From Bryobacterales bacterium (GTDB lineage Bacteria > Acidobacteriota > Terriglobia > Bryobacterales > Bryobacteraceae), in assembly GCA_003167495.1 (NCBI GenBank), contig PMSX01000344.1, forward strand, positions 1 through 64,000: a stretch of DNA of 64,000 nt, in the 5' to 3' direction. The notes below the pieces were generated by a model. That model made no database searches and was not told the DNA's origin. It worked only from the letters and a program-made list of their open reading frames with translations. Of the stretch, positions 1-64,000 are shown piece by piece. How positions within the stretch are numbered: position 1 is the first letter of the stretch; each line of letters starts with the position of its first letter. The position numbers and the translations under genes were made by a program.

Positions 1-102
1 TCGCATGGCGCACACATGGGCGCCAAAATAACCGGGCTGTTAATCGGGCTGACACTCGCCCTCTTCGCCAGCCCCATCGTGAATTGGGTGCAGAGTCTGT
101 AA
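1..102 (+). CDS. virB2: VirB2/TrbC-like pilin subunit, C-terminal end
   Basis: The window opens inside an open frame that ends at a TAA at 100-102. The last 33 codons encode a hydrophobic helix (residues like GLLIGLTLALFASPIVNWVQSL), as expected for the second transmembrane segment of a VirB2-type pilin. Its position directly before a VirB3-like and a VirB4-like gene supports this, since VirB2 precedes VirB3 and VirB4 in most VirB operons. The 5' part is outside the window, so signal peptide and first helix cannot be checked. The call rests mainly on gene order and hydrophobicity. Confidence 0.65.
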   Translation, partial: SHGAHMGAKITGLLIGLTLALFASPIVNWVQSL

Positions 103-106
103 GCCG

Positions 107-415
107 ATGAAGACCAACCGACCCACCGCGAAAGCCCTCAACAAACCGTTGCTCATTGCAGGCGTCGATATGCGTCTGGCAGGTCTGGCGCTTGTCACTG
201 CGACGGTTGTTGGCGCAGTCAACGACTCGCTTGTCTACAAGGGGATCGCGATTGCTCTCTTCCTTGCGGTCTGTACGGGCGCGCGGATAGCCACGCGCCG
301 AGACCCCAATCTGCTTCTGGTCTGGAACCTGGCTCGACGGCATCGCTGGCTCTACGATCCGGCGAAGCGCGCTCACTTCCAGGTTCTACTTGTCCGAAAA
401 CCCGATACGGAGTAA
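107..415 (+). CDS. virB3: VirB3-like inner-membrane protein of the type IV secretion channel
   Basis: This encodes a 102-residue protein with two adjacent hydrophobic segments at about residues 22-40 and 44-62, followed by a basic tail (RRDPNLLLVW...RRHRWLYDPAK). Size, two-helix membrane hairpin and arginine-rich C-terminus fit VirB3/TrbD, the small inner-membrane partner of the VirB4 ATPase. It starts 4 bases after the pilin stop and ends 2 bases before the VirB4 ATG, so the three are surely co-transcribed. VirB3 helps pilus assembly at the inner membrane. Confidence 0.8.
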   Translation: MKTNRPTAKALNKPLLIAGVDMRLAGLALVTATVVGAVNDSLVYKGIAIALFLAVCTGARIATRRDPNLLLVWNLARRHRWLYDPAKRAHFQVLLVRKPDTE

Positions 416-417
416 CG

Positions 418-2829
418 ATGCTGCCATTACCCAAATTCATCAAGCCATGGAAAGATGCCGGTGAAGCGAATGCGCTATTCGCGCCATGCGCTTTCGTCGA
501 CGATCACGTTTTTCTCACCAAAACCGGTGCTCTCGGCGTGGTGTTTGAACTATCCGGCATTGATCCCCAGTGCTTGACGGACGCCACGATGGACTCGAAC
601 ACAAAACGTTTAGCCGCCGCCTGGCGCGTCTTCCACGAGGACATTCGGCTGTATCAGTACGTCGTCAAGCACGACGGTGCCAGCATCGATCAGCAGACGC
701 AGTACGACAGTCCGGCTGTCCAGGAAACTGTTACCGACCGTCGGGAGTTTCTCGAGAAAAATGGCCTCTATTCCATCCTGCTGTATTTCGCCGTTGTGCT
801 GGAGCCAGGCGCGATCGGCAAGAAGGCCGCGAGTTCCTTCCTGAACAAAAAAGCGCTGCAAATACTGACCCGCGAGCTAGACGAAAACCGCGAGAGGCTG
901 CTCGCGCAAACGCAAGCCTTCGAACGAAGCATCGGTGATTTGATCGGCCTGCGGCTGTTGCCCAAGGCTGATGCGTTTCAGTTCTTGCGCACTCTGGCCA
1001 ATCTCGATCAGCCGACCGCACAGACACAAACGCTTCGCCATGATTCGCATGTCGATTTCTACATGACGAGTTCAGCTGCCGCACCGCATCGCGACGGTTT
1101 GCAGATCGGACATCAGAACGTGGAAGTTCTGAGTCTACGGGAACTTCCAAGCGAGACATTTCCAAACGTGTTCCGTGAGCTTCTTAAGCTCGAATGCAAT
1201 TTCATCCTTGCAACCGAGCTTCGCCGTTTAGTCAATGACGATGCAATCGCGAAGATCCGCAGCGCCCAGTCTCACCACTATTGGAGCCAATGGATCTCAG
1301 ATCCCATGGCTCTGCTCAATCTGATTTTGAGTTTTGGCAAGAAGGACGAGTTGGTCGCCGATGAATCGGAAACAGATGATGTCGCTGAACTAACTCAAAC
1401 GCTCAAACGGGTCAAGAACGGTGGCGAGTATTTGGGCGAGTTTTCCTTCACGGTTGTCCTGTTTGCCGAGCATAGCCGGGCGAAGTTGCGAACCACCGCG
1501 GCCGACCTAGTCAAAATCTTTGGCGCTCACGAGGGCGCTCTGATCCAAGAGAGCTACAACGCCTTGAATGGTTATCTTTCGATTGTTCCTGGTAATGGCG
1601 CATTCAACCTTCGCCGCGCTTGGCTCCTGAGTGGCAACTATGCAGACCTGAGTCTCGTATACGCGCCTGGCTCCGGAGAAAAACGCAACCGCCATTTGAG
1701 TAGCGAAGCCGCAGTGATCTTAACCACCGAGGACAGGACGCCCTACTATTTCAACGTTTACGAAGGGGATCGTTTCGGAGTGCTGATCTTCGGAGCGCCC
1801 CGCAGCGGCAAATCCGTCACGACGAACCTGCTGATCGATCACTCGCAAAAAGATCATCCCCAAACTTTCATTCTTGACATCGGCGGTAGTTACAAAATGA
1901 CCACTGCCAAGCATGGCGGTAGTTATCTCAGCATGCGCTTTGGGAAAGACGGGCAGAGCTTTCGGATTAATCCGTTTGTGCTCGATCCGACGGCGGAAAA
2001 TTGGGAATTCCTTTTTTCCTTTGTGCTGGCTTTGATGGCCGTGAATGACTTCAGGCCCACTGCCGAAGACAAGCAGGAGCTCCGCGAAGCGATTGAAGCT
2101 CTCTACATCCTTGACGACGGTCTGCGCACATTGAGTCAACTTGCTCGCGGTCTGCCACCCAAAATGACACCCTACTTGCAGCAGTGGATCGGACGCGGGC
2201 AGTATGGTTCGATTTTCGACAACCACGAAGATACTCTGACGTTCTCGCATTTCCAGACGTTTGATTTCCAAGGCATGGAGGGCTACCCGGATGTCCTGCA
2301 GCCATTGTTGTTATATGTCTTTCGCCGAATCAGCCAAATCGTCTATGATCCGGCCCTGTTGACGCAGCCCAAACAGCTGTGGGCAGACGAGGTCTGGCAG
2401 TTTCTGACGAATGACTACGCCCGTGCCTACCTGGTGTCGGCCGGTAAGACCTGGGGCAAACACAATGCTGGCATCGCTCTGATCACACAATCAGCGGCCG
2501 ATCTTGACTTGGCCGGGATTTTGGATCTAGTGAACGAGCTTTGCCCGATGAAGATTCTGCTCGCGAATGCCGGAGCCGACTTGGCCAGTTACGCCGAGAT
2601 GTTCAAGCTGAATGAGCGCGAGGTCGAACGTTTCGCTGCGCTGATTCCCAAACGGCAGTTCCTACTCAAAACGCCAACCCGGTCCGCCGTGCTGAACGTC
2701 GAGCTCGATTCAGCCGCGTACTGGACCTACACCAATTCACCGTTCGACAATGCCCGCCGCAATGCTGCGATTGCAGCGCACGGCCAGGCCAAGGGTTTAG
2801 AAGTTCTTGCCGCCGAGGCGGCGCACTAA
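418..2829 (+). CDS. virB4: VirB4/TrbE conjugation ATPase
   Basis: An 803-residue protein of normal VirB4 length. The N-terminal half carries the VirB4/CagE-type domain. A Walker A motif GAPRSGKS lies at residues 459-466 and a Walker B-like stretch QLWADEVWQFL near residue 655. VirB4 is the hexameric ATPase at the inner-membrane base of the type IV channel that drives pilus growth and substrate transfer. The ATG follows the virB3 stop after 2 bases. No frameshift or loss of a key motif is visible. Confidence 0.95.
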   Translation: MLPLPKFIKPWKDAGEANALFAPCAFVDDHVFLTKTGALGVVFELSGIDPQCLTDATMDSNTKRLAAAWRVFHEDIRLYQYVVKHDGASIDQQTQYDSPAVQETVTDRREFLEKNGLYSILLYFAVVLEPGAIGKKAASSFLNKKALQILTRELDENRERLLAQTQAFERSIGDLIGLRLLPKADAFQFLRTLANLDQPTAQTQTLRHDSHVDFYMTSSAAAPHRDGLQIGHQNVEVLSLRELPSETFPNVFRELLKLECNFILATELRRLVNDDAIAKIRSAQSHHYWSQWISDPMALLNLILSFGKKDELVADESETDDVAELTQTLKRVKNGGEYLGEFSFTVVLFAEHSRAKLRTTAADLVKIFGAHEGALIQESYNALNGYLSIVPGNGAFNLRRAWLLSGNYADLSLVYAPGSGEKRNRHLSSEAAVILTTEDRTPYYFNVYEGDRFGVLIFGAPRSGKSVTTNLLIDHSQKDHPQTFILDIGGSYKMTTAKHGGSYLSMRFGKDGQSFRINPFVLDPTAENWEFLFSFVLALMAVNDFRPTAEDKQELREAIEALYILDDGLRTLSQLARGLPPKMTPYLQQWIGRGQYGSIFDNHEDTLTFSHFQTFDFQGMEGYPDVLQPLLLYVFRRISQIVYDPALLTQPKQLWADEVWQFLTNDYARAYLVSAGKTWGKHNAGIALITQSAADLDLAGILDLVNELCPMKILLANAGADLASYAEMFKLNEREVERFAALIPKRQFLLKTPTRSAVLNVELDSAAYWTYTNSPFDNARRNAAIAAHGQAKGLEVLAAEAAH

Positions 2830-2839
2830 GGAGCACACG

Positions 2840-3655
2840 ATGACTCGACTATTCAACATACCGGCGCTCGGCTTCGCACTGAGTGCTTTCCTCTTCGCGG
2901 CAGATCCGTCTGGCACCAGCCGCGAAGTGCAATACAAGAAAACCGATATCGTTCCGGTGGCTACCGCCATCCGGTTTACCACGTTGATCGAACTGCCAGA
3001 AGCGGAGACGATCTTGGAGGCCACCTGCGGCGACAAGGAATATTGGGCAGTCAACTGGACCGGCAATCTCGCCTATGTGAAGCCTGCCAAAGAAAAGGCC
3101 CGTACCAACATCAACCTTGTGACCCAGGCAGGCCACGTCTACAGCTTCATTGCCACGGAAGTGTCGGGAACGCCAACGCCGGCTGATTTGAAGCTGTTCA
3201 TCGTTCCATCGGATAACAGCGCGCTTATCACGTTGCGCGACAAACCGCGCTTCGTGCCAGTGGCCGATCTCGAAAAGGAGAAGAAACGTGCCGATGATGC
3301 CGAGGCGCGTCTCACCGGGCAGCAAGCTGATGCTCACAAGGAAATTGTCAAAGAGCGGGTGGAGGCTTTGGCGAATGTCACAGCGAAGATCGAACACGAC
3401 TACAAATACAAGCCAACGGCCATACATGAACCGTTCAACGTAATGGCCATGTATCACGACGACCGCTTCACCTATATCGAGGCGACGCCGACTGAGCCCC
3501 CGGCGGTTTATGAAGTTAAAGACGGCAAAGATTCGCTGATTCAGTTCGAGTTCGACGAAGCTCATCATCGCTACACCGTTCCCAAAGTTCTCAATCAGGG
3601 TTATTTGCGGGTTGGAAAAACTGTTTTGAAATTCAAGCGGGAGAAACAGGGCTAG
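2840..3655 (+). CDS. virB9: VirB9/TrbG outer-membrane core protein
   Basis: A 271-residue protein starting at the ATG at 2840, chosen because AAGGAG sits 7-12 bases upstream and a signal peptide (hydrophobic core about residues 6-20, ending AFLFAAD) follows directly. An upstream in-frame ATG at 2807 would put 11 charged residues before it. The C-terminal part has the beta-rich look of VirB9/TrbG, which forms the periplasmic and outer-membrane ring with VirB10. A charged helical stretch at about residues 145-185 (EKKRADDAEARL) separates the two halves. It lies between virB4 and virB10. Confidence 0.8.
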   Translation: MTRLFNIPALGFALSAFLFAADPSGTSREVQYKKTDIVPVATAIRFTTLIELPEAETILEATCGDKEYWAVNWTGNLAYVKPAKEKARTNINLVTQAGHVYSFIATEVSGTPTPADLKLFIVPSDNSALITLRDKPRFVPVADLEKEKKRADDAEARLTGQQADAHKEIVKERVEALANVTAKIEHDYKYKPTAIHEPFNVMAMYHDDRFTYIEATPTEPPAVYEVKDGKDSLIQFEFDEAHHRYTVPKVLNQGYLRVGKTVLKFKREKQG

Positions 3656-3659
3656 TTCT

Positions 3660-4910
3660 ATGGCCACGAACACCAACAACGTAAGGACGCCCGGCATTCC
3701 AGACCCGGAGGCAATCCAAACGCCTGGGATCAGTGACGCCGCGAAACGCAAGATCTTCTTTGCCGTCGTCGGTCTGCTGGTGGTTGTCATTCTGGCGAAT
3801 GTCTTTAGCCCGAATACGCCGCCGAAGAATCCAGCTGCGGCTCGCGAACAGAAGCGCACCGCGCAAACACCGACGGTCCAGCAAGTGAACGACTTGAAGA
3901 GATCGATTGATGACTCAACCAGGATCCTGCAAGAGAACCTGGACCGCGACAACGAGGTGGCGGCGCAACGGAGCCAGCAAAAGCAGACGCTCGCCGAACT
4001 GCAAGCTGCCGACGCGTTGCGCGATGCGCAACAGCAGCGTGCGCTCTTCGAAGCAACGAAAGGTATGGCCGGTTCAGCCGGAGATGCGCGGCAACAGGCG
4101 CAGTTGCAACACGCTGAGTTGGCTTACAAATCGCTGTTTGCCGACAATCGCGTGACTCAAACAGGCCAGCCGGTATCGTTCGTAACCAATGGCGCGAGGC
4201 CAAAACTCTCAGTAGAAGCAGGTAGCGTCGTCGCTCCAGATGTCGCGACGGAACCGGCAAAAGCAAAGCCGGAAGCCGAGCAAGATCGGCAACACAAACG
4301 CCGACCTTTGGATTTCGATTCCGCCGCACAACCACTCTACTGGCTGCCGGAAGGCACTGTCATCGAAGCCGAACTCACGAACCGGCTCGATGGCGACGAG
4401 CCAGGTCCGGTGAATGTCATGATCACCAACGATGTTTACAAGCCAGGCACACGGCTGGTACTCATCCCTCAAGGTGCTCGCGGGCTCGGTGAAGCGCATG
4501 AGGTTTCGTTGCTGGGACAGCAGCGCTTGGCTGTCGCGTTTCACCGTATTCTGACGCCTGGTTTGAACGGTTACGGCATTCCTCTCGACCACCCCGAGCC
4601 AGGCTTGGCGCAGGCTGGCGAGGCAGGCCTGCAGGACAAAGTCAACAACCACTACGCGACAATTTTCGGCGCGGCGCTCGCGGTCGGCGCTATCGGCGGT
4701 CTTGCGCAAATCGGCAATAATGCCGCTTCCCTCAATACTCTAAGCGATTTCAGGAACGGAGTTTCCGCCAGCACGGCGCAATCCGCAGATCGCATTCTCG
4801 ACCGGTTTCTGAATCGTATGCCCACCATCACCATTCGTGAAGGCACGCGCGTCAAGATCATCCTCACCGACGACTTGGCGCTGCCTGCCTACCAACCAAA
4901 GGAGCAGTAG
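3660..4910 (+). CDS. virB10: VirB10/TrbI channel scaffold protein
   Basis: A 416-residue protein with one transmembrane helix near the N-terminus (about residues 29-50, KIFFAVVGLLVVVILANVF), a Gln/Ala-rich helical periplasmic linker at about residues 65-160 and a C-terminal TrbI-type domain beginning near residue 220 (LYWLPEGTVIEAELTNRLDG). VirB10 spans both membranes and senses the ATP state of the inner ATPases. It starts 5 bases after the virB9 stop region and is followed 6 bases later by a small membrane gene. Confidence 0.92.
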   Translation: MATNTNNVRTPGIPDPEAIQTPGISDAAKRKIFFAVVGLLVVVILANVFSPNTPPKNPAAAREQKRTAQTPTVQQVNDLKRSIDDSTRILQENLDRDNEVAAQRSQQKQTLAELQAADALRDAQQQRALFEATKGMAGSAGDARQQAQLQHAELAYKSLFADNRVTQTGQPVSFVTNGARPKLSVEAGSVVAPDVATEPAKAKPEAEQDRQHKRRPLDFDSAAQPLYWLPEGTVIEAELTNRLDGDEPGPVNVMITNDVYKPGTRLVLIPQGARGLGEAHEVSLLGQQRLAVAFHRILTPGLNGYGIPLDHPEPGLAQAGEAGLQDKVNNHYATIFGAALAVGAIGGLAQIGNNAASLNTLSDFRNGVSASTAQSADRILDRFLNRMPTITIREGTRVKIILTDDLALPAYQPKEQ

Positions 4911-4916
4911 ACAACC

Positions 4917-5120
4917 ATGCAACCCAGCACAGAACGCTTGTTGCGCTATCGACTTGGCCTCGATCTCGTCATTCCCGGCTTCATCGCCTTCGGAATGTCG
5001 GTCATGGCTTTAATTTGTGTCCTCGCATTGTTTGCAGCTTTTGTTTTGCGGCCCGTTGAAAACTGGCTGCGCCATCCGCAACTCATCACGATTCACCACG
5101 AAAGGAGTCCTCGCCAATGA
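4917..5120 (+). CDS. small single-helix membrane protein of the transfer operon
   Basis: Encodes 67 residues with one strong hydrophobic segment (about residues 17-44, containing FIAFGMSVMALICVLALFAAFVL). Its last codons overlap the next gene by 4 bases (5117-5120), which implies translational coupling. The position between virB10 and the virB5-like gene is where TrbH/VirB7-sized genes can occur, but no lipobox cysteine is visible, so I do not call it VirB7. The function is unknown, and it is probably an element-specific channel subunit. Confidence 0.7.
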   Translation: MQPSTERLLRYRLGLDLVIPGFIAFGMSVMALICVLALFAAFVLRPVENWLRHPQLITIHHERSPRQ

Positions 5121-5968
5121 GGAAACGCATCATTCCGTATCTCAAAGGCGGCGCTGTCACCGCCGCCGTCGTTTTGTTTTTGCCGTTGCTCACGCCGCGA
5201 CTAAATGGTCAGATTGCGGTGTTCGATGGTTCATCCTGGGCGTCGCTGGGCAAGATTTGGCAGGAAGACATCTCGAATGGCGCCAAGCTGATCCAGGAGT
5301 ACAACGAACTCGTCAAGATCTGGACCAGCGGCATGCAGATTTACAACCTCGGCATGTCAATGGCAAAGAGTTTCACCACCGGCCAGAAAGGCGCATGGAT
5401 GACCATGGCGCAGATGGCCACCAACGATTTCACCAAAGACAAGTACGGCGAGACCATCCTCTGGCCACAGATGATCAATGGCCAACCCGGACTGACGCCG
5501 CAGGCCTGGGCGACAGCGACTTATCCCCTTACACATGACTCCTATATGTCTGGCCAAGTACCCGGTTCCAGCACGACTCTGGCGCAGCTCGCCACCCTCA
5601 ACGCGATGGACGGGACTTCCGTTAGTTGCCTGCAAAACGTCGCCAACTACCACGCCAATGTGGCTCTCAATCTTCCCTCGATCATGAAGCTCGCCGTTTC
5701 ACATCTGGACGGGACCGCCGGCACAAACAGCAACATCGAGCAGTTGAACATGATCAACGGCCACCAGGAACAAAGCAATACCGAGCAGCGCGCGCAGGGT
5801 GCGATCCAGACTTGTCTCGCGCAGCAGCAAACGCTGACGATCAAGCTTCAGCGGGACCAACTCGCTGAGTCGCTCGACTTTCAAGGTCAGGTTTATGACT
5901 ACAACAATGCGCAGGACTTTAACTGGGGCGGCTCGGCCGCTACCATTTCCAACTATCGCCCCCAGTAA
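5117..5968 (+). CDS. virB5: VirB5/TrbJ-like secreted pilus-tip protein
   Basis: A 283-residue protein with an N-terminal signal sequence (hydrophobic at about residues 12-27) and a mostly helical, Gln/Asn-rich body, matching the VirB5/TrbJ group found between VirB10 and VirB6 in Trb-type systems. VirB5 proteins sit at the pilus tip and affect recipient contact. Its last 15 residues (269-283, NWGGSAATISNYRPQ) recur at the end of the next small protein, an unusual shared tail. The start overlaps the preceding gene by 4 bases. Confidence 0.75.
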   Translation: MRKRIIPYLKGGAVTAAVVLFLPLLTPRLNGQIAVFDGSSWASLGKIWQEDISNGAKLIQEYNELVKIWTSGMQIYNLGMSMAKSFTTGQKGAWMTMAQMATNDFTKDKYGETILWPQMINGQPGLTPQAWATATYPLTHDSYMSGQVPGSSTTLAQLATLNAMDGTSVSCLQNVANYHANVALNLPSIMKLAVSHLDGTAGTNSNIEQLNMINGHQEQSNTEQRAQGAIQTCLAQQQTLTIKLQRDQLAESLDFQGQVYDYNNAQDFNWGGSAATISNYRPQ

Positions 5969-5980
5969 GGAGATTGCTCT

Positions 5981-6190
5981 ATGTCAAATCTATTGAACTT
6001 CAAATTTCTTGCTGTTGCCTTCTTGTTGCTTGCCAGCATTGCTGGCTCTCTCGCCTATCGCAACGCCAAAGAGGCCGAGAAGGAAGCGGAAGCGGCGCGG
6101 TCGCGCGCAGTGCTCCAGCAAGCCATCAAGACCAGCTCCAACAACTGGGGTGGCAGCGCGAACACGATTCGCAAATACCGTCCCAAATAA
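5981..6190 (+). CDS. small anchored protein sharing the C-terminal tail of the VirB5-like protein
   Basis: Encodes 69 residues, with a hydrophobic N-terminal segment (residues 7-25, KFLAVAFLLLASIAGSLAY), a charged Glu/Lys/Ala helix (28-45) and the tail NWGGSANTIRKYRPK at residues 55-69. That tail is identical at 11 of 15 positions to the end of the gene just upstream. An AAGGAG-like ribosome site (5967-5972) precedes the ATG. The place between virB5 and virB6 is that of small entry-exclusion or lipoprotein genes (TrbK/Eex) in related systems, but no lipobox cysteine is present, so this role is only a guess. Confidence 0.7.
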   Translation: MSNLLNFKFLAVAFLLLASIAGSLAYRNAKEAEKEAEAARSRAVLQQAIKTSSNNWGGSANTIRKYRPK

Positions 6191-6199
6191 GGCCACTTC

Positions 6200-7123
6200 A
6201 TGAACTTAACGCGCAAACTCGTCTTCCTGTTCCTGGCCGCAGTCCCGCTCTCCTTCGGAGCGGGACTCCAGGACTATTCGGGCATCGTCACGCACCAAAT
6301 CGACCAGATGACGACGAACTTCAGCCCGATCTTCCTGGCGGAGGGGCAAACTGTTTTCACTAGCATCGCCGTCATCATGCTGGCAATCCTGGGTCTGCGG
6401 GTGGCTCGCGCTTCGCTCGCTGCGCACCATCTGGTCGTGCCCCTCGACGAGTTGATCCATTTCTTCTTCCTCTTTGTGCTGGGAGAGACGATCTTGCGCT
6501 ATTGGAATGCGCCATTGGCGTTGTTAGGCGGGAATAACGTCCACCAGATCATTCCCGTGATTGCCTACGATCTGGCGAACAAAATCAACATTGCAGCGCT
6601 AGACACTCTCACAAGTCAGGTCGACAACATCCTAAAGAACACGCCCTTTCCAGGTGCTACGCAGCTTCTCGAAATCGGCTTCTACTTTGAGTTCACGGGG
6701 CTGCTGGTTTTGGCGGACGGAGTCCTCTTCGTCCTGACTCTACTCAGCTTCGTTGCGATCGGCATCGGCACATTAGTGGGGCCATTATTGGTCCCCTTCA
6801 TCCTGGTGCCGCGTTTCAATTGGCTGTTCTACAACTGGCTTTCCTACACCATCAAGTACAGCTTCTACCAAGTCGTCGCTAACGCGCTGACGTTCATCTG
6901 GGCGAACGCTTTTGTGTTCGTGATTAACAACATCTTTGGCGGCAACTTTGCACTCGCTCACGCCGCTACCGAGATTCTTGGGCTCTTTCTACTCTCGCTG
7001 GGGATGCTCGCCAGCATCTTCTACGTCACGCATTTCGTCAATGACCTGTTCACAGGCGCCGCCCATGCCGGTGGCAACTTAGCCGGAACAGTGAAGAGCA
7101 GCGTCATGAAGGCTTTTAAATGA
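6200..7123 (+). CDS. virB6: VirB6/TrbL polytopic inner-membrane channel protein
   Basis: A 307-residue protein with a signal-like N-terminus and at least five long hydrophobic segments (about residues 50-70, 85-105, 160-190, 195-220 and 250-285). The VirB6/TrbL family forms the polytopic inner-membrane part of the channel and contacts the passing DNA. It lies between virB5-like and virB8-like genes, the normal place. Its stop overlaps the start of virB8 by 4 bases (ATGA at 7120-7123). Confidence 0.88.
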   Translation: MNLTRKLVFLFLAAVPLSFGAGLQDYSGIVTHQIDQMTTNFSPIFLAEGQTVFTSIAVIMLAILGLRVARASLAAHHLVVPLDELIHFFFLFVLGETILRYWNAPLALLGGNNVHQIIPVIAYDLANKINIAALDTLTSQVDNILKNTPFPGATQLLEIGFYFEFTGLLVLADGVLFVLTLLSFVAIGIGTLVGPLLVPFILVPRFNWLFYNWLSYTIKYSFYQVVANALTFIWANAFVFVINNIFGGNFALAHAATEILGLFLLSLGMLASIFYVTHFVNDLFTGAAHAGGNLAGTVKSSVMKAFK

Positions 7124-7809
7124 AAACAGACACCACTTTTGATCCGGCGGCGCTGCCTCCGATTGAGTACGCAGCCGCCAAGCACTTCGAGTACTACGGT
7201 TCCACCTTGACGACGAATACAGCGCTCAAGATCGCGCTCCTCGTCGCGCTCGGTGTCATCGCCACCCTTAGCTTCAACAACCTGCGAATCTCTCGCGCAA
7301 TGGCGCACATCAAGCCCGTCATCGTACGGATCGACGATGTCGGCCGTGCCGAAGCCGTGAATTCATCGCAGGTGGACTACAAGCCGCAAACCAAGGAAGT
7401 TCGCTACTTCCTGACGCAATTTGTAACCGGCTTCTATGGCCGCAACCGCAAAACGGTTCAGGACCGCTACGTCGAATCAATCTACTTCCTGGAACGCAGC
7501 GTCGCCGATATCGTCGACGCGAGCGACCGGAAGACAAACTGGCTGCCAAAGTTTCTCGCCAGCAACGAAGACAACGTGGATGTGCTGGTCTCGAACGTTG
7601 TGATCGAGGAACTTGAAACTGAACCGTACCGTGCGCGGGTGGAGTTTACAAAGGTTTTCACCACCACCGCCGGTACGGAAGACAAACGCGAACGCTGGAC
7701 CGCCGAGTTTCAGTTTCGCTTTAACCCCGAGGTTCCCAACAATGTGGTTCCTCATAACCCGCTTGGTGTGGCCATTACCTATTTTCACGCGGACCAGGCG
7801 TTCCAGTAA
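7120..7809 (+). CDS. virB8: VirB8/TrbF inner-membrane assembly protein
   Basis: A 229-residue protein with a cytosolic N-terminus, one transmembrane helix (about residues 38-56, ALKIALLVALGVIATLSF) and a periplasmic NTF2-like domain, the standard VirB8/TrbF plan and length. VirB8 nucleates assembly of the channel. It is the last intact gene of the T4SS operon here. The next start codon (7820) opens a frame that runs into inserted toxin-antitoxin DNA. Relaxase, coupling protein and VirB11 follow after that interruption. Confidence 0.9.
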   Translation: MKTDTTFDPAALPPIEYAAAKHFEYYGSTLTTNTALKIALLVALGVIATLSFNNLRISRAMAHIKPVIVRIDDVGRAEAVNSSQVDYKPQTKEVRYFLTQFVTGFYGRNRKTVQDRYVESIYFLERSVADIVDASDRKTNWLPKFLASNEDNVDVLVSNVVIEELETEPYRARVEFTKVFTTTAGTEDKRERWTAEFQFRFNPEVPNNVVPHNPLGVAITYFHADQAFQ

Positions 7810-7819
7810 GAGGGATAAG

Positions 7820-7850
7820 ATGACAAACCAAGAAAACCGTTGGCTTCCTC
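7820..7850 (+). pseudogene. 5' stub of a lost transfer-operon gene
   Basis: An ATG at 7820 with a purine-rich site (GAGGGATAAG) just ahead begins a frame reading MTNQENRWLPQ. About 30 bases later the sequence becomes the antisense of hepT. Spacing and ribosome site are like those of the other operon genes, so this looks like the start of a gene whose remainder was replaced by the toxin-antitoxin module. The lost gene's identity cannot be told from 11 residues, and the stub could also be chance. Confidence 0.3.
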
Positions 7851-8190
7851 AGGCTTTGGGTGGCATTACAGCTTCCAATGCGCGTACCAATTCGGGAAGA
7901 TCGGAAGACACGGTTTCCCAAATTCGTTCCACGTCCCATTCGAAGTACCCGTGCGTCAGTTGGTTTCGCATCCCTACGACTTTCGGCCACGGAATAGTAT
8001 TGATCCCTGCCTTCGTTTCCGGCGAAATCCGACTCGCAGCTTCACCGACTATTTCAAGTTCCTTTACCAAAGAAAGAAGAAGCATCCGATCGCGGGTGAG
8101 ATCGTCTACGGTCTTTCCTGTTGCAAAGCTGATGGCCTCCCGCGCCGCTTCCAGCATGTGGCGGAGACGTGTCGGATCATCAATGAACAT
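7849..8190 (-). CDS. hepT: HepT-like HEPN RNase toxin (DUF86)
   Basis: A 113-residue helical protein with the HEPN motif R-X4-H-X-Y (RNQLTHGY) near residue 82, the catalytic signature of HepT toxins. The ATG at 8190 (MFIDDPTR) is chosen because it overlaps the end of mntA by 11 bases, as usual in this pair. A longer version from 8220 is less likely. HepT cleaves RNA, and MntA neutralises it by adding AMP groups to the tyrosine of this motif. The pair lies antisense to the transfer genes and probably stabilises the element. Confidence 0.88.
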   Translation of the reverse strand: MFIDDPTRLRHMLEAAREAISFATGKTVDDLTRDRMLLLSLVKELEIVGEAASRISPETKAGINTIPWPKVVGMRNQLTHGYFEWDVERIWETVSSDLPELVRALEAVMPPKA

Positions 8191-8485
8191 ATTGAACCGC
8201 TGCCGAGGCCACCACCTCATCCCGGAAGTAGCGGCTGAGCTCCGCCGGGGTGCGCAGGTCCACTTTTCGCCCGATCATCTCCGACAACTCCAGCTCCATA
8301 CCTGCGAAGCCGAAATAGCCCGGCGCTCGACCGGGTTCGAATTCCACCAGCACATCCACGTCGCTCTCGGGGCCGAAGCGCTCCGTAAGCACCGAGCCAA
8401 ACAACGAGAGTTTGCGGATATGGTGCCTGACACAAAAGGCCTCAATCTGCTCGCGGGGAAGTTCAACTGGCAGCTGAGTTGTCAA
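8180..8485 (-). CDS. mntA: MntA-like minimal nucleotidyltransferase antitoxin
   Basis: A 101-residue protein carrying the nucleotidyltransferase motif GS-X10-DXD (GS at residues 30-31, DVD at 42-44), followed by the LVEF and VDLRTPAEL elements of MNT antitoxins. MntA inactivates HepT by AMPylation and lies upstream of it in the operon, as here. The start is TTG at 8485 with GAGGA about 8 bases before it. An inverted repeat CCATCC-5-GGATGG at 8509-8525 lies just upstream and may be an operator. Confidence 0.88.
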   Translation of the reverse strand: MTTQLPVELPREQIEAFCVRHHIRKLSLFGSVLTERFGPESDVDVLVEFEPGRAPGYFGFAGMELELSEMIGRKVDLRTPAELSRYFRDEVVASAAVQYVH

Positions 8486-8508
8486 GTTCGTTCCTCGCCA
8501 TCAGTATG

Positions 8509-8525
8509 CCATCCCGCACGGATGG
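8509..8525 (-). promoter_or_regulatory. inverted repeat upstream of mntA-hepT
   Basis: CCATCC (8509-8514) and GGATGG (8520-8525) form a perfect 6-base inverted repeat with a 5-base spacer, 24 bases before the mntA start. The position suits an autoregulatory site of the toxin-antitoxin operon. This is inferred from symmetry and place only. Confidence 0.35.
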
Positions 8526-8572
8526 TTGTCCCATTTCCCTCTACTCAAACACACGAATTAGGAGAACTAAAC

Positions 8573-8872
8573 ATGCCACTCATCGAAAAGGAAGATAAAC
8601 GCGAGCAGGAACCACTGCGTATCCGATTGCAACCGGCGATTGCCGAACAGCTGAAAGCGTACTGCACGTTTGCTGAGAGCTCCGAAGCTCACATTGTGAA
8701 CGCCGCTCTACAACGCTTGTTCGGTGCTGACAAGGAGTTCAAAGAATTCCTGGAAACCAACCCCGACGCGGGTAAGCCCGCCGAGGATTTGCCAGCTCCC
8801 ACTCCGGTTCGCGTTCCACGCCGCCGCAGAGAGCCCGAAGTTAGTACGGAAGGAAGTTCCAGCGCAGCCTAG
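8573..8872 (+). CDS. small ribbon-helix-helix-like DNA-binding protein
   Basis: Encodes 99 residues from the ATG at 8573, which has AGGAGA about 8 bases upstream. The middle (residues 12-60: PLRIRLQPAIAEQLKAYC, then a second helix HIVNAALQRLFG) looks like a ribbon-helix-helix fold, and the C-terminus is a basic, proline-rich tail (PRRRREPE). The longer open frame from 7613 runs through virB8 and hepT in the wrong frame and is not real upstream of 8573. Its place just before the relaxosome genes suggests a transfer regulator or accessory DNA-binding protein. Confidence 0.65.
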   Translation: MPLIEKEDKREQEPLRIRLQPAIAEQLKAYCTFAESSEAHIVNAALQRLFGADKEFKEFLETNPDAGKPAEDLPAPTPVRVPRRRREPEVSTEGSSSAA

Positions 8873-8907
8873 TTTGGTCATCGCCAGAAATAAAGGAGTA
8901 ACGCATC

Positions 8908-9558
8908 ATGCCAGAAAGTAACGCCAACGCAATGGCTACGGAGCCGACACCAAACACAAATCAGTGGACGCTACAAGCGTTCACTGAGATCAATGGCCAA
9001 CCATGGATGGCTCTGCAAGAGCACGCCGCTGATGGGTCGATAGAGCGTCAGATCACCGGCTTTGAACACGAACTCCGACAGACAGCACAGCAGAACAACA
9101 TCACGCCACGTGTGCTGCCGCCAACCTCCGAAGAACAGTTCTACGCGAGCCTCTCGAACAACGGTCGCGATTACGAACTCGGCCGCCAGTTTGCCGCCGA
9201 GCCATCCAATGGAATTCCCCAACACTTAGCACCGCTCGACCTTGGTCAATTCAGCAAAGGACTGGAAGATCGCGAGTTTGAACAGAAGATCCGTTCGGAC
9301 CAGCGTGAATCTTTGGTCTCCGCTTTCGAACAGTATGGACTCGACACTGGATTTGAAACAGCGGCGCAAGCCCGCACTTGGGCGGAAAGCGAAGTCGAAA
9401 AAGTCTTCCCAGCTGCGCAGCAGACACCCGAGACTGTGTCGGTCGGCCAAGACCGCAATGTCTTTAGCGCACAAACCAATCGCGCTGAACAACGCCAGCG
9501 CGAACCAGAACAGCAACGTGAAGAAAACGTAGCGCAGTCGTACGGCATGGCGGTCTAG
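8908..9558 (+). CDS. hypothetical hydrophilic protein of the transfer region
   Basis: A 216-residue protein rich in Gln, Glu and Asn, without membrane segments or a recognised catalytic motif. AGGAG sits about 10 bases before the ATG. The first 90 residues (QWTLQAFTEINGQPWMALQEH...) look folded, and the C-terminal 60 residues are low-complexity. It follows the ribbon-helix-helix gene and precedes the probable oriT, so a role in DNA processing or transfer control is possible. I do not recognise the family. Confidence 0.65.
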   Translation: MPESNANAMATEPTPNTNQWTLQAFTEINGQPWMALQEHAADGSIERQITGFEHELRQTAQQNNITPRVLPPTSEEQFYASLSNNGRDYELGRQFAAEPSNGIPQHLAPLDLGQFSKGLEDREFEQKIRSDQRESLVSAFEQYGLDTGFETAAQARTWAESEVEKVFPAAQQTPETVSVGQDRNVFSAQTNRAEQRQREPEQQREENVAQSYGMAV

Positions 9559-9907
9559 CTATGGAAACGCTTCTTATTTCAAAATGTGCGCGATCCATTA
9601 AGGGAACGAGAACGTCTCGCGCACGAATCTTGTTCAAAGCATGCGCGATTTGTGCACGAAACTTGCACGAATCGTGCAAAAAACAGGCCAGCATCGTGCA
9701 CAGCAACCAGCACGAAGGCAGCAGCAAAGTGGCGCTTCGCGAGCAGCAAATCGGACCCAGGGGGAAATGCTGCTTCGCAGCCCATCAGCTACAACGACAG
9801 GCCACCCACTATGTGTTCACGCAGGTGAACTTGTTGAAACCGCAACCTTTAGCTCTTCTTCGTTCACGTATGTGAACGTGTTGACTTTAAAAGACTTCGA
9901 AAACTCT
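9559..9907 (+). other. repeat-rich intergenic region, candidate oriT
   Basis: This stretch separates the transfer genes from the MobC-like gene and holds no convincing gene. It carries repeated GCACGA units: GCACGAA at 9621 and 9710, TGCACGAA at 9653, a perfect inverted repeat TGCACGA-A-TCGTGCA at 9664-9678, and ATCGTGCA at 9693-9700. Two copies of a second inverted repeat, GTTCAC-4-GTGAAC, lie at 9815-9830 and 9862-9877. Clusters of direct and inverted repeats next to mobC, coupling-protein and relaxase genes are what oriT regions of MOBF systems look like. The nick site itself is not identified. Confidence 0.5.
9815..9877 (+). promoter_or_regulatory. paired GTTCAC-N4-GTGAAC operator-like repeats
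   Basis: Two perfect inverted repeats with identical arms lie at 9815-9830 (spacer GCAG) and 9862-9877 (spacer GTAT), 47 bases apart. A TTGACT hexamer follows the second at 9882. They stand 31 bases before the mobC-like ATG, so they could be binding sites through which MobC or the ribbon-helix-helix protein controls the relaxosome operon, or part of oriT. Confidence 0.5.
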
Positions 9908-10264
9908 ATGAAGGCCAAGTCTAAAACTCCTATTCGGTACAACACGGTCGGCACTCGGCTGTTGCCCGAGGAGGCCGCGAGCATCGCCGACGCGGCCAAT
10001 GCCAGCGGTCTAACGGTAAGCGAGTGGGTGCGACAAGCCCTGCTCGAAGGAACGCAATGCCCACCTTGGGCCCGTCTGATGCTCGGCGAATTTCTCGCTT
10101 TACGCAGCGTCGTGGTCGATCTTCAGCGCGATCTTATGCAGGGTGTTAAGCCTTCGACGGATCGGACGAAAGCCATCCTCGATGTGGCAGATTCGCGCAA
10201 GTTTGCTTTGGCGGACGGACGGCTTGCGACTATTCGAACCGCAAGAGAGGTACAAGCAAAATGA
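9908..10264 (+). CDS. mobC: MobC-like relaxosome accessory protein
   Basis: Encodes 118 residues from the ATG at 9908. The N-terminal part (TPIRYNTVGTRLLPEEAASI...ASGLTVSEWVRQALLEG) has the beta-strand plus two-helix pattern of ribbon-helix-helix proteins such as MobC/TraJ, which bind oriT next to the nick and help the relaxase open the DNA. The open frame extends upstream to 9641 through the repeat region, but that extension is not protein-like. Its stop overlaps the coupling-protein start by 4 bases, placing it in the relaxosome operon. Confidence 0.7.
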   Translation: MKAKSKTPIRYNTVGTRLLPEEAASIADAANASGLTVSEWVRQALLEGTQCPPWARLMLGEFLALRSVVVDLQRDLMQGVKPSTDRTKAILDVADSRKFALADGRLATIRTAREVQAK

Positions 10265-12477
10265 ATCAACCTGTCGCCGAAACCACCTGGCCCCGCATCT
10301 TGCCGTTCTATCGAGTCTTGGCTCTGTTGCTTGCCGCAACCTCGACATTCGGTCTGATTAGGCTCGCAATCTGGAACGCCAATCCCTTGGAACAGTTCTA
10401 TCTGCCCGCCTACGCCAAGCTAGCGCTTGCTCGACAGTTCCCGAAGTTCCCTTCTCTTCCTGGTGGCAAGCCGCGCGATGGGCGCGAAACATTCAAGATG
10501 GTCTTCTCGGACGACTTCATCGCGACGCCGGAGCTGTTGGAGTCGGGCACTCGGAAGCTAAGCGTGAAAATAGTTCGCCTGAAGCCAGCGACCTTCAACG
10601 CTTGGCTCTTCGATCACATTTACCATGCCACTCTCGTTGACTTCTTACGTCCCGTAGTAATCGCAGCCGGTGTCTCGTTCGTAGTTCTCTTTCTGCTAGG
10701 ATCATGGCTCGACCGCCGTCGCAACGATGCCGCGAAGAACGGACGACTGATCCGCGGACCGCGCCTAGTCTCGCGGTTTGTCTTTAATCTCCGCACTTGG
10801 GGGACAGGTCTCCGATTCCCGCTGACCAACAGGCGCAATCCCATCGAAACTCTCATCGGTGAGCGCGGCCGTTCGCTGATCGTCCGTCGGAATCGCGAAG
10901 CCCACCACATCCAAATCGCCGGCGATACCGGCTCCGGAAAGTCAACGTTGTTTCGCGAGATCCTGTATCAGGTCGAGCAACGTGGAGATACCGCGATCAT
11001 CTTCGATCCCGATCGCCAATACATCCAGGAGTTTTACCGCGCCAGCCGAGGCGACGTTGTTCTCAATCCTAAAGACGACCGCTGCCCTAACTGGTACATC
11101 GGCGGCGAGGCCAAAGATGAAGCCGAGGCCACGTCTTTGGCGGTGGGTCTCTTCCCGGATGAACCGACTACGCAAAAGTTCTTCGTCAATCACACCCGCG
11201 CGATCTTCGCTTACTTACTCGCCAAGTTCACGCCCACGGTTCAGGAGTTCGCCTATTGGATGGCGCATGACAAAGAGATCGATGTTCGCGTCAAAGGGAC
11301 CGAACACGAAGTCACGCTCACGCGGAACGCAGCACCGCAACGGGCTGGCGTCCTTGGCAACCTCAACGAGGCAGGAAAAGCGTTTCGCATCATGCCAGGG
11401 CCGGAAGACAATCGTCCCATCTTCACCATCACCGATTGGGCGAAGCATCGCCGGGGCTGGATCTTCATTACCAGCACGCCCGACACCATCGATGCCGTTC
11501 GCCCCCTTCAATCGCTGTGGCTGGACATGTTCATCCTGAAGCTGCAGAGTGGCAAGCGACCGGCACTGCTCAATTGGTTTGCTCGTGCGCAGCGCTTTTG
11601 CGGCTTCCGGGCCGCCACGCCGATCCTGCCGCGCGTGTGGCTGATGATCGATGAACTCGCCGATTTGAACGCGCTGCCTCAACTTCATAAGGCGCTCACC
11701 AAACAGCGCAAGAGCGGCAACCCCATTTGTCTCGGCTTTCAGGGTATGAGCCAACTGGATGCGCTGTACGGTAAGAAGGCCGAAACCATCCTGAGCCAAG
11801 CGTTCACCAATTTTGTTCTACGCACGCGCGAGCCGCGCGCTGCGGAGCATCTCAGCAAACTCATCGGCAAAGCGCAGATTGAACGTGTGCGCGAATCGAA
11901 GCCCGCGTTCTTCTGGCAGTGGCGCTCCCGTTCTTATTCCACCGAACGAGTAGTAGATCCGGTGGTGATGGATTCGGAAATTCAAACGCTGGATGACTTG
12001 CAAGGCTTCTTCGTCCAACAGGACAAGATCGTACGCATTGGATTCAAGCCGCGACGAGCTCGCACTCTAGCGCCCGATTTGATGGAACGCGTGATCCCCG
12101 CGCCCGCCGAGAGCCCCGTAGAGCAGGAGGCGAAATCGGCTGAAGATGCCGTAGACCGCTCGCCCGATGCGCCTTGGTGCACGTTTCAAACCTGGTGTGA
12201 GGGGCGCTGTCTCGCGGCACTGCCAGCTACGCCGGATACAGTGGCACTCTTCATCGTCACGATGGCGAATGCGAACCGACGTCCGGCCGCCATCTTTCGC
12301 ACATTGGCCGCGATCGAGCATCGTCATAAAGAAGCCAATCAAGAGAACCCCGCTTCGTTCAATCACGATGTCGTTCGAAGGGCGTGGGAGTCGGCAAAGC
12401 CGAAGCCCGCCACACTCGCTTCAACAGTTCCGGCCGCTACGCAGCCGTCGCATACCAATATCGGAGTCGCCAACTAG
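10261..12477 (+). CDS. traD: type IV coupling protein (TraD/VirD4-like ATPase)
   Basis: A 738-residue protein with two N-terminal membrane helices (about residues 18-38 and 128-147), Walker A GDTGSGKS at 221-228 and a Walker B-type RVWLMIDELADL near residue 460. It links the relaxosome to the VirB channel and pumps the DNA. The region after about residue 634 (W.TF.TWC.GR..ALPATPDTVALF...) resembles the helical core-binding domain of tyrosine recombinases, an unexpected C-terminal addition. It overlaps mobC by 4 bases and is followed 6 bases later by the relaxase. Confidence 0.92.
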   Translation: MNQPVAETTWPRILPFYRVLALLLAATSTFGLIRLAIWNANPLEQFYLPAYAKLALARQFPKFPSLPGGKPRDGRETFKMVFSDDFIATPELLESGTRKLSVKIVRLKPATFNAWLFDHIYHATLVDFLRPVVIAAGVSFVVLFLLGSWLDRRRNDAAKNGRLIRGPRLVSRFVFNLRTWGTGLRFPLTNRRNPIETLIGERGRSLIVRRNREAHHIQIAGDTGSGKSTLFREILYQVEQRGDTAIIFDPDRQYIQEFYRASRGDVVLNPKDDRCPNWYIGGEAKDEAEATSLAVGLFPDEPTTQKFFVNHTRAIFAYLLAKFTPTVQEFAYWMAHDKEIDVRVKGTEHEVTLTRNAAPQRAGVLGNLNEAGKAFRIMPGPEDNRPIFTITDWAKHRRGWIFITSTPDTIDAVRPLQSLWLDMFILKLQSGKRPALLNWFARAQRFCGFRAATPILPRVWLMIDELADLNALPQLHKALTKQRKSGNPICLGFQGMSQLDALYGKKAETILSQAFTNFVLRTREPRAAEHLSKLIGKAQIERVRESKPAFFWQWRSRSYSTERVVDPVVMDSEIQTLDDLQGFFVQQDKIVRIGFKPRRARTLAPDLMERVIPAPAESPVEQEAKSAEDAVDRSPDAPWCTFQTWCEGRCLAALPATPDTVALFIVTMANANRRPAAIFRTLAAIEHRHKEANQENPASFNHDVVRRAWESAKPKPATLASTVPAATQPSHTNIGVAN

Positions 12478-12483
12478 ACCGTC

Positions 12484-15237
12484 ATGCTTGACCTATCCAA
12501 ACCGCTCACTGCCGGCAAGATCAAAGAGTACTTCAAAGACGAGTACGGCGCCGCTGAGAATGCGTACTTCAGCCAAGGGGGAACGATTCGCGGTGAGTGG
12601 CATGGCGAATTGGTCAACACATTCGGCCTAAATGGTCCGGTGGAGGGTGAGGCGTTCAATCGGCTGGCGGAAGGTCAGCATCCGCGCACGGGCGAGCAGT
12701 TGATCAAACACAAGGACACCATCAAAACGCAAAGCGGCGAGGAGTTGGGACATCGCGCCGGGTGGGATTTTACCTTCAAGCCAGGCAAGTCTGTCAGCGT
12801 GACGGCGCTTGTCGGGGAGGATGATCGCGTTCGGGTGGCGCATCGCCGTGCCGTCAGCGCGGCCCTTGATGCTCTAGAACAATATGTTCAAGCGCGCATG
12901 TCGGCTATCGGACCGCCGGAGACGACGGGAAAATGGATCGCCGCCAAGTTCGAACACGACACCGCCAGGCCGGTGAATGGCTATCCGGCCCCACAACTCC
13001 ACACGCACGTCATCGTCTTCAATATGACGGAAGACGCGCAGGGCTTCGCTCATTCTCTTCAGCCGTATGAACTCTTTCGCGTGCAATCGATGGCCACGGC
13101 TGTTTATCAGAATGTTCTCGAACACGATTTGCGGGCCTTAGGTTATCAGATCGAACGCGGCAAAAATCATGCGCCTGAGATCAAGGGCTACACGCCCGAA
13201 TATCTGGAAAGCGAGAGCCAGCGCTCCGCGCTGATTCGCCAAGCGCTCGAAGCCAAAGGGCTACAGGGCGCAGAAGCCGCGAGCATTGCCGCGCACGCCG
13301 GCCGCGAGGAAAAGCTCAAGCTGTCGCCATCCGAACTCAAGAAGCTGCATCAAACGCACGCCGCGGAGTTTGGCAACCAACCTTCGCAGGTGGTTCAGGA
13401 AGCGGCTCAGCGTCAGCCGCGCGAACTTTCGGTTGACAAATTGATCGGTAAGGCGACCGCCGCCGTGGCATTTGCACGCGAGCGGCTGAGCGAACGGTCA
13501 CAAGTACTGGAACATTTCGAAATCGTTCGCGATGCGCTTCGCTACGTTCAGGGCCGCGCCAGTTTGCACGACGTCGAGGCGGCGATTTCGGTTCATCGGA
13601 CCGATGGAAAGCTGCAGGAGATCGACCACATTCGGCCGTTTGCGCCTGCTCACCGTTACACTACGCCCGAAGCCGTCGCTGCGGAGAGGGAGATTATCGA
13701 CAGAGTTCGCGCAGGGGAGGGGCACTCGCAAGCCCTAGGGTCTGTGACGCCTGGCGCGGTCGATGCCCGGTTTTCTTCCTTGAATGAGGATCAACGACGG
13801 CTGATTGTCTCTGTCCTCCAATCCCGCGATCAAATTACAGGAATCCAAGGGCGCGCTGGTACCGGCAAGACCACTGCCATGGCAGCCATTCGCGAGTTGG
13901 CCGAAGAACACGGCTACAAAGCTATCGGACTCGGGCCGACGTCAAAGGCCACCAAGGGATTGAAGGAAGCAGGAATGGATGCCGAGAACCTCGCCGCCTA
14001 TCTGGCGCGCGGCGGTTCTGCCTCGGAGGATGCGCGACCGCGTTTGTTTTTTGTCGATGAAGCTTCGCTCACTTCCACCAACAGTGTTCGTGATTTTCTG
14101 CGGACCGTCCGACCGCAAGATCGAGTCCTTCTCATTGGCGACACCCGGCAGCACCAGAGTATTGAAGCCGGACGGATCTTTGATCAGTTGCAAGATGCCG
14201 GCATGCAAACGGCGACGCTGTCGAAGATCGTTCGCCAGAAGGACGAGGGCCTCCGTCAGGCTGTGGAATTGCTGGCCGTCCGTAAGACGAGTGACGCACT
14301 CGATCTCCTGGAAGGCCAGCAGCGGATCAAGGAAGTCACTCACCGTGGCCAGCGCTTCGAATCCATTGCCAAAGAGTACGCCGCCAGTCCTGATGGCACG
14401 CTCGTCATCTCACCCGATAACGAAAGCCGTAAAGAATTAAACACCGCCATTCGCGCGGCGATGCGCGGCGCGGGGCATGTGAAGGAAGACGCCTTCAGCG
14501 CTTCTATTCTGATCCACCGGCAGGACGTCACAGCGGCCGACAAAGGCCGTGCGACTACTTACCGGCCTGGCGATACGCTTCGTTACCGAAATGGCAGCGA
14601 TGTGTTTGGAATCGCACCCAAAAGCTACGGCACTGTCATCGCCGTCGAGCACGAAATCAACCAAGTCACCGTCAAGCTCGGCGAGGGCAAGGCTGTCAGT
14701 TACGACCCTGCGCGGTTGCGCGGTGTCACTCTCTACACTCCGGAATCACGTCCCCTAGCGGTGGGAGATCGCATCCAATTCACTGCGCCTTGGAAAGATC
14801 AGGCAATTGCCAATCGTGATCTGGCCACAGTGACGTACCTCGACCAAAGCGGTAACATCCGCGCCAGTCTCGACGATTCGGGTCGCACGGTGGGCTGGAA
14901 TCTCCGCGACTATGCCCATGTTGATTACGCCTATACGATGACGAGTCATTCGGCGCAGGGCGTCACCGTTGATCGCGCATTAATTCATGTCGATACGTCG
15001 GACAGTAAGGCTCGAGCGTTGATTGATCAGACCTTGGCCTACGTCGCAGGTTCCCGGCCACGTTACGACATGCAGATCTTCACTGATAATGCCGAAGATC
15101 TCGGCCGGGCATTGGGTCGCCAGCACCAGAACGCGACGGCGCTCAGCCGAGAGCAGACGCTAGAGACTCTTCAGCAGAGTCAGCGCCAACCCACGCCGCA
15201 GCAGACGGAAGAAGCGTCTCAATTCATTTCGATGTAA
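12484..15237 (+). CDS. trwC: MOBF conjugative relaxase-helicase (TrwC/TraI-like)
   Basis: A 917-residue protein. Candidate catalytic tyrosines lie at residues 16, 21 and 28, and the metal-binding HUH motif (PQLHTHVIVFN) at about residues 170-180, which together define the TrwC relaxase domain (residues 1-300). A RecD/TraI-type helicase follows, with Walker A GRAGTGKT near 457-464 and LFFVDEAS near 520. The enzyme nicks one strand at oriT, stays bound to the 5' end and unwinds the DNA. It lies in line with mobC and traD, typical of MOBF elements. Confidence 0.95.
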   Translation: MLDLSKPLTAGKIKEYFKDEYGAAENAYFSQGGTIRGEWHGELVNTFGLNGPVEGEAFNRLAEGQHPRTGEQLIKHKDTIKTQSGEELGHRAGWDFTFKPGKSVSVTALVGEDDRVRVAHRRAVSAALDALEQYVQARMSAIGPPETTGKWIAAKFEHDTARPVNGYPAPQLHTHVIVFNMTEDAQGFAHSLQPYELFRVQSMATAVYQNVLEHDLRALGYQIERGKNHAPEIKGYTPEYLESESQRSALIRQALEAKGLQGAEAASIAAHAGREEKLKLSPSELKKLHQTHAAEFGNQPSQVVQEAAQRQPRELSVDKLIGKATAAVAFARERLSERSQVLEHFEIVRDALRYVQGRASLHDVEAAISVHRTDGKLQEIDHIRPFAPAHRYTTPEAVAAEREIIDRVRAGEGHSQALGSVTPGAVDARFSSLNEDQRRLIVSVLQSRDQITGIQGRAGTGKTTAMAAIRELAEEHGYKAIGLGPTSKATKGLKEAGMDAENLAAYLARGGSASEDARPRLFFVDEASLTSTNSVRDFLRTVRPQDRVLLIGDTRQHQSIEAGRIFDQLQDAGMQTATLSKIVRQKDEGLRQAVELLAVRKTSDALDLLEGQQRIKEVTHRGQRFESIAKEYAASPDGTLVISPDNESRKELNTAIRAAMRGAGHVKEDAFSASILIHRQDVTAADKGRATTYRPGDTLRYRNGSDVFGIAPKSYGTVIAVEHEINQVTVKLGEGKAVSYDPARLRGVTLYTPESRPLAVGDRIQFTAPWKDQAIANRDLATVTYLDQSGNIRASLDDSGRTVGWNLRDYAHVDYAYTMTSHSAQGVTVDRALIHVDTSDSKARALIDQTLAYVAGSRPRYDMQIFTDNAEDLGRALGRQHQNATALSREQTLETLQQSQRQPTPQQTEEASQFISM

Positions 15238-15250
15238 GGAAAAAACCACC

Positions 15251-16216
15251 ATGTCTCTCGAAGCCATCCTCCCGTATTTGAAGCCCATTGCGCATCTGAT
15301 CATTGATCCGGACATCTCCGAAGTCATGGTCAACGCAAACGGAACTGTCTTCTTTCAACGCGCAGGGAGTATCGAAGCGTTCGAGACGCAGCTAAATGAA
15401 CGGCATGTATTAACGGCTGTGAAGAACATGGCGCGCTCGCTCAGTAAAGACATTAGTGAAGCGTCGCCGCTCCTAGATTGTCGCTTGGCGGATGGCTCGC
15501 GCATTGCCGCCGCTATGCCGCCTGCCACCGAAGGCATTCTTCTAACGATCCGCAAGTTTCGGCCTCACTGGTTCAGCCTTGCCCAGTTGGTCCATGCACA
15601 GGCGCTCCCACAATCTGTCGCTGAAATCTTGATCGAGGCCGTTCAGCGACGCAAAAACATTCTGCTTAGCGGCGGCACGGGCACCGGCAAAACCACGTTC
15701 ACAAAGGCGCTGGTCGATCTGATCTCGCTCACCGAGCGCCTCGCGATCATCGAAGATACTCGTGAGCTCAAAATTGATCACCCTAATGTCTTCCGTTTCG
15801 AAGCCCGGCCCGAAGGCCGCGCTTCCAACGGCGACGTTCTCAGTTCCGCCATCACCATTCGCGATTTAGTCAAAGCCTCTCTTCGTCATCGGCCCGATCG
15901 CGTCATTATCGGCGAAGTTCGAGGTCCGGAAGCGTTTGATTTGCTCGATGCACTCAATACAGGTCATACCGGTTCAATTTCTACTTTGCACGCAAATTCC
16001 GCTGAGCACGCATTGTCTCGGTTAGCTTCGCTTGCCATTCGCGCCGATTCAGGAGTTCCTCATCGTGCTCTTCAATGTGAGGTAGGCGACTTGATCGATC
16101 TTTCCGTTCATGTTCGTTTGCAAGGTTCACACCGCTTCGTCGCTGAAGTGATCGAGGTTCATGGTTTTCATTCTGAAGTAAATCGCTACGAGGTCACCAA
16201 TGTTTACAATGCCTAG
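15251..16216 (+). CDS. virB11: VirB11/TrbB secretion ATPase
   Basis: A 321-residue protein of normal VirB11 length with the family elements in order: an N-terminal domain (DISEVMVNANG), Walker A GGTGTGKTT at about residues 140-148, the Asp box (IIEDTREL), Walker B (DRVIIGEVRG) and the His box (TGHTGSISTLHANS). VirB11 is the hexameric traffic ATPase that switches the channel between pilus building and DNA export. AAGGAAAAA lies upstream of the ATG. It is separated from the other virB genes and lies after the relaxase. Confidence 0.95.
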   Translation: MSLEAILPYLKPIAHLIIDPDISEVMVNANGTVFFQRAGSIEAFETQLNERHVLTAVKNMARSLSKDISEASPLLDCRLADGSRIAAAMPPATEGILLTIRKFRPHWFSLAQLVHAQALPQSVAEILIEAVQRRKNILLSGGTGTGKTTFTKALVDLISLTERLAIIEDTRELKIDHPNVFRFEARPEGRASNGDVLSSAITIRDLVKASLRHRPDRVIIGEVRGPEAFDLLDALNTGHTGSISTLHANSAEHALSRLASLAIRADSGVPHRALQCEVGDLIDLSVHVRLQGSHRFVAEVIEVHGFHSEVNRYEVTNVYNA

Positions 16217-16573
16217 CTCGATTTCGGGAAGGGGTCGAAACGGCGCCCTTCCCGCGCTTCAGCCTCACCGAGTCTTCGGCTCCCATCCCCAGCGGGCCGT
16301 TCCCTCCCGCAACGCTCTCCCTTTCCTAAGGTGCGCTGCGCGATTGAGGCTGCTTCTCCTTCCTCCCGCGAACCTATCGCTTCGGTCCTGCGTTCACCAG
16401 GGCGCCGCCCTTTGGGTTTTGGCTCCACCGCACGCGGTCCCCCAAAAAAGTCGCTCTGCGACTTCGCAACCCTGGCGAACCTCGGACACTTCGCCCTTCG
16501 CTCTGCATAGGAAGGTGAAGCCGCAGAAAAGAATGCCAGCTTCAATTTCAACAAAAGAAAGGTACCAACCCCT
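16217..16573 (+). promoter_or_regulatory. hairpin-rich leader upstream of the first ssb
   Basis: A 357-base gene-free stretch with several perfect hairpins: 16225-16254 (9-base stem) and AAGTCGC-TCT-GCGACTT at 16448-16464 (7-base stem, 3-base loop), plus GCGGG/CCCGC near 16290. A CCCAAAAAAG string (16441-16450) runs into the second hairpin, about 125 bases before ssb. Similar strings precede ardC and the second ssb. The region may be a promoter active on single-stranded DNA. Confidence 0.4.
16225..16254 (+). terminator. 9-bp hairpin right after virB11
   Basis: CGGGAAGGG (16225-16233) and CCCTTCCCG (16246-16254) form a perfect 9-base stem with a 12-base loop, beginning 9 bases after the virB11 stop. 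No T-run follows, so it is not a classical intrinsic terminator. It may end or protect the long transfer transcript, or act in the single-stranded form of the element. Confidence 0.45.
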
Positions 16574-16954
16574 ATGACCAATCTCAATAAAATCATGATC
16601 CTCGGGAACACCGGCAAGGATCAACCGAAACACTCCGCTACCGCTAACGGCAAGCAAGTCACTCGGCTCACTGTCGCGACGAATAAGCGCTACAAAGACG
16701 CCGCGTCAGGCGAATGGACGACTGAGGCAATCTGGCACAAGCTAGCGGTATGGGGAGATGGGGCTGCTTATGCTTCGCGCATTCAGCCTGGCTCGCTGGT
16801 CTTCCTCGAAGGCGAGATGAGCTATCGCGACTATGAGCGCGAAATAGACACGCCCGAAGGACCAGTCAAGGTCCAATGGCCGGTGGCCGAGATTGTCGTA
16901 TCGACGATTAGTGTAATCCATAGCAAGACAGCACAGAAAGGGGAGGCCGCTTAA
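16574..16954 (+). CDS. ssb: single-stranded DNA-binding protein (first copy)
   Basis: Encodes 126 residues with an OB-fold: LNKIMILGNTGKD at the N-terminus, VTRLTVATNKRYKDAASGEW, then IWHKLAVWGDGAAYASR and LVFLEGEMSYRDYE. The acidic C-terminal tip typical of SSB is absent (it ends KTAQKGEAA), as often in mobile-element SSBs. It coats the incoming single strand after transfer and limits the SOS response. A long hairpin leader precedes it, and a perfect palindrome (16946-16959) spans its stop codon. A second, different ssb lies at 45559. Confidence 0.92.
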   Translation: MTNLNKIMILGNTGKDQPKHSATANGKQVTRLTVATNKRYKDAASGEWTTEAIWHKLAVWGDGAAYASRIQPGSLVFLEGEMSYRDYEREIDTPEGPVKVQWPVAEIVVSTISVIHSKTAQKGEAA

Positions 16955-16959
16955 GCGGC
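16946..16959 (+). other. palindrome across the ssb stop codon
   Basis: GCCGCTTAAGCGGC is a perfect 14-base palindrome whose TTAA core contains the ssb stop codon. It may form a small mRNA hairpin between ssb and the next gene. No T-run follows, so it is not an intrinsic terminator. Confidence 0.4.
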
Positions 16960-16984
16960 TTCCATCCCTAAAAGGGGTGACGTC

Positions 16985-17224
16985 ATGACAACAATCGAAC
17001 AAGGCGCCAGCGTCACGCGCAAGACCAAGGCCACGATCCAACACAGAGCTCTAGTCGCCACCCTACATGCCGAGTTTCTGGAGCTACGGCGATTTGGCAA
17101 GCGGGAGAGCCTAATCGCTACTTACGAATCCATCTACCAAGCCGCCGCGATGCGCCAGGCAGAGCGGGATCGGCGCGAACGCTTGATTCTGAAACGGAGC
17201 CGACTCGCGGGAGGTGCGCCGTGA
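16985..17224 (+). CDS. small hypothetical protein
   Basis: Encodes 79 residues, basic and helical (many Arg, Glu and Ala, for example AMRQAERDRRERLILKRSR), with no membrane segment. AGGGGTGA precedes the ATG. Its stop TGA overlaps the GTG start of the next gene (GTGA at 17221-17224), so the two are translationally coupled. It belongs to the ssb-to-initiator operon. I do not recognise the family. Confidence 0.6.
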   Translation: MTTIEQGASVTRKTKATIQHRALVATLHAEFLELRRFGKRESLIATYESIYQAAAMRQAERDRRERLILKRSRLAGGAP

Positions 17225-17397
17225 CGGCCACCTCTTTCTACTCATCGGATTGTGTTTGCGGACAGCGCCTGCAAAGTGAAACTCGTGATTTGCTCTGTCC
17301 CGCTTGTGGGCGTCAGATCCATATCGAATGGCCTGCAGTAGCCGACGAAGACGCCTCCGAGGGCGAGTCACGGGAAACGAAAAGAGCCGCTGCTTAA
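17221..17397 (+). CDS. small zinc-ribbon-like protein
   Basis: A 58-residue frame from a GTG at 17221 that overlaps the preceding stop by 4 bases. Cysteines at residues 11 and 13 (CVC) and 36 and 39 (CPAC) could bind one zinc ion as a short ribbon. The tail is acidic and then basic. Coupling to the gene before it and good codon use make it likely real despite its size. Such small zinc ribbons often bind nucleic acid, but that is inference. Confidence 0.55.
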   Translation: MTATSFYSSDCVCGQRLQSETRDLLCPACGRQIHIEWPAVADEDASEGESRETKRAAA

Positions 17398-17413
17398 GGA
17401 ATTAAAAACGGAA

Positions 17414-17442
17414 GCCCGGATCAGGTAGAAGCTGATCCGGGC
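17414..17442 (+). promoter_or_regulatory. strong hairpin before the initiator gene
   Basis: GCCCGGATCAG (17414-17424) and CTGATCCGGGC (17432-17442) form a perfect 11-base stem with a 7-base loop. It lies between the zinc-ribbon stop and the AGAAAGGA ribosome site of the next gene. It could block or time translation of the initiator, act as a terminator-like attenuator, or be a protein-binding operator. Confidence 0.5.
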
Positions 17443-17456
17443 AGAAAGGATGATCT

Positions 17457-18578
17457 GTGTTATCGGAGAGATTACGAACCTCTCAATCGCAGTATACGCC
17501 GACTGGTCAAGGTGCTTCAACAGAAAAATCACCCGGTCGAGTGAGCTGCATTTCGAAAAAGCCACCCGCTTCGGAAGGTGGACCGAGGCGCGCGCACCGG
17601 CGCGACGTTGAAAACTCGCCGCTCAAGCGGACTGCGGGCCAACTCTACGGAGCGCTCTGCGACTGTCTCGACCATGGCGCCTACACCGGTCTCGCCTGGC
17701 CCAAAATTGATACGCTCGCCCGGCGCATGAAAGTGACGGCTAGGACCGTGCAAACTGCGGTGAGACACCTGACTTTGGCCGGCTGGATCGGCACGCCCTT
17801 TGGCGACGCCGGCGGCGCGCGTGAAGGAGTCGTCTATCACCTTCACCCTGACGGTAAACCGTGTTTGTTCTGTGTCGCGGCGGATCGTACGGTTAATCAC
17901 CGCGGCAGGGCTCACGACCGCCGTTTAACGGGTGAAGAAATTTCACGCCTTATTCCGGCGACGGGTGAAAATTCTGCACCCGTGACCCCCGAAAATTCTT
18001 CACCCGTTCCAGCCCTGACGGGTGAAATTTTTGCAGCGACGGGTGAAATTTCCGACAGTGCATATAAGGAATATAGTTCCCTAAGTAATTTATCTAAATC
18101 GTCGACGACGACGGCGCCGGCAGCTATTTCAATTTCCACCGAACCACCTGAAGAATTTCTGCAGGTCATGGACGCTTACATCGAACTTGACGAAAGCGCT
18201 CTGCGGCGGCTCTGGAGAGATGCGCGCCAAATTGTGGCGGATGCGAATCCCGAGGAAGTGCGCTACTTTTTTGGCGAACGGGCGCAAAAGGTTTTCCGCA
18301 ATCGCAGAGTAGAGAGTCCAGTCGGGTTGCTGCTCAGCAGTATCGCGGATTGGTTCGTAAAACGGCGCGTACTCCAAAGGCGCGAAGAGCAACGGCGGGC
18401 CGCGGAGGAGTACGAAATTCTGAAGCTGCAGCTGGCCGAAGTGGAACAAAATCAGCCGCCACCCGAAAAAAACCCTCCCGAAACGAGTGCGCGGGTTGTC
18501 GCCACACCGGCTCCGCGAGAAGGGTTCGACATGACGGCCGAAGTGCGCGCTGCCGCGGCGAGGAAGGCCCTGCGATGA
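17457..18578 (+). CDS. winged-helix replication-initiator-like protein with iterons inside its gene
   Basis: A 373-residue protein from a GTG at 17457 preceded by AAAGGA. Residues about 55-115 (LYGALCDCLDHG..LAWPKIDTLARRMKVTARTVQTAVRHL) form a helix-turn-helix/winged-helix domain of the kind at the N-terminus of phage initiators. The middle (about 155-200) is low-complexity and is coded by DNA holding five exact copies of ACGGGTGAA, followed by a short AT-rich tract. The C-terminal half is helical and basic. This order (DNA-binding domain, in-gene iterons, AT-rich tract) matches lambda O. I infer an initiator that binds its own gene, though a plain regulator remains possible. Confidence 0.6.
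   Translation: MLSERLRTSQSQYTPTGQGASTEKSPGRVSCISKKPPASEGGPRRAHRRDVENSPLKRTAGQLYGALCDCLDHGAYTGLAWPKIDTLARRMKVTARTVQTAVRHLTLAGWIGTPFGDAGGAREGVVYHLHPDGKPCLFCVAADRTVNHRGRAHDRRLTGEEISRLIPATGENSAPVTPENSSPVPALTGEIFAATGEISDSAYKEYSSLSNLSKSSTTTAPAAISISTEPPEEFLQVMDAYIELDESALRRLWRDARQIVADANPEEVRYFFGERAQKVFRNRRVESPVGLLLSSIADWFVKRRVLQRREEQRRAAEEYEILKLQLAEVEQNQPPPEKNPPETSARVVATPAPREGFDMTAEVRAAAARKALR
17928..18047 (+). repeat. iteron cluster ACGGGTGAA inside the initiator gene
   Basis: Exact copies of ACGGGTGAA start at 17928, 17961, 18018 and 18039, and one inverted copy (TTCACCCGT) lies at 17999-18007. A partial inverted copy (GCACCCGTG) is at 17976-17984. The forward copies share a downstream AAATTT-like stretch, giving a unit of about 16 bases. 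Spacings of 33 and 21 bases are near whole helical turns. All copies are read in the same codon phase (Thr-Gly-Glu), so a protein-level repeat must also be considered. Confidence 0.65.
18058..18101 (+). other. AT-rich tract next to the iterons, possible unwinding element
   Basis: Right after the last iteron the DNA is clearly AT-rich (CATATAAGGAATATAG then TAAGTAATTTATCTAAAT) within an otherwise GC-rich gene. In lambda-type origins such a tract beside the iterons is where the strands open. Its function here is inferred from position. Confidence 0.45.
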
Positions 18579-18901
18579 CGAAGCGAGGTGCCAAACTTGA
18601 GAAGTCTTGGCGCGAACTGCTCCGAGAGTCATTCGATTTCGTAAACGACGAGGGAGGCCTGTTTGCGTTGGATCTTGAATACTACACGGACCGAAAAATA
18701 AAACGCGTGCGGTGTTACAGGCTGTTGTGGACCAACCGTCTGGCCGCGGAAACCAAGGCTGGCCGCTTATTGCGCCACGAAGGTGGAGTTTTACGAACGG
18801 GGCCGATATCTGAGACAATGAGCGCTGTCGCCGAGGTACTCGCGGCACTGCGCCAACTTCGGGAACAGCAGCGACGTCCTCTCGAGCGAGCCGCCGCATA
18901 A
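18575..18901 (+). CDS. hypothetical protein coupled to the initiator gene
   Basis: Encodes 108 residues from the ATG at 18575, which overlaps the preceding stop by 4 bases (ATGA). The protein is basic and helical at the end (LAALRQLREQQRRPLERAAA), with a compact start (WRELLRESFDFVNDEGGLFALDLEYYTDRKIKR). It has no membrane segment and no motif I recognise. Coupling suggests it works with the initiator-like protein, as small accessory replication proteins do, but this is only context. Confidence 0.6.
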   Translation: MTKRGAKLEKSWRELLRESFDFVNDEGGLFALDLEYYTDRKIKRVRCYRLLWTNRLAAETKAGRLLRHEGGVLRTGPISETMSAVAEVLAALRQLREQQRRPLERAAA

Positions 18902-18907
18902 AACCGC

Positions 18908-19750
18908 ATGGCATATATCGAACCGATCATTCGACGAAAATTTTCACAGCAAGATCGCGCCGCTGTCCAAGAGCATATTTGCCTGGCCGTCGAGGCCGAT
19001 CCAGAGCGCTTCCTCACCGCCTATCGTCTGGATTCGCGCTCGTTTCAAGGCCGCTATGTCAATTCGGACCTGATGAAGGAAATGTTCCCTGAATATAATG
19101 CTTCGAAAGAACATCGCAATCGCTATAATTTGCCAGTCCACAACTCTGCTGCGGTATTGGCCGCCGCGCAGTTCCGAGCAGCCATTGCCGATGATTCCGT
19201 TCCCGAGCGGACCAATGCCCTGTTCTTAACCGGAGTGCCAGGCGCGGGCAAAACGACTGCCGTACTCGCCAACCGAGATCAATTTCCACAGGATGCGCGG
19301 ATCTTATACGAAGGACAACTTTCGGACCCTGTCAAGGCCATTCCCAAGTTCGAAGCGGCTCTCGGTAGCGGGTTGGATGTTGAAATTGTTGCAATCCACG
19401 TATTATCCGAGCAAGCCCTAGCCAACACGATTCTTCGCTTCGAGCGTGAGGGCCGCGGTGCGGCGATTGAAGCTCTTGGTCGGATTCAGGGCCATTTGCC
19501 GGATGGTTTGAAGCAGATTTACTCCCGTTTTGGCGACAAAATCGGCCTTAGCGTCATCGATAAGCGCGATATAATGAAGGTGTTTAGATATCGGGGCTGG
19601 GAGGCGATCTCGCTGCTGGAATCGGAAGGAGATTATGAGCAAATCAAACGAAAGCTTACCGAAAACCTCGAAGCCCAATACGCCGCCCACCTCATTACCC
19701 CCGGAGCCTACCAACAAGCCTTCGGCCAAGCCTCTGCCACCGTCGATTGA
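18908..19750 (+). CDS. zeta-toxin-like P-loop kinase
   Basis: A 280-residue protein with Walker A GVPGAGKTT at residues 109-117 and, ahead of it, a segment FQGRYVNSDLMKEMFPEY that resembles the substrate-side motif of zeta toxins. Zeta-type kinases phosphorylate UDP-N-acetylglucosamine or other small molecules and poison the cell unless held by an antitoxin. No epsilon-like antitoxin is obvious next to it. It ends the operon that begins with ssb. A decayed second copy lies 250 bases downstream (19985-20115), so the locus has been duplicated or replaced. Confidence 0.7.
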   Translation: MAYIEPIIRRKFSQQDRAAVQEHICLAVEADPERFLTAYRLDSRSFQGRYVNSDLMKEMFPEYNASKEHRNRYNLPVHNSAAVLAAAQFRAAIADDSVPERTNALFLTGVPGAGKTTAVLANRDQFPQDARILYEGQLSDPVKAIPKFEAALGSGLDVEIVAIHVLSEQALANTILRFEREGRGAAIEALGRIQGHLPDGLKQIYSRFGDKIGLSVIDKRDIMKVFRYRGWEAISLLESEGDYEQIKRKLTENLEAQYAAHLITPGAYQQAFGQASATVD

Positions 19751-19817
19751 ACTGTTTATTAAGAACGCGATCGCCAGATTCAACGACCGGACAACACCGT
19801 TTCCCAAAGTTTGGTAG
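19635..19817 (+). CDS. small protein overlapping the end of the zeta-like gene
   Basis: A 60-residue frame begins with an ATG preceded by GGAAGGAG and overlaps the last 116 bases of the zeta-like gene. The first half is Pro/Ser/Lys-rich, and the second half (IELFIKNAIARFNDRTTPFPKVW) looks foldable. The good ribosome site argues for a real gene, perhaps an antitoxin or accessory partner. Overlap with another coding frame makes the composition hard to judge. Confidence 0.35.
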   Translation: MSKSNESLPKTSKPNTPPTSLPPEPTNKPSAKPLPPSIELFIKNAIARFNDRTTPFPKVW

Positions 19818-19984
19818 TTGCGAAGCGGGTGATGACGCGGATCCATGGGCCACACGCGATAACGGGTAACAACTATCCTCCGTCGCCGTTTGATCCGCAT
19901 GCCAAAGCCCCCTACGAAGTCTGGAAGTCTGGCGTGACTGACTTGCGGAGGTCGTCGTCAAAACATATGTGGTTTTTTCATGCG

Positions 19985-20115
19985 CCAATTGACACGCGCA
20001 GAACCGCGGTTCCTTGCGAGCGCAGATCAGTCCCCGCAAAGCCGCCCGAGTCGTCTAGAAGGGACAGTTTTCGGACCCCGCGGAGGCCCTGACCAAGGCC
20101 GAAGCAGCCCCGCGG
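19985..20115 (+). pseudogene. decayed fragment of a second zeta-toxin-like gene
   Basis: The DNA here matches the middle of the intact gene at 18908-19750. Read across two frames it gives FLASADQSPQ and then ARVV-stop-KGQFSDPAEALTKAEAA, against VLANRDQFPQDARILYEGQLSDPVKAIPKFEAA in the intact copy. It has a frameshift and an in-frame stop, and the ends are lost. It looks like a relic from an earlier exchange of cargo at this spot. Confidence 0.6.
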
Positions 20116-20211
20116 CGGCGGAGCAGATCGAGCAGTCCTGGGGTTTAACAATGGTTGCTGGCGTCGAGGAGTGGGTCTGGCCCAAAGGCTATGGTGGCGA
20201 CAAGAGCTTTG

Positions 20212-23200
20212 TCAGAGTCGCTTGAATAGCGGTATCCAATCGTTCGAACTGGCCCATATGATGGGGAGAGTGTTGTTCGGGCAACTGCGTTCAAAGACTA
20301 CTAGAGCTTCGGAATTGCCATATCCCAAAGGATGCTTTGGCTCCAGCCGAGAACCCAAATCGCTAACTAAGTGTTTGGCTCTCCCACACTCATCGGCATC
20401 AGAAAAGATTCCATTTAGGCCGGAGAAAGCCCTGTCAGCGTCCGTGAACGGCTCGGCTATGCGTACGTTTATTCGCACGCCCCTTCGGCTCAACTCCTCT
20501 TCAAGGTGACTCGCAGACGCTTGAAACCCTGCGATTACACAAAGGAAGATAGGCGTCTTTCTCGTTTTCTGGAGTTCGGAGAACTCATCGCGCATTGCCA
20601 GAAGGCAATCAGTCGCAGATTGTCCAGTGCCCAAAAAATCGTCAACAAAGACTACCGCTTTTACCTTGCCTGTCAGGGCACTCTTGATTGCACGCGCGGG
20701 TTCCAGGATATTTTCGTAATATACTTTGTTCTCCTCGCCGTATAACTTCGAGTACTGAAAGCCGCTCTTTCCGGGGCTATCCAGATAGCTAATTACGGTG
20801 TCGTGGAGACGCGGCACTTTGCCTTCATACCGAAAAGCAACGTCGCGACCGATCATTTGGTGGAGCGTAACAAGCCGTTGGCGGATTTCGTTCTCATCGA
20901 AGAATTTCAGCTTGGAGAGTAATTTAAAAATTAGCCGCCGATCAACGTTGGTGCCACACTGTGCCAACCAATGTCGAACATCCTCGATTGTGATACGGCG
21001 CCCTTTATATACTTTCCAAAGATCTACTACCGTGCGAATCTCATCATCACGAACATATGCGGCTTCTTCTCGCTTACGGTCCAACGTGGCGATTCGATCG
21101 CCGAGCCTAGGAAGAAGCTCTTTAGGCCCACTCTCTCTGAGCCATTCCGCGAAAAAGCCAACCTTCAGCCGGATGATACTCTCATCGCGCAGAAACACAT
21201 TGCGTTGAATGAAGTCCTCAAGTTCCTGCTCTATGACTTCCCCGGACAGGTCAAAACTAGTCCCGGCGAGCTTTAGTTGCTGAGCTGTTACAAGCCTGGA
21301 TCGCCGAGCAACTTCCGCATAACAGAGAAGGGTTTTTTGGCGCGTTTCAGATATGCGTTTGCGCTCGTCACCCCTTTCAACGATTCCGTCCTCCCAAAAA
21401 TGAAGGAAACTGTTCACACCAACACTTCGAAGTTCGTTTTGAACAGTGGCGTTGATTTCCGACTCCGTCACGTGACCATCTCGGCGTTTGACCATTGCTT
21501 TAAAAAGACTTTTACACAACAATTTTGTGAAGTAGGGATTACCCGCAGTATAGTCATAGAGCGCGTTGATCGCCCTGTCGCTAATTTCTAGAATCTGATC
21601 TACAGGCCTACGGACGAGATCAACAAAATCACCCCAGTGCTGCTGACGATCAAAATAGTCAACCCTTACTGTCTTGAACTTGTTGAGTTCATGACCTTGG
21701 AGGCCAAGGATCGCCTGCATCTTTTCGCTGCCCACTAGTACGAATCCAACGTTCGGTTTCGCGCTAACACTCCGAAGCGAAAGAAAGAATGCATCTGCCA
21801 CGTTGTTGTGGGTATACAGGTCTGTTGGCAACTCGTCAAATTCATCGAGAATGAAAATCAGCCGTCGATCGGGAGTCACGCGCAGTACCCGGTTCACGAA
21901 GTCGCCAAAGGGCGCAAAGGCACCGTCAAAAGAGGGTACCGCGATGGATTGCCAACGTTCATCACATGATTTGATTTCTTCACAGAGCTTTGTGGCTAAT
22001 GCGTCGATAGTTCGCACGGGATCGGGGCGGACGTATTCGCCTCCTTCCAGATAGATAACTGAGTACTCTCCGGGGAAGTCGGCCCGTAAACGATTCGCCA
22101 GAGTCCTTACTAACGACGTCTTTCCTACTCGCTTCTGTCCGAAGATCACTGCCGATCCCACACTCGTTCCCCTGACCATTGAAACCAGATCATTGAGAAA
22201 ATCAGCACGCCCGATGAGGTCTGCCTCTGTCGTCACAGGCTCAAGGTCGTAGGGCTCAGAGGTCGACAAGGACGTCCAATTGATGTCGCTACGCTGGGAA
22301 AGGAAAAGGAGGGTGTATCGCCTGAACTCCCGTTTCTGGTCGGAACGCTGCCATTCAACATCCAATTCCAGTGCGACATCCGTTGCAATGCCCGCGGTCT
22401 TCACCGGAAGACGAACGCGCGTTTGCCCGGCAAGGTCGCCAATTGAAATCGTCGACCTTCCTAGCGATACGTCGGTGATCGCAGCGGCAGTCAAAGATAC
22501 GTCGAATGCGTGTCCAGGCCCGTCATTTCCGATATCAATCTCCAAATCGACGTCCTTGTTTTGCAAGTAGAAAGGATATTTCTTGTCCGACGGCGCTACC
22601 GTGATACTGGGTGCTTGATGAATTGGTGATTTTGCAAAATGAGTTTCCAAATCAGCGAGCACAAGTTTGAGCGGCTCGGCGATGTAGCGTTTGGAATACC
22701 AAAAGTGAACACTCTCTGCCTCAGCAATCCCGTTTTCAATACTTTGGCGAGCCGCTATAAGGCTGGCTGGCACGTCTTTCGGGCGTGCGTTCAAATATGC
22801 GGATATGGAATCGCAGACGGAGCTTAGAAGCGTATCTAACTCCATCTTTGGGAAGTAGTGCGGAAGCACTGCGTGACCAAAACCGCTGCGAAATTGTTTC
22901 AAGAGAGCCGTCCTATACGCGGGTACCGTTAGCATCGTTAATGGCTGAGCCAGTACCGCTTCGAGGGCATGCTCGAGGTGCGGCACTACATCCTTAAGTT
23001 TTGCCTCTTTCTCATGGTTTTGCTGCTTGACATCTAGCTTGAGGCGCTTGTACAGATCATGCTCAAAGACGCGGTCAAACAGTTGGTAAGCGTGAAAAGA
23101 AAACGGCTTGATTTGGAAGGCATCAGAGTTGCAACCGAGCAACCGAAGTAGACACACCGCCGAGAATTGATTCTGAGCGAAGCTTAGTGCAGGTGAAAAC

Positions 23201-23403
23201 AGTCCGTCTCGTGCTTCGTTGGGCCAGTCCCGTCGTGGAACGGCATGATACGAGAGTATTGCAACGGCCACTTGATTGAGAATCGAGGGAAGACTCTTCT
23301 GATCGATCTGTCGTCGAGCTTCGGATGCTCGCTCGAGGCCTTGGTCTATCCCTTGGGCGGGGGATACTACTGCCGGTGCTGCGGGGAGCGTGTCGTTGGG
23401 CAT
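20212..23403 (-). CDS. STAND/ORC-like ATPase with C-terminal phosphoribosyltransferase-like domain
   Basis: A 1063-residue protein, probably a defence sensor-effector. Residues 1-260 are helical, and 265-365 are beta-rich and Ig-like. An ORC/STAND-type ATPase covers about 385-660, with Walker A GQKRVGKTS (422-430), Walker B LIFILDEFDEL (515-525) and the sensor GNPYF (621). A winged-helix-like stretch follows. The C-terminus has a PRPP-binding loop VVFVDDFLGTGQSA (917-930) and the tail LGYGNSEALVVFERS..NNTLP, as in PRTase-CE effectors of conflict systems. Such domains may act on nucleotides when the ATPase senses invasion. It stands alone on the minus strand, 520 bases downstream of the helicase operon. 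Confidence 0.75.
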   Translation of the reverse strand: MPNDTLPAAPAVVSPAQGIDQGLERASEARRQIDQKSLPSILNQVAVAILSYHAVPRRDWPNEARDGLFSPALSFAQNQFSAVCLLRLLGCNSDAFQIKPFSFHAYQLFDRVFEHDLYKRLKLDVKQQNHEKEAKLKDVVPHLEHALEAVLAQPLTMLTVPAYRTALLKQFRSGFGHAVLPHYFPKMELDTLLSSVCDSISAYLNARPKDVPASLIAARQSIENGIAEAESVHFWYSKRYIAEPLKLVLADLETHFAKSPIHQAPSITVAPSDKKYPFYLQNKDVDLEIDIGNDGPGHAFDVSLTAAAITDVSLGRSTISIGDLAGQTRVRLPVKTAGIATDVALELDVEWQRSDQKREFRRYTLLFLSQRSDINWTSLSTSEPYDLEPVTTEADLIGRADFLNDLVSMVRGTSVGSAVIFGQKRVGKTSLVRTLANRLRADFPGEYSVIYLEGGEYVRPDPVRTIDALATKLCEEIKSCDERWQSIAVPSFDGAFAPFGDFVNRVLRVTPDRRLIFILDEFDELPTDLYTHNNVADAFFLSLRSVSAKPNVGFVLVGSEKMQAILGLQGHELNKFKTVRVDYFDRQQHWGDFVDLVRRPVDQILEISDRAINALYDYTAGNPYFTKLLCKSLFKAMVKRRDGHVTESEINATVQNELRSVGVNSFLHFWEDGIVERGDERKRISETRQKTLLCYAEVARRSRLVTAQQLKLAGTSFDLSGEVIEQELEDFIQRNVFLRDESIIRLKVGFFAEWLRESGPKELLPRLGDRIATLDRKREEAAYVRDDEIRTVVDLWKVYKGRRITIEDVRHWLAQCGTNVDRRLIFKLLSKLKFFDENEIRQRLVTLHQMIGRDVAFRYEGKVPRLHDTVISYLDSPGKSGFQYSKLYGEENKVYYENILEPARAIKSALTGKVKAVVFVDDFLGTGQSATDCLLAMRDEFSELQKTRKTPIFLCVIAGFQASASHLEEELSRRGVRINVRIAEPFTDADRAFSGLNGIFSDADECGRAKHLVSDLGSRLEPKHPLGYGNSEALVVFERSCPNNTLPIIWASSNDWIPLFKRL

Positions 23404-23924
23404 GATGTCTTTTCTGAGCGTTTGAGGTCTGTCACGGTCAACCTCACACTGGGTCGTGTTCCTCTATAGTGACGGCGCACCTTCGCGTCACTTCCTTATA
23501 TCAGTAGACGTGGCGATTCGTGAGCCATCGCGGGTCTCGGGCTTTGCCCTATCGCAATCGTTCGACCTATCAAGGGGAATCTCGACCTACCGTCGTGCGT
23601 GAAGTCCGCAGTGATCCTGCTGGCGCAAAAGGTGTTTTGCCCATCATCGTTTGGGCCCATCCATGGTTTTTGTTAATTCCCAAATCATTCGCGAATTGAG
23701 CCTCTCGGTACAAAACTTACACCTATATCACCGCGGCAGCCGTCACGGTGGATCCGGATCAACCGCTCTTTCAAACAGCGGCTCGAAAATCTTTGCTACG
23801 CGGCAGACCACTATGCCCGGCAACGACCGCTCGCCGTTGAATAATCATCCAATAGACGTTCTGCTGCCTTTTGTCTTTGCTCCGCAGCTCCGAATTCGTT
23901 TTTCCTTTCGTTGAGTCTCTGAAT
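23404..23924. other. gene-free gap between the PRTase-ATPase and the helicase operon
   Basis: About 520 bases hold no convincing coding frame on either strand. It should contain the promoter of the ATPase gene (minus strand). The only structure I noticed is a GTGACG/CGTCAC inverted repeat at 23470-23492, about 70 bases before that start. No intrinsic terminator for the helicase gene is visible. Confidence 0.4.
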
Positions 23925-26900
23925 CTACCGTGCCTCACCTTGAGCTCGACGCCCGGGGCTCAAATCAATTTGCAGCTCGGCCACGATGCGCTCGCGCTCG
24001 TGTTCGGGAATTTCCGCCAGCAGATAAGTAATCAGATCCTCCTGACGGCTTTGGCCGAAGACCATTCGATAGATGGCGAGAGCACGACGCAACCCGTATA
24101 GGCGCTCTTCATCACGGCTGAAAGGCAGTCTGGGAACATGCCTCTCGATTTTCGCATCCCCAGAAAAGATCCAATAGGGAACAAGATCATTCTTCCCCAC
24201 GGGACGACTCGCGAGACCGAGCGCAAAGACGTTCTCCCAAATATCCGGGTCAGCCTGAGCAAACGCCTCGCCTGCAAATGCCGCAGCGACATTTTTCCGC
24301 ACCGCATGTCCTTTGTAACGATGTATCCGGCCTTCTCGCTGTTCCAGGTCGACGGGGTTTGAAGGCAGGTTCCAGTGCGTCACGGAATGGCAGTAGTGGT
24401 GGAAATCAAGACCCTCCTGGCCGACAGTCGTGGACACCAGCACGAACGGCCAAAATGGCGAATTGAACGCCGCGCGAACACTCTCCTTGCGGGTCCTCGT
24501 CACCGGCGCGGCGCCGGGGGTGGGTGATACTTCTTCATCGGAACGGTCGTCACCAAACCGCATGGCGAAACGGATACGCATCGGTTCAGATGTGATCTTC
24601 ACGTCGCGGGCGTAGGCTGGCGCCGCAACTTCATCGACTCGAAGTGACGCGGCACGAATAGTCAACGCCGCAATGACTTCGGCAGAAATTTTCTCTGCCA
24701 TTTCCTTAACGGATGCAGCGGCTAGACCGAGCGACTCGCGGAGCAGATGCGCGTATTCGTCGAGAACAGCCTGGAGCCCGCCCGCATGGGCATATTCCAG
24801 CACGCGTTCCCAATAAGGTTCGCCGTGGAATTCCGAGCGAACCGCTTCAATGACCTCGGCATGGTTAAAAAGGGTGAGGAAGGCTCTTCCAGTGCGTGCC
24901 GCCGCATCACGCGGAGCAAGAGAAAGCGCAGGGCCGCTCCGACCTGCACGCGCATAGGCTCGCAAGGCAACTGTTGCGGGAGCAGCGGAAGCAGCCAGAG
25001 CCAGCACCTCGAAGAGATCATCCGGGGTCAAGCCAAGACGTTCCCTGCCGCCGCGAATGTCATCCAAAACTTTCGTCGCCTGTTCCACGTGATTGGACCA
25101 GCCTTCGTCCTCTTCACCCGCTCCAACACCGGCCCACACTTGGGCGAGGTCCGGCCGGTTCCACCACGTCTTCGCAGCATCGGGGAATTCAGCGAAATCA
25201 AGGAGCATGGGCGCGACCCAATACCAGCGCTCATCGGCAGCGCCACCAGACTCGGGGACGATACCCAACTTCTCAACAGCGACGCGTAAGCGCGTCGCAA
25301 ACCGCGACCTCGCTTCGTCGGCGGTCACTTTGGCGTCCCGCGCAAGATCTCGCGGGTCGTAATCGCGGGCGAATGTAAGGCAGGGATAGACCAGCAATAG
25401 CAGCGGCATCCCCGTGAGGCGACCCGAGGACATCCCAAATCTCAACAGGCCGCGCTGCTTTTTCCAATCTTCTTGCGTCAATCGCGCACGCGGATGTGGC
25501 GCGCGCATCATCCGGCGCTCGGCATCGTACGACACAAGAGAGGCGACGGCGCGCGGAACCATATGCCACGCGGAGAAGACGAGTTGCTTGGTGACGTTGG
25601 CGAGTTGTGGGGTAGCAAATGGTCCCGCCGGCGCATAGTAGCTCAGTGATGGCGGAATCCAGAGCAGCCGCCACATTCCACGGTCTAACGTGTTGCCAAC
25701 TAACTCCCTCAGACGCGGGTTTCCCGCCTCCAAAGGGCGGTAGTTCCGGGCGTTCTCCAGATCCAGAAACTCCTCCGGGAACTCCCGCACGAAACGCAGC
25801 ATGTCGCGCTGTTCCGGTGCCTCTTTGAACGCCCGTTTCAGGGCGTAGTTGTCCATGAAGTTGAAAAGGTAGGGCGCGGATTTCCAATATTCGACCACGT
25901 CTCCCTGATCCAAAGCAGCGGCAATCCTTTGCGACCCCAAAAAGGCCCGAATATCCGACGCCTGCAAGGAGGGCTCTCCTGGTGGCTCATCCATGAGCAT
26001 GCCCCCGCGCTCGGTCGAGGAGGCCAACCGTTCAGTGCGCGCCATGACGCGCTGCAACCGCTGCTGAAGAGCGAGTTTGGCCTGGCGCAGGCGCGTCAGG
26101 CCATCCGGCGTCATCACGGCGGGCAATGCCGCGCGATACTCGGCCAGAATTTCCTTGCATCCCGCCGCGTCGCCGTTTTCGAGGAAGCGCAGCAACGCGA
26201 GAAAGTCGCCATAATGGTCGTCATCAGTCTCATGATGGAGGCTCAGCCCGCGATATGGCGTCGCCGAAAGCAGCAGGACCCGCGAACCCTGTTCTGTGTC
26301 CGTATTGAACAAGTCGCGGGCAAGCTCTCCCGCTTCAGAATCCTCATCGAGGAGATGCTTAAACCGCTGAAACTCATCTAAGATAATTAAATCCGGCTCC
26401 AGGGTAGTCAGGCAGACACTCGCGAGCAGCCGCCTCAGTTCACCAATCCACTGGGTCCGTTTCTTCGTTGCGCCAGCCGGGGCGTTTGCATCGCTACGGC
26501 AGAATATCGCACGCAGTTCTTCGAACCGCGTGCGCATATCTGGCTTACCGGCAGCCTTTTCTTCTTTCACGCGTTTCGCCAAGCTGGATACGAACTCTGC
26601 CGCGACCTGCTCATTCACTTGCGCATAATCCAAGGCTTCGATGCTCCGCCTGAATGACGCTGTTTTGGCGTAATCTTGCATGACGTAAAGCGAGGACAGT
26701 GGGCCGTGAATGCCCCACGCTGAATCCAGGAGCCAATACAGCAAAGCCCTCTCATCAATGCGTCCTCCGCCTGCGGTCTGATCGAACGATGTGGCTGGCG
26801 TCAACGCCACGAAGTTGATGCGATTACGCCGAAGATCGTCCATATGCAGGGGGAGCAACGTGAGGCGGGTTGCCTGTGCGGCATCCGCGCACCCAGGGAT

Positions 26901-27167
26901 ACGCAGCCTCTGGATATTCTGACGCGCAATATCCGCGTTGGAGCAAATGTAGATGATGTCGATCCGGGGTTTCGTGCACAGGTGATCGATCGTTCTCGCA
27001 ATGACGCCACGCGCCACGAGTGTCTTGCCTAGTCCGACTTCGTCCGCGACGAGAAACCGTCGTGTCGGGTCCGCTCCGTAGAACCGCTCGAAAACGTAAT
27101 CAACGGTCGCGCGCTGAAAGTCCTTCAGGCCTGCCAGAGCTGATTGGGTGTCCGGCGGCGTGCTCAT
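23925..27167 (-). CDS. SNF2-like superfamily 2 helicase of a defence operon
   Basis: A 1080-residue protein with helicase motifs in order: Q-like LKDFQRATVDYV (14-25), Walker A ADEVGLGKT (41-49), DEFQ box LIILDEFQRF (260-269), motif III LLLSATPYRG (298-307) and, near residue 930, VSTTVGQEGLDFH and QREGRIHRYKG (motifs V and VI). A long insert separates the two RecA lobes. It is the last gene of a four-gene minus-strand operon and overlaps the PLD gene by 4 bases. It resembles the SNF2 helicases of DISARM and Dpd systems, but their other genes are absent. Confidence 0.85.
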   Translation of the reverse strand: MSTPPDTQSALAGLKDFQRATVDYVFERFYGADPTRRFLVADEVGLGKTLVARGVIARTIDHLCTKPRIDIIYICSNADIARQNIQRLRIPGCADAAQATRLTLLPLHMDDLRRNRINFVALTPATSFDQTAGGGRIDERALLYWLLDSAWGIHGPLSSLYVMQDYAKTASFRRSIEALDYAQVNEQVAAEFVSSLAKRVKEEKAAGKPDMRTRFEELRAIFCRSDANAPAGATKKRTQWIGELRRLLASVCLTTLEPDLIILDEFQRFKHLLDEDSEAGELARDLFNTDTEQGSRVLLLSATPYRGLSLHHETDDDHYGDFLALLRFLENGDAAGCKEILAEYRAALPAVMTPDGLTRLRQAKLALQQRLQRVMARTERLASSTERGGMLMDEPPGEPSLQASDIRAFLGSQRIAAALDQGDVVEYWKSAPYLFNFMDNYALKRAFKEAPEQRDMLRFVREFPEEFLDLENARNYRPLEAGNPRLRELVGNTLDRGMWRLLWIPPSLSYYAPAGPFATPQLANVTKQLVFSAWHMVPRAVASLVSYDAERRMMRAPHPRARLTQEDWKKQRGLLRFGMSSGRLTGMPLLLLVYPCLTFARDYDPRDLARDAKVTADEARSRFATRLRVAVEKLGIVPESGGAADERWYWVAPMLLDFAEFPDAAKTWWNRPDLAQVWAGVGAGEEDEGWSNHVEQATKVLDDIRGGRERLGLTPDDLFEVLALAASAAPATVALRAYARAGRSGPALSLAPRDAAARTGRAFLTLFNHAEVIEAVRSEFHGEPYWERVLEYAHAGGLQAVLDEYAHLLRESLGLAAASVKEMAEKISAEVIAALTIRAASLRVDEVAAPAYARDVKITSEPMRIRFAMRFGDDRSDEEVSPTPGAAPVTRTRKESVRAAFNSPFWPFVLVSTTVGQEGLDFHHYCHSVTHWNLPSNPVDLEQREGRIHRYKGHAVRKNVAAAFAGEAFAQADPDIWENVFALGLASRPVGKNDLVPYWIFSGDAKIERHVPRLPFSRDEERLYGLRRALAIYRMVFGQSRQEDLITYLLAEIPEHERERIVAELQIDLSPGRRAQGEAR

Positions 27168-29005
27168 TTCGCAATGACCTGTTGGGCGGCATCCCAGATG
27201 GGTTCCCAGATTTTCTGAAAATCGCTGCTGAGAAGTTCTGAGCTACTCGGCTCTTTGCGCAAGACTTCCAGCAAGGAAGCCACTCTCGCCAGTTGTGCGG
27301 GACCGCGATGCAGGGCGCGGAGCATCGTTTCAAGCAAATACGGGTGAGGCAACACGCGGCCTTCGCCGTCCTGCCGGGAGGTCAGCAACTTGCGCAAATC
27401 ACCGGAGGAAGCGGCCGCTTCATCTCCTGATGCGAGCAGAAACAGGATGTACCGCAGCAACTGGTCGCGGTTTTCGATGAGCGACCGGACAATGCGATCC
27501 TGCCGGTCCTCTGGCGCACCTTGCATCGAAAGGTTCATCACGAACACCGTTTTGCCGACCGTTTCGCCAACCTTGGCGGAGACGGAAAAAGCGATCAACG
27601 ATGTCAGTCCCACGAAAGAAAGCCTGGGGAAAACGACCATGTTGTTATTGAGCAGTTGCCCGCGGTCCGCTTGCTGCGTGATAGGCCAGGCACGAACCTC
27701 AACCGTCGAATCTGGCCAAAGGGGAGCATGCGCACATTCAAGGCTCAGGTCGAACAAATCTTTTTCCGCCGAGCTGACGACCAGTCGTGGACCGGCTGCC
27801 ACAAGAGCGCGTTTCGCGGCCTCCAGCAAGTCATCGAGCTTGCGTGCCACGGCATCCACCGGGACGGATGGAGCAGTGACGTCATAGTCATGCAACAAGT
27901 CGGCAAAGTTTGTCTCGCCCTTTACCTGTCGAAGAAACTGGTCTACGCCGAACTGACTTCTTTTGCCGACGAGTTCGACCATGAACTCGACATTGTGCTC
28001 AAACGCATGCGCAGTCGCGTTGAACGAGCCGCTGAACACGCTCGCGTCCCACCCACGGTCGATCACGAACAACTTTGCATCGAGGCCGTTAAGCACTTCC
28101 CGGCTTCCCGTCGTCGCGGCATCGTCATCCGATTCATCCACGACTTCCGGCGCGAGGAATCGGACGCTTTTGCAAAGCCGCAATGTTTCTTGCGGCAATT
28201 CCTGCAAACATTCCTGACGTGAAACCAGATGCGTCTCTCCACCAGTCTCCAGGAAGTCACTGACAACAATGTTCGAGACGAACGGCGAGACAATCAGTTT
28301 TTTGTCGCGCCGAGCGCCGAAAGGGGCTGTCGTCCGGCCGTCCAGTCCCGCAACCCAGAAGCGGCACTGGCTTTCATCAAAGCCCTCCGGCCACGTGAAC
28401 CGCACGCGCCGCAATTCATCCGCGATCTTCGCGACGCCTTGCCGCCGCTGAGGCGCCAGCTTGCGCAAAGCGAGATTCGGCAGCGCGGCGATAAGATCGG
28501 CAAGCGGGTGATTTGCCGCAATGGCATTTGTCCGATTTGCAAGCTCTCCGTCCAGTGCGACGACCGTATCCCAGCAACGGTCAAACGTCAGATTGCGGCT
28601 CAGGCACAATACGCGGTAACGAACCGTGCCGTCCTCAGCAACAAACCGCAGCGCCCAGACCTTCGGGTGAAAGACCCCCTCCGGGTCCGGGACCCTCACT
28701 TCATAAATGCACGGTTCCAGAAACGTGACCAGCGGTGGATACTTTGCAGGCAAGCGCATCTGACCGCTTTGGCAGAAGACCGTAAAACGATCTCCATAAC
28801 GCCTCAAAGCTTCGAGCAGTGCCAGCGGATCGGCTACCAGTTCGCCATCCGCGTGCTCCCAGTCAAAAAATGCGAATGACAGGGGGAGCATCAGGGCACT
28901 GATAAGGTCGAGCGAAAACGTCGTGCCAACGGCAAAGTCGAGCTGACATCCAGCCGGAGGCCGGAGCAACTCAAGGAGATGTGCGCGTTCATCGGGCCTA
29001 AGCAT
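27164..29005 (-). CDS. phospholipase D-like nuclease of the defence operon
   Basis: A 613-residue protein starting at the ATG at 29005 (MLRPDERAHL), which overlaps the preceding stop by 8 bases. A longer version from 29125 would overlap by 128 bases. Two PLD-type sites are visible: HPK at 113-115 with LSRNLTFDRCWD at 135-146, and a second with DAK (309-311) in place of HxK, followed by GSFNATAHAFEHNVE (326-340). The second site thus lacks its histidine. PLD proteins in defence operons degrade DNA alongside SF2 helicases. It overlaps the helicase start by 4 bases, showing tight coupling. Confidence 0.82.
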   Translation of the reverse strand: MLRPDERAHLLELLRPPAGCQLDFAVGTTFSLDLISALMLPLSFAFFDWEHADGELVADPLALLEALRRYGDRFTVFCQSGQMRLPAKYPPLVTFLEPCIYEVRVPDPEGVFHPKVWALRFVAEDGTVRYRVLCLSRNLTFDRCWDTVVALDGELANRTNAIAANHPLADLIAALPNLALRKLAPQRRQGVAKIADELRRVRFTWPEGFDESQCRFWVAGLDGRTTAPFGARRDKKLIVSPFVSNIVVSDFLETGGETHLVSRQECLQELPQETLRLCKSVRFLAPEVVDESDDDAATTGSREVLNGLDAKLFVIDRGWDASVFSGSFNATAHAFEHNVEFMVELVGKRSQFGVDQFLRQVKGETNFADLLHDYDVTAPSVPVDAVARKLDDLLEAAKRALVAAGPRLVVSSAEKDLFDLSLECAHAPLWPDSTVEVRAWPITQQADRGQLLNNNMVVFPRLSFVGLTSLIAFSVSAKVGETVGKTVFVMNLSMQGAPEDRQDRIVRSLIENRDQLLRYILFLLASGDEAAASSGDLRKLLTSRQDGEGRVLPHPYLLETMLRALHRGPAQLARVASLLEVLRKEPSSSELLSSDFQKIWEPIWDAAQQVIAK

Positions 29006-30221
29006 CAGGCATCTCCAGGCCCTCAAAGATGTCCCCAAGCAAACGCTGACTGATGAGCCATCGAAATTCCAGTTGTGCGGAGCCGGAATCACCGTTCCAT
29101 AACTCCTGTGCGCGGGCGTTGCCAATTCGAGCCAGATTTTTCTTCAACCGGCGCTCCCTTTCGCCAATCAAAGAGCGTGCAGACACACTATCGCGCAATC
29201 CTGCCGCATCACCCGCCAATGCCTTGTCCCACCACGTATTGATGAAGTCGTAGGTAGGGTTGCTGATGCGGGGATTCACAGCGCGGACCGATTCCCAGAA
29301 TCGTGTGCGCTGCCACGCAATCAGGAGAGGGGACCGCTTCGCGATCAATTGCGCCCATTCGGAGAACCGCTGACGATACTTTCCGACGCCTTCATCCCAA
29401 CGCGCCTCTTCAGCCAGCACCAGATTATAAAGCAGTGGAGCGCCGTGCATAACCTCGGAGAAACACCGCGCATGATGCACTAATTCCGCCAATTTTGGGG
29501 GCAGTTCGGCAGAGTAAGGATGTTCCCACACAAACGGAACATCGTCATGGCGCCGGCCCTGTGCGACCAATTCCGCTAGCAATGACCCCGCGCTCGTGGG
29601 GCTTAAACGGATGCGTTCTGCAAGGTATTCGGCTTCGTGGCGCGTCAAGCTCAACGAACAGCTTCCGGGATAGTCCGGCGGCGGCGGAATCAGTCCACCA
29701 TGCCAGTTCGGTGCGACAAGATCATCATGCTCAATGTCGCGCTCCAACGCGCGTCCGCCCTGCCGCGTTATTTGCAAGTAGTACTGATCGAGGCCGCGAT
29801 GATACTGTGCCTGTGCCCCTTGGAAGCCGCGGATTCCCCAAACGCTCAGGCCCTGCCAATAGACGCTGCTTGGTAGCCGTTTCAGAGCGGTCTTCGCAAC
29901 CTTGCCGATATTTCCGTCGTTATCATCTGAGTGCTCGATGACCTCGACCAGGTCGGTTTCGGCGCGCCGCGCTCGCGCAGCTATCTGTCCTGAGCTGATG
30001 CGCTGCTTTTCCATCCGCTGATACGTCCAGGGGACGAGAAGGAAATACCGCGCGCGCGTCATGATCGTGCTTGTGCCCGGAAACAGCACGTCGGCAAATG
30101 CATCGCGCACCGAGCCAACGCCCAGCTCGTCGCGAGTGTCGTGCTCTCTAAAGAGATCGACGACATCGAGCATTTTCCGCCGTTCGCGTTCCGAGTAGTC
30201 AAGCCATACGAACATCGACAT
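28998..30221 (-). CDS. DUF6361-like protein of the defence operon
   Basis: A protein of about 407 residues beginning MSMFVWLDYSERERRKML. I use the ATG at 30221, which has GGAG about 12 bases upstream (an in-frame TTG lies at 30239). The N-terminus (LFREHDTRDELGVGSVRDAFADVLFPGTSTIMTRARYF) recalls the family labelled DUF6361, known to me only as a domain of unknown function seen near helicases and nucleases. No catalytic motif is evident, and a DNA-binding or sensor role is possible. It lies between the GTPase and the PLD gene. Confidence 0.65.
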   Translation of the reverse strand: MSMFVWLDYSERERRKMLDVVDLFREHDTRDELGVGSVRDAFADVLFPGTSTIMTRARYFLLVPWTYQRMEKQRISSGQIAARARRAETDLVEVIEHSDDNDGNIGKVAKTALKRLPSSVYWQGLSVWGIRGFQGAQAQYHRGLDQYYLQITRQGGRALERDIEHDDLVAPNWHGGLIPPPPDYPGSCSLSLTRHEAEYLAERIRLSPTSAGSLLAELVAQGRRHDDVPFVWEHPYSAELPPKLAELVHHARCFSEVMHGAPLLYNLVLAEEARWDEGVGKYRQRFSEWAQLIAKRSPLLIAWQRTRFWESVRAVNPRISNPTYDFINTWWDKALAGDAAGLRDSVSARSLIGERERRLKKNLARIGNARAQELWNGDSGSAQLEFRWLISQRLLGDIFEGLEMPDA

Positions 30222-30262
30222 CAGAGGCGATTTCTCCAAGTGTGATCGGCCAATTTACCGTT

Positions 30263-32419
30263 CTAGGCCTTTACGTCAGTTTCCAACAAAGACGAGAGGC
30301 GATTCAGCGCAGATGCCCACTCCCGCGTGACAACTTCCCAGAGTTCCTGTTCCAGGTCCCGCCGAGATTCGGCGTTGAACCATTGCTGGTTTCGGTCTGC
30401 GACGCGATCCCGGTATCCCGGTCCTTGGCCCCATTCGCTTTCGCAGTTAGACCACAGGGAGGGGTCCAGCTTCAACGCGTCCGTGAAAACAGTCAGGCCC
30501 ATCAATTGAGCCTTGCGCAGCAGGTCCTCAAAGGCGGATTCAAGCACACGACGTGATTGCTGTATTAAATCGCTTGCCTCTGTGAATTGTGGGTCTGCCG
30601 CCATGATATCCGCTGTAACCAGAAATGTCTGTAAAAGCGGTTGAAGCGCGAGAACAGCAAGCCGCCGCGCGCCAAAGCCGAGATGATGGCCGTAGCTCAA
30701 ATTACGCCACTCACCCTCACGCCGAATCGTGGCGCGCACCGTCGCGGCATACGAGGAGTGGATTTGCGACATGAGACTGTCATGGATGTGTCCCGACAGA
30801 GCAGGTACGTTGCGGTTCTTGGAAATCCAGGTAGCGATCATGCCGGCAGCCGACCGCAGGACTTCCTGCACCTGTTCCTTCTCGTGGTTCTCCACCAAAC
30901 TTCTCGCACTCGTGATCGTTTCGCTGATACGCGTCCTAAAGCCCTCGCGGATCTTCCTCAGGGACTCCATGATAAGTCCGCGCAATCTTGCCGGATCGTC
31001 CCCGAAGGCGTTAAAGAATCCAATGGTGAGCTTTTGCAGGCCAAGCGGCTCAAGGGACATGGACGCAAATTCTTCCTTCAGGCTGTATCCTTCTTCGACC
31101 GTCTCGGCTCGTGCGCCTGACTCGTCCTTCACGGCAAGCGCCTCGTTGGCCCGCGGCAAGATGAGCAACCCCGCATTCAGTTCGATGCGGCGCAGACCGG
31201 CTTCCTTGGCGCGTTCCAGCAGTTGATGCGCAGCGACAGAGGGTGCGTCATTAAAACTTGAGCAGAGCAAAGCAAGAGTATGAGGCTCATCGAGATGCCG
31301 CTCGAGGTCGGCGCGCGCGGCTGTTCTATCGATGCCGCGCGTGTCAACGAGGTTCACCGTGAGGTCGCTGGTGCCAATGAGAGGCTGCGGCACGAAGATT
31401 TCTATGCGGTTCGGCAGTGTGAACTCAGGGTGTCGGCCATTGTTGACCTGTTCGAAAGTATCCTTTAGCCAAGCAAGCGGCGGCTTTCCAGCGCTCGGAG
31501 CGTACCAGATATCGCGGCGGTCACGCCGGTGCAGTTCCATGCGCGCCAGCACGTCAACGACGAATTCGCGCATGGAAATAGCCTTCGCCGCCAGATCTTT
31601 CGCCTCATCGCGGCGGATCGTCTTGCCATGGGGGCCTTTTTCCCGGCGCACCTTGAGGCCGGCGAGGTTCCGTATCGCCCGTTCCATCTCCTGCGAAATC
31701 CCGCGCGCCTCATCTTCCCCGGTCGCGTCCTCGTCGAATTCAGTCGCGCCTTTCATAATGTGTTCGGCGAAGTCGGTGACATACGCGCGGATTTCTTCGT
31801 CGTTACAAGCCTCGATCATGAGGCCATGGGACTGCCCCGTGCGCAAATGAACGTCACAGATGGTCACGCCCCCGCCGCCGGCTTCCAGGACGGGCGAAGA
31901 GGCTCCGCCGTCCTGTCCGGGAACTTCCAGCCCGGTCGCCTTGCAGATGGCGGTCGATTTCCCGATGCCCTTGCTGCCGATAAATGCGACTTCGTGATCA
32001 CGCTTCAGAATGAGGCTTGCACTTTGCTTGATGTCGTCGAGGTACTCCGTGAGACGGCGCTCGAACGCATGGCGGACGTCAGGCTGATTCCTAAGCTTGA
32101 CCAGTTCGCGGCACACCAGCTCAGCGTCCCAAAGAAGGTCCTGATCCGCGTGATCGAGCGGCGGACGGGGGATTTCCGCCCAGTCGCGGCCAAGTGCCGT
32201 CGAAAGCTGGAGGGCCTCTGGTGTACCGATGGCTTCGGCCACCTTCGTCAATTCGTCGGAAGATAGCTGCCGTTCGCCGGATTCAATACGCGACAAAACC
32301 GCCGGGCTCCAGGTGATCTTTCGCGCGAGATCGGCCTGCGTTATCCGGGCGGCCTCACGAATCTGGGCGAGCCGATATCCCACTTCCTTTTGAATTGTTT
32401 CTGCCGTTGTCGTCATCAT
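30263..32419 (-). CDS. XRE-domain protein fused to a dynamin-like GTPase
   Basis: A 718-residue first gene of the four-gene operon. Residues 13-68 are a helix-turn-helix of the XRE type (ITQADLARKITWSPAVLSRIESGE). A large GTPase follows, with G1 GSKGIGKST (148-156), a possible G2 threonine in GGGGVT (181-186) and G3 DTRG (359-362), then a long helical region to the end, the plan of dynamin-like proteins. Dynamin-like GTPases remodel membranes and some protect bacteria from phage. Fusion to an operator-binding domain is unusual and suggests that the same protein controls the operon. Repeats over its promoter support this. AAGGCGG precedes the ATG. Confidence 0.75.
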   Translation of the reverse strand: MMTTTAETIQKEVGYRLAQIREAARITQADLARKITWSPAVLSRIESGERQLSSDELTKVAEAIGTPEALQLSTALGRDWAEIPRPPLDHADQDLLWDAELVCRELVKLRNQPDVRHAFERRLTEYLDDIKQSASLILKRDHEVAFIGSKGIGKSTAICKATGLEVPGQDGGASSPVLEAGGGGVTICDVHLRTGQSHGLMIEACNDEEIRAYVTDFAEHIMKGATEFDEDATGEDEARGISQEMERAIRNLAGLKVRREKGPHGKTIRRDEAKDLAAKAISMREFVVDVLARMELHRRDRRDIWYAPSAGKPPLAWLKDTFEQVNNGRHPEFTLPNRIEIFVPQPLIGTSDLTVNLVDTRGIDRTAARADLERHLDEPHTLALLCSSFNDAPSVAAHQLLERAKEAGLRRIELNAGLLILPRANEALAVKDESGARAETVEEGYSLKEEFASMSLEPLGLQKLTIGFFNAFGDDPARLRGLIMESLRKIREGFRTRISETITSARSLVENHEKEQVQEVLRSAAGMIATWISKNRNVPALSGHIHDSLMSQIHSSYAATVRATIRREGEWRNLSYGHHLGFGARRLAVLALQPLLQTFLVTADIMAADPQFTEASDLIQQSRRVLESAFEDLLRKAQLMGLTVFTDALKLDPSLWSNCESEWGQGPGYRDRVADRNQQWFNAESRRDLEQELWEVVTREWASALNRLSSLLETDVKA

Positions 32420-32436
32420 CCGCCTTCTTTAGAATG

Positions 32437-32465
32437 ATTGTAGCAACTTTGCAGCAATCTTGCAA
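32437..32465 (-). promoter_or_regulatory. promoter of the XRE-GTPase operon
   Basis: On the minus strand TTGCAA (32465-32460) and TACAAT (32442-32437) are separated by exactly 17 bases, a good sigma-70-type pair, 18 bases upstream of the ATG at 32419. The whole promoter is covered by the repeats described at 32438-32483. Confidence 0.6.
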
Positions 32466-32483
32466 CACAATTGTTATGACAAT
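32438..32483. promoter_or_regulatory. operator-like repeat array over the promoter
   Basis: Three 9-base units, TTGTAGCAA (32438), TTGCAGCAA (32449) and TTGCAACAC (32460), follow each other with an exact 11-base period, one helical turn. An inverted repeat ATTGT-TATG-ACAAT lies at 32470-32483. The array covers both promoter hexamers of the XRE-GTPase gene, so its XRE domain is the obvious candidate to bind here and repress the operon. Confidence 0.6.
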
Positions 32484-32548
32484 ATTCGATTGAAAAATAT
32501 GAATTTTAGTCGCCATGGAGGGCTCATACGGGTACATCTGTTCCACCA

Positions 32549-32926
32549 TCACGGCTTCATCCAAAATCTGCCCGTCTTCTTCCGGCCAGGCATTTTCCAT
32601 CGTCGGCGTTTTCGCGTCGGACGATGCTCCAGAAGTCCGAGGTGTTGGTTGGCTTCGATGAGGTGAGCGAGTTCGTGCACGATCACGTAGTCAATGACAA
32701 ACATCGGCGCCTTGAAGAGATGCCAGTTGAAATTCACGCTATCGCCGACGGTGCAGGAACCCCAGCTGTTAATTTCAACATTATCCGCGAATCTTTCAGA
32801 GCCAATAATGTGGTAGGCGAGTCGCACTGAATTTGGAACAAACTGTGGCCAGTCGCATTCAATGTGGAAATTGACACAAAGCCGCACGTCCCCGATCATC
32901 AGTACAGCTGGCGCATCCCAGAACAA
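32549..32926 (-). pseudogene. truncated YgjP-like metallopeptidase
   Basis: The frame keeps the conserved core of a YgjP/DUF45 (M48-like) peptidase: WGSCTVGDSVNFNWHLFKAP and the zinc motif HELAHL. The first half of the family is missing. After HELAHLIEAN the frame shifts: a different frame (NTSDFWSIVRREN) carries the expected continuation, near 32640. The intact paralogue is at 40752-41468. It is probably a relic of an earlier restriction or defence cassette. Confidence 0.7.
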
Positions 32927-32968
32927 ACAGAATGCGCGATTCCGAGCAAAGCCTAACTGACCTGAAAA

Positions 32969-33553
32969 TTATCGGCCAAGGCGTTTGGCAAGTTCGGCAT
33001 CTCCAAGATAGCGTTCAGCACAACTGAGGCAGTCCTGGAGCAAGCGGCAATCTCGAAGTGGTTCAGCCACCGGCCCGACCGGCAGCGGGAACTTGCCGCC
33101 GTGGAAGACGTTGTTGCGCACTGTACGAACGTTCAACAACAGATTCTGTATTTCTGATTGGGATCGGGCAGGCTGAACCCAGGCTAAGCGGCCATTCTTG
33201 AGAATCTGTTTCTTCGGCGGGTTCTCTCGCAGGTAGGGACAGCTTTCAAGCACAGGTGCCAAAGTCGCATCATCGAAATGTGCCATTACACGGCTGAATC
33301 CGTCCCAGTCCGGTGAGACTTTAGCCTCGTCACCGTGGACAAATCCGCTTTGCTTGAGCGCAAATTCGAAGCGAGCGAAGGTGATAAAGAAATCGATCAT
33401 GAGCTCTTCGGGCACGTCTAGCCCTCGAAGCAAGCTTGAGGCGAGTCGGGAGTGTGGAGCTCTCGCTTCGTGCAAGCATTGTCCGTCCTGTGTGCGTGGA
33501 TCGAGTTCCCAGACCTCCACGCCGGCCGGGATCAGATGCCTATGCCGACTCAA
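32969..33553 (-). CDS. HEPN-like protein, read-in from a broken nuclease tail
   Basis: The first part of this frame (RHRHLIPAGVEVWELD) looks like the displaced C-terminus of the nuclease gene upstream. From about residue 47 (GTG at 33415 or ATG at 33400) comes a helical domain IDFFITFARFEFALKQSGF with a later VRNNVFHGGKF, an R-X4-H pattern like the catalytic motif of HEPN RNases. If the internal start is used, a separate protein of about 145 residues is made. A PD-(D/E)XK plus HEPN pair would fit a small defence unit, now partly damaged. Confidence 0.5.
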   Translation of the reverse strand: MSRHRHLIPAGVEVWELDPRTQDGQCLHEARAPHSRLASSLLRGLDVPEELMIDFFITFARFEFALKQSGFVHGDEAKVSPDWDGFSRVMAHFDDATLAPVLESCPYLRENPPKKQILKNGRLAWVQPARSQSEIQNLLLNVRTVRNNVFHGGKFPLPVGPVAEPLRDCRLLQDCLSCAERYLGDAELAKRLGR

Positions 33554-33906
33554 GTAGCGATCAAGAAGAGATATTGTTTCGCGGAGGCTTTTCCGGACAA
33601 CCAGGAGTTCCTATAACGAGATGAAACTACGCTGAAATACAGAAGCGCCTCATTCCAAACCGCTAACTTGGCGCTTGGTGAATTTCCGCCAACTGTCCAG
33701 CTGTGACACTTACACTCCACGAGGACGGCTGGATCTTCTGACCCAAGATCAAACTTGCGTAGCTTCTTTGAGTCGCTTGCACCGACAGGAATAGAGAAGT
33801 TAGGGGTTAAGACGACGCCCTGTTTTGCAAAGAACGCCTGAACTGACTTCTCGAAGTCAGCACCTGTCTTTGGATTGTCGCAGTTTGCCATGGTATCGTC
33901 CCGCAT
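33550..33906 (-). pseudogene. frameshifted PD-(D/E)XK nuclease
   Basis: A 118-residue frame with the nuclease core KFDLGSEDPAVLVECKCHSWT (Asp, then E-C-K). After YFSVVSSRYRNS the natural continuation (ELLVVRKSLRETISLLDRYLSRHRHLIP) lies in another frame, so a small insertion or deletion occurred near 33600. The catalytic residues are before the break, but the protein is shortened and probably inactive. It belongs with the HEPN-like frame that follows. Confidence 0.6.
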
Positions 33907-34040
33907 CTTACCGTGCTCAGCAATTCAGCGCGGCTATGATTGTGGAATACGGGGAAATCAGCCCTTCCCGACTTAAACGCCGGCCCTGCTCAGAGAGTTC
34001 TGGCGTTCGTCACGGCGTGGGCGAAATGACCAACTAACGA

Positions 34041-36440
34041 ATGGCTCTCAAGAAATCGGAACTTTACAGCTCCCTCTGGTCCATGTGCGACGGACTGCGT
34101 GGGGGTATGGACGCGAGCCAGTACAAGGACTACGTCCTCGTGCTGCTCTTCATCAAGTACATCAGCGACAAGTACGCGAACGTGCATTACGCGCCGATCT
34201 CCGTGCCGAAGGGCGCGAGCTTTGCGGACATGATCGCGCTCAAGGGCAAGCCGGACATCGGCGACCAGATCAACAAAACCATCATCGCGCCGCTGGCCAA
34301 TGCCAATAAACTGTCTGACTTCCCGGATTTCAATGACGCCACCAAGCTCGGTAGCGGCAAGGAAATGGTGGACCGGCTCACCGATCTCATCGCCGTCTTC
34401 GAGAACCCGGCGCTCGATTTCTCGAAGAACCGTGCCGACGGCGATGACATCCTGGGCGATGCGTATGAGTACCTCATGCGCCACTTCGCCACCGAAAGCG
34501 GCAAGAGCAAGGGTCAGTTCTATACGCCTGCCGAGGTGAGCCGCATCATCGCGCAGATCCTGGAGATCCGCAAAGCGAAGACCAGTCCCGATACGACCGT
34601 CTACGATCCCACCTGCGGCTCAGGCTCATTGCTGCTCAAAATCGCCGACGAAGCCACCAGCAAAGTCACGCTCTACGGGCAGGAAAAGGACGCGGCCACC
34701 AGCGGCCTGGCCCGGATGAACATGATCCTGCACAACAATCCGACCGCGCTCGTCGTGCAGGGCAATACGCTCACCGATCCCAAGTTCAAGGATGGCAGCA
34801 CGCTTAAGACTTTTGATTACGTGGTCGCAAATCCGCCGTTCTCCGACAAACGCTGGAGCACCGGCCTCGATCCGCTCACCGATCCTTACGAACGCTTCAA
34901 GCCCTTCGGCACGCCTCCGGGTAAGCAGGGCGATTATGCTTACCTCCTACACATTGTTCGCTCACTCAAAAGCACCGGCAGGGGCGCATGTATATTGCCC
35001 CACGGCGTTCTCTTCCGTGGAAACGCTGAAGGGGACATCCGCCGCAATCTTGTGCGCAAAGGCTACATCAAGGGCATCATCGGCCTGCCTGCGAACCTGT
35101 TTTACGGCACCAGCATCCCAGCCTGTATCGTGATCGTGGACAAATACGGAGCCCACACGCGCAAGGGCATCTTCATGATTGACGCGAGCAGCGGCTTCAT
35201 GAAGGACGGCCCCAAGAACCGGCTCCGCGCCCAGGATATCCATAAAATCGTGGATGTATTCAACCGGCACCTGGACGTTCCGAAATACTCGCGCACGGTC
35301 TCTTTTGATGAAATCGAAAAGAATGATTTCAACCTGAATCTGCCGCGCTATGTCGAAAGCAAGCAGGCGGAAGACTTGCAAGACATAGAAGGCCACCTGA
35401 AGGGCGGCATCCCGGAGCGCGATATTGAGGCTCTCGGCTTCTACTGGAACGTATGTCCCGAGCTTCGCCATTCGCTGTTTAAGGCCAATCGGCCCGGCTA
35501 CGTGGATCTCGCGGTGGACAAGTCGGTCATTAAGACCGCCATATACGAACATGCTGAATTTGCGGCCTTTATCACCGGCATGAATGAGCATTTTGCCGCG
35601 TGGCGACACCAGACGGCGAAGGCGCTGAAAGCGCTGGAACCCGGTTGCCATCCCAAAGCCGTCATCTCAAAAATCGCAGAAGAACTGCTGGCCCACTATC
35701 TTGGGAAACCGCTGATGGACCCTTACGCCGTCTATCAGCACCTGCTGGACTATTGGGGAGAGACCATGCAGGACGATTGCTATTTGATTTCGGCAGACGG
35801 CTGGAAGGCCGAAACGGCGCGGATCATTGAAAAGGATAAGAAGGGCAAGGAGAAAGACAAGGGCTGGACCTGCGACCTCATCCCCAAGCACCTCATCGTT
35901 GCGCGGTATTTTGCGAAACACCAGGTGGAGATTGAACAGATTGCCGCAGAACTTGAGACGGTAACCGCCAAACTGGCCGAGCTGGAAGAAGAGCATGGGG
36001 GCGACGAGGGTGCCTTCTCGGAGCTGGAAAAAGTCAACAAGGCCGAAGTGGCAAAACGCCTGAAAGAAATCAAGGGCGACAAGAACGTTGCCGACGAAGC
36101 CGCTGTACTGAATGAATGGCTCAAAATGAGCGAGTGCGAGTCCGACCTCAAGAAGCGCTTGAGGGACGCGGAAGCCGCGCTCGACGCCAAAGCCTACGCC
36201 CAATATCCAAAGCTAACTGAGGTGGAAATCAAGACGTTGGTAGTGGACGACAAATGGATCGCCGCGCTCGATGCTGCTATCCACGGGGAGATGGACCGTA
36301 TCAGCCAGGCGCTGACCCAGCGGGTGAAGGAGCTTGCTGAACGGTACGAAACACCTTTTCCGCAAATGGCAGATCGCGTTGCAGAGTTGGAAGCCAAGGT
36401 GAACCAGCACTTGGTTGAAATGGGGTTCGTATGGAAGTGA
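34041..36440 (+). CDS. hsdM: type I restriction-modification methyltransferase, HsdM
   Basis: A 799-residue adenine-N6 methyltransferase. The N-terminal recognition/helical domain (MALKKSELYSSLWSMCDGLRGGMD) is followed by the SAM-binding motif YDPTCGSGSLLLK (about residue 189) and the catalytic NPPF (VVANPPFSDKRW, about 262). Usual HsdM proteins are near 500-550 residues. The extra 250 at the end are charged and coiled-coil-like (LAELEEEHGG, KKRLRDAEAALDAK). It methylates host DNA at the HsdS-defined site. It overlaps hsdS by 10 bases. Confidence 0.95.
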   Translation: MALKKSELYSSLWSMCDGLRGGMDASQYKDYVLVLLFIKYISDKYANVHYAPISVPKGASFADMIALKGKPDIGDQINKTIIAPLANANKLSDFPDFNDATKLGSGKEMVDRLTDLIAVFENPALDFSKNRADGDDILGDAYEYLMRHFATESGKSKGQFYTPAEVSRIIAQILEIRKAKTSPDTTVYDPTCGSGSLLLKIADEATSKVTLYGQEKDAATSGLARMNMILHNNPTALVVQGNTLTDPKFKDGSTLKTFDYVVANPPFSDKRWSTGLDPLTDPYERFKPFGTPPGKQGDYAYLLHIVRSLKSTGRGACILPHGVLFRGNAEGDIRRNLVRKGYIKGIIGLPANLFYGTSIPACIVIVDKYGAHTRKGIFMIDASSGFMKDGPKNRLRAQDIHKIVDVFNRHLDVPKYSRTVSFDEIEKNDFNLNLPRYVESKQAEDLQDIEGHLKGGIPERDIEALGFYWNVCPELRHSLFKANRPGYVDLAVDKSVIKTAIYEHAEFAAFITGMNEHFAAWRHQTAKALKALEPGCHPKAVISKIAEELLAHYLGKPLMDPYAVYQHLLDYWGETMQDDCYLISADGWKAETARIIEKDKKGKEKDKGWTCDLIPKHLIVARYFAKHQVEIEQIAAELETVTAKLAELEEEHGGDEGAFSELEKVNKAEVAKRLKEIKGDKNVADEAAVLNEWLKMSECESDLKKRLRDAEAALDAKAYAQYPKLTEVEIKTLVVDDKWIAALDAAIHGEMDRISQALTQRVKELAERYETPFPQMADRVAELEAKVNQHLVEMGFVWK

Positions 36441-37705
36441 GGCCCGGCTACAAGCAGACCGACCTTGGGGTAATTCCGGAGGATTGGTCAGTCTCCGAAT
36501 TAGAATCCGTTGCAAGGATTATTGACCCGCAGCCGGACCACAGAACTCCGCCGGAGGCGACAGGAGGTGAACCATACATCGGCATCAGTGACTTTCTTGA
36601 TAACCAAACCGTTGATTGGGTTGCATGCCGGAAAATTGTTTCCCGAGCTGTCGACAAGCAGAGAGCACGCTTCCAACTCCGTCGGGGCGACATTATTTTC
36701 GGAAAGATCGGAACGATCGGATCACCGCGATTTATACCATCCGTTCCATTTCGATATGCGCTCAGTGCTAACGTTTTGCTAATTCAGCCAACAATTCAGC
36801 CGCAGTTCGTAATGTCTTGGCTGCAATCAAAGACGTGCCAGAAAGCCATCACTGCCGAATTACACAGCACTTCACAGGCGGCTTTTGGAATAAACAAAAT
36901 GCGGCTGGTCAAGGTTCCTCTGCCGCCGTCTGAAGTCGAACAAAGAGCCATTGCCGATGCGCTAAGCGATGCGGATGCGCTCATCGAATTCCTGGAGCAA
37001 CTTATTGCCAAGAAGCGCCAGATCAAGCAGGCTGCGATGCAGGAGTTGCTTACCGGTAAGAGACGACTTCCTTCCTTTATAGCGTCTACCGACTACAAGC
37101 AGACTGAAGTTGGCGAGATTCCAGAAGATTGGCGGGTAGCTGCTATTGGCGACCTTTCCACCTGTTACTCAGGCGGTACTCCAAATACCGCCAATCCCAG
37201 TTTCTACGGCGGAGAGATTCCCTGGATCACATCCGGCGACCTAAACCTTATTAGGATAAAGCACGTCGAGGGGAGAATTACTACTGAGGGTCTCGCGCAT
37301 TCCGCCGCCAAGATTGTCAACGAGGGCACCGTTCTCATTGCGTTATACGGAGCCACGGCAGGAGTCACTGCCATAACTGAGATCCGCGCGGCCATTAACC
37401 AAGCTGTGCTGGCTATTGTTTCCAATCAAGTCAATCCAGAATATATATTTCAACTTCTTCGATACAGAAAGGATCATTATGTCGCCACGTACACACAGGG
37501 TGGCCAACCGAATCTGAGTGGTGATATCGTTAAAGCCTTTCTGATAGCTATTCCTCCAACCAAAGAGGAACAACAAGCCATCGCGGCTGTTCTGACCGAC
37601 ATGGACGCGGCGATTGATGCTGCAGTCGCAAGGCTTGCCAAAGCGCGCACTATCAAGCAGGGCATGATGCAGGAACTCCTCACCGGAAGGATTCGCCTTG
37701 TATGA
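36431..37705 (+). CDS. hsdS: type I restriction specificity subunit, HsdS
   Basis: A 424-residue subunit with two target-recognition halves: the first begins YKQTDLGVIPEDW (residue 5) and ends with the helix KKRQIKQAAMQELLTGKRRL; the second repeats as YKQTEVGEIPEDW and TIKQGMMQELLTGRIRL. This internal near-duplication is the normal HsdS plan, with each half reading one part of a split DNA site. It overlaps hsdM by 10 bases and hsdR by 4, so the three are one operon. Target sequence cannot be predicted by eye. Confidence 0.95.
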   Translation: MEVRPGYKQTDLGVIPEDWSVSELESVARIIDPQPDHRTPPEATGGEPYIGISDFLDNQTVDWVACRKIVSRAVDKQRARFQLRRGDIIFGKIGTIGSPRFIPSVPFRYALSANVLLIQPTIQPQFVMSWLQSKTCQKAITAELHSTSQAAFGINKMRLVKVPLPPSEVEQRAIADALSDADALIEFLEQLIAKKRQIKQAAMQELLTGKRRLPSFIASTDYKQTEVGEIPEDWRVAAIGDLSTCYSGGTPNTANPSFYGGEIPWITSGDLNLIRIKHVEGRITTEGLAHSAAKIVNEGTVLIALYGATAGVTAITEIRAAINQAVLAIVSNQVNPEYIFQLLRYRKDHYVATYTQGGQPNLSGDIVKAFLIAIPPTKEEQQAIAAVLTDMDAAIDAAVARLAKARTIKQGMMQELLTGRIRLV

Positions 37706-40700
37706 GCGAGATCGGCAAGTCGGAACGCGTAACACAGAACCGGGTCATCGCGCTCTTCCGCGACGAGCTGGACTACCGCTATTTGGGTGACTGGTCCGAT
37801 AGAGATGGCAACAGCAATATCGAAGAGGGATTGCTGACGGGCTATCTGAAACGATCGGGCTATTCCAAGGAGCAGATTGCCGTTGCTCTCTATAAGCTGC
37901 GAACGGAAGCGGACAACCATAGCCGCAGCCTGTATGGCAACAATAAGGCTGTCTATAGCCTGCTTCGCTATGGCGTGCCGGTGAAAATCGAGGCCGGGAA
38001 GGTGACGGAAACGGTCAACCTCATCAACTGGCGAGAGCCGGACAAGAACGACGTTGCCATTGCCGAAGAGGTCACGCTTAAAGGCAACTATGAACGACGG
38101 CCTGATCTTGTCCTCTACATCAACGGCATCGCCATTGGGGTTCTGGAACTCAAGAACAGCCGGATTTCCATCGGCGACGGCATCCGCCAGAACCTCTCAA
38201 ACCAGCAGCCGGAATTCAACCAGTGGTTCTTCAGCACGGTTCAGCTCATTTTCGCGGGGAACGATACCGAGGGGCTTGAGTACGGGACCATCGGCACCCC
38301 GGAGAAATATTTCCTCACCTGGAAAGAGGACGAAGCGGATAACAGCCGCTTCAAGCTCGACAAGTATCTGCTTAAAATGTGCCGAAAGGACCGGCTCATC
38401 GAGCTACTGCACGATTTCATGCTGTTCGACGGCGGCATCAAGAAGGTGCCGCGCGTTCACCAGTATTTTGGGATCAAGGCCGCGCAGGAACATGTAAGCC
38501 AGCGCAAGAGCGGCATCATCTGGCATACGCAGGGCAGCGGCAAGAGCCTTGTCATGGTGTTTCTGGCGAAATGGATTCTGGAGAACAACCCGAACGCCCG
38601 CGTCGCCATCATGACCGACCGCGACGAGCTGGATAAACAGATCGAGGGCGTTTTCACCGAGGCAGGCGAGACCATCAGTCGAACCAGCAGCGGCAGAGAC
38701 CTCATCTCCCAGCTCGCCCAGGCTAAACCCCGTCTACTCTGTTCGCTCGTCCACAAATTCGGCGTTCGTGACGTGGACGACTTCGACGCGTTCCTAAAAG
38801 ATCTCGAAGCCAAGCCCAGCAAGACCGTGGGGGAAGTGTTTGTATTCGTGGATGAGTGCCATCGCACGCAGAGCGGCAAGCTTCACCGCGCGATGAAGGC
38901 CATGATGCCCAATGCGGTGTTCATCGGCTTCACCGGCACGCCGCTGCTCAAGAAGGACAAGGCCACAAGCCTCGAAATATTCGGCGGCTATATCCACACC
39001 TACAAATTCAGCGAGGCGGTAGAGGACGAGGTAGTCCTCGATCTCGTCTATGAAGCACGGGACATCGACCAGCACCTGGGATCGCAAGATAAGATCGACG
39101 GCTGGTTTAACGCCAAGACGAAGGCGTTGAATGACTGGCAGAAGGACGAGCTGAAGAAGAAGTGGGGCACCATGCAGCATGTGCTCAGTTCCCGCTCGCG
39201 CATGGACCGGGTGGTGAGCGACATCGTCTTCGACTTCAGCGTCAAGCCCAGGTTGTCGAGTGAACGCGGCAATGCCATTCTTGTGGCAAGCAGTATCTAT
39301 GAGGCAAGCAAGTATTTCGCGCAGTTTCAGAAGACGCCGTTCCGAGGCAAGTGCGCCGTCGTCACCTCCTACAATCCGCTGGCCAGAGATATAACCAAGG
39401 AAGAGGTCGGTGCAAACAGCGAGACGGATAAGCAGTTCATTTTCAATACCTATACCGAGCTTCTGAAAGATGTGGAAGCGAAGCCGGGCATGACGAAAAC
39501 GGAAACTTACGAAGAGAACGCCAAGCGGCTGTTTATCAAGGAACCGGCCAACATGAAGCTGCTTGTCGTGGTGGATAAGCTGCTCACCGGCTTTGACGCG
39601 CCGTCATGCACCTACCTCTATATAGATAAGTCGATGCAGGATCACGGGCTCTTTCAGGCGATCTGCCGGACCAATCGGCTCGACGGTGAGGACAAGGATT
39701 TCGGGTACATCGTTGATTACAAGGATCTCTTTAAACGCGTCGAGAACGCTATGGCGGTCTACACGTCCGAGCTGGACCAGAGTTCCGGCGGCGCAAGCCC
39801 GGATATACTCATCCAGGACCGCCTGAAGAAAGGCAAAGAGCGGCTGGACACGGCGCTCGAAGCCATCACCCTGCTATGCGAGCCCGTTGAGCCGCCCAAG
39901 GGCGAACTCGAACATATTCACTATTTCTGCGGCAACACAGAAATACCCTCGGATCTGGAAGAACGCGAGCCCCAGCGTGCGGCGCTCTACAAGGCAACGG
40001 TGGCGCTCGTGCGCGCCTACGCCAACATCGCCGACGAAATGGACCTCGCCGGATATAGCGGCGCAGAGAGCGCGCGCATCAAGGAGCAGATGGACCATTA
40101 CTTGGCCGTCCGCGAGACCGTGCGTCAGGCCAGCGGCGAAAGCATCGACCTCAAAGCCTACGAGGCCGACATGCGCCACCTCATTGACACCTACATCGAG
40201 GCCGACGAGCCACGGAGAATCTCGCCATTCGACGGCATGGGCCTGCTCGACCTGATCGTCAAGACGGGAATCGGTAAGGCCATAGCGATGCAATTGGGTG
40301 GCTTGAAGGGCAATAAAGATGCCATCGCCGAGACGATTGAGAACAACGTACGGCGCAAAATCATCAAGGAGCATTTGAACGATCCGGCCTACTACGAAAA
40401 GATGTCGGCGCTGCTCGACGAGATCATCGCGGCCCGCAAGGCAAAGGCAATTGAGTACGAGGAGTATCTGAGGCGTGTGGGAGAACTCGCCAAACGCGTG
40501 GAAGCCGGGCAGGGGGGGGACACGCCTCAGCAGGTGAACACGCCGGGACTTCGCGCGTTATTTAACAACCTGGGCAAGAATCTCGCTTTAGTCCTCAGGG
40601 TTGACGAAGTCGTGAAGCGGGTCCGGCCAGACGGTTGGCGAGGCGTGCAGGCCCGAGAACAGGTCGTTAAGCGCGGACTCTACGATGAACTCAAAGATGA

Positions 40701-40752
40701 GGCCGAAGTGGAGCGAATCTTCCTCATCATCAAACAGCAGCGGGAGTACTGA
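37702..40752 (+). CDS. hsdR: type I restriction endonuclease motor subunit, HsdR
   Basis: A 1016-residue protein with the N-terminal nuclease site RRPDLVLYINGIAIGVLELK (PD...ELK, about residues 132-151), then an SF2 translocase with Walker A HTQGSGKS (about 274-281), DECH box FVDECHR and FIGFTGTPL, and motif VI-like FQAICRTNRLDG. It translocates unmodified DNA and cuts it. The start overlaps hsdS by 4 bases and its stop shares a base with the next gene. All motifs appear intact. Confidence 0.95.
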   Translation: MSEIGKSERVTQNRVIALFRDELDYRYLGDWSDRDGNSNIEEGLLTGYLKRSGYSKEQIAVALYKLRTEADNHSRSLYGNNKAVYSLLRYGVPVKIEAGKVTETVNLINWREPDKNDVAIAEEVTLKGNYERRPDLVLYINGIAIGVLELKNSRISIGDGIRQNLSNQQPEFNQWFFSTVQLIFAGNDTEGLEYGTIGTPEKYFLTWKEDEADNSRFKLDKYLLKMCRKDRLIELLHDFMLFDGGIKKVPRVHQYFGIKAAQEHVSQRKSGIIWHTQGSGKSLVMVFLAKWILENNPNARVAIMTDRDELDKQIEGVFTEAGETISRTSSGRDLISQLAQAKPRLLCSLVHKFGVRDVDDFDAFLKDLEAKPSKTVGEVFVFVDECHRTQSGKLHRAMKAMMPNAVFIGFTGTPLLKKDKATSLEIFGGYIHTYKFSEAVEDEVVLDLVYEARDIDQHLGSQDKIDGWFNAKTKALNDWQKDELKKKWGTMQHVLSSRSRMDRVVSDIVFDFSVKPRLSSERGNAILVASSIYEASKYFAQFQKTPFRGKCAVVTSYNPLARDITKEEVGANSETDKQFIFNTYTELLKDVEAKPGMTKTETYEENAKRLFIKEPANMKLLVVVDKLLTGFDAPSCTYLYIDKSMQDHGLFQAICRTNRLDGEDKDFGYIVDYKDLFKRVENAMAVYTSELDQSSGGASPDILIQDRLKKGKERLDTALEAITLLCEPVEPPKGELEHIHYFCGNTEIPSDLEEREPQRAALYKATVALVRAYANIADEMDLAGYSGAESARIKEQMDHYLAVRETVRQASGESIDLKAYEADMRHLIDTYIEADEPRRISPFDGMGLLDLIVKTGIGKAIAMQLGGLKGNKDAIAETIENNVRRKIIKEHLNDPAYYEKMSALLDEIIAARKAKAIEYEEYLRRVGELAKRVEAGQGGDTPQQVNTPGLRALFNNLGKNLALVLRVDEVVKRVRPDGWRGVQAREQVVKRGLYDELKDEAEVERIFLIIKQQREY

Positions 40753-41468
40753 TGGCGACAACGCTGAACCTCGGATCGATCACGGTGGACGTGGTGAAGA
40801 AGGACATCAAGAATGTCCATCTCAGCGTCTATCCTCCCATCGGCAAGGTGCGGATCTCCGCGCCGCTACGGATGAAGCTGGAGACGATCCGCGTTTTCGC
40901 AATCTCGAAGCTTGGTTGGATCAAGGAGCAACAGAAGGAAATCAACGCGCAAGAGCGGGAGACGCCACGCAGCTACGCCGAACGCGAGAGCCATTATGTG
41001 TGGGGCAAACGCTATCTTCTCAAGGTCATCGAAAAGGATGCGCCTGGCGAGATAAAACTTCGGCACAATAAGATCGTCTTGCAGGTGCGCCCGGCATGGT
41101 CCACGGAGCGCAAGGAGGAATTTCTCGACGCCTGGTATCGTTCGCAAGTCAGGGAAGCCGTCCCTAAGCTGCTGGCGCGGTGGGAACCTGTACTAGGCGT
41201 CAACGTCGATCGCGTGTTCGTCCAGCGGATGCGCACTAAGTGGGGAAGTTGTAGCCGGGCCTCTGCGGCTATACGGCTCAACACGGACCTCGCCAAGAAA
41301 CCGCCGGAGTGTCTGGAATATATCGTCGTCCACGAAATGGCGCACCTCGTCGAGCCGACCCATAACAATCGTTTCATCGCTCTCATGGACCGCCTGATGC
41401 CCAACTGGCCGTTCTACAGACAGTTGCTCAACCGGCTTCCGGTCCGCCATGAAGAGTGGAAGTGCTAA
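40752..41468 (+). CDS. YgjP-like metallopeptidase linked to the type I system
   Basis: A 238-residue protein of normal length for the YgjP/DUF45 (M48-type) family. It carries RMRTKWGSCSRASAAIRLNTDLAKKP and the zinc motif HEMAHL followed by EPTHNNRF. It begins on the last base of hsdR, so it belongs to the same operon. Such peptidases occur next to many type I systems, where they may control HsdR by proteolysis, but this is not shown. A damaged relative is at 32549-32926. Confidence 0.88.
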   Translation: MATTLNLGSITVDVVKKDIKNVHLSVYPPIGKVRISAPLRMKLETIRVFAISKLGWIKEQQKEINAQERETPRSYAERESHYVWGKRYLLKVIEKDAPGEIKLRHNKIVLQVRPAWSTERKEEFLDAWYRSQVREAVPKLLARWEPVLGVNVDRVFVQRMRTKWGSCSRASAAIRLNTDLAKKPPECLEYIVVHEMAHLVEPTHNNRFIALMDRLMPNWPFYRQLLNRLPVRHEEWKC

Positions 41469-41489
41469 ATGGATTTACAAAATCGCCGA

Positions 41490-42656
41490 TTACCGCACTT
41501 CAACCTCAAATAGTGAGCCGTCCGGAGAGATGCTGCGCACTAACGCGGAATCTCCGTACAAGTCTGATTCGAGAACAAAGGGCCGTTCTCGGTCGTCAAG
41601 AGTTTCTTGGCTGGCTGCTTCTTCGATAGGCGCAGATTCCGCCATGGAAAGCGCTATCTTGGTCATGCCGCGAAACATCCTCAATTCTCGACCGTCAGGG
41701 GTTCGTCGAATTTCCGTTGCGCCTTGAAACACGTCCCTGGCTGTTTTGCGAATGTCGGGCTCGTGGTCTGCGAATTCGAGGTCTGATTTCTCTTCAACTA
41801 AGCCAGAGAGCAAACGGGAGGCACCAGCGTAATCCCCTGTATAGGACAGCTTTTTGGCGAGAGCAAACAATGATAGGTCGTCCGTTGACCATTCGCTGAG
41901 GATAGGCGGCTCTTCGTTTTCCTCTGGATCGGCGATCAGGAGCGAGATTGATCCGCTTAACAAAGATCCGATGACCAGGTGCGTGGTGATCGCCGGCGAG
42001 TGCAAACCGACTGTTACAACTTGCTCAGCCGCGCGGACGAGTTGATTGATCGCAGATGAAGAGGTTCCTTGTGTGCCCTTACATTCGACAATAAAGTACT
42101 GGTCGGGCCGACGGCCACGAAAAATATAGTCAGGGAGTGAGCGACGCGACGTGCCTCGTAGCTGAACCTGTGCGCTTCGCCTTGCTAGAAAAACATCCAC
42201 CGGATCAGTCGCTCTTTCAAATCTCGTCATATAGTACGCGGCGAAACCGACTCCGAGCTCATCGGAAAGCAGTGTCTTTTGGTGAAAGTCTAAGAGCTTT
42301 ACTGAATCGTTCAGTCGGAGCGAGGGGATCCATCGAGATTGTAGATTTGGCCGAAACGCCCATAAATATCGGATCTCCGCCCACGTAGACGATAGATCGA
42401 TGAGTTCTGTTATGGGCGGAGTAGTAATTCGGCCGAGTGAGTGCAGAATATCGATCGGCCTAACTTCTACTGTGTCGCGTCTTCCGTGTGGAGATGGCCA
42501 GGGCGTCAAGTCTTTTGCCCGGTAACGCTGCCGACCTGTTTGTAGTTCTTTAGCTCGTTTCCGCGAGGAAACGTCATTGCAAAGTTCCTGAGTCGACTGA
42601 AGATTTAGATGATAGGCCTGCGAGAGGGCTCGCTGCCATTCAGACACAGTAGGCAA
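41490..42656 (-). CDS. PD-(D/E)XK-fold protein, probable nuclease
   Basis: A 388-residue protein with no membrane segment. A likely nuclease site lies at about residues 175-200: RRSLPDYIFRGRR, then YFIVECKGTQG, giving D-(about 13)-E-C-K. The N-terminal 150 residues are of unknown fold, and the C-terminal part is charged (about 265-345). It converges with the type I operon and is not obviously co-transcribed with a partner. Placement in a defence region suggests a restriction-type enzyme, but the target is unknown. Confidence 0.65.
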   Translation of the reverse strand: MPTVSEWQRALSQAYHLNLQSTQELCNDVSSRKRAKELQTGRQRYRAKDLTPWPSPHGRRDTVEVRPIDILHSLGRITTPPITELIDLSSTWAEIRYLWAFRPNLQSRWIPSLRLNDSVKLLDFHQKTLLSDELGVGFAAYYMTRFERATDPVDVFLARRSAQVQLRGTSRRSLPDYIFRGRRPDQYFIVECKGTQGTSSSAINQLVRAAEQVVTVGLHSPAITTHLVIGSLLSGSISLLIADPEENEEPPILSEWSTDDLSLFALAKKLSYTGDYAGASRLLSGLVEEKSDLEFADHEPDIRKTARDVFQGATEIRRTPDGRELRMFRGMTKIALSMAESAPIEEAASQETLDDRERPFVLESDLYGDSALVRSISPDGSLFEVEVR

Positions 42657-42959
42657 TTAATAGCTCCGAGTGCTTTAGGCCCGCACAAAGATAGGGGTCA
42701 GTGAAATCTGTCTTCGGTACTTGGCCGCTTTCCTTGTTTTGGGGTGAAGCTGCCCTAAGTCTATATTCTTGGAAGCGTTATCGCGGACGCCGATAGCAGT
42801 TAGCCCGCGATACGCAACCGATCACGTTCGTCTACAGCATGGCTTTGGAATCGCGTTGCTGAGTCAGCTCATCCTCCTGTCTAGAACTGTAATCATTCCT
42901 TGTCGACTCAAGATCGCTGTGACAGCGAGTACCGCGACCGGTGCGCCGCTTCGCACGAT
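42657..42959. other. gene-free gap
   Basis: About 300 bases between two minus-strand genes. A weak open frame at 42769-43008 (plus strand) runs into the metallophosphoesterase antisense and has no ribosome site. I see no repeats or terminator. It presumably holds the promoter of the PD-(D/E)XK gene. Confidence 0.3.
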
Positions 42960-43673
42960 TTATTTTCCTTCCAAGATCGTGAGTCCTCCGTTTTCAAGTA
43001 GTCCGTAATGGTGAAGATGAGTATCTAGGCACACGTCGCCTCGCTTGTATCGCACACTCTTCCCAGGTGTGTGTCCCATAATCTGCCGCAGTCCCTTGAT
43101 GGGCTGGAAAGTGCCCCAGTCGCACCACAGAATGCCGCCCACGCGAGCTGGGCCGCCACGATCGTTACCGGCGAGAAACGCAGGGTGCGATATACCGACC
43201 ATCAAGGCGAGTTCGGCATCCTTGATCCACTGGAGAATGTCGTCACTGGTATTTCGCTTCGAGAAGGATCGATATAGGGCACGAGTTATGCCGGCATGAC
43301 TGATAAGCCAACCTTGACACTCTATGATCCAGCCGCAGGATTGCAAAAGCGCGCCAGCGGGGAAATATCTATGAAAAACCTGCTGCTTAGCCACCGTCCA
43401 GCCGGAACAATAGCCCCAACGAACGCCCAGTTCATAGGAGAGATAGGCGAAACAGTGGTTCCCAAGCAGGAAAGTGTCGTCTCGGCTTTGTATTGCCCGC
43501 TTGAGCCAGCGGCATGTCACTTCCATTTGCGACGGTCCATCGAAGAAGTCGTCGAAATAGTCACCCAGAAAGATCGCAGGGACACCTGGATGATTGTCGC
43601 GGATGCGATCCACGAGATCGATTTTGTGATGAATGTCGGGAATGATCAGACAGCCATTGTGTCGGTCGCGCAC
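42960..43673 (-). CDS. calcineurin-like metallophosphoesterase
   Basis: A 237-residue protein with the metal-binding signature in order: PDIHHKID (Asp13, His15), FLGDYFDDF, LLGNHC, LISHAG and IMGHTPG. These are the D-X-H, GD, GNH, H and GHT blocks of the calcineurin-like family, here near the diadenosine-tetraphosphatase/Ser-Thr-phosphatase branch. The start is GTG at 43673. The substrate is unknown. In a defence region it could remove a nucleotide signal or damage ends, but nothing in the neighbourhood fixes this. Confidence 0.85.
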   Translation of the reverse strand: MRDRHNGCLIIPDIHHKIDLVDRIRDNHPGVPAIFLGDYFDDFFDGPSQMEVTCRWLKRAIQSRDDTFLLGNHCFAYLSYELGVRWGYCSGWTVAKQQVFHRYFPAGALLQSCGWIIECQGWLISHAGITRALYRSFSKRNTSDDILQWIKDAELALMVGISHPAFLAGNDRGGPARVGGILWCDWGTFQPIKGLRQIMGHTPGKSVRYKRGDVCLDTHLHHYGLLENGGLTILEGK

Positions 43674-44153
43674 GTAATGGTAAAGCGATTGGAACTTCTA
43701 TTAGTGTCGCGCGCCGCCTAGACGAACGTACCGAACCCTCTTAGGACGTCGTCCCTGTCGCCGTCAAGGACCGTGGCGCTAAACCGGCGGCCTCTCCCCA
43801 TCTTTCGCTGACGCTGCAAGAGCCTGCGGCGCAACTGATGTCATTTCGGACATTATTTGCGAATGACCCTGGAGACAACCACCCCCAACCTAAATAGACA
43901 CAAGAGGCTGACCAGCCTCGTCGTGATCCACTCACAACGCGAGATTGGCTTTTCAGCCGACTCGGCAGTGCTGCTCTCGGTCTATTCATCCTTGTTCGCT
44001 ATGAGCAATCTGACGCCTCGAAACGCTAAGCGTGCGCGGAGGCCAGTCGTACACATCGATTGTCCAACCGGTCGTTGGACAGATTCGCCGGAAGCACATG
44101 CAGTTGGGTGGCGAGTTTAGTACGAGATGACGACACACAAAAAAGCCTTCTCT
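43674..44153. other. gene-poor stretch before the ardC leader
   Basis: About 480 bases contain only overlapping frames on both strands (for example 43741-43989 minus and 43857-44120 plus) without ribosome sites or recognisable motifs. I do not call a gene here. A CACAAAAAAG string at 44136-44145 introduces the hairpin described next. Confidence 0.3.
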
Positions 44154-44252
44154 CCTGCTGCTCTGTCCATCCTAGCTGGCCGTCAAGGCTAAACTGCACT
44201 CCGCTTCGCTCCGGCCTTGACCTGGCCAGCTCCTCTGGTCCTGTGCAGCAGG
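44154..44252 (+). promoter_or_regulatory. nested hairpin in the ardC leader, possible single-strand promoter
   Basis: Outer arms CCTGCTGC (44154-44161) and GCAGCAGG (44245-44252) enclose inner arms AGCTGGCC-G-TCAAGGC (44174-44189) and GCCTTGA-CCT-GGCCAGCT (44214-44231). The inner stem has 15 paired bases with a small bulge and a loop of 24 bases. It ends 28 bases before the ardC ATG. Leading-region genes of conjugative elements are often read from hairpins that form only on the transferred single strand (Frpo type), which would suit ardC. Confidence 0.55.
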
Positions 44253-44280
44253 CACACGACTTCAAAAAGGAGCTTGAATC

Positions 44281-45159
44281 ATGTCAAACGAAAAAGCACG
44301 CTCACTAACCGAGCAAATTGAAAAGAATATCAATTCCCTCGCCGATGAAATAGACGCCGTGCGGAAAAGCGAAACGTTCTTGCGTTGGCTTAACGCGATG
44401 GCCTTGTTCCCGACGTACTCGCATAACAATCAAATTCTAATTTTCATGCAACGTCCCGACGCTCGCCGTGTTGCCGGTTTCAAAACTTGGAAGCGACTCG
44501 GCCGGCACGTCAAGAAAGGCGCAAAAGGCATCGCTATCCTTGCGCCATGCGTTTACCGTAAGAAAGGGGAAGCCGAAAACGAAGACAGCACCACTGTCAA
44601 AAAGTTGTTCGGCTTCAAGGTTGCGTGGCTCTTCGCCGAACAGGATACCGACGGCGCCGCGATTCCCGAACTCGTCTATTCTGCCACCGAAGGCGGCGAC
44701 GAATTGCTCTCCCGCCTTGAATGGACCACCGACGAACTCGGCATCGAGCTCGAATACAAAGACATCGCCGAGCCCGGCGTGCAAGGCTATTCCTGCGGCG
44801 GCCGAATCGTAGTCCGCGCCACGCTTTCGCCCACGGAAACGGCCGCTGTCTTAGTCCATGAGCTGATCCATGAAGATTTGCATCACGGAAAAAACCGCGA
44901 CGACGCGAAACAAAAGACGCGCAACCAGCGCGAACTGGAAGCCGAAGCCACAACCTACGTCGTCCTCCGGCACTTCGGCATCGACCACGTCGCCTCGAAC
45001 TATCTCGCGACGTACAACGTCAATGGCGAACAACTCCATGCGTCACTGGCTACCATCAGCGCCGCCGCCAAGCGACTCATCGCTGCAATCGAAGGCGACA
45101 GCTCCGGCACCGAGACCGTCGAAGCCGCTTCGTTCGAAGAAAATCGTGCGCCAGCCTGA
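44281..45159 (+). CDS. ardC: ArdC-like antirestriction protein
   Basis: A 292-residue protein. The N-terminal half (SLTEQIEKNINSLADEI..., FKTWKRLGRHVKKGAKGIAILAP) is the single-strand DNA-binding domain of ArdC-type proteins. The C-terminal half is a zinc-peptidase-like domain with VHELIHEDLHH and RELEAEATTYVVL. ArdC shields incoming single-stranded DNA from host restriction during conjugation. A ribosome site AAAAAGGAG precedes the ATG. It is followed by a second ssb, the usual pair for early expression in the recipient. Confidence 0.88.
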   Translation: MSNEKARSLTEQIEKNINSLADEIDAVRKSETFLRWLNAMALFPTYSHNNQILIFMQRPDARRVAGFKTWKRLGRHVKKGAKGIAILAPCVYRKKGEAENEDSTTVKKLFGFKVAWLFAEQDTDGAAIPELVYSATEGGDELLSRLEWTTDELGIELEYKDIAEPGVQGYSCGGRIVVRATLSPTETAAVLVHELIHEDLHHGKNRDDAKQKTRNQRELEAEATTYVVLRHFGIDHVASNYLATYNVNGEQLHASLATISAAAKRLIAAIEGDSSGTETVEAASFEENRAPA

Positions 45160-45558
45160 ACCGGCGCGCCTCACAGTGCCCACTCCACTTCCAATGCACT
45201 CCGGACGTGCCATCACATTCCAGCCAAGTCGCCTTAGAAAATTCTTGATCGCAACGCCAACTCGCGACACTGTTCCTCGATTCACCACGTTCAAGCCTGT
45301 TCGGCTAACCTCCATCCCAGCCGATCCATCATCCGCGTCCATCTTCTACTCCCCTGTTCTTGGCACTGCATCGACCAAAATCCCCACGTCCAGCGGCTCT
45401 CCTCCAGCAATTTATTTCGGTTCCTCCCTAAAGGGCACCCTCCCAAAAAATTGCCTCCGTCGGCTACCTCGGCATCGCCTCTGCTCGCCTTCGCTTGGAA
45501 GTGGGTGGCCTCTGCTCTTCATGCCCAAGCTCAGTTGGGTAGAAAGAAGGAACTTACA
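45160..45558 (+). promoter_or_regulatory. long leader upstream of the second ssb
   Basis: About 400 pyrimidine-rich bases without a clear gene. GCAATTT (45407-45413) pairs with AAATTGC (45448-45454) across a GGTTCC..GGGCACC region, and CCCAA/TTGGG near 45523-45540 forms a small stem before the ribosome site. A CCCAAAAAAT string at 45442-45451 lies about 110 bases before the ATG, comparable to the strings ahead of ardC and the first ssb. Confidence 0.35.
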
Positions 45559-45969
45559 ATGATCAATCAGCTTACGATTCTCGGCTACACGGGGAAGGCC
45601 CCCGAGGTAAAAACTCTTCCGAACGGCACGCCGGTGGTGTGTTTCAGCGTTGCGACCAAGAAGTCCTGGAAGGACGACAACGGCGACTGGAAGGAGAAAA
45701 CCCAATGGCACGACGTTCGAGCATTTGGAAACGCGTTTAGCAAGATCGCTGAACGCCTCGTTAAAGGCTGCCTCGTCTACGTGCAAGGCGAACTCGTCAC
45801 TCGCGAGTACGACCGCACGATCAAAGTGCCGAACGGCAAAAAGACCATCGAGCACACGATCAAGCGGCTTGTCGTCGAACTCAAAGCCGATACGATCCGC
45901 ATTCTGGATCGCTCCAAATCCAACGGGGACACGACCGATGCGCCTTCAGACAACGAGGTCCCCGAATAG
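45559..45969 (+). CDS. ssb: single-stranded DNA-binding protein (second copy)
   Basis: Encodes 136 residues from the ATG at 45559, chosen for the AGAAGGAAC ribosome site just upstream. An open frame reaches back to 45451 but is not protein-like. The OB-fold pattern is clear: INQLTILGYTGKAPEVKTLPNG, VVCFSVATKKSWKDDNGDW, TQWHDVRAFGNAFSKIAERL and CLVYVQGELVTREYD. The end is acidic (DAPSDNEVPE), unlike the first copy, so it may recruit host partners better. A good terminator overlaps its stop codon. Confidence 0.93.
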   Translation: MINQLTILGYTGKAPEVKTLPNGTPVVCFSVATKKSWKDDNGDWKEKTQWHDVRAFGNAFSKIAERLVKGCLVYVQGELVTREYDRTIKVPNGKKTIEHTIKRLVVELKADTIRILDRSKSNGDTTDAPSDNEVPE

Positions 45970-45983
45970 GGGCCTCGTTTTTT
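45954..45983 (+). terminator. intrinsic terminator of the ardC-ssb unit
   Basis: CGAGG-T-CCCC (45954-45963) pairs with GGGG-CCTCG (45969-45977) around a 5-base loop and is followed by TTTTTT (45978-45983). The stem includes the ssb stop codon. This is the clearest rho-independent terminator in the window. Confidence 0.8.
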
Positions 45984-45995
45984 CCTGCAGCAGAT

Positions 45996-47863
45996 TCACT
46001 TGCCGTTCAGCGATGCCGCCGGGACAGGGATCGGCTCTTCAGTCGGCGTCATAGTCCGTATCGGCTGAACGTCGGGCAAACCGGCAATGTTGACCAACTT
46101 CCCATTCGCAAAAATCGCGTGACGGCCGTGCCGACTGTGCCATTCCGGTAGTTGGACCTTCTCGTTCAGATCTTCCACCAGCGTCCGCCAACCGGCGGCG
46201 TTGTATGCGCAGAATGAAATCTCGCCGTCTCGCGTGTTCGTTGCGACCAATGTCGAGCTCATTTTGATTGCCGTCAAGTCAATGTTGAAGAGGTCCTGGA
46301 ACCACATTCCGGCCACAATGAAAAGACGCCAGCGACCCTCAACTACACCGGATGTTTCATGTTTTTCGCGAACATACATCTGGTGAAACAAATTTGCCGC
46401 ATCACTCAGAGTAAAGCCCTCAGGCGCAAGGTCCATGCGGAGGTGTCGCGCGATTGATGTCGCAACACGCATCTTCGTCAGAAACTTCCCGGTAAAGCAG
46501 TCTCCAATCACGTGGGCGTCCCTAACAAAGCCCTCAACGTCGAAAAACTTTGCAAGCGGCACGAATTTCTTAGATGATAGATCCACGACAAGCGGACAAG
46601 ACAGTCCGTGATTTGGATGGACATCGGAATAGACGCTACCCAAAGCCGAGTCCGGATTCATTTGGTCAATTAGATGCGCCAAAGCACTGTAAACCGACAT
46701 TGGGAACCAGTCGCGCATTACCTGAATATCATTAGGCACCTGTTCCGCAACGCCGTGAGCCAAATCCGCGAGGGTATATCGCCGCTCATACCGATCCTCA
46801 TCACCGACGTGCGCGTCACGACCCGCGAACATAATCGGTTGAAAAACAACACCCTGAATTTTGTCGATGTTTTTAATCGCGAACTCGACAATCGCGCCTA
46901 TCGACTTATCGTTCAACCCGTTCACAACCGTAACCTGCAACGTACTTCGCATCCCGGCGTTTTTGATGTTCTCGATAGCCCTGCACTTGACGTCAAACAG
47001 ATTCGCGACGCCCGGTGAAGGTTAGCACTGTTGGTCACGCCATCCAGCTGCAGGTAAACACCTTGGAGTCCAGCCTCGTGAGCTTGCAGGGCAAATGCCG
47101 GGTCTTCTGCGAACTTTATTCCATTTGTGGCCACGAGCAATCGATCAAAGCCGACACTCTTCGCGTAGCGAATCGCTTCCAGAAACACCGGAGCGATGGT
47201 GGGCTCGCCGCCGGAAAAGAGAACGGCCATCTCTCTTTGTGGCTTGATCGCTCGCGCGTTATCGAAAATTTGCTTCACTTCTTCGAGGGTCATCTCATTC
47301 ACGTAACCCAAATTGTTTGCGTCCATGAAGCACGGCGAACACTTCATGTTGCAGCGATTCGTAAGATCAACTATGAGAAAACACCCTCTTCCTTTTTCCA
47401 CCGAACAAGCGCATCCTGAAGCGCTTCTCGCCGCCGGATCTGAACGGTCATAGTCCTGCCCAAAGTACAAGCTCTCCATCCGCTTTGTGAAATCCGCATT
47501 ACTTGAAATCACGTCCTCTAATGGACCATGTTTGTCACAAGCCTTCCTCATCAGAATTCGACCGGCCTCTTCCACCAATTGAGCATCAATGACTCCGGGA
47601 TCTTCTCTGAACGCGTCCAAGCCTTTCTGATGAAGGACAGAATTCACAGCTTCGCGGTTGCATTCAGGGCAGAGAGACTTCGTCGCGCGCGGGAAACCGA
47701 ATTCAGGACGGGATCGTTCTGATGCCCTCGGTAACGGTCCAGGTGCCCATGCGGGATGGGGCGCATCGCTTTGCAGGATGCCTGCGGCGACGTTCGTCGC
47801 CTTCCAAGCCATATTTCCCACAGTGCTGAGCGCAGGATGAAAATAATTGAAGAAACGGTTCAT
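45996..47863 (-). pseudogene. radical-SAM enzyme gene broken by one frameshift
   Basis: Two overlapping frames make one gene. The first (47863 to about 47010) has the radical-SAM cluster motif RCNMKCSPC (CX3CX2C) and FSGGEPTIAP, preceded by CPECN-type cysteines. At about 47013, CACCGGGCGTCGCG reads HRAS, while the expected HRGVANLFDVK needs one more G, and the rest of the protein continues in that other frame to 45996. A single-base loss in a G run explains it. If unbroken it would be about 620 residues. A sequencing error is possible. The ribosome site AAGGAA precedes the ATG. The substrate is unknown. Confidence 0.75.
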
Positions 47864-48306
47864 AACAATTCCTTTGCTGGTTATTTGTGAGAACCACGTG
47901 GCGGCCCCGCCGGGGTCGCATTCTCAACACGCCGACTCGCCGTTAGGGATTTCACACCGCACTCGGACGATTTGATGGTCTGTGCCATGTGACGCAGCAA
48001 GCACCATCCGATTTTAGGTGCTTCCGACTTATTGGTCAATATGAAATTCTTACAACTAGACGCTGAGTGTCGGAACGGTGAAGGAGTTCAAAGAAACGAT
48101 ATCTTTCAACGGCCTGCCTCAGGATGAAGGCACGGCCGGCATTGTTGATTCCAATGCCGCGTTCAGCGCTGGGTCTGCCGCCCAGCCGGCCTAAGTTGCG
48201 AGAACGGTGCCGGCATGTCTGCGCGACTTTGTCGGCAGTGCGCGTTATTGGGGTTGCGGGGGTAGCCTATGACGGCACAGGGAAGAACTTCCGGTTCGAT
48301 CGGCCA
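47864..48306. other. gene-free gap
   Basis: About 440 bases between two minus-strand genes. It should hold the promoter of the radical-SAM gene. A plus-strand frame at 48124-48342 has no ribosome site and runs into the TPR gene antisense. No repeats were noticed. Confidence 0.3.
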
Positions 48307-49116
48307 TCATTGACCGCTTCTCGGCCGTTGCATGCTATTTAGTTCCGTACGCAATTGCTTGGCCGCCTGTTCTTGTCCTGAAGGAACCCAAGTTACTAAA
48401 GCCCTTGCGTCGTCCGCCCGTCCAACGAGGATTAGTTCCCGTCCATAGTTCAAAATCGTGTTTGAGTCCGGGCAAATGTCACCGAAGCACGCCTCCTTGT
48501 AGGCGTCGATAGAATCTCGGTGGTCCCCCATCGCGCGGTAGAGGTCGCCGAGCGTTGCCATATCGTCATCCGTTTCGAACAGACCAAGTCCGCCGGGGTA
48601 AAGCACATCAATCGCCTTCTTGTAATATCTAGCCGCGTGTTCAAGGTCACCCTTTGCTCGGTAATAGCTGCCCCAGGCTCGAAACAGTTGATCGTCTTCG
48701 GGATTCAAGCGTGCCCCTTGGCGAAGCATGCCCGGAACGTCATCCAGTTTCGATTCCTCGACAAGCACTAGGCCCAGCAAACTGTATCTTTCCGAGGAAG
48801 GCTCAATTGCGGCTGCCTTTCGGAAGGCAATCTCTGCGGTTCCGAAATCGTGGCGCTCGAGGGAACACCGCCCGACAACTGTCCAGCTTCGTGCATTGCC
48901 GTCGGCACTTTTCATCAGGGCCTTCAGATCCTGCTTGCATGTCGGATGGCGTTCATCATTCCGCTCGCGGTCTGCACGATATCGCGGATTGTGATCCATC
49001 GCTGTGCGAAGCTGATCCATCAGAACCATGTCTGGATCTTGTGCGGACGCGTTGCGCGCCAAAATCCACAAGGCCAATGCGAAAAGACATGAGAAGCGGC
49101 TTTTCATCCTCATCAC
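48307..49116 (-). CDS. exported TPR-repeat protein
   Basis: A 269-residue protein with an N-terminal signal peptide (hydrophobic residues about 8-22, ending ARNASAQD) and helical tetratricopeptide-like repeats (for example GTAEIAFRKAAAIEPSSERYSLLG and GDLEHAARYYKKAIDVL). TPR proteins mediate protein contacts, and the signal places this one in the periplasm or outer membrane. It stands alone on the minus strand, and no partner gene is obvious. Confidence 0.7.
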   Translation of the reverse strand: MMRMKSRFSCLFALALWILARNASAQDPDMVLMDQLRTAMDHNPRYRADRERNDERHPTCKQDLKALMKSADGNARSWTVVGRCSLERHDFGTAEIAFRKAAAIEPSSERYSLLGLVLVEESKLDDVPGMLRQGARLNPEDDQLFRAWGSYYRAKGDLEHAARYYKKAIDVLYPGGLGLFETDDDMATLGDLYRAMGDHRDSIDAYKEACFGDICPDSNTILNYGRELILVGRADDARALVTWVPSGQEQAAKQLRTELNSMQRPRSGQ

Positions 49117-49415
49117 TCTATTCTGATATCCCGAGCACGGCGCTGATACTGTAACTTTAGCTTGCAGCCGTCCAATTCGGGGACACGCAGATCAGAGCGA
49201 GATCTATCGCTCAAGCGGTCTCTTGTCCCCAACTGTCGCGCTGCACAAATATCAGCAATCCGCGTTTTCCTTCAAAATGATTAGTTTCGTTTGGCGCGAT
49301 TCGAGCGAGGGCTTACTTTCGCCGCTTTGGCCGGGAGCCGGAATAGACACCAATATCCAGTGTGCACTCCGCAAAGCTTCTCGGCCATGACCATTGAATA
49401 ATAGGACCATTGAGT
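49117..49415. other. gene-free divergent promoter region
   Basis: About 300 bases between the TPR gene (minus) and mcrB (plus). It must contain the promoters of both. I see no clear hexamer pair, repeat or small gene. Confidence 0.3.
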
Positions 49416-51281
49416 ATGGCTGACAAACCATCTTTGACCGCGACCCGCAGCTGGATCTTCCAGGCGAACCCTAAATACTATGACATCGATGCAGCCTTGG
49501 CGAATTTGCGCGAAATGTCATGGTCCGTCAACCAATACAAACAATCAATCAATAAAGGGGATGCCGTGTTCCTCTGGAAGAGCGGCCCGGAAGCAGGGAT
49601 CGTCGCTTCGGCAACAGTGCTCACCGCGCCCGCAGTTATGGAACAGGATGGACTCCAGTTCGCTGTTCAAGCGGATAAGTTCGAAAAACCAAGTTTGCGG
49701 GTTTTGCTGCAAATCGATGAAGTCTACCAGGTGCCACTGTCCCGCGAGGTGCTGAGAGCAAGGCTTCCGGATCTATCAATTTTGCAATCGCCCCAGGGTA
49801 CAAATTTTGCTGTTACCCCAGAGGAGGTCGACGTCATACGCGAATTGTTGACGCCTCCAGAGACAGACGAGGACGAGATTGCTGGTGGTACCGGTGTCGA
49901 CTCAGGGAAAGGTTCGCGGGTGTGGGCATATGCGCCTGGACCAAAGGCGCAATTCTGGGAGGAGTTCTACCGGGACGGAATTATGGCCATCGGATGGGAC
50001 GAAATTGGAGATCTTAGTCACTATCCTGATCACGCCTCAATTGCGCAAAGACTAACCGAGGCCTATGGTCTTTCAAGTTCTCCTTCGAACGACTCGCGCG
50101 CTTGTTTTGACTTTCTCTACTCCATGAAGTCCGGCGACCAAGTGATCGTTAAGCGGGGCCGTGATGAAGTTGTAGGGTACGGAATCGTTGTTGGTGACTA
50201 CGAATTTCGACCCGAGAGGGCTACATATCGCAACGTGCGTAAGGTCCGATGGGAGCGACGGGGTAATTGGAAGTCGAAGCCGGTATTCGCCGTGAAGACC
50301 CTCACGAATTTCACCCCCTACCAGGACACGGTGCGATACCTGACCGGATTAATTGGAGTCTCCGAAGCATTGCCTGCGCTGCCGGTAGCAGCGATTCTCC
50401 CTCGATACGGTGTGGACGAAGCACTGAAGACCGTGGCCTTCGAAAAGGCCGAATTCGAGGCGATTCTTGAACTTTGGCGTTCTAAGAAGAATGTCATTCT
50501 CCAGGGTCCGCCAGGCGTCGGAAAGACTTTCCTTGCGAGGAGGCTGGCTTACAGCCTAATCGGCCAGGAACTGCCATCGCGAGTCAGCATGGTCCAGTTC
50601 CACCAAAGTTATTCGTATGAAGACTTCATCCAAGGCTATCGGCCTGTCGAGATTGGGTTCGCGCGAAAAGATGGCGTCTTTGTTCGGTTCTGCAAGCGCG
50701 CGTCTGTCGATCAGGATTCCACGTACGTCTTCATCATCGATGAGATCAACCGGAGCAACCTGAGCAAAGTCTTCGGTGAATTACTCATGTTGATTGAGGC
50801 CGACAAACGTGGTAGCAAGAACTCGCTTGCCTTAACATACTGCGCCTCCGAGGAGGAGCAGTTTTACGTGCCTTCGAACGTCTACATTCTGGGTATGATG
50901 AACACGGCTGACAGATCGCTAGCGTTGGTGGACTACGCTTTGAGACGTCGTTTCGCGTTCGTTGAGCTAAAGCCGCTTTTCGGGTCACGCGCGTTTATCG
51001 AGTTTCTAATTGGGGGCGGTGCAAAATCGAGCCTTGCAGCAGATGTGGCAGCGCGAATGGAAGCTCTGAACCAAGCCATAGCCGAGGAGCAGACCCTGGG
51101 TCCGGGCTTTATGATCGGCCATAGCTACTTCTGCGGCAATGGTGTAGCGCTTACGGAGAAGGAGTACGAGCAAGCCATTCGCCACGAGATTCTACCGCTG
51201 CTGCGAGAGTATTGGTTTGATAACCCGGAGCGGGTGGAGGAGTGGACCGACAGATTACAGGCTAAGTTCGAAGACTCCTAA
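49416..51281 (+). CDS. mcrB: McrB-like GTPase with N-terminal EVE domains
   Basis: A 621-residue protein from the ATG at 49416 (AGGA lies 9 bases before, and a TTG at 49410 is possible). An EVE domain (RSWIFQANPKYYDIDAALA..., FLWKSGPEAGIVASATV) covers about 10-135. A second domain beginning VWAYAPGPKAQFWEEFYRDGIMAIGWDE (about 165-310) looks EVE-like too. The AAA+ motor has Walker A QGPPGVGKTF (about 362-371), FIIDEINRSN and NTADRSLALVDYALRRRF. EVE domains read modified bases, so this is a modification-dependent restriction motor. It shares a base with mcrC. Confidence 0.92.
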   Translation: MADKPSLTATRSWIFQANPKYYDIDAALANLREMSWSVNQYKQSINKGDAVFLWKSGPEAGIVASATVLTAPAVMEQDGLQFAVQADKFEKPSLRVLLQIDEVYQVPLSREVLRARLPDLSILQSPQGTNFAVTPEEVDVIRELLTPPETDEDEIAGGTGVDSGKGSRVWAYAPGPKAQFWEEFYRDGIMAIGWDEIGDLSHYPDHASIAQRLTEAYGLSSSPSNDSRACFDFLYSMKSGDQVIVKRGRDEVVGYGIVVGDYEFRPERATYRNVRKVRWERRGNWKSKPVFAVKTLTNFTPYQDTVRYLTGLIGVSEALPALPVAAILPRYGVDEALKTVAFEKAEFEAILELWRSKKNVILQGPPGVGKTFLARRLAYSLIGQELPSRVSMVQFHQSYSYEDFIQGYRPVEIGFARKDGVFVRFCKRASVDQDSTYVFIIDEINRSNLSKVFGELLMLIEADKRGSKNSLALTYCASEEEQFYVPSNVYILGMMNTADRSLALVDYALRRRFAFVELKPLFGSRAFIEFLIGGGAKSSLAADVAARMEALNQAIAEEQTLGPGFMIGHSYFCGNGVALTEKEYEQAIRHEILPLLREYWFDNPERVEEWTDRLQAKFEDS

Positions 51282-52339
51282 TGGCATCGATCCCAGTCGC
51301 TAATATCTATTACCTGCTTTGCTACGCGTGGAATGAATTCGCTCCACTTCAGATAGCCAGACACGCAGAAGAGGAATTCCGAGACACACTCCATCTCTTC
51401 TCGCGGCAATTGATCATCGGCCTTCGGTCATTACACCGCCGAGGCCTTGAAACAGGCTACGTTCCGTTGGAGGAGTCTACCAGTGCTCCGCGAGGCCGGA
51501 TTCTCATGGCACCATCCATCCGAACGATGACCATGCAACCCGCGAAGCTCTATTGTTCATTTGATCAGATGAGCGCCAACATTCAAAGTAACCAAATACT
51601 AAAGGCGACCGTGACCCGGCTGCTCACGCTACAGGAGCTAGAGTCGCCAGTTCGTCGCGACCTGCGCCACGCAAATTCTTTACTGCGCGATGTTCACGAC
51701 ATCGAACTGAACGCGAGGGTCTTTCACGCTGTCCGCCTACACCAGAACAACCTACTGTATTCGTTCTTGTTAACAATTTGCCGCTTCCTCTACGAGTGCA
51801 TGGAAGCCCAGGACCGACCTGGGCAATATCGATTTCGCGAGGTTGATAGAGACGAGAAGCGCATGCGGCGAGTCTTTGAGAAGTTTGTACTGAACTTCTT
51901 CGCACGCCGCCAGAAGACCTTTAGAGTAAAAAGCGAGCGAATGAACTGGTTCGCTACGGCAGGAGAGGGCTCAAACCTGGACTTCCTGCCGGCTATGTCT
52001 ACCGATGCAAGTCTCCGCTCAATTAATCGGACAATCATTGTCGAATGCAAATATACGAAGACGCTGTTCCAGAGCCGTTTCGGTGCAGAGAAACTGCGAT
52101 CAACGCATCTGTATCAACTGTCTGCCTATCTCCATAACCTCGAACACAACGGAGGTGCAGATCGAGTGGCGGAAGGAATCCTACTTTACCCGACGGCAGG
52201 TCGGTCGCTTGACCAGTCGTACCGCATCCATGGTCATTTGGTAAGGGTGTCTACCCTCGATCTAAACCAGCCGTGGAAAGGGATCGAAGATCAAATGCTG
52301 GCCCTGATTCGATCACAGCCAGATAAAATTTCCTTATGA
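51281..52339 (+). CDS. mcrC: McrC-like nuclease subunit
   Basis: A 352-residue protein starting MASIPVANIYYLLCYAWNEF, the typical McrC N-terminus. The nuclease site is at about residues 230-258: SNLDFLPAMS then TIIVECKYTK, the D...ExK pattern of PD-(D/E)XK enzymes. McrC cuts DNA when driven by the McrB motor. Its ATG uses the last base of the mcrB stop, so the two are co-translated. Confidence 0.92.
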   Translation: MASIPVANIYYLLCYAWNEFAPLQIARHAEEEFRDTLHLFSRQLIIGLRSLHRRGLETGYVPLEESTSAPRGRILMAPSIRTMTMQPAKLYCSFDQMSANIQSNQILKATVTRLLTLQELESPVRRDLRHANSLLRDVHDIELNARVFHAVRLHQNNLLYSFLLTICRFLYECMEAQDRPGQYRFREVDRDEKRMRRVFEKFVLNFFARRQKTFRVKSERMNWFATAGEGSNLDFLPAMSTDASLRSINRTIIVECKYTKTLFQSRFGAEKLRSTHLYQLSAYLHNLEHNGGADRVAEGILLYPTAGRSLDQSYRIHGHLVRVSTLDLNQPWKGIEDQMLALIRSQPDKISL

Positions 52340-52441
52340 GTTAGATACACGTCAACTCCGCAGCAATGCGGTCGAGCCAGGCGACAGGTCGCTGGCGAGT
52401 GTTGTGCCCATCAAAGCTAATAGCGATAATTCCATCAAGTA

Positions 52442-53287
52442 ATGAAAATCCTCTTCTGGAATATACAGCACGGCGGCGGGAAACGGATCGAGCAAATATT
52501 GTCGACAGTCACCCGGCATAGCCCTGATTTGGTTGCGTTCGCTGAATATCGGGTCTCACCTGGGAGGAAGCTGGTCGAAGCGCTTGTTCGCGATGGCTGG
52601 AACTCTGTTGAATCCACTGATCCAAGCGGAAGTGAGAACGGGTTGTGCGTATTATCTCGGGTTCCAATCCGCCGCGTGAGCGCTCCAACTCCACCCGATA
52701 ACGCAGTGCGCTGGATTAATCTCTATCTTCCGGACCATGGCTTCCAGATTGGAGTGCTCCACATCGTATGTGCGGGACGATCTGGAGCTGCGAAGACAAG
52801 ATTTTGGAATGCTGTACTAAAAAGCGCCCAACAGGTCTATAACGATCCATTTCTCTTCGTGGGCGATCTAAACACCGGGTTGCATCGGATAGATGAGGTC
52901 GGCAGGACTTTTGTCTGCGCGGAGCAATTCAGACAGATGACAGAACTTGGCTGGATTGACCTCTGGCGGGCGTTCAATTCGGAGTCGACCGAGTTTACAT
53001 GGTATTCGAAGCTCCGCGGTGGGATCTGCAGAAACGGCTTCCGCGTCGATCATGCCTTTGCCTCGCCGTCTCTGCTCCCCAGAGTGCGCGGGTGTCGGTA
53101 TTCTCATTCGGAAAGAGATGCTGGTGCTTCGGATCATTCACTTCTACTCGTTGAAATCGAAACTGGGGCGGAATCAGAAGACTTCGGTGGGCCAGATTCG
53201 AAGAAAATCGATTCGTACTTCAGTGGATCAAAATTGATAAACGCTCATTCCCTGCCATCCAATTTGAAGTTTATTCGGCTACAGTAA
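52442..53287 (+). CDS. endonuclease/exonuclease/phosphatase (DNase I-fold) protein
   Basis: A 281-residue protein with the family blocks in order: ILFWNIQHGG (active Asn), DLVAFAEYR (Glu), VGDLNTG (Asp and Asn), FRVDHAFAS and ASDHSLLLVE (Asp-His). These are the metal-binding and catalytic residues of DNase I-like enzymes. It lies 102 bases after mcrC in the same direction, so it may be an accessory nuclease or phosphatase of the McrBC unit. The substrate is not known. Confidence 0.8.
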   Translation: MKILFWNIQHGGGKRIEQILSTVTRHSPDLVAFAEYRVSPGRKLVEALVRDGWNSVESTDPSGSENGLCVLSRVPIRRVSAPTPPDNAVRWINLYLPDHGFQIGVLHIVCAGRSGAAKTRFWNAVLKSAQQVYNDPFLFVGDLNTGLHRIDEVGRTFVCAEQFRQMTELGWIDLWRAFNSESTEFTWYSKLRGGICRNGFRVDHAFASPSLLPRVRGCRYSHSERDAGASDHSLLLVEIETGAESEDFGGPDSKKIDSYFSGSKLINAHSLPSNLKFIRLQ

Positions 53288-53350
53288 CATTGGAACGAAC
53301 GCCGTTCTAGCCAATAAAATCTGCTGCATGCACCCAATTTTCCACCAACT

Positions 53351-54052
53351 CTACACTGGCTTAGACGTTCCGATTGACGCCTCGATCATCGAACTTGCTC
53401 GCATCAAAGCGCGTCTGACATCGGCATCTTCAAACAACTGATCCATTTCACCAGACCCGCCACTGGCGGCGTAATGCCCGCGAGCTTGTTCAGTTGCGTG
53501 GATTGCGTCTTCGTGTCTCCCTAACGCTTCTAGGACAAACGCCTTCCATAACCAGAGCGGAACGTCGTAGGGTTCAACCTCAAGAGCTTTTTCGAAAGCC
53601 GCTAAAGACTCTGCGGAGTAACCGCTCAAATGACGGATTATTCCGAGTTCTGTCCATGATCGTATTGCCGATGGGCTGATGGAGATCGAATTCATGCAAG
53701 CATCGGCGGCCAACGTAAGGCGTCGCCGATTTAGCTCGCTACCATCATGCGGGCAAGAGACAGCGATCACCCGAAGAGCGATCGCCAGGTTTAGCCACCC
53801 GACTGGATGATTCGCCGTGCGAACGTGCTGCGTCAGAGTCATCGCCAGCAGGCTCACCGCATCGGGCTGGTCCGGAATGAGCGCTCCCTGCTCGACCAAA
53901 ATGGCCAGAAATGAACGGGCAAAGGAGTCAAGATCGCTATCGGACCTACGCAAACCAACAAAACACGCAAGAACCGCTCGAACGGACTCAGTGGTCAACG
54001 CCAAATAAGGAGAGCTAGAAATCTCGCCGGCGCCTTCCCGCGTATCCGTCAT
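53351..54052 (-). CDS. small TPR-like protein of the membrane/TPR cassette
   Basis: A 233-residue protein, helical, with one clear TPR pair near residues 140-195 (SWTELGIIRHLSGYSAESLAAFEKALEVEP and LWKAFVLEALGRHEDAIHATEQA). It has no signal peptide. Its start overlaps the stop of the 607-residue TPR gene by 4 bases (54049-54052), so it is the third gene of an operon transcribed leftwards. I do not recognise a known system, and it may be an adaptor for the larger TPR protein. Confidence 0.65.
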   Translation of the reverse strand: MTDTREGAGEISSSPYLALTTESVRAVLACFVGLRRSDSDLDSFARSFLAILVEQGALIPDQPDAVSLLAMTLTQHVRTANHPVGWLNLAIALRVIAVSCPHDGSELNRRRLTLAADACMNSISISPSAIRSWTELGIIRHLSGYSAESLAAFEKALEVEPYDVPLWLWKAFVLEALGRHEDAIHATEQARGHYAASGGSGEMDQLFEDADVRRALMRASSMIEASIGTSKPV

Positions 54053-55872
54053 TTTGCCGCAATCTCGCGAAGACCGTCTTCAACATCCAGCGTCAAAAAA
54101 CGATGATCTTTCTGTTGATCGTTCGGCGGATCAACTAACAAATGATGAACCCGGAAACCTCCCCGAGCAGCCTTCTGAGCCTCGCTCGCAGCTTCTGCAT
54201 AATTCCCCTTTGACCAATTGAGATACGTCAGAACAACGTGTACTTCCCCGCTTTGCGCATTGATTTCTTGCGCCTTATCACAATAATCGAACGCCGCGCC
54301 ATTATTCCCTTCAGCGGCACCCACCATCGCGAGACCAACGAGACCCCGCTCGTCCCGGGGGAATCGCCGAGCCATTTCGCTGAAAATCTCAAGAGCCTGG
54401 TCTCGATGCTTTAGCGCCAGCACGCTCACGCCGAGAAACCAGAAGGCCTCACCAGAACTCTCAACTGCGCTGGCCTGACGGAATTGCTCTTCAGCCTCCG
54501 CGTACCGGCCCATCGCGAGGTACAGATAGCCGCGACCGAGATGGATACCGGCGGGCTCATCGCCCGCAACCTCGAAGCACCGAGCGGCATTAGCCAAACG
54601 AGCGTCGGCCGACAACCACCAGCCTGGCCGGTAAACAACAACGGACTCTTCAAATTCGGCTTCGTCTTCGTATCCCGCTTGAATAGCGGCGCGGCATTCT
54701 AGCGCTGCCGTTCCCAATTCGCCGCGCAAAGCTGCGATATCTGCAAGTTCCAGGTGGACCGCGCCGCGGCCAAGGACAGTTTCGTCCGATGAATATTTGG
54801 TCATGGCTGTTCTGCACGAATCAAAAGCTCGATCTAAATCGCCTAATCCCTTGTACGCGTGTGCCTCAAACGCGTACCATTCGGCGTCCTTCACTTCCGG
54901 CTCCTTTTGCTTCGCAGATTGAAACTGATCGAGGGCTTGTCTATATCGTTTTGCTTCGAGATAAAGGCGGCCAAGCTCGATGTGGTCATAGGCATTCATT
55001 TCCGAAGCGCGAGCCCATTCTTCAAACGCGCTGATGGCGGCATCGCAATCATGAAGTTGCCGAAACAAATAAGATAACGTTTGCTGGAATTCCGGGGATT
55101 TCCGGCGGTCAGGATGTTTCTGGACGACCTCGCGGAGAATCCGCAATCCGTCAGTCGGGCGTCCATGATGGATGTGCCAGTGGGCTAGACGCTCCTGCAC
55201 CTCAACGTCCAGTAATTGATCATTAAGGAACCCAAAAAGCGCTTCGACTATTTCGGGGCCCGCCGGTTCTTTATAATGCTTGTCGCCACGGCTCACCATC
55301 TTGCCGTCGAACATCTCGAAATGCGCTTCAGTATCGTCGGGTTCCGAATACGGTTGGAACATCTTGAGCGTTTCCCACCCCGCCAGATATAGCTTTCGTT
55401 CTTCGCGATCAAGCACCAACGCATGGAACCGCTTGCAATACACACCCCGTTCTGTATCGTCGAGTTCCTCGAACTGTTCGTGCGTCAGTATCCGGCCTTT
55501 ACTCAAACGACCGAACAGAGTCGAGCACTGATCTATTTCAGGACAGAGTGCCGGATGACTAACGAAATTTAGCCAGTCGCTTGCATTGGGAATTGGCAAG
55601 TCGTCACCACCATCGGAGTGAACCGGAACCGCCAGGCGAGGCGAGTAGTGAAAAGCCACGAACCGCAGGGCACCTCTGTAGCTAAGAGCGGCTTCCACCA
55701 TCGGCGGCGCCGGCAAGTAAAGCTCTCTCATTCCGACCATTAGGGCCACCTTCGAAATCGGTACCGGTCGATCCTTAAGAAGTTTTCGCATCGCCACTTT
55801 AATCCCGGCGACGTACCGTTTGTGAAGGGCGATCATGCTGTTGGCTTCGGTGGACTTTCGCGGTTTATTCAT
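54049..55872 (-). CDS. large TPR-repeat protein of the membrane/TPR cassette
   Basis: A 607-residue protein. The first 220 residues form a domain of unknown fold (MIALHKRYVAGIKVAMRKLL..., GWETLKMFQPYSEP). From about 225 to the end there is a run of TPR-like helix pairs (AHWHIHHGRPTDGLRILREVVQKHPD, MGRYAEAEEQFRQASAVE, GNYAEAASEAQKAARGG). It has no signal sequence. The ATG overlaps the membrane gene stop by 8 bases and its own stop overlaps the next gene by 4. It is probably a cytosolic sensor or scaffold, with the function unknown. Confidence 0.65.
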   Translation of the reverse strand: MNKPRKSTEANSMIALHKRYVAGIKVAMRKLLKDRPVPISKVALMVGMRELYLPAPPMVEAALSYRGALRFVAFHYSPRLAVPVHSDGGDDLPIPNASDWLNFVSHPALCPEIDQCSTLFGRLSKGRILTHEQFEELDDTERGVYCKRFHALVLDREERKLYLAGWETLKMFQPYSEPDDTEAHFEMFDGKMVSRGDKHYKEPAGPEIVEALFGFLNDQLLDVEVQERLAHWHIHHGRPTDGLRILREVVQKHPDRRKSPEFQQTLSYLFRQLHDCDAAISAFEEWARASEMNAYDHIELGRLYLEAKRYRQALDQFQSAKQKEPEVKDAEWYAFEAHAYKGLGDLDRAFDSCRTAMTKYSSDETVLGRGAVHLELADIAALRGELGTAALECRAAIQAGYEDEAEFEESVVVYRPGWWLSADARLANAARCFEVAGDEPAGIHLGRGYLYLAMGRYAEAEEQFRQASAVESSGEAFWFLGVSVLALKHRDQALEIFSEMARRFPRDERGLVGLAMVGAAEGNNGAAFDYCDKAQEINAQSGEVHVVLTYLNWSKGNYAEAASEAQKAARGGFRVHHLLVDPPNDQQKDHRFLTLDVEDGLREIAAK

Positions 55873-56599
55873 AATCGTTAAAGCTTGTTATATTTAGACG
55901 GCGGTCAAGCGCCACGTTGTTTCCTTCAAGCAGTAGACAAAGGCCAGAAATAGTGGCCAACGCGATAACGGAGCCGGTCATCAAGACATTCTCGATCTGG
56001 CTGAGTGTCAGCTTAGACGCTGGCATAAACCTCATAAGATTGGTCGCAATGAAAACACCAAACAGACCAGCTGTCAGCAAAGGATAGTTGTCCTCACTGT
56101 GTCGGTTCTTAAATCTCAAAACGATAGCCGTGGCGCAAATGGCACCAAGAGCTATACAAGAAGACGAACCAATCAAGACGGGAAAGATGTCAACGCCGCC
56201 CAAGTGGCTCATCCACCAAATTGAAAGCGGAATCGTGATCGCAGAGGCAAACTGAAAAGGGATCCTAACGTTCCTGGGTGCGTTACACCGCGCCATCAGG
56301 ATTTCAACGCAAGCTGCGACGAGGAAACAATTGGTTATGAAATCTGGATACAGATCTATAAACAAAGCCAATCGATTCCGATCCAATACCTGATCAAAAA
56401 ACAGCCGGACAACACTGGGTATGCCCAAACTCAGAAGGGACGCAGCTACGAACGCAAGTTTCAGGCGCTGCCCTCGACCCAGCATTTTGTGAACGACGAA
56501 AACCGCCACTAGGCTTGCGAGAAGAAAAACCCACGAGCTCACGTCGACAACTTGTCCGTCGAAAGATATCCCATCGAAAAAATCAAACCGATCATACAT
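55865..56599 (-). CDS. polytopic membrane protein of the membrane/TPR cassette
   Basis: About 244 residues if started at the ATG at 56599 (MYDRFDFFDG). The open frame extends to 56716, but the upstream part is not clearly coding. About seven hydrophobic helices are visible (for example SSWVFLLASLVAVFVVH, FITNCFLVAACVEILMA and VLMTGSVIALATISGLCLLL). It could anchor the two TPR proteins encoded after it. Divergent from it lies a double-XRE regulator, and the intergenic gap is AT-rich. I do not recognise the family. Confidence 0.55.
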   Translation of the reverse strand: MYDRFDFFDGISFDGQVVDVSSWVFLLASLVAVFVVHKMLGRGQRLKLAFVAASLLSLGIPSVVRLFFDQVLDRNRLALFIDLYPDFITNCFLVAACVEILMARCNAPRNVRIPFQFASAITIPLSIWWMSHLGGVDIFPVLIGSSSCIALGAICATAIVLRFKNRHSEDNYPLLTAGLFGVFIATNLMRFMPASKLTLSQIENVLMTGSVIALATISGLCLLLEGNNVALDRRLNITSFNDYE

Positions 56600-56757
56600 C
56601 GTACTAGGAACTCTTACAGAAGTTTCGTTGGATCGAAATTCCAACAGGCGTGAATGTAGAAGATGGCGGTCTGTAGGGAAATGACTTTGAAGCCAAGCTT
56701 GTACGACAAACCACAAACAACCCTACACAAATGATTGTAGCCTCAATTTCGATTTTT

Positions 56758-56807
56758 CATTGGCCCCTGATTTTACCATCCACTCTATTCAACTGCGAGG
56801 GCCAATG
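56758..56807. promoter_or_regulatory. inverted repeat between the TPR cassette and the XRE regulator
   Basis: CATTGGCCC (56758-56766) and GGGCCAATG (56799-56807) are perfect 9-base complements separated by 32 bases, in the AT-rich gap between divergent genes. A TTGACG hexamer at 56850-56855 may be the -35 element of the regulator gene. The repeat is a plausible binding site for the XRE protein. Confidence 0.4.
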
Positions 56808-56924
56808 CTGTCTTCTATCACTAAATATGCAACTACAGCATTTTAGCTCTTGACGTTATATACAACTTATCATAAGCTGAAAGAGTCAACGTTAGTGCTC
56901 TTGAAGTGCTGGTGGGTATAGACT

Positions 56925-57842
56925 TTGAGGGTGACCCCTGAGCAAAGCGAGTTGGCACAAGGAATTAGGATGCTGCGCGAGCAATTTGGCGAATCACAAA
57001 CCGTTTTCGGCAAACGTTTGGGCGTCAGTGTTGTGACGATTGGCCGGTACGAAACCCGTCAGCCGCCGGTTGGCGACGTCCTGATGCAACTTGTTCGTGA
57101 GGCTGACAAGGCTGGCCTTCCCGATTTGGCAGAGCTGTTTCGCAGGAACTACGAAAAAGAACTCGAAGGACGAAGTCCGTCTGCGAGGGCTATTAAGGCC
57201 ATTCGAGTGAAAAACGGCTGGACACAGCAAGATTTGGCGCACGCGGCAGACATTTCGGCCGCATCGGTAGTGCGGTACGAGACAAACGGAATCCCAGATC
57301 GCAAGATTCTTGACCGTCTATCAAACCTTGCCGAACAGAGCGGGTTATCAAAGGAAGCCCTAACTCTAAGGCGAAGCAATTTAGAACAGGACCTAGTGGC
57401 GTTCTTGGCCACCGCAGAGGACGGGTACGTCTATGCCCTTTCTGGCCTTCTGTCTGCATTGATTCAAGCCCGGGATTTAGATCGACAGAGGTTAGCCGAC
57501 CTTCATCCTTCGGAGGTAGTGGCGGAGGTGGGTGACGTTCCGCCTCGATCGTGGGAGGGGCTTGCGTCTATTGCTAATGATCGTCCCCCGGCACCGTTTT
57601 CAGCTATCGTATGGATGTTCCAACATCTTAACGACGGAGAATTAGCTGCGCTAGGAGCTTGTCACGTGATGATTGTTGCGAAAGCACTCGAACGCAGAAT
57701 CAACCCCAGTGGTCCTTTAATCGACGCGGACGCTCGGTACCTGGGCTCGATCGGCGAGGAAGCCTTGAAGCTCATAACTGACCCCGCCCAACGGCGCAGA
57801 GTTCTGGAATCTATTCAACGAGAATTGGGAGGACCTGCTTAG
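56925..57842 (+). CDS. regulator with two XRE helix-turn-helix domains
   Basis: A 305-residue protein with two Cro/CI-type domains: the first at about 11-65 (GIRMLREQFGESQTVFGKRLGVSVVTIGRYETRQ), the second at about 88-140 (IKAIRVKNGWTQQDLAHAADISAASVVRYE). The C-terminal half is helical and of unknown role. The start is TTG at 56925 or GTG at 56931. A ribosome-like GGTGGG lies upstream. It is divergent from the TPR cassette and just before the excisionase-like gene, so it may govern either one, or excision of the element. Confidence 0.75.
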   Translation: MRVTPEQSELAQGIRMLREQFGESQTVFGKRLGVSVVTIGRYETRQPPVGDVLMQLVREADKAGLPDLAELFRRNYEKELEGRSPSARAIKAIRVKNGWTQQDLAHAADISAASVVRYETNGIPDRKILDRLSNLAEQSGLSKEALTLRRSNLEQDLVAFLATAEDGYVYALSGLLSALIQARDLDRQRLADLHPSEVVAEVGDVPPRSWEGLASIANDRPPAPFSAIVWMFQHLNDGELAALGACHVMIVAKALERRINPSGPLIDADARYLGSIGEEALKLITDPAQRRRVLESIQRELGGPA

Positions 57843-57900
57843 CCGCGGCCAATATGCAGGTCAGTTCAACGTTAAACCGAACTAGTTTTCGAGATGTGCA

Positions 57901-58113
57901 ATGCCAAACAAAACCACCAACCCAACCGTCCTTACCGTAGTTGAGGTCGCCAAGATTCTTAGGATCGGAAAGATTTCCGTCTATCAGGCGATCCAACGCG
58001 GCGAAGTCCCGTCGATCCGTATAGGTCGGCGAATATTGATTCCTAAATTTGCGCTCGAACAGATGCTGATTTGCCTTCCGACCTCTAAACAGAGGGCTCA
58101 CGCTTTGCGATAA
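57901..58113 (+). CDS. small helix-turn-helix protein, excisionase-like
   Basis: A 70-residue protein of the MerR-like/HTH_17 type: LTVVEVAKILRIGKISVYQAIQRGEVPSIRIGRRILIPKFALEQML. This wing-and-helix pattern is that of Xis proteins and integrase-linked regulators that bend DNA at attachment sites. It precedes the integrase stub by 11 bases, so it may be the excisionase of that older integrase. Confidence 0.75.
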   Translation: MPNKTTNPTVLTVVEVAKILRIGKISVYQAIQRGEVPSIRIGRRILIPKFALEQMLICLPTSKQRAHALR

Positions 58114-58124
58114 CTTGAGACGAT

Positions 58125-58592
58125 ATGCGAGGGCACGTGCGGAATTATCAACTCAAAACTGGCGAGAAACGATGGGCAGCGTTCGTCTACCGCGGCAAGC
58201 GCGTCGCGAAGAACGGAATTCTTCAGGACGCCTATCGCTGGAATCGCGGGTTCCATCCACAAAAGGCCGCACAGAACGAACTGAACAAGCTCCTTCGTTC
58301 ACTGGATGACGGAACTTACGCCGAGGCTTCGAAACAAACGCTTACTGAATTTCTAGAGCGCTGGCTGGCCACGGTCAAGCCGAATTTGGAAGCAAAGACA
58401 TTCGAGCGTTGCAAGGAAATTGTTGACCTAAACATCAACCCAAGGCTGGGCACGATTCACTTGACGAAGCTCCGACCGCAGCAGCTCTCAGAGCCCGTGA
58501 CGAACGTACCTGTGTTTCACAAATCAACAGAGGGACTCGTTCGAGTGAAGCATACGCACTTTCTCTCAATCGAAAGGAATTTGAGGGGCTAA
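58125..58592 (+). pseudogene. truncated phage-type integrase (N-terminal part)
   Basis: A 155-residue frame with an arm-binding start (RGHVRNYQLKTGEKRWAAFVYRGKRVAKN, then QKAAQNELNKLLRSLDDGTYAE) and the start of a core-binding domain (LTEFLERWLATVKPNLEAKTFERCKEIVDLNINPRLGTIHLTKLRPQQL). It then ends in unrelated sequence. The catalytic domain with the R-H-R-Y residues is absent. This is the relic of an earlier integrase at the same tRNA site or of a nested element. Confidence 0.75.
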
Positions 58593-58595
58593 CGT

Positions 58596-58877
58596 ATGAG
58601 TCAGCCGGATCAATTTATAAACGTATCCCTACTTGCCAAAGCGCTAGCGGAAGAGTTGAAATCTAATCTCAATCCCTACGCTCCGGTGAAACGAGTTTTT
58701 AATTTAGAAGAAGCGGCTGAGTACTGCGGTCTCACCCGCGACAGCTTCAAGAAAAAAGTCGTTCGCGATCGCCTTCGCAAGGTCCGGCTAGACAAATGCT
58801 GGCGTTTCGATATCGCCGACCTTGACTATTGGATTGACTCTCACAAAGACCAAATCGCCGAGGAAACTGCTGCATGA
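58596..58877 (+). CDS. excisionase-like helix-turn-helix protein
   Basis: A 93-residue protein whose second half is a MerR-like helix-turn-helix (FNLEEAAEYCGLTRDSFKKKVVRDRLRKVRLDKCWRFDIADLDYWID). Its stop overlaps the integrase start by 4 bases (58874-58877), so the two are made together. Such pairs are typically excisionase and integrase. It probably directs excision of the element from the tRNA gene. Confidence 0.75.
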   Translation: MSQPDQFINVSLLAKALAEELKSNLNPYAPVKRVFNLEEAAEYCGLTRDSFKKKVVRDRLRKVRLDKCWRFDIADLDYWIDSHKDQIAEETAA

Positions 58878-59998
58878 GCAAACGTCGAGCAAAGCGCACC
58901 AAGGGCCAGGGGAGCGTTTTCCCAGATCCTCGCTCGCCCTACTTGCAAATCTCCTACTGGAACGGCACGAGGCAAGTTCGTCAATCCGCCCGCACAGATG
59001 ACCATGGCGAGGCAGTAAAGCTGCTGCAACGCAAGCTAGCCGAACATGTCATCGGGAAGTCCGCTAGCCCGGAGCGGATTAAGTTGGCTGCTCTTTTGCA
59101 ACTCGTCGTCGACGACTACCGCCGCAACGATAAAGCCGACCTGCGCGAAACAGAACAGCGCGTAAACCGATTGCTCAAACCGGCCTTTGGGCATTTGCGC
59201 CCCGCTGAATTCACTACGAAGGCGCTGAACGATTATATTGAGCAACGCCAAAAACTTGGTCGCAAGAACGGCACGATCAACCGCGAACTCGCTCACCTGC
59301 GCCGCGCATTCCGGCTCGGCTTCCAGCACGATCCGCAACTCGTCTACCGGCTTCCGGTGATCAAAGCCCTTAAGGAAGACAACGTCCGGGAAGGCTTTCT
59401 GGAACAAGAGCACTATGGTCTGATTCTCGATGCCCTCACAGAAGAGGTCAAGCCCATCTTCGTGGTCGCCTATCACCTCGGCATGAGAACCGGCGAGTTG
59501 CTGGCGCTGAAACGAAGTTGGGTCGATCTACCGGAGGGCCTCATTTACGTAAAGGGGCGGGTGACGAAAAATCGAGAGCCGAAAACAGCACCGATTTACG
59601 GCGATATGGGTCCGTGGCTCGACATGCTCCTGAGTCGTGGCCAAGTCGAATCGCCGAAGTGCGTTTGGCTTTTTTCCCGCGACGGCAAGCCCATCCACAG
59701 CTTTAAAGGCGACTGGGCTCAAGCGTGTGAAAAGGCCGGCGTCTCCGGTCTGCTCTTCCATGATTTGCGGCGTACTGCGGTACGCAACATGATTCGCGCC
59801 GGCGTCCCAGCGAAGGTCGCGATGGAAATTTCAGGTCACAAGACAGCGAGTATGCTGTGGCGCTATGACATCACCGATACGCGCGATGTGAAAGAAGCCG
59901 GAAGGCGCACGGAAAGTTATTTGAAGGCTAAGAAAGAGGAAAAAGATGCGACAACATGCGGAAAACCTACGGAGTACTTTGGTACCAAAACGAGCTAA
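58874..59998 (+). CDS. int: tyrosine recombinase (integrase) of the element
   Basis: A 374-residue integrase with the catalytic residues in place: Arg in YHLGMRTGELLAL (about residue 202), a beta-hairpin Lys region (YVKGRVTKNRE), HDLRRTAVRNM (H-X-X-R, about 296-306), GHKTASMLWRY (His and Tyr, about 318-328). The N-terminal part has a short arm-type domain (GSVFPDPRSPYLQISYWNG) and a core-binding domain (85-170). Its stop codon lies 1 base from the tRNA-Leu 3' end, so it sits right at the attachment site, as in tRNA-targeting ICEs. Confidence 0.95.
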   Translation: MSKRRAKRTKGQGSVFPDPRSPYLQISYWNGTRQVRQSARTDDHGEAVKLLQRKLAEHVIGKSASPERIKLAALLQLVVDDYRRNDKADLRETEQRVNRLLKPAFGHLRPAEFTTKALNDYIEQRQKLGRKNGTINRELAHLRRAFRLGFQHDPQLVYRLPVIKALKEDNVREGFLEQEHYGLILDALTEEVKPIFVVAYHLGMRTGELLALKRSWVDLPEGLIYVKGRVTKNREPKTAPIYGDMGPWLDMLLSRGQVESPKCVWLFSRDGKPIHSFKGDWAQACEKAGVSGLLFHDLRRTAVRNMIRAGVPAKVAMEISGHKTASMLWRYDITDTRDVKEAGRRTESYLKAKKEEKDATTCGKPTEYFGTKTS

Positions 59999-59999
59999 G

Positions 60000-60030
60000 T
60001 GGTGCCCGGGGCGGGACTTGAACCCGCACT
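60000..60030. other. probable attachment site (attR) at the tRNA 3' end
   Basis: The 3' part of the tRNA-Leu gene, including the encoded CCA (60000-60002) and the acceptor and T-arm, lies next to the int stop codon. Tyrosine recombinases of tRNA-targeting elements recombine within this part of the tRNA. The matching copy (attL) should be at the far left end, outside the window. I found no second copy inside it. Confidence 0.6.
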
Positions 60031-60088
60031 TCCCTTGCGAGAAAAAGGATTTTAAGTCCTTTGCGTCTGCCGATTTCGCCACCCGGGC
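60000..60088 (-). tRNA. tRNA-Leu (anticodon UAA)
   Basis: On the minus strand the sequence folds as a tRNA: acceptor GCCCGGG/CCCGGGC, D-arm, anticodon stem AAGGA/TCCTT with loop CTTAAAA (anticodon TAA), a long variable arm and T-arm GCGGG-TTCAAGT-CCCGC, then discriminator A and an encoded CCA. The long variable arm is right for leucine. The total is 89 bases with CCA. The tRNA stays complete because the element brings the 3' end with it. Confidence 0.95.
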
Positions 60089-60103
60089 CTCTGAGCTTTC
60101 ATA

Positions 60104-63100
60104 CTACGACAGCAACAGCTCTAAATCTTCCTTCTGCAAATTCTTAATAACGCTGTTGTCTTGGCTAATAATCGCGCTCGCCAAATCCCGCTTCGTCTTC
60201 TGCAAATCCAGCACCTTCTCTTCTACCGTGTCGCGCGCAATTAAACGATACGCAAACACCTGCTGGATCTGCCCAATGCGATGCGCCCGGTCCACCGCCT
60301 GCGCCTCCACTGCCGGATTCCACCAAGGATCCAACAAGAATACGTATCCCGCCGCCGTTAAATTCAAACCCAACCCGCCCGCCTTCAGGCTGATCAAGAA
60401 CAGCTTGCAATCCGGATCATTCTGAAACCGCTCTACCGGAGCTTGCCGGTCGCGCGTTGTGCCATCCAAATACTCGTACACCAAAACTTCTTCATCCAAG
60501 TGTCTGCGAACAATCTTCAAAAAGCTCGTGAACTGCGAAAAAACCAGCGCCTTATGCCCTTCCGCCGTGACTTCCCGCAATTGCGCCAGCAACACGTCCA
60601 TCTTGGCGCTCGCTTCGTCGCTGCGTTTGACATCGATCAACGCTGGATGGCAAGCCGCCTGCCGCAATCGCAGCAACGCTTCTAAGACCTGTATCTTCGC
60701 TTTGCCCATGCCATCTTTCGCAATCTTGCCCAACAACGTATTGCGGTAATGCTCGCGCAGTTCGTTATAAAGCTTGCGCTGCGGCGGTTTCAACTCGCAG
60801 TAAATCGTCTGTTCCGTCTTCGGCGGCAGCTCGCGCGCCACTTCCTCTTTCGTGCGCCGTAAAATGAACGGCCGCAGGGCATGCGCCAGCAAACTCAAAC
60901 TCTCTTCACTGACATTCCGCAATCCGCCGCCCGCAATCTTAAACACGTTCGCCGCATTCAGCATGCCCGGATTCAGGAACTCAAATAACGAAAACAACTC
61001 CCCCAAATGGTTTTCCACCGGCGTGCCGCTCAACGCTAATCGGTGCGACCCCTTCAACAATCGAACAGCTTTGGCGGATTCCGTCCCGGAATTCTTTACC
61101 GCCTGCGCTTCATCCAAAATCAGGTAATCAAACTCAATATCTTTTAACTTTGGTGCATCCCGTCGCAGCGTTCCATACGTTGTCAGAACCACGTCAAAGC
61201 CTTCGAAACTATCGTCGCCCCGCTCCGCGCCGGTATAATCCAACACCCGCAAGGCAGGCGTAAATCTCGCCGCTTCCTCCCGCCAGTTGAAAATCAACGA
61301 ACGCGGTACCACCACCAGCGATGGACGCTTCAGCTCCCCTCTCAATCGCAATTCCCGCCGCGTCTCCAACAGTGCCAATACCTGCGCCGTCTTGCCCACA
61401 CCCATGTCATCCGCCAGACAACCGCCAAACGATAAGCGCCGCAAGAACTCCATCCAGCCCAGACCCTCACGTTGGTAATCGCGCAACTGGCCAATGAAAC
61501 CGGCTGGCTGCGCGGCTGGCTCAACGCCTTGAAAGTTCGTCAACTGCTCTCGCACGCGGCTAAAAGCTTCATCGCACGAAACTTCAGGCTGCGTAGCCAA
61601 TAGTGCATCGAGCAGCCCCGCCTGATTGCCGCGAAAACGAATGTGCCCATTCTCCGCCGTTCCCAATCCCGCCACTAAGCCGACCCGCGCCAGCCACTCC
61701 TCAGGCAACACACCATAGGTGCCGTCACCCAACCGCACCGTGTTTTCGCCGCGCCGTACGGCTTCCAGCAGTTCCGGCAAAGCCGCCGTCGTTTCTCCAT
61801 ACTCCACTTCGCCGCGCAGTTCAAACCAATCCACGCCCGAAGCTACTTCCATGCGATAGCTGCCTGGCTTGCGGAACAGTTTGCCGTCCGCTTCCACGTG
61901 CCAGCCCGCTTCAATCAACTTTCTGACAATCCTCGGCACTTTGTTGGTGTGCGTGTGCCAGCTGCCGTCTTCTCGCGGATCATAGGTAGTGGGCTGCCGG
62001 AAGCCAAGTTCTTTGAGCGTCGCCGCAGCAGCTTCTTCCATATCGGAATCACGCTTCACAAACCGCCGGTTACCGCTGTCGTACACGCCGCGGCGCTTGT
62101 CGGCGCCAGGCACCATCGTGCCGCCGTAATCGAATATTAGATCCGCGCACACTTTCGCTTGCAGAGCCGCGCCGCCTCGCGCTCGAATCTTGAGCAGTTT
62201 TCGGGGCGTCACGGCGATCTCTTCGAATGCTAATTCCGGCGGCACGCTGAGCGGCGGCGCTCCCGGCAGCGTGAGCAGTTCCGCCATCAACGCCTCGGCA
62301 TCTCTGTCCGACGCCGTGATCCCGCCTGTTCTGCGCATGTGGCGCAACCACTCTGTTTGTGTGTCGGGGGCCAAGCGCGCCACTGTGTGCCCAATGAATA
62401 CGAAGCCCTCCGAGACAAGCGCTGTATCCGCCAGCTCCGTTCGCGCCTCGCCTCTGCGTAGTAAACCGCTGACGGTCCAACCCGTAATTTTGCGCTCGTT
62501 CATTTCGAGCTCAAAGCGCCACGGCTCGCCGTCATCCCACTCAAGCGGCATCGGCGCTGCTGCTTGTTTGAACTTCTTGAGAAAACAACGTCCCGTTTGC
62601 ACAGCCAGCGGCAGAACCATCGCAGCCAGCGCGGGCGTTACCAAACTGGATGAAGGCACCTGCCCCTGCGCATCCGCATCGCCCCAGCCGTGATATTCGA
62701 AACCTCCCGCCAGCAGCGATAAGATTCCACGATCGGCCGCTGGCAAGTTGCGTAAGTGGCCGCGTTTGATGTTGGCCCGGCTCGGCGCTGCATACGTGCC
62801 ATCGGATTTCCGGTCGCGCGTTTCCAGTGCCAGCACCAAGCCGCCCGCTGCCAGGCTCGATTGCACGTCCACTTGATACACGATCTCGCGCTTGGTCGGC
62901 CAGTTGTCGGTCAGCCGCTCGCGCAAAATCTTGCTCATGATCAGGCTGTTGACTTCCTGCTTCCACGCCGCCGGTTCAACAACTTTCGACGCCAAAGGGG
63001 CCGCCTTAAAAAGGGGTGGCTCGTCTTCCAGCTCCTCCTCATAGAAGCCTGTCTCGTACGGGAGCATGCCGTCGTCCAGAATCAGTTCCGGCGAATGAGC

Positions 63101-63379
63101 CGCCTCCGACAAACACCCCTGCGCCTCTGCCGCTAAAATCGCTCCCCACAAATGTTTGCACGGCCCTTCCCGCTCGAAGAATGGACAATCGCACCATACA
63201 GTCAGAAACGGCGCATCCCAATGCAATGTGAGCCCGTAGCGTTCTGTCCCTGTGACATCCGCCTGCACGTCGCGCGCGTCGCCACTACGGATGCGGATTA
63301 GGTGCTGCCAGTGATAAGTCTGCCCTCGCTGGCGGATGGCGGCGTTAAATTCACCCTCCAGTCTTTGCGATAGTTTCAT
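60104..63379 (-). CDS. SWIM-domain SNF2 family helicase
   Basis: A 1091-residue protein. A SWIM zinc finger (VWCDCPFFEREGPCKHLWG, about residues 56-74) lies at the N-terminus. The SNF2 motor has Walker A ADDMGVGKTAQ (about 652-662), DEAQ box LILDEAQAVKN, LALSGTPVENHLGELFSLFEFL and motif VI QAVDRAHRIGQ. SNF2/RapA-type enzymes remodel nucleoprotein complexes. It is beyond the tRNA and of normal chromosomal type, so it is probably a host gene flanking the element. Confidence 0.9.
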   Translation of the reverse strand: MKLSQRLEGEFNAAIRQRGQTYHWQHLIRIRSGDARDVQADVTGTERYGLTLHWDAPFLTVWCDCPFFEREGPCKHLWGAILAAEAQGCLSEAAHSPELILDDGMLPYETGFYEEELEDEPPLFKAAPLASKVVEPAAWKQEVNSLIMSKILRERLTDNWPTKREIVYQVDVQSSLAAGGLVLALETRDRKSDGTYAAPSRANIKRGHLRNLPAADRGILSLLAGGFEYHGWGDADAQGQVPSSSLVTPALAAMVLPLAVQTGRCFLKKFKQAAAPMPLEWDDGEPWRFELEMNERKITGWTVSGLLRRGEARTELADTALVSEGFVFIGHTVARLAPDTQTEWLRHMRRTGGITASDRDAEALMAELLTLPGAPPLSVPPELAFEEIAVTPRKLLKIRARGGAALQAKVCADLIFDYGGTMVPGADKRRGVYDSGNRRFVKRDSDMEEAAAATLKELGFRQPTTYDPREDGSWHTHTNKVPRIVRKLIEAGWHVEADGKLFRKPGSYRMEVASGVDWFELRGEVEYGETTAALPELLEAVRRGENTVRLGDGTYGVLPEEWLARVGLVAGLGTAENGHIRFRGNQAGLLDALLATQPEVSCDEAFSRVREQLTNFQGVEPAAQPAGFIGQLRDYQREGLGWMEFLRRLSFGGCLADDMGVGKTAQVLALLETRRELRLRGELKRPSLVVVPRSLIFNWREEAARFTPALRVLDYTGAERGDDSFEGFDVVLTTYGTLRRDAPKLKDIEFDYLILDEAQAVKNSGTESAKAVRLLKGSHRLALSGTPVENHLGELFSLFEFLNPGMLNAANVFKIAGGGLRNVSEESLSLLAHALRPFILRRTKEEVARELPPKTEQTIYCELKPPQRKLYNELREHYRNTLLGKIAKDGMGKAKIQVLEALLRLRQAACHPALIDVKRSDEASAKMDVLLAQLREVTAEGHKALVFSQFTSFLKIVRRHLDEEVLVYEYLDGTTRDRQAPVERFQNDPDCKLFLISLKAGGLGLNLTAAGYVFLLDPWWNPAVEAQAVDRAHRIGQIQQVFAYRLIARDTVEEKVLDLQKTKRDLASAIISQDNSVIKNLQKEDLELLLS

Positions 63380-63516
63380 CAGTTTTTGGAATTGACGGTG
63401 TGCGGGCTTCCTTCTTTATTGTAGGGCGTTACCTTTCGCCTCCTTCTTTGATAAATTCTTAGTAACCGTTTTTACTGCCTGCATTTTGGTTGCGGTCCGG
63501 AGGGATCAACCTAGGC

Positions 63517-63913
63517 ATGAATCAAGCTAAGCAAGAACCGTCAAGCCAGATCGAAGATATCTGCCGCGCGCGAACCGCCGAAACAAACCCCGCCGAACCG
63601 CGGCTCTTTTGGAGCCTGTTACAGCAAAGCCCGCCTTCTTCAAAAGCCCTCGATCTCGCCCTTCAGTGCATCATGGACCCCAGCGCCTCCAACCGCAGCG
63701 AAGCTATCCGTTCTCGCATTTGCTTTCCTGATCGGTTGCCCAGCCGCCGTCGGCATGAAGATTGGGCAGGAGGTGCTCATCAAGGAAATCGCCGAGCTTG
63801 GCATCCTGTGGCTTCACGGCTTGGATAGTCTGGCAGGCGGCCGTTCCCTCTTTGCCCGCGCGGCAGAATTGCTCGCTAACCGCACAAAAACCCAGCTCGG
63901 CGACGGGAGTTAG
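63517..63913 (+). pseudogene. small frame-shifted gene in the right flank
   Basis: From the ATG at 63517 a frame reads MNQAKQEPSSQIEDICR...LDLALQCIMDPSASNRSEAI, then seems to continue in another frame as LAFAFLIGCPAAVGMKIGQEVL...GRSLFARAAELLANRTKTQ, ending TAG at 63913. Both halves look protein-like, so one small insertion or deletion near 63710 is likely. Alternatively they are two overlapping small genes. No known family is recognised. Confidence 0.35.
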
Positions 63914-64000
63914 TGCTCGAACAGCGCGGCGATATCGCGGCGACCTTGTAATACCTGCATGACTCTGATGCCAGGGTCGGCGACACGGTAGAGAATGAGG
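63910..64000 (-). CDS. RelE/ParE-like toxin, C-terminal part
   Basis: The last 29 codons on the minus strand read LILYRVADPGIRVMQVLQGRRDIAALFEH and stop at 63910-63912. This matches the final beta-strands and helix of RelE/ParE-family toxins (YRV...V..VLHGRRDI). The rest and any antitoxin gene lie outside the window. Confidence 0.65.
   Translation of the reverse strand, partial: LILYRVADPGIRVMQVLQGRRDIAALFEH

Follow-up and report, generated by a model that had tools for sequence, protein, structure and literature searches.

What is a predicted DNA-binding GTPase doing directly ahead of an antiphage operon, and do the four genes of this locus form a single defence system? The window, meaning the whole 64,000-nucleotide stretch that was analysed and in whose positions all coordinates are given, carries four intact, co-directional and tightly packed minus-strand open reading frames at 23925-32419, as the first-pass annotation had described. 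As listed, these span 30263-32419 (718 amino acids), 28998-30239 (413 amino acids), 27164-29125 (653 amino acids) and 23925-27167 (1080 amino acids). Alignment with relatives favours an ATG at 30221 over the listed TTG as the start of the second gene, placing it 41 bp from the first gene (the TTG start would leave 23 bp), and an ATG at 29005 as the start of the third. Once the latter start is used, the previously reported overlaps of 8 bp (28998-29005) and 4 bp (27164-27167) among the last three genes are confirmed. The surroundings resemble cargo carried by an integrated conjugative element, and inspection of the neighbouring genes agrees that the defence-rich, mobile setting is real. The original list of parts (XRE, dynamin-like GTPase, DUF6361, PLD and helicase) is also correct, as judged by Pfam, PADLOC, an AlphaFold model and aligned motifs.

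By sequence, the second to fourth genes make up a full Azaca system of three genes (ZacA, ZacB and ZacC), a known antiphage system reportedly described by Millman et al. in 2022. Specifically, the DUF6361 protein encoded by zacA (28998-30239, minus strand, or from ATG 30221) matches the PADLOC ZacA profile at 1.2e-125 over positions 2-395 of 396 and Pfam DUF6361 over its full length (5.3e-56; 190.7 bits versus a cut-off of 25). The PLD-like protein encoded by zacB (27164-29005, minus strand) matches its profile at 1.2e-174 over positions 1-583 of 586; in Pfam its PLD domain gives a weak match (19.8 bits versus a cut-off of 27), but as PADLOC ZacB the protein is clear. The SNF2-like superfamily 2 helicase encoded by zacC (23925-27167, minus strand) matches at E=0 with 1113 bits over positions 5-1016 of 1019, and its Walker A GKT, DEFQ, SATP and QxxGRxxR motifs are aligned in all 12 ZacC proteins compared. 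Gene order is as in relatives: zacA, zacB and zacC are adjacent and identically arranged in the six plasmid loci read, and plasmid loci from an archaeon, a bacteroidote, a gammaproteobacterium and alphaproteobacteria carry the trio without a GTPase gene. Literature searches yielded no paper for DUF6361 and, among the matches listed for ZacA, ZacB and ZacC, none on the system by title. We infer that the ZacC helicase would engage or move along invading DNA, that ZacB could be its nucleic-acid-cutting or -binding partner, and that ZacA may act as an adaptor or recognition subunit.

Because these three proteins match Azaca profiles nearly full-length, the earlier statement that no named system holds this set of genes fails, whereas the antiphage reading of the operon was right. 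The idea that profile searches in PADLOC and Pfam might assign the whole operon to a named system holds for three genes and not for the fourth, the XRE-DLP gene. DISARM and Dpd also possess an SNF2-like helicase (PADLOC DrmD 8.6e-15, DpdE 8.3e-15) and a PLD part, but the window helicase scores 66 bits, far below the curated cut-offs of 610 and 500 and the 1113 bits of the ZacC profile. On this score both systems are rejected, in agreement with the first-pass annotation, and no other DISARM or Dpd genes were found among the window proteins scanned.

Is the first gene, then, part of Azaca? This gene (30263-32419, minus strand) encodes XRE-DLP, an XRE helix-turn-helix domain joined to a dynamin-like GTPase in 718 amino acids, and its presence ahead of zacA is one difference between the window locus and Azaca loci elsewhere. 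The genes share a strand and lie close together (23-41 bp between the first and zacA), which suggests a single transcript, and the four may therefore work together in the window. A genuine four-gene system, in which Azaca in Acidobacteriota needs a GTPase subunit for its activity, would be in keeping with this packing and with a second occurrence of the XRE-DLP gene, ahead of a broken zacA at locus L002. On informal judgement, two such placements before zacA, in the window and in L002, are more than we would expect from random position. Neighbourhoods in other genomes nevertheless make a four-gene system very improbable. Of the 19 other Azaca loci whose upstream DNA is visible, an HMM search finds XRE-DLP in none, and the gene is absent from all 13 other Acidobacteriota loci that have zacA and at least 1.8 kb of upstream sequence. 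On these grounds the proposal of a conserved four-gene system was rejected; the genes had been expected to stay neighbours elsewhere, and only the pairing of the GTPase gene with a broken zacA in L002 survives of that expectation. Even there, zacA is not the close relative that the GTPase would predict. The L002 GTPase, the nearest relative of the window protein, is 72% identical, but its broken zacA is 38% identical to window ZacA over 71 amino acids, versus 65% over 72 amino acids for an archaeal ZacA. The histories of the two modules thus seem to differ, to the extent that a 72-amino-acid zacA fragment can indicate.

Larger samples give the same picture. The 19 plasmid records with a GTPase match and the 56 that match ZacC have none in common, and 24 of the 25 XRE-DLP family loci examined lack an intact Azaca within the fetched flanks. 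In the class sample, GTPase matches over 100 bits occur in 7 of 399 genomes (one of them a fragment) and ZacB matches at E <= 1e-30 in 10 of 399 genomes and 0 of 14 controls; both occur together solely in the window's own genome, which was always included. The ZacB family search is unspecific at E <= 0.001 (83 of 396 phylum genomes and 5 of 14 control genomes), and the cut-offs used were over 500 bits for the phylum genomes and E <= 1e-30 for the class sample.

The XRE-type domain of XRE-DLP (residues 13-70; 32210-32383, minus strand) exceeds the Pfam HTH_31/HTH_3 cut-offs (PF13560, 45.4 bits versus 27; PF01381, 45.0 versus 23). The GTPase domain, delimited by model strands and helices and by motif columns, covers residues of about 141-468 (31016-31999, minus strand) and includes G1 (GSKGIGKST, 148-156), G2 (T186) and G3 (DTRG, 359-362), which are present as a GK[ST]T P-loop, a conserved Thr and DTxG in all 20 aligned members. 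The usual G4 motif is N/TKxD. This canonical form is absent, and the position is occupied by LPRxxEA (residues 421-427 in the window protein) or a sequence near it in the 20 aligned members. We therefore describe the protein as dynamin-like by fold rather than as a dynamin, with a putative specificity for GTP. A stalk-like bundle of long helices (476-510, 512-534, 576-608, 610-651 and 684-717 in the model) forms the C-terminal part, at residues of about 476-717 (30269-30994, minus strand).

Support for the dynamin-like assignment made by the first-pass annotation comes from an AlphaFold model built with five sequences (pLDDT 82.7, pTM 0.68; below 50 pLDDT at residues 556-574), which superseded a three-sequence model (pLDDT 62.7); dynamins were the top matches of both. 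In a PDB fold search, ranks 1-36 are all dynamin-superfamily chains (E 2.8e-8 to 7.4e-4), and the best matches are the bacterial proteins SynDLP, BDLP, the DLP pair 5oxf/5owv, IniA and LeoA, in which a GTPase domain is likewise followed by long helices. TM-scores over the query length are low (0.16-0.30), so the predicted domain arrangement differs from those of solved dynamins. A PDB sequence search, at such distances, gave P-loop-level matches alone (best E 0.041). Unlike the bacterial dynamin-like proteins, XRE-DLP adds an N-terminal DNA-binding domain, carries LPRxxEA or a near variant at G4, and has no detectable hydrophobic segment or transmembrane helix in any of 20 members (the highest mean over 19 residues on the Kyte-Doolittle scale is 1.74). 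At residues 560-590, near the helical tip, a conserved segment is polar and aromatic.

The combination of XRE and GTPase domains had been considered unusual in itself. In this family the fusion is the norm: none of the 20 aligned members departs from the conserved XRE residues. That alignment leaves out two relatives lacking the XRE part (L040 and L110). Members of the family occur in Acidobacteriota, in Proteobacteria and on IMG/VR contigs, and the GTPase-only relatives come from one cyanobacterium and one IMG/VR contig. When full-length XRE-DLP (P0001) was searched against 396 phylum genomes, 69 gave matches; 68 of these were weak, and the XRE domain accounted for nearly all of them. A GTPase-only alignment was therefore adopted; it matched 3 of 396, strongly in the window's own genome alone. 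A single-protein scan of genome contigs found one locus. In a pattern search, viral contigs yielded four XRE-DLP or GTPase-only loci and no ZacA or ZacB relative, and there was no match in a phage search or in a DNA search of E. coli genomes with the Citrobacter gene. None of the papers listed by literature searches described the family, and XRE-DLP is apparently an undescribed kind of protein that combines a DNA-binding domain with a dynamin-like GTPase.

If XRE-DLP is not an Azaca subunit, what might it do? One tentative answer is that it regulates defence, as a repressor-sensor that leads varied defence operons and turns them on once its GTPase part senses infection. In such a position, first, co-directional and within about 240 bp, it precedes Azaca in the window, the broken zacA in L002, GmrSD-type genes in L033 and L035, Septu in L036 and HsdM in L108. 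By raw count, uncorrected for chance and with several loci scanned in part, 8 of 25 family loci have a defence-gene neighbour (Azaca, broken zacA, Septu, GmrSD twice, HsdM, Hachiman and a Gabija-like gene). The N-terminal domain also has C.BclI, a restriction-system controller protein, among its fold matches (rank 49, E 0.021). C proteins are small regulators, and the C-protein chains among the fold matches are 76-77 amino acids long. RptR too is called a small regulator, which sets it apart from the 718-amino-acid XRE-DLP. These XRE-type and other small defence-island regulators resemble XRE-DLP in having an operator-binding domain beside restriction or defence genes, but we know of none with a GTPase. 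Against a regulatory role, 18 of 25 loci have no recognised defence-type gene immediately downstream in the same orientation, a count that takes the DUF3800 gene of L038 as unrecognised and includes L074 and L104, which end soon after the gene. Nor does the upstream region hold a clear operator, the two short inverted repeats found there lying inside an upstream open reading frame (32549-32926). A promoter-like site precedes the XRE-DLP gene (32465-32437, minus strand) and none precedes zacA, but such sites overall occur at chance level (5 versus a mean of 3.4).

Alternatively, XRE-DLP might act against phage on its own, by delaying lysis or sealing membranes, with its XRE domain controlling its own expression and Azaca adjacent by chance. 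Bacillus subtilis DynA offers a precedent for dynamin-like phage resistance (PMC8844932). This alternative is plausible, though we would not call it probable. The gene often lacks a recognised partner and resides on plasmids and in defence-type regions, in collections of plasmid and viral DNA that bias the loci towards mobile elements, and G1-G3 are conserved in 20 of 20 members; yet the lack of a hydrophobic segment and the polar and aromatic character of residues 560-590 leave membrane binding putative. Some family members could instead be HipB-like antitoxins or regulators of a HipA-type toxin, which would make the window gene a relic of such a pair. Divergent genes for HipA_C-domain proteins (610-652 amino acids) do adjoin the XRE-DLP gene in L039, L089 and L090, but these are 3 of 25 loci, all Rhizobiaceae plasmids, and no HipA lies near the window gene among the part of the window genes scanned. 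We regard this explanation as improbable.

The reading that we hold to be highly probable is that two modules stand in tandem on a mobile element, a complete Azaca system and an independent mobile XRE-DLP gene, the latter read as a defence-island gene that was placed ahead of Azaca. Under this two-module arrangement, the XRE domain would bind an operator in the promoter of its own gene and keep XRE-DLP expression low, and the same binding would keep the co-transcribed Azaca genes low in the window. Like bacterial DynA, the GTPase part may work on membranes that are under stress or damaged by phage, and the operator could be released by a change in the protein that depends on nucleotide or membrane. 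Among these steps, self-regulation is reasonably likely, action at membranes or at a phage stage is conceivable but uncertain, and true control of Azaca is doubtful. More speculative still, and rather unlikely, is that XRE-DLP proteins constitute a mobile family of operator-binding dynamins in which a GTPase that senses membranes or infection is coupled to the transcription of whichever defence operon adjoins the gene; this would be a first case of a dynamin-type protein serving as an infection-triggered regulator of bacterial immunity. The operons named for this coupling are Azaca here and Septu, GmrSD, type I restriction, Hachiman and Gabija-like operons elsewhere.

Work would be misdirected if the operon were named as a new four-gene system, because three of its genes are Azaca. 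What remains is a better-defined family that combines a DNA-binding domain with a dynamin-like GTPase and lies, at some of its loci, beside unrelated defence systems. If XRE-DLP is a true defence protein or defence regulator, it would join membrane surveillance to immunity.

The Azaca module of the window itself departs from its relatives at one conserved position. The first HxK motif of ZacB is intact in all 21 aligned proteins, the window copy included. At the second, the histidine found in 20 of 20 relatives is replaced by Asp309, encoded by a GAT codon at 28079-28081 (minus strand). Because this conserved PLD histidine is missing, window ZacB, and hence the local Azaca copy, may be impaired or non-cutting.

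The four minus-strand genes that the first-pass annotation placed at 23925-32419 are all present there. The first encodes XRE-DLP (30263-32419, 718 aa), in which an XRE helix-turn-helix domain is fused to a dynamin-like GTPase. The set of four had been linked to no named system. Against PADLOC profiles, however, the product of zacA (28998-30239) matches ZacA at 1.2e-125 (profile positions 2-395 of 396), that of zacB (27164-29005) matches ZacB at 1.2e-174 (1-583 of 586), and that of zacC (23925-27167) matches ZacC at E = 0 and 1113 bits (5-1016 of 1019). ZacA, ZacB and ZacC are the parts of Azaca, a system reportedly described by Millman and colleagues in 2022, and the local set adds a member to this established system. 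DISARM and Dpd differ: their DrmD and DpdE profiles each score 66 bits here, short of the curated thresholds, which are 610 and 500 bits, respectively. The label "undescribed" therefore falls for the three Azaca genes and survives for the XRE-DLP family, since no account of such a fusion was found among open-licence papers judged by title, which is not proof of novelty; the dynamin papers among them include the study of DynA. Published work groups Azaca with other systems that contain a PLD-like domain (PMC10952713), names ZacC as its helicase (PMC12278908) and reports Azaca to be rare in a PADLOC survey (PMC13321033).

Alignment favors starts at 30221 for zacA and 29005 for zacB, giving overlaps of 8 bp between zacA and zacB and 4 bp between zacB and zacC. 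The gap between XRE-DLP and zacA is then 41 bp, or 23 bp if zacA begins at a TTG codon. Helicase motifs are retained in the local ZacC, as aligned in 12 of 12 ZacC proteins, and the first HxK motif of ZacB is intact in all 21 aligned sequences, including that of the window. The histidine of the second HxK motif, present in 20 of 20 relatives, is replaced by Asp309 (GAT, 28079-28081). The two histidines of PLD enzymes work jointly, so the window ZacB may lack cutting activity; alternatively, the draft genome may contain a base error at this codon. This draft totals 9.39 Mb, with 93.9% completeness and 7.6% contamination, and the window covers 64000 of the 64983 bp of its contig, C31.

Pfam recognizes the XRE domain of XRE-DLP above its cut-offs, and the same scan finds no dynamin or other GTPase family. 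Likewise, a sequence profile search of the PDB returns matches only at the level of the P-loop (best E 0.041). The description as a dynamin-like GTPase is nonetheless upheld by the predicted fold, with GTP specificity putative. An AlphaFold model built from five sequences (mean pLDDT 82.7, pTM 0.68) has dynamin-superfamily chains as its top 36 PDB fold matches, including SynDLP (2.8e-8), BDLP, a bacterial DLP pair, IniA, mitofusins, MxA/MxB, Fzo1, dynamin and Dlp1, before a G-alpha protein appears at rank 37. Measured over the query, these matches have low TM-scores (0.16-0.30), and therefore the domain arrangement is either unlike that of solved dynamins or poorly predicted. Motifs G1, G2 and G3 occur in all 20 aligned members, whereas the position of the dynamin G4 motif (N/TKxD) carries LPRxxEA or a near variant; no transmembrane-like segment was found in these 20 proteins. 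The fusion, noted earlier as unusual, is the rule in this family: the XRE residues are invariant in 20 of 20 members of this alignment. The exceptions seen, which lack the XRE part, are the cyanobacterial L040 and the IMG/VR contig L110. The latter carries the GTPase part in two frames (L110:1681-3466), with integrase-like and repressor-like ORFs identified by eye.

In the loci compared, the four genes are not lasting neighbors. Plasmid searches yielded 19 records with XRE-DLP and 56 with a ZacC match, and no accession is common to both. With a GTPase-only alignment, the 399 genomes sampled from the class give six full-length copies, one fragment and four more matches that are weak; ZacB at E <= 1e-30 occurs in 10 of 399. 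Only one genome is on both class lists, that of the window itself, and every sample includes it. In the phylum, ZacB exceeds 500 bits in 5 of 396 sampled genomes, and the remaining 78 of the 83 genomes with a match reach at most 67 bits. Fourteen Azaca loci from phylum and class were fetched beyond the window's genome, and in 13 of them zacA is visible together with 1.8 kb or more of upstream DNA; L129 was excluded because a contig end cuts the locus. Six more come from plasmids of Halomarina (an archaeon), Cronobacter, Bradyrhizobium (two), Phaeobacter and Haliscomenobacter, all with the order DUF6361, PLD, helicase and each with a different upstream gene. A GTPase-family HMM detects the XRE-DLP GTPase in none of these 19 loci. 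Some of the 13 are imperfect: zacA is incomplete or split over two frames in L081 and L082, zacB is split over two frames in L126, and zacC is cut off in L127. L128, L130 and L131 hold divergent relatives (zacC 438-559 bits) that resemble one divergent ZacABC group; directly upstream of the L130 set lies a 1274-aa ORF (L130:3601-7422) whose N-terminus appears SIR2-like by eye.

Conversely, intact Azaca lies within the fetched flanks of the window only, among 25 distinct XRE-DLP-family loci: the window, L002, 15 from plasmids, four further from the class (L103-L106) and four IMG/VR contigs. L091, whose protein is the same as that of L035, is counted with it; L102 repeats the L002 contig, and fragment L107 and plasmid hits H3, H11 and H13 are left out. 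The L002 GTPase is the closest to that of the window (72% identical), and DNA identity of about 70% runs through the XRE-DLP gene, ending 34 bases before the end of the stop codon; past that point, the sole remaining similarity is a weak match of 75 bases within zacA. The broken L002 zacA is 38% identical to that of the window over 71 aa, versus 65% over 72 aa for Halomarina ZacA. From these sequences the two modules seem to differ in history, the L002 fragment being short; XRE-DLP would therefore have been put before Azaca twice, or Azaca swapped behind it. The L002 locus looks decayed, because its GTPase gene shifts frame after the XRE part.

A defense gene adjoins XRE-DLP in 8 of the 25 loci. 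Besides the window, these carry broken zacA (L002; PADLOC ZacA 1.6e-27, profile 1-74), GmrSD-type DUF262 (L033, L035), Septu PtuA/PtuB 238 bp downstream (L036; 3.7e-165 and 7.1e-111), HsdM (L108), a divergent HamA 244 bp away with a HamB match beyond, to the second half of its profile only (L086), and an upstream Gabija-like pair (L088; GajA 3.1e-49 over part, GajB 7e-13). Divergent HipA_C-domain genes stand beside XRE-DLP in three more, the Rhizobiaceae plasmids L039, L089 and L090. Weaker signs are HSDR_N below the Pfam cut-off (L040), DUF3800 and, 1.8 kb beyond it, a DpdB-like gene (L038), and methyltransferases (L034, L085, L109). In L032, L037, L074, L087 and L103-L106, no defense gene was recognized among those neighbors that annotation, lists of ORFs or a handful of Pfam scans covered. 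The link to defense is a lead rather than a measured excess: the counts are raw, taken without random genes as a baseline, and plasmid and viral collections represent mobile DNA by selection.

Judging from their families, the Azaca helicase, its PLD-like partner and ZacA would act on invading nucleic acid. The XRE domain would bind an operator, probably at its own promoter. For the GTPase, the analogy is B. subtilis DynA, which clusters after infection and delays lysis (PMC8844932); like it, the GTPase may work at membranes that are being attacked. XRE-DLP might regulate Azaca, or it might merely ride with Azaca and act independently; we hold each reading with low confidence, independent action by a slight margin. 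No operator stands out in a search upstream of the XRE-DLP gene, and a promoter-like site 18 bp before that gene (32465-32437, minus strand) is of a kind that occurs at chance level in the region.

The window holds further features. Downstream of zacC lies a second defense-type gene (20212-23403, minus strand), whose 1063-aa product has an AAA/STAND-like ATPase at its center and, at the C-terminus, a Pfam PRTase-CE domain (4.6e-46); this protein also matches the PADLOC retron profile PRTase_III-A (2.5e-37). A complete type I restriction-modification set occupies 34041-40752 on the plus strand (PADLOC HsdM 1256, HsdS 340 and HsdR 1430 bits). At 49410-52339 (plus strand), an EVE-domain protein with AAA_5 precedes a gene whose match to a Cas4-like nuclease is weak; together they may form a restriction pair of the McrBC type in which EVE serves as the reader. 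Conjugation genes on the left (418-16216: VirB4/TrbE, TrbI, TrbL, coupling protein, TrwC relaxase and a T2SSE-type ATPase) and, on the right, an integrase that ends next to a gene for tRNA-Leu (58874-60088) probably mark an integrative conjugative element in tRNA-Leu. The ORF at 32549-32926 (minus strand), a YgjP-like metallopeptidase fragment with a HELAH motif, covers only positions 142-181 of 207 of its Pfam profile and looks truncated or frame-shifted. A weak match to prokaryotic viperin profiles (46922-47863, minus strand; 8.3e-15, residues 166-281) is probably another radical SAM protein, and a Zeta-toxin domain protein is encoded at 18908-19750 on the plus strand (Pfam 6.6e-8).
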